Shown: piece by piece, positions 1-34,876 of the stretch
Layout: each line of letters opens with the position of its first letter
How positions within the stretch are numbered: position 1 is the stretch's first letter
Source: Ignavibacteria bacterium
GTDB taxonomy: Bacteria; Bacteroidota; Ignavibacteria; Tepidaquicellales; OLB5
NCBI GenBank assembly: GCA_025451455.1
Contig: JANWKI010000099.1
Coordinates: 1 to 34,876 of the forward strand
Direction of reading: 5' to 3'
Length of the DNA stretch: 34,876 bases
The notes under the pieces: model-generated
What the model saw: only the letters and a program-made list of their open reading frames with translations
Told to the model about the DNA's origin: nothing
The model's database searches: none
Position numbers and translations under genes: made by a program

Positions 1-1047
1 ACTAAATGACAGTATATATTTTCTGTTTGAAGCATACTTATCAGAAGAAAATATTTCAACAAGCGAATCATTTTTCCAGTTAAACACAACTTTCTCCGGA
101 GTACCGTTTTCATCGGCAAGCTTAAAAGAGCTGATAAGGTCTTCTCTAGCAGGCCTGTACTGATTGAATAAAATATAAATGCTTTGATCAGGCAGAACCA
201 CGTTAGAGCCTTTGGGAATAGATGTATAAATAATACCGAGCGAGTCCTTGAAGAACTTGCTGTAATCTATTTCGCCCTGGATAACACTTTCGGAAATCTG
301 TTTCATGTAAAAATTCACATTCGGCACGAGCTCTGAATCAGCTATCACAACATCAAAAGGTAAAACACCATAACTTTCGCGCTCGGCGGTAAAGAGCAGG
401 TTTCTGTCATCATCAAGCAATGAAATAACCCTGTATTTTCCGGGGGCAAGGTTTGTCAATGAATAAATTCCTTCGGCAGAAGATTCGGTTAAATAATCAG
501 GCAGGTTTTTTGAAGGGTCATAACCTTTAGAACTGTTTACATCATAAGCAAAGACAGCAATTATTTTATTATTGTTATTGTAAGCTATGCCTTCTATCCT
601 GCCCATATCAATTTTGCTGCCTGTTGAAAATGCAAAGTTCACTGCCTGGGCAATTGAATTCCCTCTGATATCTTTTAATCCGGTACTGATATTGACGACA
701 AAAGTTCTGTTCGGGTCAATCTTATATAGTTCTGTAGGAAATTTTACCTCAACATCTTTTGCACCCCATTCAAATTCCAGATCTCCCTTAACCTGCGGCG
801 AAATTCTGAATGCATCCTGAAAACTTCTTCTGTCAACATATTCATCAAATTCAAAAATCAAAGAATTTCCCCTGAACTGAATTGAATTAGGCTTGGGTGA
901 AATGATCCGGACTTTTGCCGGGATTTTATCTTCTTCACCGCCTCCGGGTGGCTGCTGATTTGCACATCCTGAACAAATTGCCAGCATTGTAAATCCATAA
1001 AAAACAGTGGATATGATTTGTGAATGTATGGAAAAATTGATCTTCAA
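1..1047 (-). CDS. Ig-like (Big_5) domain lipoprotein, 5' part only
   Basis: This is a minus-strand reading frame open from a TTG at 1047 to the left edge (349 codons, no stop), so the C-terminus lies outside the window. The N-terminus is a lipoprotein signal: MKINF start, hydrophobic stretch, then LAICSGC as lipobox, followed by a proline/glycine linker (ANQQPPGGGEED). Residues about 40-135 (motifs SPKPNSIQFRGNSLIFEFDE and FAFSTGSKIDMGRIEG) look like the bacterial Ig-like Big_5 domain found in Bacteroidota surface lipoproteins; a second beta-sandwich-like part follows (TNLAPGKYRVISLLDDD). Expected location is the outer-membrane or periplasmic surface; the specific role is unknown. The only nearby ATG (987) would leave a signal peptide of about six residues, so TTG is preferred. 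TATATTTG, a match to the Bacteroidota -7 element, lies at 1052-1059, so close that the message would be nearly leaderless if it is used; it has no good upstream partner and may be chance. Confidence 0.8.
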   Translation of the reverse strand, partial: MKINFSIHSQIISTVFYGFTMLAICSGCANQQPPGGGEEDKIPAKVRIISPKPNSIQFRGNSLIFEFDEYVDRRSFQDAFRISPQVKGDLEFEWGAKDVEVKFPTELYKIDPNRTFVVNISTGLKDIRGNSIAQAVNFAFSTGSKIDMGRIEGIAYNNNNKIIAVFAYDVNSSKGYDPSKNLPDYLTESSAEGIYSLTNLAPGKYRVISLLDDDRNLLFTAERESYGVLPFDVVIADSELVPNVNFYMKQISESVIQGEIDYSKFFKDSLGIIYTSIPKGSNVVLPDQSIYILFNQYRPAREDLISSFKLADENGTPEKVVFNWKNDSLVEIFSSDKYASNRKYILSFS

Positions 1048-1228
1048 TATTCAAATATAGCAAAAAATTAAAAGTATTCATAAATAGATAGGAAGAGAGG
1101 CAATATCCCTTAAATAGTGTATTGAGATACCCTCTTATTTATACCATATTTGATGTAGTTAAATAGATGAGTAAAAAACTCAAAGAAGTTAGTTTAACTA
1201 CCCGAAATACGTTAGAAATGAGTAAAGT

Positions 1229-1861
1229 ATGAAAACCAATAAAATGAATAAAATATCGATGTTTTTGCTACTTATGGCACTTGCAGTCATGTTTTCAACT
1301 CAGTTTAAAGCGCAAAATATGACCACTACTGATGGTTCTAATCAGGGTGCTGGTACTTCAGCAGAGGAATTAGTTGGTGGAAGCTGGGTTTTAGCCGATG
1401 TTGAATCCAAAAGCATAAATACATCAAATATAACCAAGTGGAGCCCAAAAGGAACAGAAGCAGTTGGAGATTGTTCATGGAAAGATATTCTTGAGATCGT
1501 ACATACTGTTAGTTCAGGTTTCAAATGGCAGGAGCCGCCTCAGACAATGCAGCCGGGAAGTTATATGAACCTTGAAGTTATATACACAAATCTGGATTAT
1601 GCTACGACTGCAAAGATAAACACTGGAGTAAAAATATTTATCGAAAGATCCGGCGCTAACTACCTGACAATGGAACCGAATGGAATTGAAGTACTGAAGC
1701 TGAATAAAGATAACAAACAGTACGCAAACGAAGTCAAAAAAGGATTCTTTTATGCTCCAAAGAGCCGTTTTGATGAGACAAATCAGTGCCAGTTAGTAAT
1801 TGATTGTTACGTTGGTAAAGACCACTACGTAACAACATATACATATAATTATCAACCATAA
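1229..1861 (+). CDS. small secreted protein of unknown function
   Basis: A 210-residue protein that I do not recognise. It begins with an Sec signal peptide: MKTNKMNKIS, a hydrophobic core at about residues 10-24, and a probable cleavage after FKAQ (residue 29). A second ATG five codons in would also give a good signal. The mature part is rich in polar residues and short beta-type stretches, with single tryptophans and three cysteines (in GDCSWKD and in NQCQLVIDCYVG), which could form one disulfide in the periplasm or outside the cell. No enzymatic motif is visible. It is divergent from the lipoprotein gene at 1-1047 and is followed by a strong intrinsic terminator 60 bp after its stop, so it appears to be a single-gene transcript. 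Function cannot be assigned from sequence. Confidence 0.8.
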   Translation: MKTNKMNKISMFLLLMALAVMFSTQFKAQNMTTTDGSNQGAGTSAEELVGGSWVLADVESKSINTSNITKWSPKGTEAVGDCSWKDILEIVHTVSSGFKWQEPPQTMQPGSYMNLEVIYTNLDYATTAKINTGVKIFIERSGANYLTMEPNGIEVLKLNKDNKQYANEVKKGFFYAPKSRFDETNQCQLVIDCYVGKDHYVTTYTYNYQP

Positions 1862-1920
1862 ATTTTTTCTGCTATAACAGCTTAGCTGATAGTATTCCCT
1901 ACTAATTAGCAGATGAACCG

Positions 1921-1949
1921 GGGCTTACAGATTGTAAGCCCTTTTTTTT
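1921..1949 (+). terminator. intrinsic terminator of the secreted-protein gene
   Basis: A perfect 9-bp stem, GGGCTTACA (1921-1929) and TGTAAGCCC (1933-1941), closes a three-base GAT loop and is followed by eight T. This is a textbook rho-independent terminator on the plus strand for the gene ending at 1861. Confidence 0.93.
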
Positions 1950-2040
1950 ATTCCCGAAATTTCAGGCAATGGCTATTTTCAAACATGAGTTCAGTTTTTT
2001 GTTCTGCCTGCAGCATGTTTTGATATAAGACTTAGGGAAT

Positions 2041-2077
2041 AAAAAAGATGAGGGGTTCTGTTTGGTCAGAACCCCTC
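2041..2077 (-). terminator. intrinsic terminator at the end of the dcw operon
   Basis: On the minus strand a perfect 11-bp stem, GAGGGGTTCTG and CAGAACCCCTC (plus-strand arms 2050-2060 and 2067-2077, six-base loop), is followed by ATC and then six T. It faces the terminator at 1921-1949, so the two convergent transcription units each have their own stop signal. It lies about 255 bp after the ftsZ stop, so the operon transcript has a long 3' tail. Confidence 0.92.
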
Positions 2078-2120
2078 GGGTTACGGAGGAGGCTTTTTGG
2101 GGAAAAGATGAGGTAAAAAC

Positions 2121-2276
2121 TCATGATGAGATACAAAAAGGATCCGCCTGTTGGCGGTACGAAGCCAGGCCGCAACCGTATGAATCCAGACAGGTGCAGT
2201 AAAGCCAGTATACCTGCATTCTGCAGGCCAGCTTCGTGACGTCATCCTTTATGCTCTTGTTCATCACGTTATCCAT
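2121..2276 (-). other. GC-rich structured 3' tail after ftsZ with possible 51-codon ORF
   Basis: Between the ftsZ stop and the operon terminator lies a stretch clearly richer in GC than its flanks. On the minus strand it can be read as an ATG-to-TGA frame of 51 codons (MDNVMNKSIKDDV..., five Cys at residues 18, 27, 29, 35 and 48). No clear Shine-Dalgarno precedes it. The same bases can fold: ACGAAGC-T-GGCC near the start pairs with GGCC-TG-GCTTCGT about 55 nt later; CTGCA-GAA-TGCAG forms a small hairpin inside; CCGCC-AACA-GGCGG forms another after it; and CTCA-TCA-TGAG followed by TTTTT overlaps the putative stop. It may therefore be a structured RNA tail, a degenerate palindromic element or a small cysteine-rich protein. 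I cannot decide between these, and I recognise no known family. Confidence 0.3.
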
Positions 2277-2305
2277 AGTGGGACAGCAATTTTAATTTTT
2301 GAATC

Positions 2306-2330
2306 AATCTTTAATCTTTAATCTTTAATC
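2306..2330. repeat. AATCTTT heptamer tandem repeat
   Basis: The unit AATCTTT occurs three full times plus four bases (2306-2330), ending three bases from the ftsZ stop codon. It is a short simple-sequence tract with no visible function. Confidence 0.9.
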
Positions 2331-2332
2331 AA

Positions 2333-3583
2333 CTAATCCATTTGTCTTCTGAGGAATGCAGGTTTATCATCGTTACTGATCTTGAATTCATCAGAATTAA
2401 AATCAAAATCTTCCAGATCGATCTCTTCATTTCTTGTCCTGATCTTTCTTATATCTTCATCGCTAAGCAGCTTGTTTCTCTGAACAGCTGGAATATCATA
2501 ATTCTGCAATTCATGCTGCGTACTCGGGATCTTTACAACATTTGATTCGCTTTCAAAATTCAATAAAAGATTTTTTGATTTGACTTCCTTTTCAGGATAT
2601 GAATTTGACTGTTTCTGCTGAGCGCTTGAAAATCCGGTTGCAATTATCGTAACAATAACTTCATCTTCAAGCCTTTCATCCGAAACAACACCCCATATGA
2701 GTTTTCCGTAATTACAGCCTGCAGCCTGTTTTATTAGTTCAGTCATGCTCTTAAGATCAGATATCCTGAAGTTCGGATCGGCAATGATGTTAAGAAGTAT
2801 TGACTTGGAGCCTGAAATGGATACACCTTCGAGCAGCGGATTATCAATAGCTTCCTGTGTTGCCCTGAGTGCTTTATTTTCTCCTTTTGCATACCCGATA
2901 CCCATTAATGCATCACCCATATCTCTCATTATCGTTTTCACGTCTGCAAAATCAACATTTACTTTGCCCTTTTTGGTAATAATATCTGATATTCCGCGTG
3001 TAGCATTATACAATACATCATCAACTTTCTTAAAGCTGTTTTCCAGTGTTACCTCTTCACCAAAGACAGTAAGCAGTCTTTCGTTCGGGATAACTATGCA
3101 TGAATCCACTTCCTGCTTGAATCTTTTCAGTCCTTCTTCGGCAATTCTCAGCCTGTCTTCCCCTTCAAAGTCAAAAGGTTTGGTTACAATCCCCACAACA
3201 AGAGCACCTGTGGATTTTGCGATTCTTGCGACTGCCGGACCACCGCCTGTTCCTGTTCCTCCGCCCATACCGGCGGTTATAAAAACCATATCACATCCTC
3301 TGACTACCTGTTCTATCTCTTCCCTGCTTTCTTCTACTGCCTTTGCTCCTTTTGTTTCATCCATACCGGCACCAAGACCCAGTGTAGTATTCCTGCCGAT
3401 CTGGATCTTTATCTCTGCTTTGCTTCTTTCAAGATCCTGTATATCTGTATTCAAAGCAATGAAGTCAACGCTATCAAGACCTTTTTCGATCATATTGTTA
3501 ATAGCATTGCCTCCGGCTCCTCCAATACCTATAACTTTGATCTTTGCTCCATAAGTAGCATCAGTAACAAGTGAAATTGCCAT
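2333..3583 (-). CDS. ftsZ: cell division protein FtsZ
   Basis: FtsZ is the tubulin-like GTPase that polymerises into the Z ring at mid-cell. The 416-residue length is normal. Visible landmarks are the N-terminal nucleotide-binding region (VIGIGGAGGNAINNM, residues 17-31), the tubulin signature GGGTGTG at 107-113, the catalytic T7 loop NVDFADV at 209-215, a variable linker at about 320-400, and the conserved C-terminal peptide PAFLRRQ, which binds FtsA. It is the last gene of the dcw operon, 93 bp after ftsA; that is the largest gap in the cluster and is AT-rich, so extra ftsZ expression from a local promoter is possible, though I see no convincing one. A good Shine-Dalgarno (AAGGAG) stands about 10 bases before the ATG. 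Confidence 0.98.
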   Translation of the reverse strand: MAISLVTDATYGAKIKVIGIGGAGGNAINNMIEKGLDSVDFIALNTDIQDLERSKAEIKIQIGRNTTLGLGAGMDETKGAKAVEESREEIEQVVRGCDMVFITAGMGGGTGTGGGPAVARIAKSTGALVVGIVTKPFDFEGEDRLRIAEEGLKRFKQEVDSCIVIPNERLLTVFGEEVTLENSFKKVDDVLYNATRGISDIITKKGKVNVDFADVKTIMRDMGDALMGIGYAKGENKALRATQEAIDNPLLEGVSISGSKSILLNIIADPNFRISDLKSMTELIKQAAGCNYGKLIWGVVSDERLEDEVIVTIIATGFSSAQQKQSNSYPEKEVKSKNLLLNFESESNVVKIPSTQHELQNYDIPAVQRNKLLSDEDIRKIRTRNEEIDLEDFDFNSDEFKISNDDKPAFLRRQMD

Positions 3584-3676
3584 TTTTAGTTTTCTCCTTC
3601 TCTTTCCCCTAGAAAGAAATTGGTTAATTTGTAATTATTATTTATTATTTTATTTTTCAAAATTTCTGTTTCTGAA

Positions 3677-4936
3677 TTATAATTCGTCAAACCAGTGTTT
3701 AATTCTTTCGAATACGTTTTTCAGCCCGGGATGTTTTTTGCCCTTCATGTTTTTCATATTCTTTTTTTGATTGAGATATTTCAGCCTGTGTAAAATAAGT
3801 CCTATTCCCGTTGCATAAATGGGGCTTTCTACCTCTTTAATCAGCCCGCCGCCGATATCCATGGGAACTCCAAGATTCACTTCGGAACCCAGTACCTGTG
3901 TTGCCAATTCTTTTGTTCCTCTGAGCAATGAACCGCCGCCGGTTATGACCACGCCTGCCGGCAAATAACTTTCGATGCCGGATCTTTTGATCTCCTGCCC
4001 TGCAAGCACAAATAGTTCTTCCATTCTTGCCTGTATAATTCTGGCAATTATACTCTTCTCTATCTTTAGGGGCTTCCTTCCCTTGATTCCCTGTATAGTG
4101 ATCACATCATCATTGATTATCTCGCTAATCAGCGCATATCCATATTCCTTCTTGATCCTTTCTGCTTCTTTTTCTTCAATTCCCAGTGTTTCACTGATAT
4201 CGTTGGTTACCTGGCTGCCTGCAATTCCTATACCTGCAGTATGTTTTATGACTCCTTTCTTGAATACGGCTATATCGGTAGTTCCACCCCCGATATCGAT
4301 CATTGCAACACCAACCTTCTTTTCCGATTCATTCAGAACTGCATATGATGAAGCAAGGGGCTCTAAGACAATATCATCGATTTCAACACCTACTGTCTGC
4401 ACGCAGCTTGAGAGGTCATCAATTTGTGAAACCAGACCGGTCAGGATATTCACCTTGGCTTCCATTCTAAGCCCGAACATCCCGATTGGCAGATCAAATA
4501 TTCCGTCTTTACTGTCAATAATAAAGTCCTGCGGTATCACATCAATTATCTTTTCATCCTTTGAAAGTTTCAGGCTCTTTGCGCTTTCGTACAATCTTTC
4601 GATGTCATCTTCAGTAATGATTCTATCAGGATGAGAGATTGCTACTATTCCCTCAGACTGAATGCACCTTATATGCGGACCGGCAATACCGACAGTTACC
4701 GATTTAATATCAAACCCTGAGCGTTCTTCAGCTTCTTTTAATGATGCCCGAATAGATTCCAGGGTTTTGCCCGGATTCACAACCATTCCCCGGGAGAGCC
4801 CTGTAGATGGCGCTTTTCCAACACCTAGAATATTCAGTCTGCCGTCACTTCTTACCTGGGCAACTATCGTGCAGATCTTGGTTGTTCCTACATCCAATCC
4901 TACAATAATATTATCTTCATTAGTTTTCTTGGCCAT
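3677..4936 (-). CDS. ftsA: cell division protein FtsA
   Basis: FtsA is an actin-like ATPase that tethers FtsZ filaments to the inner membrane and recruits later division proteins. At 419 residues it has the usual length. The N-terminus (IIVGLDVGTTKICTIVAQV) carries the phosphate-1 loop, a 1C-type insert follows, VAMIDIGGGTTDIAVF is the phosphate-2 motif, and VVITGGGSLLRGTKELA is the adenosine-binding motif. The C-terminal segment (GLKNVFERIKHWFDEL) is the amphipathic membrane-targeting helix. The ATG start lies 7 bp after the ftsQ stop, consistent with translation from the same mRNA, and ftsZ follows. The Q-A-Z order is conserved in many bacteria. Confidence 0.97.
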   Translation of the reverse strand: MAKKTNEDNIIVGLDVGTTKICTIVAQVRSDGRLNILGVGKAPSTGLSRGMVVNPGKTLESIRASLKEAEERSGFDIKSVTVGIAGPHIRCIQSEGIVAISHPDRIITEDDIERLYESAKSLKLSKDEKIIDVIPQDFIIDSKDGIFDLPIGMFGLRMEAKVNILTGLVSQIDDLSSCVQTVGVEIDDIVLEPLASSYAVLNESEKKVGVAMIDIGGGTTDIAVFKKGVIKHTAGIGIAGSQVTNDISETLGIEEKEAERIKKEYGYALISEIINDDVITIQGIKGRKPLKIEKSIIARIIQARMEELFVLAGQEIKRSGIESYLPAGVVITGGGSLLRGTKELATQVLGSEVNLGVPMDIGGGLIKEVESPIYATGIGLILHRLKYLNQKKNMKNMKGKKHPGLKNVFERIKHWFDEL

Positions 4937-4943
4937 AGTTTTT

Positions 4944-5771
4944 TTACTGTTCTGTTTGCAGGTTATTATTTTTTACAACTATAATATCGTTGTATCTCAT
5001 ATCGATGTATTTAAAAGAATTTGCCGGTCTGTACACTCGCACCTGTTTCAGAAATCCATTCAATTGGATTAATTTACTGTTAATTGCATTCCTCAGTGAA
5101 AGATTATTGATATCTTTTAATGCATTTGGTAATTCATACTTATCTTTTCCGGGTAAGGAAGAATAATCTATTAAGTATACAGGCGTCGCATCATCACTTG
5201 TAATAATTGTTATCTGGTTAGTATCAGAAAAGTTAATTTCGGAAATATAATTATACAGGCTCTTATTCAGCTTAATTGACTGGCTGATGATATATTGTGC
5301 AATCTTTAATTTTTTCAGGTCATCTTTCCCGTATGCACCGGTATTAAGTTCTGCTGAAAGTCCGCTGATAACCGGCAGATCAATATTCATTTGTTCTTTC
5401 TTAAGCGTATACAGGGTCAGCTGGTCATCCACCAGGAATACTTCGCTGCCGCCTGTAGCTGCTGCAAAAGGATTCTTCTCAGAAATTTCTATTTTAATAA
5501 CTGCACCATCTTTAGAAACAACAACCTTCCTGATATTCGGATGTTTCGAGATCCTTGATTCGATCATATCGAGCGAAAGAACATTTGAACAGATCATTGA
5601 ATCATTTAGTTTGGCAAAATCGAATATTTCATCTTTTGATAATGTAATATTACCGTTCAGGCTTATGCTCTTAATAGTGGATTTATCTTTCCACAGGCCG
5701 GATAGTACAATGCTTGAAAAAGCGAAGATTATCACGATTATAAATAATATGATAAGCTTCCAGTTTTTCAT
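4944..5771 (-). CDS. ftsQ: cell division protein FtsQ (POTRA domain)
   Basis: A bitopic inner-membrane protein that links the cytoplasmic ring to the septal synthase complex. Of 275 residues, about 5-25 form a single transmembrane helix (LIILFIIVIIFAFSSIVL), followed by a POTRA domain at about 33-105 (IKSISLNGNITLSKDEI, then HPNIRKVVV) and a beta domain ending around 250. Sequence is divergent as usual for FtsQ/DivIB; assignment rests on the architecture and on the position just before ftsA. Its ATG overlaps the murB stop (ATGA), indicating translational coupling. No ddl gene lies next to it, unlike in Escherichia coli. Confidence 0.92.
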   Translation of the reverse strand: MKNWKLIILFIIVIIFAFSSIVLSGLWKDKSTIKSISLNGNITLSKDEIFDFAKLNDSMICSNVLSLDMIESRISKHPNIRKVVVSKDGAVIKIEISEKNPFAAATGGSEVFLVDDQLTLYTLKKEQMNIDLPVISGLSAELNTGAYGKDDLKKLKIAQYIISQSIKLNKSLYNYISEINFSDTNQITIITSDDATPVYLIDYSSLPGKDKYELPNALKDINNLSLRNAINSKLIQLNGFLKQVRVYRPANSFKYIDMRYNDIIVVKNNNLQTEQ

Positions 5772-6673
5772 ATTGCCACCTCCTCAAACCCGATGAGTTT
5801 TACTTCCATTTCAAGATCAATCCCTGTTCTTTCTCTTACGGTTTTCCTGATGATCTTAACAAGTTCTATCACATCATTTGCAGTTGCATTATCATAGTTC
5901 ACGATAAAATTTGCATGTTTGGCCGATACCATTGCGCCTCCATAGATAGTACCCTTTAATCCGCACTGATCTATCAGTATGGCAGCTTTATTATCTTTCG
6001 GGTTTTTGAAAACACAACCCGCATTTGGTATCTCAACAGGCTGCGATTCATTCCTTTTCTGTATAAGCTCTTTACGCCTCTTTAATAATTCTTCCCTGTT
6101 CCCTTCTGGCAGTATGAATTTAGCCTCTAAAACAACGGTACCTTTCAGATTCGAATTTCTATAGCCAAAATCACATTCTTCTTTCCCAAGCTTCTTAAGA
6201 GTTTCATTTTTTATTACAGTAACTTCGCATACATGGTCTGCTGCCTCGCCGCCGTAAGCCCCTGCATTCATAACCAGTGCACCGCCCACGGTTGCGGGAA
6301 TTCCTGCAAGCATTTCTACTCCTGCATATCCCTTTTGTATACAGTAATCCACAAATTTCGCTATTTTAACCCCGGCTCCGGCGGTAATAATTTCCTTTTC
6401 ATGCCTTAGATAGTTAAACGCCGATTCCAGATTTATGACTATTCCCTTAATACCTTCATCGCTGATAAGTATATTACTGCCATTGCCCATTACATAAAAA
6501 GGTATACCCTGTTTGTTTGCATACTTAATTATATTTACTGCATCATCCCCGTTTACGGGTTCAACAAAATAATCAGCAACACCGCCAATTCTGAAGGTGG
6601 TGTACTGAGCAAGAGGCTCATTCAGAGTAATCCTGCCCTTAAATACCCGTTGTATTTCTGATATTGATATCAA
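5768..6673 (-). CDS. murB: UDP-N-acetylenolpyruvoylglucosamine reductase MurB
   Basis: MurB reduces UDP-GlcNAc-enolpyruvate to UDP-MurNAc with NADPH through a bound FAD. The 301-residue length fits the short (type II) MurB. The FAD-binding half shows TTFRIGGVADYFVEP and VMGNGSNILISDEG (residues about 25-70). The catalytic elements are FGYRNSNLKG (arginine), the proton-donor serine in GGAMVSAKHANFIVN, and the C-terminal glutamate in LEMEVKLIG. The start is a TTG at 6673 that overlaps the murC TGA as TTGA, so the two genes are translationally coupled; the next in-frame Met would remove part of the FAD domain. Confidence 0.97.
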   Translation of the reverse strand: MISISEIQRVFKGRITLNEPLAQYTTFRIGGVADYFVEPVNGDDAVNIIKYANKQGIPFYVMGNGSNILISDEGIKGIVINLESAFNYLRHEKEIITAGAGVKIAKFVDYCIQKGYAGVEMLAGIPATVGGALVMNAGAYGGEAADHVCEVTVIKNETLKKLGKEECDFGYRNSNLKGTVVLEAKFILPEGNREELLKRRKELIQKRNESQPVEIPNAGCVFKNPKDNKAAILIDQCGLKGTIYGGAMVSAKHANFIVNYDNATANDVIELVKIIRKTVRERTGIDLEMEVKLIGFEEVAI

Positions 6674-8052
6674 TTATTTCCTGATTCAAGTATTTTTACA
6701 AATTCACTGCATAAATTTGTTATGTCTCCGGCACCCTGAAAAACTATAGTATCACTTTTCTTTGCCTCAGTCAGCAGTAATTCAATAATCCTGTTTTTGT
6801 CATGTACCAGTGATACATCTTTATTCAGCTTTTGAATCTCATTGAAAATCAGTCCGCTTGTAATACCATCAATCGGCAGCTCTCTTGCAGGATATATATC
6901 CATTAAGATCACCTTATCTGAAATTGAAAGTTCTTTTGCAAAATCTCTGTAGAAATCCCTTGTTCTTGAATACAAATGCGGCTGAAACACAGTGATAAGC
7001 CTGCCCTCTGAAATTTCTCTAAGTCCTTTTAAGCTGGCCCTTACTTCAACCGGATGGTGGGAATAATCATCATATACTTTTATTCCATTTTTGTTATACA
7101 TCAGCTGCAATCTTCTGTCAACAGTCTTAAAACCGGAGATACTTTCTCTGTATTTATCAAAAGCAATATCAAGCACTTTTGAAACTGCAAAACAAGCTGT
7201 TGAATTCAGAGCATTGTGCTTTCCTACCAAACCGATATTAATATCAATGTATGAACTGTGTGAATTGAGAATAGAGAAATTATGTTTATTTGCCGCAGCA
7301 CTATAATCAATTATTTTAAGGTAATTCTTATCATCAAAACCATAAGAAATCTTTTCCCTGTTTATTGAATTCATAAAACCCTTGATATTATCATCATCAC
7401 CGCAGTAAATGATATATGCACCGTATTTAGAGCGATCGCAAAATATCCTGAATGTCTCTTTAATGTCTTCAAGATCTTTGTATATATCCAGATGATCTTC
7501 ATCTATATTGGTTATAACTGTAACATCGGGCCTTAATGCAAGGAATGACCTGTCATATTCATCTGCTTCAACTACTGCAAAATTGCCGTTTCCAATACGT
7601 GATGCACCGCCATCAAACAACTGTACATTCCCTCCGACAAATATGAGCGGGTCCATACCTGCATCTACCAGTAACTTACCGATCATAGCAGTCGTAGTGG
7701 TTTTTCCATGTGTACCTGAAACTGCTATTAAATATTTATCATTTACTATTTCACCAAGCATTTCAGCACGGCGGATAATCCTTAACCCCAGTTCAGCTGC
7801 CCTTTTGTACTCAGGGTTATCCTGTTTCACAGCCGATGTATAGACAACGGTATCAATAGAAGTATTAATATTATTTTCGGAGTGGCCGATATTTATCTTT
7901 GCTCCCAGCCCGGCAAGCCTTTCAGTAATATGTGTTGCTGTCATATCAGAGCCTGAAACACTGCTGCCATTGAGTATGTAATACTCAGCAAGCCCGCTCA
8001 TTCCGATTCCGCCTATTCCTATGAAATATATGTTATTCTTTTTAGTCAGCAC
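6670..8052 (-). CDS. murC: UDP-N-acetylmuramate--L-alanine ligase MurC
   Basis: MurC adds the first amino acid, L-alanine, to UDP-MurNAc using ATP. The 460-residue protein begins with the UDP-binding Rossmann motif (IYFIGIGGIGMSGLAEY), has the Mur-ligase P-loop GTHGKTTTTAMIG at about 114-126, the central-domain signatures VVEADEYDRSFL and TNIDEDHLDIY, and the C-terminal motif YDDYSHHPVEVRASL, all typical of MurC. The start is GTG at 8052, five bases after the stop of the preceding small membrane-protein gene; the Rossmann motif begins nine residues later, so no later start is possible. murB follows with a 4-base overlap. Confidence 0.98.
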   Translation of the reverse strand: MLTKKNNIYFIGIGGIGMSGLAEYYILNGSSVSGSDMTATHITERLAGLGAKINIGHSENNINTSIDTVVYTSAVKQDNPEYKRAAELGLRIIRRAEMLGEIVNDKYLIAVSGTHGKTTTTAMIGKLLVDAGMDPLIFVGGNVQLFDGGASRIGNGNFAVVEADEYDRSFLALRPDVTVITNIDEDHLDIYKDLEDIKETFRIFCDRSKYGAYIIYCGDDDNIKGFMNSINREKISYGFDDKNYLKIIDYSAAANKHNFSILNSHSSYIDINIGLVGKHNALNSTACFAVSKVLDIAFDKYRESISGFKTVDRRLQLMYNKNGIKVYDDYSHHPVEVRASLKGLREISEGRLITVFQPHLYSRTRDFYRDFAKELSISDKVILMDIYPARELPIDGITSGLIFNEIQKLNKDVSLVHDKNRIIELLLTEAKKSDTIVFQGAGDITNLCSEFVKILESGNN

Positions 8053-8057
8053 TTTTA

Positions 8058-8525
8058 TTATTCAGGTTTATTAACCGTCTGCGGATGTTTAATTTTCAAA
8101 AATTCTCTGATAAGCTCAGTACCCCTTTCAAAATCATTTGCTCTTATCCTCAATTGTTTTCGTCTGTGTTTAAGCTTCAGCTTAATAATCCTGTATGTCA
8201 ATTCCTCGTCTGATTTTCTTCTTCTTCCGATCTTAATATTTAGAATATCTGTAAAAAACACTTCCCTGCTGCCAAACCTGTTTTTGAATACAATCCTGTC
8301 GTTTTTCAATATTATAGTAGGCGCCCTGATAATATTAACTACTACAATAAATAAAAATACCACGATGAAAAAGATCAGGATGTAAAAGATCGGGTCGTTA
8401 TATAATGACCTGAAACTCTCTCCAATTGTACCTTTTATCAGCACATAAGCAGCAAAAAACAAAAGGTAAATAACCAGTGACTGGTAATAGAAATCCATTC
8501 TATGTTTATGAATTTTCTCTTCCAT
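8058..8525 (-). CDS. two-helix membrane protein with PH-like C-terminal domain, unknown function
   Basis: A 155-residue protein that is not a standard dcw gene. Two hydrophobic helices are visible (about residues 15-31 and 45-66), leaving a cytoplasmic-type C-terminal part (about 69-150) with alternating short beta strands (PTIILKNDRIVF, REVFFTDILNIKIG, RIIKLKLKHRRKQLRIRA) and a final helix (FERGTELIREFLKI). This pattern resembles the small bacterial PH-like domains that follow paired membrane helices, but that is inference from pattern only. It sits 2 bp after murG and 5 bp before murC, so it is surely co-transcribed and probably translationally coupled with lipid II synthesis genes. No catalytic residues are evident; a scaffold or membrane role is possible. 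Confidence 0.85.
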   Translation of the reverse strand: MEEKIHKHRMDFYYQSLVIYLLFFAAYVLIKGTIGESFRSLYNDPIFYILIFFIVVFLFIVVVNIIRAPTIILKNDRIVFKNRFGSREVFFTDILNIKIGRRRKSDEELTYRIIKLKLKHRRKQLRIRANDFERGTELIREFLKIKHPQTVNKPE

Positions 8526-8527
8526 TT

Positions 8528-9646
8528 TTATACTGTTTTATTACCCCTTTTTACAGGTTCTTTTATTAATTCACTCAGCATATTCGCAATTTTTGAAGCT
8601 GCTTTTTTATTTGAAAACTGAGCTATATTTTTCTTAAAACTGTTTAACTTTTCTTTATTGCTTAAGAGCCCGGTTACAATTGGTTCCAGTTTAATATCCA
8701 GCTCCCTGTCCGGTATTATCTCAGCCGCATTTTTTTCTGCAAGTGCATCAGCATTCTTTTGCTGATGGTTTTCGGCAGCTCCCGGGAAAGGGACAAAAAC
8801 TGCCGCTGAGCCAAAGCTTGCAAGCTCCATAATTGTTGAGATCCCAGACCTGCATAAAACCAGATCAGAAGCAGAATATGCATAGTCAATATTATCAATG
8901 TATTTTAACACTTTAACATTTTTATTGCTGTTAACAATTTTACAAATACTCTCAAAATCTTTGTCACCCGTCTGCCAAATGATCTGTATACCGGATGATG
9001 TAATATTTTTGAAACATTTTTTCAGTGAATTATTAATGGAGTTAGCTCCCTGGCTACCTCCAAATACAAATAAAATATTTTTATTCGGGTCCAGGCCGAA
9101 GTAAATAGCGGATTCACTTTTTCCATACCTTTTAAGATTCTCTCTGACCGGGTAAGACATAATTTCTATATTGTCCTGTCTTTTCAGATATTTTTTCGTC
9201 CCTTCAAAATTCAATATTACCCTGGTAGCATATTTTGAAACCAATTTCACGGTAACCCCGGGATAATAATTCCCTTCTTCAATTACGGTAGGAATTCCCA
9301 TTTTAGCTGCTGTCCTGAGCACAGGCCCCGAAACATAACCGCCTGTACCGTAAACTATTTCAGGTTTAAATTCATTCAATATTTCTTTAGATCTCCGGAT
9401 TGATTTCAGGACTTTGTATGCCGCAGATACGTTTTTTATACTCAGGCTTCTTTTGAATCCGCTGATATCAATTGTTTCAAGTTTATATCCGTTTTGAGGC
9501 ACTATTTTTTCCTCAATTCTGCCTTTTGCCCCTATAAATCTGATATCTATATTTTGATTCATTTTTCTTAATTCATCTGCTATTGCTATTGCGGGATAAA
9601 TGTGCCCGCCTGTTCCGCCTGCTGCAAACAAGATCTTATTGATCAT
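8528..9646 (-). CDS. murG: UDP-GlcNAc:lipid I GlcNAc transferase MurG
   Basis: MurG is a peripheral inner-membrane GT-B glycosyltransferase that adds GlcNAc to lipid I, giving lipid II. Landmarks are the glycine-rich loop AAGGTGGHIYPAIAIAD near the N-terminus, the acceptor-side motif GTGGYVSGPVLRTA, IIEEGNYYPGVTVK-type loop (here TVIEEGNYYPG), the second glycine-rich motif FVFGGSQGANSIN, and the donor-binding stretch LVLCRSGISTIMELASFG with FVPFPGAAENHQQKNA. The usual motif reads HEQN where this protein has EEGN, a modest deviation. I place the start at the ATG at 9646 (372 residues), which has AAGGA upstream and overlaps the ftsW stop by 11 bases; a longer frame from 9682 would only add residues coded inside ftsW. 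Confidence 0.96.
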   Translation of the reverse strand: MINKILFAAGGTGGHIYPAIAIADELRKMNQNIDIRFIGAKGRIEEKIVPQNGYKLETIDISGFKRSLSIKNVSAAYKVLKSIRRSKEILNEFKPEIVYGTGGYVSGPVLRTAAKMGIPTVIEEGNYYPGVTVKLVSKYATRVILNFEGTKKYLKRQDNIEIMSYPVRENLKRYGKSESAIYFGLDPNKNILFVFGGSQGANSINNSLKKCFKNITSSGIQIIWQTGDKDFESICKIVNSNKNVKVLKYIDNIDYAYSASDLVLCRSGISTIMELASFGSAAVFVPFPGAAENHQQKNADALAEKNAAEIIPDRELDIKLEPIVTGLLSNKEKLNSFKKNIAQFSNKKAASKIANMLSELIKEPVKRGNKTV

Positions 9647-10793
9647 TGCTTCCTTCAGCTTCTGCCAGTTCAAGTGATTCACGTAACAATGCGCCCTTTG
9701 GCTGCAGTCTGTAAGTTGATATGTTCAGCAGCAATCCAACGGCAATCGAGTTAAAAATTATTGATGTTCCGCCGTAACTGATAAAAGGCAGTGTCTGTCC
9801 CGTCGTTGGTATCATTCCAGTTGCTACCATCATATTGATAACTGCATTCAGCCCGATAATTATCGTTATCCCGAATGCGAGGTATTTTCCAAAATCGTCC
9901 TGCAAATTCTTTGCTAGCTTTAATCCGCTGTAAATAAAAATCCCGAAAAGAAGAATAACTATGGTAACTCCCCAGAAACCATATTCTTCACCAACGATCG
10001 AGAATACAAAATCATCATATGACTGCGGCAGGAAGAATTCGCGCTGGTTAGAGTTTCCCGGCCCAACACCAAGAAGTCCGCCGTTTCCGAAACCGATAAT
10101 TGCCTGTGATAACTGGTAACTTGCATCTCCGCCTGATGTATGCTCTTTGTAAGAAAATATTCTGTTGAGAATATAAGGTTTTGAGAGAACAAACAGAATT
10201 GCAGCCGGCAGCATTGAAAGAACAGTAATTGCCATATGCTTTATTTTAACTTTACCAACCCAGAACAGCATCAGACTTGAAATGAATATTACGCTTGCCG
10301 TGGAGAAATTAGGCTGAACTGCAATTAATGCAACAACTATCAAAACATAGCCCAATAGAGGCAGGTATCCATAATACAAATTGCCGATATAATCCTTTTT
10401 CTTGGCTAAAAGAAAAGCTATGTTTATCAGTAGAGCGTACTTAACAAAATCTGCCGGCTGAAAACTGAAACCTCCAAGATATATCCACCGGGATGCCCCT
10501 TTTGTAGTTTCTACTCCGGCAAACAAAAGATATAAAAGCATAAGAACAGCAGCGCCCATCAGCAATTTTCTGTATCTGATCAGGTGAAGGTAGCTAAACC
10601 GTGATACAACAAAAATCAGGAATATTCCGGCCGATGCCCTTATGAGGTGATTACGGAATAAGTAAGAACTATCACCTGCCAGCTTGACTGACCAGCTGGA
10701 AGAGGCACTGTAAACCACCCCCAGGCTGAATGTTATCAACGCAAGAATTGGAATCAGTATTCCAAGATCGATCTTATTTATTCGCGCTTCCAT
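9636..10793 (-). CDS. ftsW: septal peptidoglycan glycosyltransferase FtsW (SEDS family)
   Basis: A 385-residue polytopic protein of the SEDS family with about ten membrane helices. It polymerises lipid II at the septum together with its cognate class B penicillin-binding protein. Seen motifs are the family signature IYLGGFSFQPADFVKYAL, AVQPNFSTAS, the large loop with SYQLSQAIIGFGNGGLLGVGPG and the catalytic-region FFLPQSYDDFVFSIVGEEYG, and the C-terminal GMIPTTGQTLPFISYGGTS. SEDS members FtsW and RodA are hard to split by sequence alone; the dcw position between murD and murG supports FtsW. The gene begins 3 bp after the murD stop. Confidence 0.95.
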   Translation of the reverse strand: MEARINKIDLGILIPILALITFSLGVVYSASSSWSVKLAGDSSYLFRNHLIRASAGIFLIFVVSRFSYLHLIRYRKLLMGAAVLMLLYLLFAGVETTKGASRWIYLGGFSFQPADFVKYALLINIAFLLAKKKDYIGNLYYGYLPLLGYVLIVVALIAVQPNFSTASVIFISSLMLFWVGKVKIKHMAITVLSMLPAAILFVLSKPYILNRIFSYKEHTSGGDASYQLSQAIIGFGNGGLLGVGPGNSNQREFFLPQSYDDFVFSIVGEEYGFWGVTIVILLFGIFIYSGLKLAKNLQDDFGKYLAFGITIIIGLNAVINMMVATGMIPTTGQTLPFISYGGTSIIFNSIAVGLLLNISTYRLQPKGALLRESLELAEAEGSNDQ

Positions 10794-10796
10794 CTA

Positions 10797-12167
10797 TTAT
10801 AGTGAATTCACAATTTTCTTAAATTCTTTTCCTCTATGTTCGTAATTATCGAACATATCAAAACTGGCGCATGCCGGTGAAAGCAGTACAACTTCTCCTG
10901 CAGATGCATTAGAAACAGCTTTATCCACTGCATCTTCAAGGCTTTCTGCAATTTTCACCGGAAGAATTTCTTTGAAAAAGTCATATACTTTATTCTTCGA
11001 TTCACCGATTGCAACAATATATTTCACATTCTCTTTTACTTCTTTTTCGATCTGGCTGTAATCATTGCCCTTATCTCTTCCGCCTAAGATCAATACAAGC
11101 GGTTCACTAAAACCCCTGAGGGCATACCATACTGAATTTACATTTGTAGCTTTGGAATCGTTGTAAAACTTTACACCCTTTAATTCTCTTATAAATTCAA
11201 GCCTGTGCTCAACTCCCCTGAAGTTTTCGACAGTTTTTTTGATATATTCTTTTTCGATTCCGAATATTCTGGCTGAAATAACCGAAGCCATTGTATTATA
11301 TACATTATGCTGACCTTTAATTATGAGCTTTTGAGTATCTATGATGTTTTCTTCTCCCATATAGTAAAAATAAATGAGGTCAAAATTATCCACATACGCA
11401 CCGGAATCGAATTTTTCTTTAATTTCCGGGCTCATACTAAATGCCGAGCGCTTTGCTTTAATATTATTGCTGCTTGATTTCTTGACCAGCTCATCATCAT
11501 AATTGAATACAAAATAATCGCCATCATTTTGATTTTCTGTTATTCTCATTTTTGAATCAGCATATTTTTCATATGAATCGTATCTATCCAAATGGTCCGG
11601 AGTAATATTCAGAAGAATTGAGATGTACGGTTTGAAATTCATGATATTATCAAGCTGAAAGCTGCTTGTTTCCAAAACAACAATTGACTTTTCATCTGTT
11701 TCTTGCGCTATTTCTGAAAATGGTCTTCCGATGTTGCCGCAAACATATGTTTTAAACCCTGCATCTTTAAATATCTCTCCTATGAGTGTAGTTGTGGTTG
11801 TCTTCCCGTTAGTGCCGGTAATTGCGATTATTTTTCCTTTGCAAAACCAGGAAGCAGCTTCTACTTCACTTACTATATCTATGCCTTTTTCTTTAGCGAT
11901 CCTGATAACTTCAGATTTTTGAGGTACACCCGGGCTTACAATCAGCAGGTCGGTATCAAATACTCTGCTGCTGTGACCTCCAAATTCGTGTTCAATACTG
12001 CTTTCAACAATTTCATTCACAAATATTGAGCTTATTTTATCCTGAGCTGCAGATTCACTCAAGAAAACTTCAAATCCATTTTTTTTAAAAAGTTTTGCCG
12101 CTGCAACTCCGCTTTTTGCAGTACCAATAACAGATACTTTTTTATATTTCCTGAGTATTTTATTCAA
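10797..12167 (-). CDS. murD: UDP-MurNAc-L-alanine--D-glutamate ligase MurD
   Basis: MurD adds D-glutamate to UDP-MurNAc-L-Ala in the cytoplasm. The 456-residue frame has the N-terminal dinucleotide-type fold (VSVIGTAKSGVAAAKLF), LLIVSPGVPQKSEVI, the P-loop ITGTNGKTTTTTLIGEIF at about 118-135, the central motif SILLNITPDHLDRYDSYEKY, and the C-terminal NDSKATNVNSVWYAL and LILGGRDKGNDYSQ, all characteristic of MurD. The start is TTG at 12167; the conserved N-terminal strand begins ten residues later, so it is required. It follows the inserted outer-membrane-protein gene by 7 bp and precedes ftsW by 3 bp. Confidence 0.98.
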   Translation of the reverse strand: MNKILRKYKKVSVIGTAKSGVAAAKLFKKNGFEVFLSESAAQDKISSIFVNEIVESSIEHEFGGHSSRVFDTDLLIVSPGVPQKSEVIRIAKEKGIDIVSEVEAASWFCKGKIIAITGTNGKTTTTTLIGEIFKDAGFKTYVCGNIGRPFSEIAQETDEKSIVVLETSSFQLDNIMNFKPYISILLNITPDHLDRYDSYEKYADSKMRITENQNDGDYFVFNYDDELVKKSSSNNIKAKRSAFSMSPEIKEKFDSGAYVDNFDLIYFYYMGEENIIDTQKLIIKGQHNVYNTMASVISARIFGIEKEYIKKTVENFRGVEHRLEFIRELKGVKFYNDSKATNVNSVWYALRGFSEPLVLILGGRDKGNDYSQIEKEVKENVKYIVAIGESKNKVYDFFKEILPVKIAESLEDAVDKAVSNASAGEVVLLSPACASFDMFDNYEHRGKEFKKIVNSL

Positions 12168-12174
12168 CCTGATA

Positions 12175-12828
12175 TTATTTTGGAAATGTAACTCCTACAT
12201 TTAACCCGATTCCCTGGTATCTTAAATCGTCAAACTCCCTCAAATAATTAAAATATTTTAATTCAACAATTACGTTAAAATCATAATTTCTGAAAAATAC
12301 TGCTCCGGCTATGAGATTAAGCCCCAGCCCGCCCCTTGCTGCAACGTGGGTTCCAGTCGAGTCCTCCCTGTCCATTCCAATGAAATGCAGGCCTAATCCG
12401 CCTCCAATAAATGGGTCAAGTTCTGATTTATTCTTCGATCCTAAAAACGGGTACATTACATTTATGTCCAATCCTATATCTGTGAAGGCAGGGCTTGTCT
12501 TGAACCTGAATGGTAAACTTATCTCAGCCCAGAAGCCATCGCCGACATATTTACCAAATACTTCGAGTGAGATCATTTGGTTACCTGTATAATCACCCTG
12601 CAGAAAGAACATACCAATCTTGCCTCCCGGAACAAAGTAAATCTTCTTTGAAGGTTTCTGGAACAGATTTGTTTTTGTTTCTCCTGATTTCAGCTTATAA
12701 GCACTTAAATTTAAACCTTCATTATTGCCGGATTTCAATTTAAGTTCTTTATTAAGCATCTGTGAAAATGAAACCGATGATATGAATATCATAATAAATA
12801 TTACTGCGAATATCTTGGTTAATTTCAT
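12175..12828 (-). CDS. predicted outer-membrane beta-barrel protein inserted in the dcw cluster
   Basis: A 217-residue secreted protein of unknown function. Residues 1-22 form a clear signal peptide (MKLTKIFAVIFIMIFISSVSFS, then Q). After a polar spacer of about 45 residues, the rest is a run of amphipathic beta strands separated by short turns (KIGMFFLQGDYTG, FWAEISLPFRF, GLDINVMYPF, PFIGGGLGLHFIG, RGGLGLNLIAGAVFF, NVIVELKYF, GIGLNVGVTFPK), ending in an aromatic/charged strand as in small outer-membrane barrels. It lies 30 bp after mraY with its own AAAGGA ribosome-binding site and 7 bp before murD, so it must be co-transcribed with cell-wall precursor genes. Such an envelope gene is not part of the usual dcw set. 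No domain name can be assigned with confidence. Confidence 0.85.
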   Translation of the reverse strand: MKLTKIFAVIFIMIFISSVSFSQMLNKELKLKSGNNEGLNLSAYKLKSGETKTNLFQKPSKKIYFVPGGKIGMFFLQGDYTGNQMISLEVFGKYVGDGFWAEISLPFRFKTSPAFTDIGLDINVMYPFLGSKNKSELDPFIGGGLGLHFIGMDREDSTGTHVAARGGLGLNLIAGAVFFRNYDFNVIVELKYFNYLREFDDLRYQGIGLNVGVTFPK

Positions 12829-12858
12829 ATTACTTATCCTTTAAATTTGTTTATTTAC

Positions 12859-13968
12859 TTACCTTACCTTGAATGTTGCAAATGTTAATATTGCCAGGAT
12901 TACTGCAACAATATAAAACCGGGTTACAATTTTAGGCTCCGGGATTCCCGCTAATTCGAAATGATGATGAAGCGGTGCCATTTTGAAAACCCTTTTCCCC
13001 TCTCCTGTTTTCTTTTTTGTATATTTAAAATAGTACCTTTGAATGATCACTGATAAAGATTCTGCAAAAAATATACCTCCAAGAATCGGCAGCAGAAACT
13101 CTTTTTTGACTAATATTGAAAGTGTACCTATGGCACCTCCTAAGGCAAGGGAACCCGTATCCCCCATAATTACCTGGGCAGGATATGAGTTGAACCAAAG
13201 GAATCCAAGCGAAGCGCCTACTAAAGCTGCGCAGTAAACTGCCAGCTCACCGTTACCGGGCAAATATATAATATTCAAATATCTGCTGAATATTTCGTTA
13301 CCTGATAAGTACGCTATTAGTCCGATTGCAAGTCCGGCAATACCTACAGTTCCAATTGCAAGTCCGTCAAGACCATCGGTAAGGTTAACTGCATTAGAGG
13401 TCGCCGTAATGATAAAGACCATAATGGGTATATACAGATACGAAAAATCAAACTCGATCTGCTTAAGGAACGGAATCGTTGTCACGGAATTAATTCTGTC
13501 AAATTCAGGTAAAAAATAGATCAGGCATGCTACTACAATGCCAAGCCCTATTTGATTCATCAGCTTATATCTTGCTACAAGCCCTTTTTTCATTTTCTTG
13601 AACACCTTTAAATAATCGTCAATGAATCCCACCAGGCCCATCCATATGGTTGCAAGAAGTATCAGCAAAATGTATGTATTTTTCAGATCGCCCCATAACA
13701 GTACCGGCACAATAATAGATAGTATAATTATCACACCGCCCATTGTTGGCGTTCCTGATTTTACTAAGTGTGATTTCGGGCCGTCTGCCCTGATCTCGTC
13801 TGCAACTCTTTTTTCATTCAGCACTTTCAAAATTTTCGGACCTATCCAGAAACAAATGATCATTGCAGTTATAGCAGATAGCGCTGAGCGCCAGGTCAGG
13901 AATTTGAACACATCAAATCCGGGAGGATTGTATGTCTTGTTTATGTATTCTGCTAAATAGTATAACAT
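12859..13968 (-). CDS. mraY: phospho-MurNAc-pentapeptide transferase MraY
   Basis: MraY moves phospho-MurNAc-pentapeptide from UDP to undecaprenyl phosphate, making lipid I at the inner membrane. The 369-residue protein has about ten membrane helices. Conserved loops are KSHLVKSGTPTMGGVIIILS, GFIDDYLKVFKK (aspartate pair), NAVNLTDGLDGLAIG, PAQVIMGDTGSLALGG, and the cytoplasmic MAPLHHHFELAGIPEPKIV (triple histidine), all classical for MraY. It starts at an ATG 27 bp after murF and is followed by the inserted outer-membrane-protein gene. Confidence 0.98.
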   Translation of the reverse strand: MLYYLAEYINKTYNPPGFDVFKFLTWRSALSAITAMIICFWIGPKILKVLNEKRVADEIRADGPKSHLVKSGTPTMGGVIIILSIIVPVLLWGDLKNTYILLILLATIWMGLVGFIDDYLKVFKKMKKGLVARYKLMNQIGLGIVVACLIYFLPEFDRINSVTTIPFLKQIEFDFSYLYIPIMVFIITATSNAVNLTDGLDGLAIGTVGIAGLAIGLIAYLSGNEIFSRYLNIIYLPGNGELAVYCAALVGASLGFLWFNSYPAQVIMGDTGSLALGGAIGTLSILVKKEFLLPILGGIFFAESLSVIIQRYYFKYTKKKTGEGKRVFKMAPLHHHFELAGIPEPKIVTRFYIVAVILAILTFATFKVR

Positions 13969-13995
13969 TAGTGATTAATAATGATATTATTTAAC

Positions 13996-15387
13996 TCATT
14001 TCGAGAGATTTTCAATGACCTCTTCCATTTTCATTGATCGTGAACCCTTAACCAAAGCTGCATCGCCTTTTTTCAGGTTCAACTTCAGAAATTCCGACAA
14101 AGTTGATTTATCCTGAAAATGATAGTTATTTTTTACTCCTTTAGCCGCCAGAAATGTTTGGTATGAATCTTTGCCATATGTATAGAGATTCTCAAACTTC
14201 AATTTCCGTACCAGCTTTCCTATCTCTCTGTGTTCCTTTATACTTGATTTTCCAAGTTCCAGCATATCAGCTAATACCACGAACTTACTGCCATTTATTC
14301 TGAACGCTCTCAAATTTTCAAGCGCAGGCTTAACTGAACCGGGATTTGAATTATAGGTATCATCTATTATCCAAGCTCCGGAAATATTCCTCAGCTGGTT
14401 GCGTTTATTTGAATTAAGCCTGTATTCATTCAATGCCTTTTTAACATCACCAGACTGAACTTCGAAATAAAGCCCTACTGCGGCCGCTCCGAGCGCAGCC
14501 AGGTAACTTTGATAACCTATAGTATTTAACTGTGTACTGATCTTTTTCTTTAAATATTTTACTTCAATTTCAGGATAAAAGCTTTTGTATCTCTTTACTT
14601 TGCCTTTAACATCAACTTTTCCCGCTGATCCAAATGAAAAAACCTTGATGTTCTTCTTTTTTGCCATTTTTCTTAAATGCATATCGTCTGCATTTAGAAA
14701 CATTGTTCCGTATTTACTCTGCAGGTAGTTAACCAGCTCTCCTTCGGCTTTTGCAACTCCCCTTAAGTCTCTTAAAAATTCCAAATGTTCTTTACCGATA
14801 TTTGTCAGAAGCCCGAATTGAGGTTCGGCAATTCTGCACAGCCTATCTATCTCACCAAAGTGATTAGTCCCTACTTCAATTACAGCTATTTCATGGTCAC
14901 TTTTCAGCCTGAAAAGAGTGAGCGGTAAACCAAGCTCATTATTCAGGTTTCCTTCGGTCTTCAATACATTGAACTTTTTTGATAACACATAAGCAACAAT
15001 ATCCTTGGTAGTTGTCTTTCCATTGCTGCCTCCAATGGCAATAACCGGTATGACAAACTTCCTTCTGAATATATTTGCCAGTTCACCCAGCGCCTTCACC
15101 GTATTGCCTACAGTAACCAGAGATTTATTATTAAAAGAACGTTTTTGGGAACTGCTTAAATTATCAAACCATTTTTTTTCAACTACAGCGCACCTGGCTT
15201 TTTTTAGAACATCGCACACAAAATCATGTCCGTTAAATCTTTCACCTCTTATAGCAAAAAAAAGATCCCTTGAAGCACATTTCCTTGAATCAATTGAAAC
15301 ATTGCTGAACCTGTGATTCCTGATGTTATTTTCATTTACAATCTTTGCCCCGCCAATCTGCAAAAGATCCTTTATACTTAGATCCAT
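13996..15387 (-). CDS. murF: UDP-MurNAc-tripeptide--D-Ala-D-Ala ligase MurF
   Basis: MurF attaches the D-Ala-D-Ala dipeptide to complete the UDP-MurNAc-pentapeptide. The 463-residue frame shows the N-terminal domain (VSIDSRKCASRDLFFAIRGE, NGHDFV), the P-loop IGGSNGKTTTKDIVAYVL, EVGTNHFGEIDRLC, LTNIGKEHLEFL, and the C-terminal IDDTYNSNPGSVKPALENL followed by LADMLELGKSSIKEHREIG, a reliable MurF set. Its ATG shares the A of the murE stop (TGATG), indicating coupled translation. A frame of this type close to the start of mraY is the canonical order. Confidence 0.97.
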   Translation of the reverse strand: MDLSIKDLLQIGGAKIVNENNIRNHRFSNVSIDSRKCASRDLFFAIRGERFNGHDFVCDVLKKARCAVVEKKWFDNLSSSQKRSFNNKSLVTVGNTVKALGELANIFRRKFVIPVIAIGGSNGKTTTKDIVAYVLSKKFNVLKTEGNLNNELGLPLTLFRLKSDHEIAVIEVGTNHFGEIDRLCRIAEPQFGLLTNIGKEHLEFLRDLRGVAKAEGELVNYLQSKYGTMFLNADDMHLRKMAKKKNIKVFSFGSAGKVDVKGKVKRYKSFYPEIEVKYLKKKISTQLNTIGYQSYLAALGAAAVGLYFEVQSGDVKKALNEYRLNSNKRNQLRNISGAWIIDDTYNSNPGSVKPALENLRAFRINGSKFVVLADMLELGKSSIKEHREIGKLVRKLKFENLYTYGKDSYQTFLAAKGVKNNYHFQDKSTLSEFLKLNLKKGDAALVKGSRSMKMEEVIENLSK

Positions 15388-16874
15388 CAGCTGTATTTTA
15401 AAGCTGTTTCCTTATCGCTTAAATGATACTTAATGCCTTTTATTTCCTGGTAAGTCTCATGTCCTTTTCCGGCAATTAAAATTACATCGCCTTTATTGCT
15501 CATTTCAACAGCCTTTTGAATTGCAAGCTCACGATTTTCTTCAACTGAATAATTATCACTTATTATTCCTTCTTTGATCTCCTCAATAATTGTCATCGGG
15601 TCTTCATTTCTTGGATTATCTGAAGTAATGATCACTTCATTACTTAACTCTGCTGCAATTCTGCCCATTATTGGGCGTTTGGTTCTATCCCTGTTTCCTC
15701 CGCAGCCGAATACAGTAATTATTCTTCCTTTTGATTTATTACTTCCAAGAATTTCCCGAATTGTAGTTATTGCCTTTAATAATGAATCGGGAGTATGTGA
15801 ATAATCAATTATTGCAACAGCGCCATTTTTAAGGATTACCTGGTTAAACCTGCCATCCACCGGATCGAACTCTGCAATGGAATCAAGAATTTCGGAATAT
15901 TTCAATCCCAGCGATTTAAGAGAAGCCACAGCAGCAAGTATATTGTGAATATTGAATTTTCCCGTCAATTTTGTCCTGATCTTAATTTTATCCAGGTTTT
16001 CACCATTTCTGGGGACAAGTACATTAAAACTCATCCCGCTGAAATCCATTTCGAAATTCTTTACAGAAAACGCTCCGCACCCGAATCCATAAGAAATCCT
16101 TTCTGCTTCAGAAGTACTTATCATTCTTGCGCCAAGTTCATCATTGCAATTGTATATCACTGCGGGTGTTATCCCTTTTTGTCCGGTTCTTTTCATTGAA
16201 TCGAATAATTTCTTTTTTGCTTCAACGTATGAATCTATACTGCCGTGAAAATCGAGATGTTCCGGGGTTAAGTTGGTAAATACAGCAATATCAAAATCGA
16301 GCCCGAACACCCTGTTCAATACAAGTGAGTGAGATGAAACTTCCATAACTGCAAATTCCACTTCTTCATCGCTCATCTCCATAAGCAGCCTGTTGAGATC
16401 AATTGATTCCGGAGTAGTATGATCGGTCTTCAAAAATCTTTTATTAATATAGTTACCGTTTGTACCTATTAAACCTGTTTTTTTACCTGCAGAGAGTAAA
16501 ACAAAATTTATCAGGCTGGTTACAGTTGTTTTTCCGTTTGTACCCGTTACTCCTATCAGCTTCATTTTTTTTGAAGGTGAACCGTAAAAAGCATTGCTTA
16601 AAATTGCCATGAGCTTCCGGCAATCTTTCACTTTGAAAATGCGTGAATCCGAAATCCCGGGTTCACCATCGGTAAAAACAGCCATTGCTCCCCGGTCAAG
16701 AACGTCCTTCACGAAATTATTCCCATCTGTATTATACCCTTTTATAGCAAAGAAAATGCTGTTTGGCTCAACATCATTTGAGTTATAGCATAGTTTGCTG
16801 ACTGTAAAGTCAAACTGTTTTCCTATATCTACTATTTCTTCTTCAGCAATTGCTGTCATTTCTAAAAATTTCAT
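15387..16874 (-). CDS. murE: UDP-MurNAc-L-Ala-D-Glu--diaminopimelate ligase MurE
   Basis: MurE adds the third stem-peptide residue. Of 495 residues, the N-terminal domain shows YNSNDVEPNSIFFAIKG (about 30-46), the P-loop GTNGKTT lies at 111-117, the carbamylated-lysine region and EVSSHSL at about 178-184, TNLTPEHLDFHG at 200-211, and the substrate-selecting motif DNPR at 419-422. In this family DNPR marks meso-diaminopimelate as substrate rather than lysine, so the organism should have DAP-type peptidoglycan. murE begins 3 bp after ftsI and its TGA overlaps the murF ATG. Confidence 0.97.
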   Translation of the reverse strand: MKFLEMTAIAEEEIVDIGKQFDFTVSKLCYNSNDVEPNSIFFAIKGYNTDGNNFVKDVLDRGAMAVFTDGEPGISDSRIFKVKDCRKLMAILSNAFYGSPSKKMKLIGVTGTNGKTTVTSLINFVLLSAGKKTGLIGTNGNYINKRFLKTDHTTPESIDLNRLLMEMSDEEVEFAVMEVSSHSLVLNRVFGLDFDIAVFTNLTPEHLDFHGSIDSYVEAKKKLFDSMKRTGQKGITPAVIYNCNDELGARMISTSEAERISYGFGCGAFSVKNFEMDFSGMSFNVLVPRNGENLDKIKIRTKLTGKFNIHNILAAVASLKSLGLKYSEILDSIAEFDPVDGRFNQVILKNGAVAIIDYSHTPDSLLKAITTIREILGSNKSKGRIITVFGCGGNRDRTKRPIMGRIAAELSNEVIITSDNPRNEDPMTIIEEIKEGIISDNYSVEENRELAIQKAVEMSNKGDVILIAGKGHETYQEIKGIKYHLSDKETALKYS

Positions 16875-16877
16875 TAT

Positions 16878-18992
16878 TTACTGATCCGGATTTTCACAAC
16901 TGATGGCTATAACCTGATTTTTATTAATTACAGATCCTGCCTCCGGATTCTGACATGTAACTTTTCCGAACCCGTTAATTTTATATTCTACTCCGAATGA
17001 AGAAATTAATTTAATGCATTTCCTCATGCTCAATCCTTTTAAGTCAGGCATTTTCATTCTTGAATCCCTTATCAGTTTGTTCTCATTCTGGCCGGCGGCT
17101 GTTATCAGTTTTATCTTTTTCTCACCTTTTTCGTCCGTAAAAAAGTTTTGCTCTGTTACTATTGCATTCTTTTTCAGGCCTTCAATTTCATATCCAAGCT
17201 GGTTTTCCTTAAGGAATTTCACTGCATCGGCAACATCAAAATTTACAAGGTTCACTTTATCGGAAGAATTGTTTTCAGTCTGTAAATTGCCCGCAAGTAC
17301 AATGTTTGCATTATTATCCGGGGATGAAAATTCGTGCAATCCCGTAAGGTTAATAATTCTTTCTGCTATTTTCCTGAATATCGGCGCCGACACTTTACCA
17401 CCGTAATATTCACCGGCTCCCGGAGCATCTATAATGACCGCTACAACAATTTGCGGATTTTCAGCCGGGAAGTAACCTATGAATGATGAGGTATACTTGC
17501 TTTTTGAATACTTACCCTCAACCATCTTTTGGGAAGTTCCGGTCTTTCCGGCTATCCTGATGTTTTCGATCCTGGCATCTTTTCCGGTGCCTCTTTCGAC
17601 AACTCCAACAAATAATTCTGTCAAAGTTTTAGCAGTATTTTTAGAAATTACATTCCTTATCTCAGTTGGTTTAAATTCCTTTAATAATGTACCGTCCGGT
17701 GCGAGTATTTTCCTTATTAAAAAGGGTTTCATCATCATTCCTCCGTTAGCCACGCAGGAATAAGCATTTGTCATCTGCAGCGCCGTTACAAGTAATTCAT
17801 AACCAATTGCCATATAATTAAGTGAAACCGGGGAGAACTCGACCGGTCTTTTCAGCCTGCCCTTCATTTCTCCGGGCAGGTCAATTCCGGTGGTTATTCC
17901 GTATCCAAAATCCCTGGCATATTTATAGAATCTTTCCCTTCCAAGCTTATTGGCGATCTGTATAGTTCCGATATTGCTGGATTGCTCTATGACCTGCTGG
18001 AAAGTCAGGCTGGTAAATTTATGGGAATCTTTAATGTTCATATATTCACCGCCATAAGTGTTGATAACATCAAACTTGTTCAACAGGTTTTCTTCCAGTG
18101 CAGCTGCTGCTGTAACTATTTTGAAAGTTGAACCGGGTTCATATAAATCCGTGATCTCAGCAATTTTATCCGGGCTTGAGCCGTCAACTGAAACTGAATT
18201 CATAGCCAGTATCTCGCCGGTTTTAACATTCATTACTATGACTTTTCCGCCGAGGGAATTATTAACATTTACCCCGGATTCCAGTTCTTCTTCAACAATC
18301 TTCTGGATGTTCATATCGATAGTAAGGATGACGTTATCCCCGTCAAGCGGTTCCTGGCGCGGATATTCGACTGCAGGACGCTTTCTGCCAAGCCCGTCTT
18401 TCTGCATTACAACATACCCGTCTTTTCCTGCAAGAAGGTCATTGAGCTCAAGCTCAACACCGCTTAAGCCGATATTATCGATATTTGTAAACCCGATCAG
18501 CTGAGAAGAAAGCTTATCATAATTAAATATTCTGTTTGGCTCATTGAGCTTTATTACACCTGAAAGATTCAGATCCCTCACCTGAGATTCATGCTTTGGG
18601 TCAATTCTTCTTTCAAGCCATACAAATGATGTATTCTTGGTATTTAGTTTATCCGTGTAGTAATTTTTATCTTTCCCGAAAATTTCTGCGAAAATTGCAG
18701 CTACTGAATCTTTATTATCAACCATGTTCGGATCTGCAGCAAAAGAGTACATATTGATATTTGATACCAGTGCATTCATCTTTCTGTCAAAAATAATCCC
18801 GCGCGAAGGCTTCAAAGATATTTTGCTCTCATACTGCTTCTTAGCCGCCAGCTGGTATCTGGATGCTTCTATGACCTGTATTTTGAAAAGTTTGAAAAGG
18901 ATTACAATGAACAATAGGCCGAATATCACCATGAAAAGAGTTATTCTTCTTTCGGTGCTTGACTTAATATTTGGACTTGTTCTCTCCCTCAT
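16878..18992 (-). CDS. ftsI: septal penicillin-binding protein (FtsI/PBP3 type) with C-terminal PASTA domain
   Basis: A class B penicillin-binding transpeptidase that cross-links septal peptidoglycan in partnership with FtsW. Of 704 residues, 17-37 form the membrane anchor, about 55-210 the dimerisation domain (PSRGIIFDRKMNALVSN), and about 245-550 the transpeptidase domain. Active-site motifs are S288-T-F-K291 (SxxK), S338-S-N340 (SxN) and K483-T-G485. A PASTA domain is visible at about 647-700 (MPDLKGLSMRKCIKLISSFG), and residues about 580-632 look like a degenerate additional PASTA-like unit. Proteobacterial FtsI lacks PASTA; its presence with about 700 residues is usual in the Bacteroidota/Chlorobi branch and in Gram-positives. 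The gene begins 39 bp after ftsL and is 3 bp from murE. Confidence 0.95.
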   Translation of the reverse strand: MRERTSPNIKSSTERRITLFMVIFGLLFIVILFKLFKIQVIEASRYQLAAKKQYESKISLKPSRGIIFDRKMNALVSNINMYSFAADPNMVDNKDSVAAIFAEIFGKDKNYYTDKLNTKNTSFVWLERRIDPKHESQVRDLNLSGVIKLNEPNRIFNYDKLSSQLIGFTNIDNIGLSGVELELNDLLAGKDGYVVMQKDGLGRKRPAVEYPRQEPLDGDNVILTIDMNIQKIVEEELESGVNVNNSLGGKVIVMNVKTGEILAMNSVSVDGSSPDKIAEITDLYEPGSTFKIVTAAAALEENLLNKFDVINTYGGEYMNIKDSHKFTSLTFQQVIEQSSNIGTIQIANKLGRERFYKYARDFGYGITTGIDLPGEMKGRLKRPVEFSPVSLNYMAIGYELLVTALQMTNAYSCVANGGMMMKPFLIRKILAPDGTLLKEFKPTEIRNVISKNTAKTLTELFVGVVERGTGKDARIENIRIAGKTGTSQKMVEGKYSKSKYTSSFIGYFPAENPQIVVAVIIDAPGAGEYYGGKVSAPIFRKIAERIINLTGLHEFSSPDNNANIVLAGNLQTENNSSDKVNLVNFDVADAVKFLKENQLGYEIEGLKKNAIVTEQNFFTDEKGEKKIKLITAAGQNENKLIRDSRMKMPDLKGLSMRKCIKLISSFGVEYKINGFGKVTCQNPEAGSVINKNQVIAISCENPDQ

Positions 18993-19031
18993 TTATTTAT
19001 GGGTTATGCCATATGACCCTATGCATGTATA

Positions 19032-19346
19032 TTATTCGGTCAAATTATCGAATTCTGATTTCTCAATTGTTATTTTCCTGGGCTGGGTAGTGGAATATTC
19101 CAAACCCAGCTTATCAACAGCAGTATTTTTGATGTTATCAAAATTAGAAAGCCGCTCTATTTCAGTCTGAAGATTATTATTGAAAGTAACGGATTTGTTT
19201 ACTTCGGTCTGGATATTGGAGTTGTCAACAACGAGTGAATTCACAGCAATGATATTGTTAACAAAGAAGATTATTATTCCCGAGGCTATGAAAAGCATAA
19301 CCATGAGGTTGAATAGTGAAATTTTTCTCTGTTTTGGGCTTCTCAT
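19032..19346 (-). CDS. ftsL: FtsL-like division protein
   Basis: A 104-residue bitopic protein: short basic N-terminus (MRSPKQRKISLF), one transmembrane helix at about residues 12-32, then a predicted coiled coil (SNIQTEVNKSVTFNNNLQTEI) and a small C-terminal segment with LGLEYSTTQPRKI, similar to the conserved end of FtsL/DivIC proteins (a leucine/glycine followed by an aromatic and a proline). Sequence conservation in FtsL is always low; the call rests on topology, size and the fixed place between rsmH and ftsI. It would form the FtsQ-L-B complex that activates FtsW-FtsI. No separate ftsB is seen in the window. Confidence 0.85.
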   Translation of the reverse strand: MRSPKQRKISLFNLMVMLFIASGIIIFFVNNIIAVNSLVVDNSNIQTEVNKSVTFNNNLQTEIERLSNFDNIKNTAVDKLGLEYSTTQPRKITIEKSEFDNLTE

Positions 19347-19412
19347 TTATTTACTGCCTGTTTACCTTGACAGCCCTTAATTATTATTTAAGATTAAATC
19401 TTCATTTCTGCT

Positions 19413-20297
19413 TTATATCTTTTCTGCCACCCTTAGCTTAGCACTTCTTGCCCTGATGTTCACTGTGATCTCTTCTTCACCTGGCTCAACGGGTTTTTTT
19501 GTTATTACTTTCAGCCGATCGTCGCTTCTGAACCCGTTCTTAACTATCCTGTCCTCGAGAGAATGATATGAAATTGCTGCTATTTTTGTGCCTATTTCAA
19601 GTGTGTCAACTGAATCTTCAATTACCCTTTTTAGATTTTCCAGTTCATTATTGACCTCTATCCTTATTGCCTGGAAAAGTTTCGAAAGATCGCTGTTCAG
19701 AAATCTTGCGGGAACCAGGTTCTTCAATAGCCCGACCAGGTCAAAAGTCGTTTCAAATTTCTTATTCTTTCTTGAATGAACAATTTCCTGAGCAATTTTC
19801 CTTCCATACCTAAGCTCACCGTACTCGTATAGTATCCGCATTATCTCCTTCTCATCATATCTGTTCAGGATATCTTTTGCCGTCAGTTTTTGATCTTTAT
19901 CAGCCCTCATATCCAGCGAAGTATCTTTTTGATAGCTGAATCCGGCTTCACTGCTTAACTGGTAAGATGAGAGCCCAAGATCCATCACAATTCCGCTTAT
20001 CTTATCAAACCCTGCGTCTTTGATAATCTGTTTTATATTGCCAAAATTGCCCTGTACAAAAATGATCCTTCCGGCAAACTTTTCAAGAACTTTTTTACAA
20101 TGCTTTATTGCAAAAACATCTCTATCTATTGCAATTACTTTTGCTTCAGGTGATTCTTCTAATATTTTTTTGGTGTAACCGCCGCCTCCAAGTGTGCAGT
20201 CAACATAAACCGTGTAACCCGTTTTGCTTCCGCTATCGAGCAGGTACTTTAATGTTTCGTTTATAAGTACCGGCTCATGATAGAATTCTTCATTCAA
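19413..20297 (-). CDS. rsmH: 16S rRNA (cytosine1402-N4)-methyltransferase RsmH (MraW)
   Basis: RsmH methylates N4 of C1402 in the ribosomal decoding centre with S-adenosylmethionine. The 294-residue frame opens with FYHEPVLINETLKYL, then the SAM motif VDCTLGGGGYTKKIL, VIAIDRDVFAIKHC, and GIVMDLGLSSYQL, and contains the insert domain (RYDEKEIMRILYEYGELRYG, LFQAIRIEVNNELENLK) and SYHSLEDRIVKNGF near the end, all diagnostic. The start is TTG at 20297; the ATG four bases further on is out of frame. It lies 8 bp after the mraZ stop, as in most dcw clusters. Confidence 0.98.
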   Translation of the reverse strand: MNEEFYHEPVLINETLKYLLDSGSKTGYTVYVDCTLGGGGYTKKILEESPEAKVIAIDRDVFAIKHCKKVLEKFAGRIIFVQGNFGNIKQIIKDAGFDKISGIVMDLGLSSYQLSSEAGFSYQKDTSLDMRADKDQKLTAKDILNRYDEKEIMRILYEYGELRYGRKIAQEIVHSRKNKKFETTFDLVGLLKNLVPARFLNSDLSKLFQAIRIEVNNELENLKRVIEDSVDTLEIGTKIAAISYHSLEDRIVKNGFRSDDRLKVITKKPVEPGEEEITVNIRARSAKLRVAEKI

Positions 20298-20305
20298 TGT
20301 ATTCC

Positions 20306-20767
20306 CTACTCACCGGAATTTTTTGAATATAGCTTTGTCATTACTTTCTGCATTACCCCTTCGTATGATTCAGAGCTCTCTTTAAGATATTTATCATAAG
20401 CTGCCGGGTTCCATACTTCAATTCTTTCGATCTGTCCGATAAGCAGAATTTCTTTTTTTATTCCAACTATCTTTAGCAATTCCTGGGGGACCAAAACTCT
20501 GTGCTGCGAGTCAATAGAAAGCTCATCAGCCTGAAAAAGCATTTGCCTTCTCATCAGGACCTCATCATTTGTATATGGATTTGTATTCTGTACGGTCTGC
20601 AGAACCTTGGTCCATTCATATGCCGGGAAAAGCCAAACGCAATTATCTCTTCCAAGTGTTACACTCAATATGCCATTGGCTTCCGGCAGTATATGCTTAC
20701 GGAACTTGGCAGGAATAATTATTCTGCCTTTTTCATCTATTGTAGTATTAGAGTGTCCCTGGAACAA
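20306..20767 (-). CDS. mraZ: transcriptional regulator MraZ
   Basis: MraZ is a DNA-binding protein with two AbrB-like swapped-hairpin domains; it forms a ring and binds direct repeats upstream of its own operon. Of 153 residues, the first domain holds TIDEKGRIIIPAKFRKHI (about 9-26) and the second SQHRVLVPQELLKIVGIKKE (about 82-101); both carry the family DxxxR core (DEKGR, DSQHR). The start is a TTG at 20767, and a TAA stop directly precedes it in frame, so no upstream start is possible. It is the first gene of the dcw operon; its own target repeats lie 71 bp upstream at 20838-20867. Confidence 0.97.
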   Translation of the reverse strand: MFQGHSNTTIDEKGRIIIPAKFRKHILPEANGILSVTLGRDNCVWLFPAYEWTKVLQTVQNTNPYTNDEVLMRRQMLFQADELSIDSQHRVLVPQELLKIVGIKKEILLIGQIERIEVWNPAAYDKYLKESSESYEGVMQKVMTKLYSKNSGE

Positions 20768-20837
20768 TTAATTTTTCTTCGTTATTTTTACTGGTTTTTT
20801 GTCGGTTTAAAAGAGTAAGAAAGGTGAAATAGGCTGA

Positions 20838-20867
20838 CCTCCACTTTCCTCCATTTTCCTCCACTAC
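20838..20867 (-). promoter_or_regulatory. MraZ-box array (three 10-bp direct repeats)
   Basis: On the minus strand three consecutive 10-base units read GTAGTGGAGG, AAAATGGAGG and AAAGTGGAGG (plus positions 20858-20867, 20848-20857, 20838-20847). The period of exactly one helical turn and the TGG core are those described for MraZ operators (TGGGN repeats with 5-base spacers in E. coli; AAAGTG repeats in Mycoplasma). The array starts at the last base of the -7 promoter element, so it covers the likely transcription start; bound MraZ should block initiation. Confidence 0.85.
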
Positions 20868-20896
20868 AAAAATACGAAAAAAAAACCATTTGTCAA
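20867..20896 (-). promoter_or_regulatory. promoter of the dcw operon
   Basis: On the minus strand TTGACA (20891-20896) is separated by 16 bases from TATTTTTG (20867-20874). The second box matches the Bacteroidota -7 consensus TAnnTTTG exactly, and the TTG-to-TA distance of 19 bases fits that sigma factor; TTGACA also matches the general sigma-70 -35 box. Transcription should start about six bases on, inside the MraZ repeats, giving a leader of roughly 95 nt before the mraZ TTG. Confidence 0.8.
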
Positions 20897-20995
20897 GGGT
20901 TTTTTCGCTATTTTGTGAAATTTTTTTCGGGTAAAGGGTTGTTGAAGAGAGCTTGTTTTGATTTAAAATTAAGGGCGAATGAATTATCTATGGCT

Positions 20996-21745
20996 CTAAA
21001 ACAAGTTAAAAACAGTCGCGGTAGCCTTGCCGAATAAGATAACTCCAAGGACTATTAAGATTATACCTGCAATTACATTTAGCTTATTCACCGTGTTTTT
21101 ATCAATTCTATGCTTGTTACCGGAAATTAACTTAAGCAAAAGCCAGAACCAGAGCATCGTTCCGGTGAATGCGCCAACTGAAAAAATGAATCCGGTTAGT
21201 ACTGATGCTTCAAATGCACCAAAACTCTTGATGTAACCTACCAGTGCAAACCAGGATGCCGGGAGTGTGATAGAGGATATACAAAGCATAATTCCCATTA
21301 CAAACAGCCCGAAAAAATTAGAATCGCTTGCAACCGGTACCTTGTGTTTATGTATAAATACATCGGCTCTTTTCTCTGCCTTACTTAGGATCCCTGATTC
21401 TTTTTCTTCTATCTTGGAAAAATCCATTTTTATCTTCATTATCCGTATTCCGTATATTATTACAACAACACAACCGGTATAGATCAGGATAATTTGGATC
21501 GTTTGGGAGTTTCCGTTAATCAGTTCTTCAGCACTGTTGGGGAGGAGTGAGATAAATAACGATATTCCGCCAAAAGCTATAAGAGCATAAACCATATCCA
21601 TAAAAGCAGAGCCTGCAGCAACTGCCATTCCTTCTTTATATTCGCCTCTGAAACCTTTTGAGATCAGAGCAAAGGCAATCGGCCCCAGTGGAGGCACGGA
21701 GACAATAAAACCCGTAATTATTCCGGCAAATAAAGCAATTATCAT
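20996..21745 (-). CDS. LysE/RhtB-family amino-acid exporter-like membrane protein
   Basis: A 249-residue polytopic inner-membrane protein. The N-terminus (FAGIITGFIVSVPPLGPIAF) carries the S-V-P-P-G-P motif typical of the LysE superfamily, followed by an alanine/glycine-rich second helix (GMAVAAGSAFMDMVYALIAF). About six helices are visible, with a charged cytoplasmic loop at about 105-145 (KADV..HKHKVP region) and helices at about 150-170, 180-205 and 220-245. Members export amino acids or other small molecules; substrate cannot be told from sequence. It lies upstream of mraZ in the same direction but is separated by the dcw promoter, and it follows the phosphatase gene after a hairpin terminator, so it is probably a separate unit. 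No clear promoter was found. Confidence 0.8.
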   Translation of the reverse strand: MIIALFAGIITGFIVSVPPLGPIAFALISKGFRGEYKEGMAVAAGSAFMDMVYALIAFGGISLFISLLPNSAEELINGNSQTIQIILIYTGCVVVIIYGIRIMKIKMDFSKIEEKESGILSKAEKRADVFIHKHKVPVASDSNFFGLFVMGIMLCISSITLPASWFALVGYIKSFGAFEASVLTGFIFSVGAFTGTMLWFWLLLKLISGNKHRIDKNTVNKLNVIAGIILIVLGVILFGKATATVFNLF

Positions 21746-21798
21746 ATTATGATCTTATCAACTGTAATTTATCAATTTTAAACTTTATAAGAAGCAAC

Positions 21799-21829
21799 AA
21801 AAAACCCCCGCATGATTATTCATGGGAGG
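21799..21829 (-). terminator. probable intrinsic terminator after the phosphatase gene
   Basis: On the minus strand CCTCC-CATGA pairs with TCATG-CGGGG across a short AT loop (one mismatch, one wobble), followed by a T-run (plus A-run 21799-21804). It lies about 55 bp after the stop of the phosphatase gene and before the LysE-type gene. Confidence 0.65.
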
Positions 21830-21882
21830 TTAAAATGGAGTTTGAAATTTTGAAATTGCTTTGAAATGCCTTTAGATTCTCT

Positions 21883-22695
21883 TTATTCTGTCCTTGTGAT
21901 ATCGCGGCTTTCAAGATTCATGTTTAACATTTTCAGTGCAGCTTCGTGGACTTTACCGTTTGTTACAAGTGCATTTCCTGAATAAATGCTTTTTTTTCCG
22001 CTAAGATCAGTAAACATACCACCTGATTCTTCTACACATATTTTAACCGGCGCAACATCCCAGGGGGAAACATGAGGATCAACCATTATCTCCGCTTTAC
22101 CTTTGATTATAAACGCATGGCCATGACAGTCCCCGAATCCCCTGCTGTAATAACAGGCTCTGCTAAGATTTAAGAAATTATCCTTATAGCTCTCAGTTGA
22201 AATATAATCAATACCTCCGTGGATCAGATATGAATCCTTAAGAAGTTTTATTTTACTGACCTTTGCTTTTTTATCATTGTAATAGCATCCCATGCCCTTT
22301 GCAGCGTAAACGAAATCTTTTAAAGCAGGCATTGAAATTACTCCCAGGATTATTTCTCCCATGTATTCCAAAGCAAGCATAGTGCCCCAGTAGGGATATT
22401 TTCTCATAAAATTCTTAGTGCCGTCAACAGGATCAATTATCCATTTGAATTCTGACCCGCTGCCTGATTCCCCGCCTTCTTCACCAAGAATACTGTGTTC
22501 CGGATATCTGGTTTTGATTTTAAATGACATGAATTTCTCACAATTAAGATCAGCCATTGTTACAGGTGAATTATTATCTTTTACTTTGTGTTTTAGTTTC
22601 TTCTGATAATACTTAAGCGTTATATCATTCGAGTTTTTGACCAATTTTACAGCAAAATTCAGGTACTTTTCCAGGTGTTTGTTTTTCAATTCCAT
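21883..22695 (-). CDS. inositol-monophosphatase-family phosphatase, HisN (histidinol-phosphatase)-like
   Basis: A 270-residue Mg-dependent phosphatase of the IMPase fold. Metal-binding motifs are GEEGGE at 71-76, DPVDGT at 88-93 and PWDVAP at 211-216, followed by EESGGMFTDLSG at 222-233. The segment RGFGDCHGHAFIIKGKAEIM (185-204) is the part that, in the HisN subgroup, reads R-x-x-G-D-C-x-x-x, so histidinol-phosphate phosphatase is the best guess; inositol-1-phosphate or other sugar phosphates remain possible. No other histidine-biosynthesis gene is near, so context gives no support. It is monocistronic in appearance: divergent from the metallophosphoesterase gene and followed by a hairpin. 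TAATTTTG on the minus strand at 22734-22741 may be its -7 promoter element. Confidence 0.88.
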   Translation of the reverse strand: MELKNKHLEKYLNFAVKLVKNSNDITLKYYQKKLKHKVKDNNSPVTMADLNCEKFMSFKIKTRYPEHSILGEEGGESGSGSEFKWIIDPVDGTKNFMRKYPYWGTMLALEYMGEIILGVISMPALKDFVYAAKGMGCYYNDKKAKVSKIKLLKDSYLIHGGIDYISTESYKDNFLNLSRACYYSRGFGDCHGHAFIIKGKAEIMVDPHVSPWDVAPVKICVEESGGMFTDLSGKKSIYSGNALVTNGKVHEAALKMLNMNLESRDITRTE

Positions 22696-22733
22696 TTGCT
22701 TTTTATTCTTACTTACTACTGTTAAAATTAGGG

Positions 22734-22741
22734 CAAAATTA
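22734..22741 (-). promoter_or_regulatory. possible -7 element for the phosphatase gene
   Basis: The minus strand reads TAATTTTG, a match to TAnnTTTG, about 40 bases before the ATG at 22695. The nearest TTG upstream is 24 bases away, longer than the usual spacing, so the call is weak. Confidence 0.3.
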
Positions 22742-22847
22742 TTAAATTTATGTTAGAAATAAATTCAATCTTAATTAATCTTCCGGAAAGCTCAAAATTA
22801 TAATTTAATCCTCACTCATACTTAATGAAAACTTAACCAAATGCGCT

Positions 22848-22855
22848 TATCTTTG
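22848..22855 (+). promoter_or_regulatory. probable -7 promoter element of the metallophosphoesterase gene
   Basis: TATCTTTG matches TAnnTTTG and lies 12 bases before the GTG start. If used, transcription would begin about seven bases before the start codon, giving a nearly leaderless message. No good TTG element is found at the expected distance upstream. Confidence 0.45.
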
Positions 22856-22867
22856 AATTAAAAATAG

Positions 22868-23830
22868 GTGAGAATAGCCCACATATCAGATCTGCATTTA
22901 GATAAAACTTACAAAAAAGACAACTTAAAAAATACCCTTAAATTGCTGGAATATATTTCAGATAATGACTTTGATCATGTTGTAATTACCGGAGACATAA
23001 CTGAAAATGCCGAGGGTTCTGCATTTGAGCTTGCGCGAAATATATTTAAAAAACACGGATTGCTGAACCCGGAAAAACTAACCCTGACAATCGGTAACCA
23101 TGATATTTACGGAGGTGTGCACCTTGCCGAAGATATCGTAAATTACCCGAATAAATGCAAAACCACAAATTTTAAGAGCAAAGAACTGGAATTTGAGTAT
23201 TACTTCAGAGAAACCTTTGCAAATGAAAGAATTATCAAACCCACAGCGGGGCGGGTATTTCCTTTCATAAAAGAGTTTGATGATTTTGTTTTTGCCGGAC
23301 TGAATTCAATTGCTGAATATTCGGTACTCAAGAACCCGTTTGCCTCAAATGGTAAAATAGGTTTTGAACAAATTGATGCTGTTCAAAAAACACTAACCAA
23401 ATACCACCTGCACAAAAAGCAAATAATTATCCTTGCACATCATCATTTCTGCAAAGATAATATTGAACCAACGAGCGATTCGGGATCATTTTGGCATACA
23501 GTTGAAAAACAGACTATGAAACTCAGAGGTAAGAAAAGGATATTAAGGCAGTTAAGAAATACCGGTGCCGGAATAGTACTGCACGGCCATTTGCATGAAT
23601 CAGCAGAATATTATAGAAAAGGTATCAGGTTTATAAACTCAGGAGGAACAATAATGAGTGAAAAATCACCAGATATGAGTATAAACAAATTAGAATTCAA
23701 TTCTTCTTCCCTGAAACAAGAGTTCATTTCAATACCAAAAGTATCCAGTTCAAATACACAAAAGTATATACCCCGGCTCCCTTTCAATTATTTCCACTCA
23801 ATAGCAAAGAATGAGATAAATATGAATTAG
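22868..23830 (+). CDS. calcineurin-like metallophosphoesterase
   Basis: A 320-residue cytoplasmic phosphoesterase with the complete two-metal motif set: D-x-H in HISDLHLDK (residues 5-13), GDITEN at about 41-46, GNHDIYGG at about 76-83, AHHHFC around 194-199, and GHLHES around 237-242. Such enzymes hydrolyse phosphodiesters or monoesters (cyclic nucleotides, lipid precursors, nucleic acids); the substrate is not evident, and cAMP-phosphodiesterase-like and UDP-diacylglucosamine-hydrolase-like relatives share these motifs. The start is GTG at 22868; a TAG stop abuts it in frame, and the family N-terminus (M-R-I-A-H-I-S-D) begins exactly there. No Shine-Dalgarno is visible, in line with the very short leader predicted from the promoter box. 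Confidence 0.9.
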   Translation: MRIAHISDLHLDKTYKKDNLKNTLKLLEYISDNDFDHVVITGDITENAEGSAFELARNIFKKHGLLNPEKLTLTIGNHDIYGGVHLAEDIVNYPNKCKTTNFKSKELEFEYYFRETFANERIIKPTAGRVFPFIKEFDDFVFAGLNSIAEYSVLKNPFASNGKIGFEQIDAVQKTLTKYHLHKKQIIILAHHHFCKDNIEPTSDSGSFWHTVEKQTMKLRGKKRILRQLRNTGAGIVLHGHLHESAEYYRKGIRFINSGGTIMSEKSPDMSINKLEFNSSSLKQEFISIPKVSSSNTQKYIPRLPFNYFHSIAKNEINMN

Positions 23831-23880
23831 TTTAAAAACTCATACCCACTTCCCCGGATTTCTCACCCATTCCTTAATTA

Positions 23881-23911
23881 TTGATTATCACATTATTAAT
23901 TGATAAATTTG
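23881..23911 (+). promoter_or_regulatory. promoter of prs
   Basis: TTG (23881-23883) is followed after 20 bases by TAAATTTG (23904-23911), both boxes and the spacing fitting the Bacteroidota consensus. Transcription would begin near 23917, about 30 nt before the prs ATG. Confidence 0.7.
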
Positions 23912-23947
23912 TGTATTCCACAAAGAAATTCGAACAAAAAATATCCA

Positions 23948-24886
23948 ATGGCAAGATCTGAGATACAGATTTTTTCAGGCAGAAACTCCAGCTATCTTTT
24001 AAAGCATATAAGCGACTATCTGGATCTGCCAATTGGCAAATGTAAGATCGTTAATTTCAGTGACGGCGAGATATGGGTAAAATACAATGATAACATCCGC
24101 GGAAAGGATGTTTATATTGTCCAATCAACTAATCCCCCCTCGGATAACCTGATGGAGCTTTTAATGATGATAGATGCCGCAGTAAGGGCATCTGCAAGAA
24201 GGATCACGGCAGTAATCCCTTATTTTGGATATGCAAGACAGGACAGAAAAGACATGCCGCGCGTATCAATAACAGCAAAACTGATCGCTAATCTGCTGAC
24301 AGAAGCGGGAGTTGACCGGGTTATTGCCATGGACCTGCACGCTCCGCAGCTTCAGGGATTTTTTGATATTCCGGTTGACCATCTTTACTGCTCCGTTTTA
24401 TTCCTCAAATATTTCAAAAAGCTGAAACTGAAAAACCTTGCTGTTGCAGCGCCTGATGTTGGCGGTTCAAAACGCGCCCGTGCCTATGCAAAGAATCTTG
24501 GGGCAGACCTGATATTGATCGATAAACGCAGACCCAAACCCAATGTTGCCGAAGTAATGAATATTATAGGTGACGTTCAGGATAAGAATGTTTTGATTGT
24601 AGATGACCTGATAGATACTGCAAACACTTTTGTAGCAGCCGTAGAAGCATTGAAAAAAAACGGGGCAAGGGATATTTATGGAGCTGCAACTCATCCGATT
24701 CTCTCCGGCCAGGCGCTTCATAAGATAGAGAATTCTAACCTGAAAAAATTGGTTGTTGCCAACACTGTACCACTGAATATCAAATCCAAAAAAATAGAGA
24801 TCCTGGATGTTTCCCGCCTGTTTGCACATGCAATTCTGCGGAATAACGAAAACCAATCAATTAGTGCCCTGTTTAAGGTGGAGTAA
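23948..24886 (+). CDS. prs: ribose-phosphate pyrophosphokinase (PRPP synthetase)
   Basis: This enzyme makes PRPP from ribose 5-phosphate and ATP, feeding nucleotide, histidine and NAD synthesis. Landmarks are NFSDGEIWVKYNDNIRGKDV, the ATP-binding YFGYARQDRK, the PRPP-synthetase signature MDLHAPQLQGFFDIPVDHL, VAPDVGGSKRARAYA, and the ribose-5-phosphate loop VDDLIDTANTF. The loop normally reads D-D-x-x-D-T-A-G-T; here N replaces G, which is uncommon. I start at the ATG at 23948 (312 residues, normal length). An upstream TTG at 23900 would add 16 unconserved residues and would lie ahead of the predicted transcription start. Confidence 0.96.
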   Translation: MARSEIQIFSGRNSSYLLKHISDYLDLPIGKCKIVNFSDGEIWVKYNDNIRGKDVYIVQSTNPPSDNLMELLMMIDAAVRASARRITAVIPYFGYARQDRKDMPRVSITAKLIANLLTEAGVDRVIAMDLHAPQLQGFFDIPVDHLYCSVLFLKYFKKLKLKNLAVAAPDVGGSKRARAYAKNLGADLILIDKRRPKPNVAEVMNIIGDVQDKNVLIVDDLIDTANTFVAAVEALKKNGARDIYGAATHPILSGQALHKIENSNLKKLVVANTVPLNIKSKKIEILDVSRLFAHAILRNNENQSISALFKVE

Positions 24887-24905
24887 TGGTATTTACCGGT
24901 GTTTT

Positions 24906-24959
24906 TAGGGCTTGTTTTTGAATTATAGCACTCTGCATAATACATTGAAACTAGCCCTA
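24906..24959 (+). other. long stem-loop after prs
   Basis: TAGGGCTTGTTT (24906-24917) pairs with AAACTAGCCCTA (24948-24959) over 12 positions with one mismatch, closing a 30-base loop; TTTG and an AT-rich tract with TTTTT at 24970-24974 follow. It starts 20 bp after the prs stop and may be a terminator with a large loop or a structured leader for the following YtxH gene. Confidence 0.5.
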
Positions 24960-25040
24960 TTTGTTACTATTTTTAAAGTGTTCAATAAATTTTAAACTCT
25001 TTCCCTTTTTACCGGGAAGGATAATTAGGAGGATTACACT

Positions 25041-25460
25041 ATGTCAGAAGAAAGAGGCGTAGCAAAGGGTCTGTTCCTCGGTTTTTTAGCCGGTGGAATA
25101 GTCGGCGGTATCCTGGCACTTCTTTATGCACCCAAAAGCGGGAAAGAGCTTCGTCAGGATATAAAGAACAGGAAAGATGAACTGCTAGACGATGCTGAAG
25201 AATATCTTGATATTGCTAAACACAAAGCACAGGATATTATCAACGAAGGAAAAAAGCGCTCCGAAGAACTTATTTCCGATGCAAAGAAAAAAGCAGGAAA
25301 TCTTCTTGATGACGCTAACAAGATACTCAATGTTGCAAAAGACAAGACTACAACTTCGTATGAACATGCAAAAGAGAAAATTGGTGATGAAACAGCAAAA
25401 GTAAAAGATGCTATTAAAGCCGGAGTTGAAGCTTATAAGGATGAACGCAACAAACTTTGA
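25041..25460 (+). CDS. YtxH-domain protein
   Basis: A 139-residue protein with one N-terminal membrane helix rich in glycine (GLFLGFLAGGIVGGILALLYA, about residues 9-29) followed directly by PKSGKELRQDI, the typical YtxH signature. The remaining about 100 residues are a long, highly charged amphipathic helix with repeating A/K/E-rich blocks (DAEEYLDIAKHKAQD, SDAKKKAGNLLDDA, YEHAKEKIGDETAKVKDAI), similar to LEA-like or coiled-coil tails. YtxH proteins are linked to general stress responses in several bacteria; the molecular role is unknown. A strong Shine-Dalgarno (AGGAGG) stands 9 bases before the ATG, and a 7-bp hairpin (24999-25020) lies just upstream. The DUF948-like gene follows, a frequent partner. 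Confidence 0.85.
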   Translation: MSEERGVAKGLFLGFLAGGIVGGILALLYAPKSGKELRQDIKNRKDELLDDAEEYLDIAKHKAQDIINEGKKRSEELISDAKKKAGNLLDDANKILNVAKDKTTTSYEHAKEKIGDETAKVKDAIKAGVEAYKDERNKL

Positions 25461-25497
25461 ACTAACTTTATTTAAGCAAAGAAGTTAAAAAAAGCTG

Positions 25498-25992
25498 ATG
25501 CAGGAATTAAATTTAATTTCGGGTATTATTGTTGTTGTACTTTATTCTGCATTGATAGCGCTGGTGATATATTTGATCATTGCAATCAAACGTATCGTCA
25601 GCGCTGTTGATAACATTAACAGTACAATTGATAATATGGAAAAGAAGGTTGACCATATCGCAACCAAAGCTGAACCTTTAATTGATAACTCTCTTATTAT
25701 TTCAAACGATCTTAAAGAAATATCATCAAGTTTAAGGATACAGACAGCAAAGGTTGAAGGTATTGTGGATTCCGTTAGGGATACTACCGATTCGATCATA
25801 GAATTTGAGCAGAAAGTCCAGAAAGAAGTCGAGACAAATGTTTTTGATACTCTCAATATGATTGCTGCATTATCAAAGGGTGTCCGGACTTTTTTCAGCG
25901 CTATTAAGGGCACAGGTTCAGGCAATGGCTCTCATTCCAAAAACAGAATTCGGTCAGTCTCTGCTAAAGTTTCGGAAGAAGACCTCTACTAG
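25498..25992 (+). CDS. DUF948-like membrane-anchored coiled-coil protein
   Basis: A 164-residue protein with one N-terminal transmembrane helix (about residues 7-29, ISGIIVVVLYSALIALVIYL) and a long helical region with heptad character (VSAVDNINSTIDNMEKKVDH, IVDSVRDTTDSIIEFEQKVQ), then a glycine/serine-rich polar tail. This architecture is that of the DUF948 family, which resembles methyl-accepting-protein-like coiled coils without signalling sites. It lies 37 bp after the YtxH gene, with a small hairpin (25463-25487) in the gap, and the two are probably one operon. Function is unknown; a structural role at the inner membrane under stress is an inference from its usual YtxH neighbour. Confidence 0.75.
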   Translation: MQELNLISGIIVVVLYSALIALVIYLIIAIKRIVSAVDNINSTIDNMEKKVDHIATKAEPLIDNSLIISNDLKEISSSLRIQTAKVEGIVDSVRDTTDSIIEFEQKVQKEVETNVFDTLNMIAALSKGVRTFFSAIKGTGSGNGSHSKNRIRSVSAKVSEEDLY

Positions 25993-26014
25993 CACATATT
26001 TAAGAAAGTTCTTT

Positions 26015-26038
26015 CGGGCAGAATTGAATATCTGCCCG
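26015..26038 (+). other. intercistronic hairpin before the EF-G-like gene
   Basis: CGGGCAGA (26015-26022) and TCTGCCCG (26031-26038) form a perfect 8-bp stem with an 8-base AT loop. No T-run follows on either strand nearby, so it is not a standard terminator. A second hairpin with one bulge (GGAAGGC and GCCTTTCC, about 26052-26074) follows. Either could serve mRNA processing or act as a weak stop between the DUF948 gene and the translation-factor gene. Confidence 0.6.
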
Positions 26039-26115
26039 CAATTGGAAATACGGAAGGCAAAAGAAGCCTTTCCTTAAGGATTTGTTTAGACTAAATATTT
26101 AGAAGGGATAATAAT

Positions 26116-28215
26116 TTGGGTAACATTACACCGGAAAAGATCAGGAACATCGTAATAGCCGGTCACGGCGGTTCCGGAAAAACGATCTTATCAGAATCTA
26201 TCTTATATACTACCGGCGCTGTAAACCGGCTCGGAAAGATCGAAGACGGCTCAACTGCATCTGACTACAGTAAAGACGAAATCGCAAGAAAGATCTCGAT
26301 CAATTCCTCGGTTTTAAATACAAATTGGGAAGATTACAAGCTGAATTTCATAGATACTCCGGGATACACAGATTTCACTGGTGCAGTCAAATCTGCACTG
26401 AGGATAATGGATACAGCGCTCATAGTAGTTAACGCATCTGAAGGCGTTGAAGTCGGGACTGAGATCGCAGTAGGTTATGCCAAAGAGTATGGGGGCGAGA
26501 TATGCTTTGTAGTAAACAGGCTTGATCATGAAAAGGCTAATTTTGAAAATACTCTGAACCAGCTGAGAGATTTTTACGGTGGACATGTAGCTGAACTCCA
26601 GTTTCCGGTTAATGAAGGACCTTATTTTGACAGGATCGTTGACGTGCTGAAAATGAAAATGCTGAAGTTTGCTACAGACGGGAAAGGCGAATATACCGAA
26701 CACGAAATTCCGGACGGCTTACTGGATAAGGCAAAGATGCTGCACCAGGAACTGATAGAAATTGTTGCCGAAGAAGATGAAGAATTGATGAGCCGCTTTT
26801 TTGATGAAGGCGGAACTTTAACTGAAGAGGAACTTATCGAGGGACTCTCAAGGGAAATTAAAGCAAAAAAGATCCTGCCGGTTTTTTGTACTGCCGGAGC
26901 GCTTAGCATAGGCACCAGATCATTAATTGAATTTATCTGCAAGTATTGCCCGAGCCCGCTTGATGCAGCCCCGTTTATGGCTAAAAAGGTAGATTCAGAT
27001 GAATACGTTGAAGTAATATCTGATCCAAAAGGTGAGCCAGCAATATTTGTTTTTAAAACTATTTCAGAACCACACGTTGGTGAAATGTCATTTTTCAGGG
27101 TTCTCTCCGGCAGTGTTAATACGGGCGTCGATCTGACAAACCGGAATAAGAACAAAGTTGAGCGCCTTACCCAGATATTCCAGATGAATGGCAAGAACAG
27201 AAAAGAACTGACAACGGCTGTAACCGGGGATATCGGCGCAGTTGTGAAGCTGAAGGATACCCATGTTAACAATACACTCTCGGGCAAAGGGCTGGCTGTA
27301 ACTATCGATCCTATAATATTTCCGGATTCACTCATCGAACAGGCGCTTACATCAAAACAAAAGGGAGATGAAGATAAGATAGCAGGCGGACTTTCACATC
27401 TGCATGAAGAAGACCCTACATTCTTATTCCATTTTGACCCTGAGCTTGGACAGACTATCATCAGCGGACAGGGTGAGCTTCATCTGAATATTATCATCAA
27501 CCGGCTGAAAGAAAAATACGGAGTTGATGTAAATATAGTACAGCCGAGGATACCTTTTAGAGAAACAATCAAAGCGAAAATTGAAAGTGTTGAATATAAG
27601 CATAAGAAACAATCTGGCGGTCATGGCCAGTTTGGGCATGTATTCTTAAGACTTGCTCCTCAAAAAAGAGGGGTTGGATTCGAATTTGCAAATGAAGTTG
27701 TTGGAGGTGCTATTCCAACCAAGTTTATCCCTGCAGTTGAAAAGGGAGTTGTTGAAGCTTTAGTAAAAGGGCCGCTTGCCCATTACCCCGTTGTAGATGT
27801 TAAAGTGACTGTTCACTATGGTTCGTATCATGATGTTGATTCCTCGGAAATGGCTTTTAAAATAGCAGGTGCACAGGCTTTCAAGAAAGGTTTTCTTGAC
27901 GCTAAACCTGTTTTGCTCGAGCCTATTTATGTGATCGAAGTAACTGTTCCTGAAGCTCATATGGGTGATGTAATGGGTGATATCTCGTCACGCCGCGGTA
28001 AAATATCAGGGATGGATAATAACGGCAAGATGCAGGTTATTAAAGCAACTGTGCCGCTATCTGAGCTTCATGATTACGCGACAAAGCTTCGCTCAATCAC
28101 ACAGGGTCGCGGTATTTTCAAACGCAAATTCTCACACTACGAAGAGGTACCCAAAGAGGTTGAGACAAAGATCATTGCCGAGAGTCAGAAAGAACAGGCA
28201 GAAGCACATTCTTAA
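26116..28215 (+). CDS. elongation factor G-like GTPase (EF-G2 type)
   Basis: A 699-residue translational GTPase with full EF-G domain order: G domain with P-loop GHGGSGKT (16-23), DTPG (80-83) and NRLD (134-137, in place of NKxD), then domains II, III, IV (HGQFGHVFLRLAP, IPTKFIPAVEKGV) and V (YVIEVTVPEAHMGDVMGDIS, RRGKISGM). The switch I stretch lacks the R-G-I-T-I found in canonical EF-G and instead reads GSTASDYSKDEIARK, as in the second-type EF-G of Thermus and other phyla. It is therefore likely a paralogue rather than the main translocase, and it is not beside rpsL, rpsG or tuf. Its role is unresolved; weak or specialised translocation or ribosome recycling are possibilities. The start is TTG at 26116 with AGAAGGG eight bases upstream; an in-frame TAA lies just ahead and no ATG is available. 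Confidence 0.93.
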   Translation: MGNITPEKIRNIVIAGHGGSGKTILSESILYTTGAVNRLGKIEDGSTASDYSKDEIARKISINSSVLNTNWEDYKLNFIDTPGYTDFTGAVKSALRIMDTALIVVNASEGVEVGTEIAVGYAKEYGGEICFVVNRLDHEKANFENTLNQLRDFYGGHVAELQFPVNEGPYFDRIVDVLKMKMLKFATDGKGEYTEHEIPDGLLDKAKMLHQELIEIVAEEDEELMSRFFDEGGTLTEEELIEGLSREIKAKKILPVFCTAGALSIGTRSLIEFICKYCPSPLDAAPFMAKKVDSDEYVEVISDPKGEPAIFVFKTISEPHVGEMSFFRVLSGSVNTGVDLTNRNKNKVERLTQIFQMNGKNRKELTTAVTGDIGAVVKLKDTHVNNTLSGKGLAVTIDPIIFPDSLIEQALTSKQKGDEDKIAGGLSHLHEEDPTFLFHFDPELGQTIISGQGELHLNIIINRLKEKYGVDVNIVQPRIPFRETIKAKIESVEYKHKKQSGGHGQFGHVFLRLAPQKRGVGFEFANEVVGGAIPTKFIPAVEKGVVEALVKGPLAHYPVVDVKVTVHYGSYHDVDSSEMAFKIAGAQAFKKGFLDAKPVLLEPIYVIEVTVPEAHMGDVMGDISSRRGKISGMDNNGKMQVIKATVPLSELHDYATKLRSITQGRGIFKRKFSHYEEVPKEVETKIIAESQKEQAEAHS

Positions 28216-28231
28216 CTAATTTTCAAAAATT

Positions 28232-28254
28232 TAACTCCTTCCTTTCGGGAGTTA
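28232..28254 (+). other. intercistronic hairpin directly before the HIT gene
   Basis: TAACTCC (28232-28238) pairs with GGAGTTA (28248-28254), 7 bp with a 9-base loop, located between the EF-G-like stop (28215) and the HIT-gene Shine-Dalgarno GGGAGAGG (28255-28262). The stem abuts the ribosome-binding site, so it may influence initiation. There is no T-run. Confidence 0.55.
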
Positions 28255-28267
28255 GGGAGAGGTTAAT

Positions 28268-28774
28268 TTGGATAAACTTTGGTCACCCTGGAGATCGCAG
28301 TACATAGAGTCCTTTAAAGCGGAACCAAACGACCATTCCGATGAATCTCTCTTTACACGGATCCTGAAAGAAAATAAGGACAAAGAGAATTACCTTCTTT
28401 ACAGGGGTAAGACCTGTTTTATCATCATGAACCTTTACCCGTATAACAGCGGCCATTTAATGGTAGTACCTTATAAAGAAGCTCTGTTTCTAAATGAGCT
28501 TGATAACGAAACAAGATTAGAACTGTTTGAATTAATTGATCTTGGATGCAGAATTTTGACTGATGCAATACAGCCTCATGGTTTTAATATAGGAACTAAC
28601 CTTGGAAGAATTGCCGGTGCAGGAATTGAGGATCATCTGCATTTTCATATTGTCCCCCGCTGGAACGGGGACACGAATTTTATGCCGGTGCTCAATGAAG
28701 TAAAGGTGATATCAGAGGCAATGAATGACACATATGATAAATTGAAAAATTCTCTTGAAAAACTGACAAAATAG
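28268..28774 (+). CDS. HIT-family protein, Ap4A-phosphorylase-like
   Basis: A 168-residue histidine-triad hydrolase/transferase. The N-terminus (MDKLWSPWRSQYIESF) and the triad region GTNLGRIAGAGIEDHLHFHI then VPRWNGDTNFMPV, with H-L-H-F-H, are close to the actinobacterial Ap4A phosphorylase group (Rv2613c-like), which splits diadenosine tetraphosphate with phosphate; a simple Ap4A hydrolase activity is also possible. NLYPYNSGHLMVVPY is the other conserved HIT block. The TTG start at 28268 is forced: a TAG lies five codons ahead in frame, no ATG intervenes, and the first internal Met would remove the conserved N-terminus. It has a good ribosome-binding site (GGGAGAGG). It follows the EF-G-like gene by 52 bp and is likely in the same transcript. 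Confidence 0.92.
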   Translation: MDKLWSPWRSQYIESFKAEPNDHSDESLFTRILKENKDKENYLLYRGKTCFIIMNLYPYNSGHLMVVPYKEALFLNELDNETRLELFELIDLGCRILTDAIQPHGFNIGTNLGRIAGAGIEDHLHFHIVPRWNGDTNFMPVLNEVKVISEAMNDTYDKLKNSLEKLTK

Positions 28775-28801
28775 CCCCTTTAAAGTAACCCTAATTTTGA
28801 T

Positions 28802-28809
28802 TAAATTTG
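28802..28809 (+). promoter_or_regulatory. promoter -7 element of tRNA-Glu
   Basis: TAAATTTG matches TAnnTTTG and lies 16 bases before the mature tRNA 5' end. The upstream region at the -33 spacing reads CTTTAAAG, only a partial match to TTTG. Confidence 0.55.
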
Positions 28810-28825
28810 TAATTACACCAAAATT

Positions 28826-28897
28826 GCTCCCATCGACTAGGGGTTAGGTCGCCACTCTTTCACAGTGGAAACACGGGTTCGAATCCCGTTGGGAGCG
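28826..28897 (+). tRNA. tRNA-Glu (anticodon TTC)
   Basis: The 72-nt cloverleaf is complete: acceptor GCTCCCA with TGGGAGC plus discriminator G, D arm GAC...GTC with the AGGGGTTAGG loop, anticodon stem CCACT/AGTGG around CTTTCAC (anticodon TTC), and T arm CGGG-TTCGAAT-CCCG. The CCA end is not encoded. It reads glutamate codons GAA and GAG. It stands alone between the HIT gene and a terminator. Confidence 0.97.
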
Positions 28898-28908
28898 CAA
28901 AAAATGAC

Positions 28909-28940
28909 AAAAGACGGTTAATTACCGTCTTTTTTGTTTT
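28909..28940 (+). terminator. intrinsic terminator of tRNA-Glu
   Basis: AAAAGACGGT (28909-28918) pairs with ACCGTCTTTT (28924-28933) over ten bases with a TAATT loop, then continues in a T-rich run. It starts 11 bases after the tRNA 3' end. Confidence 0.92.
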
Positions 28941-29258
28941 TGGAAAAACGCCTTTTCTGCTTATTAAAACCATACGGGGTCTGCAGTCATTGGTTCGATT
29001 CCGCCCCTGGTCACTTGAAAAATTAGGCACTTAGAGGTATACTCAAGTTGCTTTTTTGTTAGGTGTCATACAAGTGGTTTATTGCTTTATTGTACAGCAT
29101 ATAATAACTAACTATTTTCTTTAGGTTTTTCTGCATCTTATTTTAACCTTTTTTTGTTATATTATATTGTCAGGGGGTCAGTCGAATATCTCATTATTCT
29201 GCTTATAACCCCTTTTTACGAGTGGTCATTTTTTTGATCAACTTAAATTATAAATATC
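28941..29258 (+). other. gene-free stretch with tRNA T-arm-like fragment
   Basis: No coding frame is convincing here. At about 28966-29015 lies GGTTCGATTCC followed by GCCCCTGGTCAC, which looks like the T loop and 3' acceptor half of a tRNA; the expected 5' partner survives only as an imperfect ACCA...GGGG just upstream. The T stem has only two to three pairs, so it cannot be an intact tRNA. It may be a decayed tRNA gene or the scar of a past integration. The rest (29016-29258) is AT-rich leader of the propeller gene, with a T-rich tract at 29151-29158 and no clear promoter box. Confidence 0.35.
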
Positions 29259-30926
29259 ATGAAAGATAAACCAAAAATGAGCAGGCAATTTTGTCTTCAA
29301 ATGGGAGGAAAGATCTTTCAGAATTTTCTCATAATTTTGTTCGTATCTTTATTTATCTCTTATTCAGTAAATTCACAGACATGGGCACCAATAGGCAGCG
29401 GCATGGGTGGTTTTGTAACCTGTGTAACTGTTTATAATAGCGACCTGGTTGCCGGAGGTTTTTTTACATTTGCTGGTCTTACTCCAGCAAACCGTATCGC
29501 AAAATGGAACGGTTCTTCCTGGTCGGCCCTTGGATCAGGACTTAACGATTTTGTGCAGACAATGGATATTTATAACAATATTCTGTGGGTCGGCGGCAAT
29601 TTCACCACAGCCGGGGGACTTCCGGCAAACTACGTATGCAGATGGAACGGGTCAGTTTGGTTTCAATTACCCACCACCCCCAGCGCGGGCGTATATGATT
29701 TTCAAGTTTATGGCGGCGAAATGGTAATGTGCGGCAATTTCGAATATATCGGCGGGACCAGCGTTAAATACATAGCAAAATGGAACGGAAGCAGCTGGTC
29801 AACACTCGGAAGCGGAATGAATCAGGCTGGAGTGTATGCCCTTACAATTTATAACGGAGAGCTCATCGCCGGTGGTAATTTTACCTCAGCCGGGGGAGTA
29901 CCGGCAAGCAACATTGCCAGTTGGAATGGTTCTACATGGAAAGCTTTAGGACAGGGTGTCAGCGGGGGGGCGCTGAATATTCTGGCGCTTGGAGTTTATA
30001 ACGGTGAGCTTTACGCCGGGGGAGACTTTACAGTTGCCGGAGGAGCAGGTGCTTCAAGAGTTGCCCGCTGGAACGGCAGCTCATGGTCTCCGCTGGCTGG
30101 CGGAGTCAACGGAAACACACTTGTTTTCTACGTTTTAAATAATGAACTGGTCGTTGGAGGCACGTTTACAGCTGCCAATGGCATAGGTGCCAATTATTTA
30201 GCAAGGTGGGATGGAGTCAGCTGGTATCCCTTATCCAGCGGAGGAATGAATAGTTTTGTCAGAGCACTTGGCAATTATAGCGGCAATTTTATTGCAGGCG
30301 GAAGCTTTACCAGTGCTGGCGGAACCACTGCGCTTTTTATTGCCAGAACGGATCAGCCATTGCCTGTCATTCTATCCGGCTTCAGCTCTTCGGTAATAAG
30401 GAATAATGTAATATTAAATTGGGCAACTGAAAGAGAATTAAATAACAAGGGATTTGACATAGAAAGAAAAACTGTAAACGGAAACTGGGTGAAAAACGGA
30501 TATGTTGAGGGTAATGGAACAACGGAAGAACCGAAGTCTTACAGGTTCACCGATAACCGCCTGCAAAAGGGAGAGTACCGTTACAGATTGAAGCAGATCG
30601 ATTATAACGGTAACCACGAATTTTTTGAACTTTTTAATGATGTGAACATTGGCAGCCCCGGCGAATTTTTTGTCTCACAAAATTATCCTAATCCTTCGAA
30701 CCCGAAAAGCAAGATAGATTATGAACTTTCTGAAAATGCAAAAGTTACTATAAAAATTTATGACTTTTCAGGCAGGGAGATTTTAACCCTTATCGATAAA
30801 GTGCAGGAAGCAGGGTATTATACAGCGGAATTTGACGGAACGAACTTAGCTTCAGGAGTATATTTCTATAAACTTCTGGTAAATAATAATAAGATCGTCA
30901 CAAAGAAGATGGTACTTTTAAAGTAA
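29259..30926 (+). CDS. secreted seven-repeat beta-propeller protein with T9SS type A sorting domain
   Basis: A 555-residue exported protein. Residues 1-39 are a long signal peptide (core LIILFVSLFISYSV). From W42 to about residue 367 there are seven repeats of about 46-48 residues with the pattern W-x-x-L-G-x-G, then Y-N-G-x-L-x-x-G-G-x-F-T-x-A-G-G, then A-x-W-N-G-S-S; third and seventh copies are the most divergent. Seven such units fit a closed seven-bladed propeller. Residues about 368-465 (LPVILSGFSSS, ILNWATERELNNKGFDIERK) are the Ig/Fn3-like linker common before sorting signals, and the last about 85 (FFVSQNYPNPSNPKSKIDYE through VTKKMVLLK) are a T9SS type A domain, removed after passage through the type IX machinery and anchoring to the surface. 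The ligand is unknown. It appears monocistronic. Confidence 0.9.
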   Translation: MKDKPKMSRQFCLQMGGKIFQNFLIILFVSLFISYSVNSQTWAPIGSGMGGFVTCVTVYNSDLVAGGFFTFAGLTPANRIAKWNGSSWSALGSGLNDFVQTMDIYNNILWVGGNFTTAGGLPANYVCRWNGSVWFQLPTTPSAGVYDFQVYGGEMVMCGNFEYIGGTSVKYIAKWNGSSWSTLGSGMNQAGVYALTIYNGELIAGGNFTSAGGVPASNIASWNGSTWKALGQGVSGGALNILALGVYNGELYAGGDFTVAGGAGASRVARWNGSSWSPLAGGVNGNTLVFYVLNNELVVGGTFTAANGIGANYLARWDGVSWYPLSSGGMNSFVRALGNYSGNFIAGGSFTSAGGTTALFIARTDQPLPVILSGFSSSVIRNNVILNWATERELNNKGFDIERKTVNGNWVKNGYVEGNGTTEEPKSYRFTDNRLQKGEYRYRLKQIDYNGNHEFFELFNDVNIGSPGEFFVSQNYPNPSNPKSKIDYELSENAKVTIKIYDFSGREILTLIDKVQEAGYYTAEFDGTNLASGVYFYKLLVNNNKIVTKKMVLLK

Positions 30927-31008
30927 AGATTGAACTGACATAATTAAAAGATCGAACTCAATTTCATTCCATTTATAATTTTAATATTGCATAGTCAAAT
31001 TTCAATTA

Positions 31009-31036
31009 TTGATCAATTTAGTGATTCTTAACTTTG
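31009..31036 (+). promoter_or_regulatory. probable promoter of the 31060 gene
   Basis: TTG (31009-31011) is followed after 17 bases by TAACTTTG (31029-31036), a match to TAnnTTTG. Spacing is slightly short. Transcription from here would start near 31042, after the alternative upstream start codon and before the ATG at 31060. Confidence 0.5.
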
Positions 31037-31059
31037 AATCAATAGAATGGGAGAATAAA

Positions 31060-31560
31060 ATGAATAAATTCAAATTCAGTACGGCAATAGCAGTTTTAGC
31101 CTTTGCAACATTGTTCACTCATCAAATAAATTCACAAATGAAATTTGATGCCGGTTTTCTGAGATGTGAAATTGACGGCGATACTATTACTTTTGGAATG
31201 AAGACTGATCTTAATGATCTGTATTACATGACAATGGGCGGAACTGCCGATTATGGATTGATTAAAATACAGTGGGATGTAAAAACTCCATCTGAAGTAA
31301 AAGTTCTGACTCTTAATTTGGAAAAGGGATTTATTGTTAATGAAGAATTAAAAATATCTGTAATTTGGGCAGACTTTCTTACTAACATGCCCTATATAAT
31401 AAAAAATGGAAAGCTAAGTATTACAGAAAATTCAGGGAATACTATCAAAGGCAACCTTGAGCTTACCGCAGAGCTTGGTGGAAGTCCAATAATTGGCGAT
31501 CTTTTAAAAGGGAAAAAAGAAACCGTTTTGAAGAAAGGGTATTTTGAAATAAACTATTAA
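31060..31560 (+). CDS. small secreted protein of unknown function
   Basis: A 166-residue protein with a clear signal peptide (MNKFKFSTAIAVLAFATLFT, cleavage likely after QINSQ). The mature part is a compact, mostly beta-type domain without cysteines except one (LRCEIDGD), with strands such as GTADYGLIKIQWDV, KISVIWADFL-like and TIKGNLELTAEL. No catalytic motif is visible and I do not recognise the family. I start at the ATG at 31060, preceded by GGGAG; the frame extends up to a TTG at 31009, but the extra 17 residues would precede the signal peptide and lie ahead of the predicted transcription start. It converges with the outer-membrane gene on the other strand. Confidence 0.8.
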   Translation: MNKFKFSTAIAVLAFATLFTHQINSQMKFDAGFLRCEIDGDTITFGMKTDLNDLYYMTMGGTADYGLIKIQWDVKTPSEVKVLTLNLEKGFIVNEELKISVIWADFLTNMPYIIKNGKLSITENSGNTIKGNLELTAELGGSPIIGDLLKGKKETVLKKGYFEINY

Positions 31561-31660
31561 TAATCTGCATTAATGGATTCACAAATTACCATAAGTTATT
31601 AGAAACGATTCCTGTAAAATCACCGCGAAATGCTGCTGGTTAACTTTTCTTGAGGAAGTG

Positions 31661-32512
31661 CTAATACTTTCTGTAGTAATATTTTTTTTCCGTTACACCC
31701 AAATAGTAATTGATCCCTATCTCGAATGATCCCCAAGCAAACTGCCGGTAACCGGAATATAATTGGTTATTGTTAACCTTCTGATCGTTAAGATAGATCT
31801 CACCCGGGTTATCGGATTCCCTGCTTTCCTTCAGCCATAGGTTTGCATGCGTAAATTTCAGCCCGAAACTCATGCCTACATTTTTTGATAAAAGGTATTC
31901 GAACCCGGAATATATATTCAATCCAAGTCTGAAAGCCGGTTTAATACTGAACTCGGCGACACTTGTGACGCTGCTAATTCTGGAATTTCCGGAAATTATG
32001 CTGCCCAGCAGTCCCAATCCGGCAAATGCTCTTAATTTCAATCCCGGGTTAAAATTATCTTCAATGCCGAAACATAAAGAGTAGACATTATATTTCACAA
32101 AGTCCTGCTCTTTTTCTTCTGCAAACACCTTATTGAATTTGCTGGTAAACGTGTTATACATTAATGATGAATTAAGCCTGAGGTTCCCGCTTTTATGCAA
32201 GGGATATTTGGCTGTTAAACTTGCTCCGAAACCATGCCTTACCCCGAAGTTTTTTCCGTATATAAACTGATCCTTATTAAAATCGCCGTTATCATTGGCG
32301 GAAAGTTCAAAAACTCCGTAATCATAACCAATGGCAAACTGAATTGTCAGAGCAGGCGCATTTCTGACCGTTAGTTTTATATATTCATGATTTCTGCTGA
32401 ATGAAGTGTCTGTATTCCCGTTAATGTTTAACTGGATAGCAGGCTGGGATGATGGATGAATGTAAGCCAAAGCAAAAAAGAACAGGACTAATGATCTTCT
32501 CAGAAGATTCAT
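31661..32512 (-). CDS. predicted outer-membrane beta-barrel protein
   Basis: A 283-residue exported protein of unknown function. The signal peptide is MNLLRRSLVLFFFALAYIHP. The rest consists of alternating amphipathic strands typical of an outer-membrane barrel (ALTIQFAIGYDYGVFELSA, GFGASLTAKYPL, LRLNSSLMYNTF, AFAGLGLLGSIISG, FSIKPAFRLGLNIYSGFEYL, VGMSFGLKFTHANLWL), and it ends with an aromatic-rich strand (FEIGINYYLGVTEKKYYYRK), although the last residues are unusually basic for a barrel terminus. It sits alone on the minus strand between plus-strand secreted-protein genes. I see no plug, OmpA-like or transporter motif. Confidence 0.8.
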   Translation of the reverse strand: MNLLRRSLVLFFFALAYIHPSSQPAIQLNINGNTDTSFSRNHEYIKLTVRNAPALTIQFAIGYDYGVFELSANDNGDFNKDQFIYGKNFGVRHGFGASLTAKYPLHKSGNLRLNSSLMYNTFTSKFNKVFAEEKEQDFVKYNVYSLCFGIEDNFNPGLKLRAFAGLGLLGSIISGNSRISSVTSVAEFSIKPAFRLGLNIYSGFEYLLSKNVGMSFGLKFTHANLWLKESRESDNPGEIYLNDQKVNNNQLYSGYRQFAWGSFEIGINYYLGVTEKKYYYRKY

Positions 32513-32770
32513 AATTCCACCTTTGCTTTTCTATATAAATATATTTTAGAACAAAATCTCTGTTACAAAAATAATACAATTTTACCCGCTTTGATATGAA
32601 ATTTTTAAAGTTTTTCATCACCGTACCACTCCACATGAAGACTTACAGTACCAATCCGGAATAAACAACCCGTAACATTTCTTTACAATTTATGATCCAA
32701 ATTTCAGAAACAATCAAAGCTTAAACATTGTATTAATAGTAAATGATTTCAATAACTTAACTCTAGTACC

Positions 32771-33277
32771 ATGAAAGCCATTAATGTACTTTTCTTTTCA
32801 TTTATTACTTTATTTGCCATAAATACTGAACAATTTGCTGAAGAATTAATCAAGGACGACCCGGAAATAACATTAACTGAAAACATTCATAATTCCTTAA
32901 AAATTAACAGAAATGACTGCAATTGTGAGTGTGAATACTGCAGGGACTGCACTCAAAAGCAGGAGTGGGGATTTTATGAAAATGGCAGAATAATGAGTGA
33001 CAGGGATTTCAGGGATTTCAAAAAATTGATCACAGAGAGAACTTTTGAATCAACTAAACTTAGTATGGCAAAGAATGTGATAGACATTAACGTTTTTTCG
33101 ACTGACCAGGTAAGAGAAATTCTCGGGCTTTTTACATTTGAATCGAGCAAACTTGAAATTGCTAAATATACTTATGGCAATACGGTTGATAAGAAAAACT
33201 ATTTCAGGCTTTTTGATTTATTTACATTTGAATCAAGCGTTACCGAACTTGATGATTATATCAGGAATGTTAAATAG
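32771..33277 (+). CDS. DUF4476-domain secreted protein with Cys cluster
   Basis: A 168-residue exported protein. Residues 1-19 are a signal peptide. A cluster of five cysteines, C50-N-C52-E-C54-E-Y-C57-R-D-C60, lies in the spacer, suggesting metal binding or a disulfide knot. Residues about 78-166 fit DUF4476, a domain of Bacteroidota secreted proteins, with three copies of the unit T-F-E-S at 91, 122 and 152 (first two followed by x-K-L-x-x-A-K) and the motif FSTDQVREILGLF. The repeats are also visible in the DNA. The function of DUF4476 is not known. It appears to be a single gene, convergent with the M61 peptidase gene. Confidence 0.85.
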   Translation: MKAINVLFFSFITLFAINTEQFAEELIKDDPEITLTENIHNSLKINRNDCNCECEYCRDCTQKQEWGFYENGRIMSDRDFRDFKKLITERTFESTKLSMAKNVIDINVFSTDQVREILGLFTFESSKLEIAKYTYGNTVDKKNYFRLFDLFTFESSVTELDDYIRNVK

Positions 33278-33279
33278 AG

Positions 33280-33300
33280 TATTTTATTTTAAATAAAATA
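33280..33300. terminator. possible bidirectional AT-rich terminator
   Basis: ATTTTATTT (33281-33289) is the reverse complement of AAATAAAAT (33291-33299). It sits between the convergent ends of the DUF4476 and M61 genes and gives T-rich arms on both strands. The stem is entirely A/T, so stability is low and the call is tentative. Confidence 0.3.
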
Positions 33301-33349
33301 AGTTTTGCGTCGTTTCAGCAGTTGAAGTGAAAATAACTATTTTTTATGT

Positions 33350-34876
33350 TTACTGGTTGAGCCAGGCTTTTCTGATCATCAGCTGTTCTGTATCAGGTTC
33401 GCCAAGCGGGATGATCTTGTTTTGTTCTGTTATCTTAACCATATATGTCTTTGCTTTTAATGATTTCTTCTGAAAATTTCCGTTATTATCTTTTCTCAGA
33501 ACATTTACAGTTACTTCATCACCGGGCTTAACTGTTCTTTCAAATTCACCTGATACTTCATCAAGATTTGAATCAAAGACATCTTTACCGTTTACAGATT
33601 CTATTATATCACCAACTTTAAGTTTCAGATCTTTCCCGAATTTCCTTACCTCAGTAACCAAAAATCTGCCTGATGTATCGCCTGATAGTGTTGCTCCAAT
33701 CATTGCCGGTACTTCACGCTCAATACTTTCGGAAAAATCAAATCCTGCATATCCCAAAAACTGTTTATACGGTAATCTTTGTTTTCCTTCAACATAATTC
33801 CTGAAAAATTCCCTGATCTCCGGGTACGTTAAACTTGTAATGACATCAAAAAGATCTTCATCCTCGAAAGGCTTATCCGGGCCGTACATTCTAACAAGCT
33901 CCTGCTTCAGGTTCTGCAGGCTGTATTTACCTTGTGATAGTTTGAGCAGCTCGAGGTCAAGGCACATACTAATCAACGCACCCTTTAAATATACGTTGAT
34001 ATACTGGGTCTTGAATTTATCAAGCGCGCCTTTACTCATTTCGGTAAAAGGCAATGTATCGTTAAAATAAGCAGAAGATATCATTATCTTTTGAGCCATT
34101 TTCTCCAAAAACCGGCTTTGTGTTGTAATGCCAAACTGAACCTGGCAATGATGAGCATAATATTCCGTACTTCCTTCATAAAGCCATAAATGCCTGCTCA
34201 TTTTTGGATTAATGAAATCAAATTCTCCAATTTCTCTGGAATGAATACTCAGCGGGGTGACTATATGAAAAAACTCATGAGATACCACATCTTTAAATGG
34301 TTCGATAAAACTTTCTTTGGGGACCTCCGGATATGATAAGGTTGTAGATTTGAAATGTTCAAGCGCTCCTGCTGAACCGGATTTAGATGCTCCCTTGAAG
34401 AGGTAAACAAGGATTGAATATCTTTCCGTAGGTAGATCGCCGCCAAGGTATTTACCCTGTGCTTCAAAAAGCTCCTTAGTATGAGATACCATATATGAAG
34501 CATCGATAACATTATTTGGAGAATAAATTGAAAGTAATACTTTTGCATTATTTACCATAACAGTAGCAGTATCAGGGATCGTATAAAGGATAGGATTATC
34601 ATGCAGTTCAAAGTAGCTTCCTGCATTATAAACATCTTTAAGTTCATCAGTAAAAGATCTGGTTAATGATGTTGCACCGTAAAAGCCGGGCAGCTTTGCT
34701 ACATTAAGTTCATACGGCAAATCCCTGTATCCCAAAAAATAACCGAAGAAACAATAGTTATTTAAAACAAATACCTTATTGCGTTCAATGCACGAGCCTG
34801 TTGGTTCGAATACAACGGGCTTCTTATTGGAGTGATAGGTATCTTCAACCCAGAAAGTGACCTTGTATAAGTTCAT
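33350..34876 (-). CDS. M61-family metallopeptidase with PDZ domain, N-terminus probably incomplete
   Basis: Zinc metallopeptidase of the glycyl-aminopeptidase (M61) type. In the 508 residues present, HEFFH (200-204) is the zinc motif and E234 in LWLYEGSTEYY is the expected third ligand; SIHSREIGEFDF follows the HExxH as in the family. A PDZ domain occupies about 395-480 (SGRFLVTEVRKFG, LKVGDIIESVNGKDV). The N-terminal beta domain normally adds about 100 residues before the first part seen here, and family members are usually near 600 residues, so the ATG at the very edge of the window is probably an internal Met and the gene continues to the right. Expected in the periplasm or at the surface if the missing part carries a signal peptide. 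Confidence 0.9.
   Translation of the reverse strand: MNLYKVTFWVEDTYHSNKKPVVFEPTGSCIERNKVFVLNNYCFFGYFLGYRDLPYELNVAKLPGFYGATSLTRSFTDELKDVYNAGSYFELHDNPILYTIPDTATVMVNNAKVLLSIYSPNNVIDASYMVSHTKELFEAQGKYLGGDLPTERYSILVYLFKGASKSGSAGALEHFKSTTLSYPEVPKESFIEPFKDVVSHEFFHIVTPLSIHSREIGEFDFINPKMSRHLWLYEGSTEYYAHHCQVQFGITTQSRFLEKMAQKIMISSAYFNDTLPFTEMSKGALDKFKTQYINVYLKGALISMCLDLELLKLSQGKYSLQNLKQELVRMYGPDKPFEDEDLFDVITSLTYPEIREFFRNYVEGKQRLPYKQFLGYAGFDFSESIEREVPAMIGATLSGDTSGRFLVTEVRKFGKDLKLKVGDIIESVNGKDVFDSNLDEVSGEFERTVKPGDEVTVNVLRKDNNGNFQKKSLKAKTYMVKITEQNKIIPLGEPDTEQLMIRKAWLNQ

Follow-up and report, generated by a model that had tools for sequence, protein, structure and literature searches.

Three tandem 10 bp repeats upstream of mraZ in an uncultured Ignavibacteria bacterium very probably constitute an MraZ operator of the dcw promoter, lying over the predicted transcription start and the bases just after it. 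This reading is drawn from sequence comparison, in which conservation of the repeats, their absence from genomes without mraZ, the array found in E. coli and the published MraZ sites all agree. The DNA analysed (the window, 34,876 nt in full) belongs, as one contig, to an Ignavibacteria MAG whose nearest named relatives, judged by MraZ, are Ignavibacteria/Chlorobiota MAGs with 72-83% identity. An earlier note on this DNA had proposed that an MraZ operator overlaps the start of transcription; measured against a predicted start, conservation and linkage to mraZ support that proposal.

A cognate MraZ is encoded in the same genome by the gene adjacent to the repeats, mraZ (20306..20767, minus strand, 153 aa). 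Its identity is secure, with 114 bits to TIGR00242 against a cut-off of 98 and two matches to PF02381, and the product has two domains and is a relative of MraZ proteins whose structures are known. For the MraZ structures 9qlg, 9qlr and 9sx6, a literature search found no accompanying paper. The TTG start (20767-20765, minus strand) aligns with the ATG of relatives, and an in-frame TAA stands immediately 5' of it. mraZ is the first gene of the dcw cluster, which continues on the minus strand to ftsZ. Next comes rsmH (mraW; 19413..20297, minus strand; TTG start at 20297-20295; TIGR00006), encoding the 16S rRNA C1402 N4-methyltransferase, and then the remaining cluster (2333..19346, minus strand) in the order ftsL-like, ftsI/pbp, murE, murF, mraY, an OMP barrel gene, murD, ftsW, murG, a small membrane protein gene, murC, murB, ftsQ, ftsA and ftsZ, where the ftsL-like and ftsQ assignments are weak matches. 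The barrel gene, outer-membrane beta-barrel-like by PF13505, lies inside the cluster between mraY and murD (12175-12828, minus strand), and the small membrane protein, a 155 aa membrane-type protein without a confident family, is encoded between murG and murC (8058-8525, minus strand).

The minus strand 5' of mraZ reads TTGACA-N16-TATTTTTG-TA-GTGGAGGAAAATGGAGGAAAGTGGAGG. The predicted dcw promoter has TTGACA as its -33/-35 element (20891..20896, minus strand) and, after a 16 bp spacer, TATTTTTG as a Bacteroidota-type -7 element of the form TAnnTTTG (20867..20874, minus strand). Putative MraZ box 1, GTAGTGGAGG (20858..20867, minus strand; GTGG core at 20864-20861), begins on the last G of TATTTTTG, position 20867, and overlaps the predicted transcription start. 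Putative box 2, AAAATGGAGG (20848..20857, minus strand), has an ATGG core at 20854-20851, and putative box 3, AAAGTGGAGG, occupies 20838..20847 of the same strand. The boxes keep an exact 10 bp register, and their 10-mers resemble each other without being the same: box 2 has the core ATGG in place of GTGG. The positions, the 10 bp register and the beginning on the final G of TAnnTTTG that the earlier note had described were all recovered on the minus strand. Between the end of box 3 (20838) and the mraZ TTG at 20767 lie 70 bp, the rest of the untranslated leader (20768..20837, minus strand), which is weakly conserved. Across the genus the core of box 2 is ATGG, once TTGG (20854-20851 in the window; L046-L056), and ATGG also occurs in L060 of the second family of the order, which might mean that a weaker core is tolerated or even preferred in box 2. 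An AATGG in the promoter spacer (20890-20886) was considered as a fourth box and rejected: its RTGG starts 25 bp away from box 1, a distance of two and a half turns, and the family outgroups do not keep it.

A chance origin of the triplet is ruled out by shuffling and by its uniqueness in the assembly. Its self-similarity exceeds that in all 2000 dinucleotide shuffles of the 300 bp upstream region. The pattern RTGGN6RTGGN6RTGG has a single match in the 2.3 Mb assembly, at the mraZ promoter, although a second site might be missing since the assembly is about 64% complete; the reversed pattern, used as control, gives zero matches in this assembly. Genome-wide counts were likewise obtained by pattern searches in the genus, where a stricter pattern (up to two mismatches) has exactly one match in 12 of 13 genomes, one of these estimated complete. 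That single site always precedes mraZ where checked; in the thirteenth genome the contig ends inside mraZ. Additional MraZ sites do not recur in the genus: where relatives have surplus RTGG triplets, the cores are mostly ATGG, and the reversed control likewise produces some. For the promoter, TTGAC-N17-TAnnTTTG has one mismatch-free match in the window, at mraZ, while about 1.3 chance matches would be expected there with one mismatch allowed.

Conservation was followed through the mraZ upstream regions of 77 genomes of the phylum, the window included, and of E. coli K-12, giving 78 regions. Three phased boxes are present in all 40 regions from the order, 14/14 in the window's own family and 26/26 in a second family. 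Among the 120 boxes of the order, TGG is found in every one, a preceding G in 106 and an A before that G in 108. TTGACn-N16-TAnnTTTG stands at exactly the same spacing in 38 of the 40, and in the window's family both CTTGAC and the -7 element are invariant among the 14 members. The two exceptions to TAnnTTTG, L015 and L026, are by eye CAnnTTTG variants. Conservation in relatives was the check set out in the earlier note, and it is borne out both by the phased boxes beside TAnnTTTG in the 14 and 26 regions of the order and by boxes throughout the phylum. Over all 78 regions, which are not independent events because the sequences are related, the full RTGG triplet occurs in 53 (0.01 expected from shuffles) and a box pair in 71 (0.77 expected). 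Lags between TGG pairs in these regions peak at 10 and 20 bp, and the opposite strand of the 78 regions displays no comparable peak. Several of the seven pairless regions still have GTG recurring at roughly 10 bp in a weaker core, e.g. AAAGTGGTAAAAAGTGTTATTTTGTG in family f23.

Placement relative to the promoter varies within the order. TTTG and the first GTGG are 2 bp apart in the window's family and in L058, L059 and L062, and mostly 7-8 bp apart elsewhere, so that the operator shifts by about half a helical turn relative to TAnnTTTG while its internal 10 bp register stays constant. Family f23 (L073, L075, L079, L084) carries boxes of the Mollicutes type, AAAGTGG TAA AAAGTGT TAT TTTGTG, and these seem to overlap a -7-like element instead of following it.

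The boxes follow the presence of mraZ. A box pair is found in 71 of the 78 mraZ regions but is absent from the 500 bp before rsmH in all nine genomes without an mraZ match (eight from family f14, one from f22), which represent about two independent losses. All eight f14 genomes sampled, of the same class (G058, G111, G138, G153, G157, G165, G187, G195), retain rsmH with mraZ undetected and the boxes absent, apparently a lineage-wide joint loss of mraZ and boxes. This dependence bears on whether a regulator other than MraZ binds the repeats at the dcw promoter. Other binders of tandem repeats exist, such as HsdC in Mollicutes, for which the spacer differs by 1 nt (PMC5282649); yet motif, 10 bp spacing and position are identical to the MraZ sites of distant bacteria, and the boxes are tied to mraZ and present as a single copy per genus genome, which leaves another regulator with a negligible share of the probability.

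Tandem direct repeats with a TG(G) core and a 10 bp period at the dcw promoter, at or just past a predicted start and kept there through the order, are also what is described for MraZ elsewhere. E. coli K-12 (NC_000913) has GTGGGAAATTGTGGGGCAAAGTGGG immediately 3' of its promoter, with three GTGG boxes at exact 10 bp spacing, and the array GTGGGaaattGTGGGgcaaaGTGGG occupies the same place as the Ignavibacteria triplet. It differs in its GTGGG cores and its E. coli-type -10, whereas the Ignavibacteria sites have GTGGAGG cores after TAnnTTTG and an ATGG middle box. The Mollicutes site is given as (AAAGTGKN3)3 (Fisunov 2016, as quoted in PMC5282649). It too has three 10 bp units, and box 3 of the window, AAAGTGGAGG, fits AAAGTGK exactly, but box 2 is AAAATGG, box 1 is GTAGTGG, and GGAGG follows TG in the units. 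In PmraBc of B. cenocepacia four 7 nt repeats with 3 nt spacers lie over a mapped start, and MraZ gel-shifted the fragment (PMC7761207); Burkholderia shares repeats of 10 bp period overlapping the dcw start, with four repeats and a mapped start against three repeats and a predicted start in Ignavibacteria. Repeat spacing therefore equals that of known MraZ boxes, 10 bp in E. coli, Mollicutes and B. cenocepacia, as the earlier note had held. Its further view that the core blends the E. coli and Mycoplasma versions was overstated: all three have GTG(G) every 10 bp, and because these sites agree, GTGG is a common core and no blend specific to the phylum.

A G-rich stretch also lies just past the mraZ promoter of S. 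aureus, where it folds into a quadruplex in vitro (PMC11796246). That paper takes the stretch to be a quadruplex, whereas box phasing is the conserved feature here. A G-quadruplex controlling transcription, as claimed there, could be considered for the present repeats as well, since six GG tracts fall within 30 nt of the window array, but that array has no GGG tract, and the conserved feature, GTGG every 10 bp, is one that a quadruplex would not need. Further, 4 of the 40 order regions (L012, L029, L059, L062) have only three GG tracts yet three perfectly phased boxes; because these relatives fall short of four tracts, a quadruplex is unsupported as a conserved entity and seems extremely unlikely to be what the repeats are kept for. 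Conversely, the S. aureus stretch may be the same element as the MraZ boxes, a suggestion made by likeness of description and not of sequence.

The repeats might instead work in RNA, through a leader hairpin or through GGAGG as ribosome-binding signals for a short ORF beginning at the ATG of box 2. GGAGG and ATG are indeed present in the repeats of the genus, and a downstream CACTTTC is able to pair with box 3 in part of it. The consensus energy of such a hairpin is weak, however, with 0 of 10 consensus pairs changed on both sides; leader folds differ between relatives and none is common; and no Rfam family scores above threshold, a sub-threshold match being the only hit. The short ORF ranges from 9 to at least 38 codons, lies in different frames in different species and is missing from the family outgroups, and GGAGG is unconserved in the order, where GTGGGG, GTGGTG and GTGGTT occur. 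With no compensatory changes, no kept frame and no kept GGAGG, the RNA readings fail and are very improbable. TCCCAAA recurs just after box 3 in L015, L016, L017, L021, L028, L058, L059 and L062; pairing with GGGA of box 1 or 2 is possible, but a common fold was not found.

As an MraZ operator, the array could work by a simple mechanism. The ring-shaped MraZ would read one GTGG box per helical turn along a single face of the DNA. Since the array sits on and beyond the predicted start, bound MraZ may hinder the housekeeping RNA polymerase in forming an open complex or in leaving the promoter, and would therefore hold down its own production together with that of the genes transcribed from the dcw promoter. 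We infer that a slide of half a turn with constant 10 bp register is easier to reconcile with steric blocking than with a fixed polymerase contact. The tight autorepression of the dcw genes predicted in the earlier note is plausible, with binding by MraZ, the sign of regulation, the exact start and the reach over the cluster all presumed from this arrangement. For E. coli, the dcw cluster is reported to be autoregulated (Eraso 2014, as cited in PMC8475190). Against the operator reading stand the core of box 2, ATGG where GTGG is usual, a start site that is a prediction, and conflicting reports on the direction in which MraZ acts: mraW and ftsZ rose when mraZ was lost in M. genitalium, while MraZ overproduction was accompanied by more FtsZ in M. 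gallisepticum (PMC8475190).

Non-AUG starts are a further trait of this locus. mraZ starts with TTG or GTG in 14 of 14 family members (11 TTG and one GTG among 12 of the genus), and in each of the 11 genus members inspected, the window among them, rsmH starts with TTG; the loci besides the window are L033-L042, L046-L056, L022 and L032. The TTG starts of both genes are mildly unusual, because about 10-13% of long ORFs, in a sample from one complete genus genome, seem forced to TTG; they are a single lineage trait and not many independent events. RsmH methylates C1402 of 16S rRNA, and this methylation influences non-AUG initiation. Since mraZ and rsmH both have such starts, the cluster might be under double feedback, with MraZ acting on transcription via the boxes and RsmH forming a second loop at translation. 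The second loop is conceivable because an E. coli mraW mutant is stated in PMC8475190 to have altered non-AUG initiation, but the two-loop arrangement is considered very unlikely.

The type of site is already known from E. coli, Burkholderia and Mycoplasma; what is new, and well supported, is its occurrence in Ignavibacteria and its promoter context there. The MraZ operator in that context would thereby extend to Ignavibacteria and throughout the phylum, and the G-quadruplex stretch at the S. aureus mraZ promoter may be worth considering as an MraZ operator too. The rule is compact: three GTGG cores, one every 10 bp, placed at the start site, with a single such site in each genome of the genus. 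It would predict dcw control in uncultured lineages.
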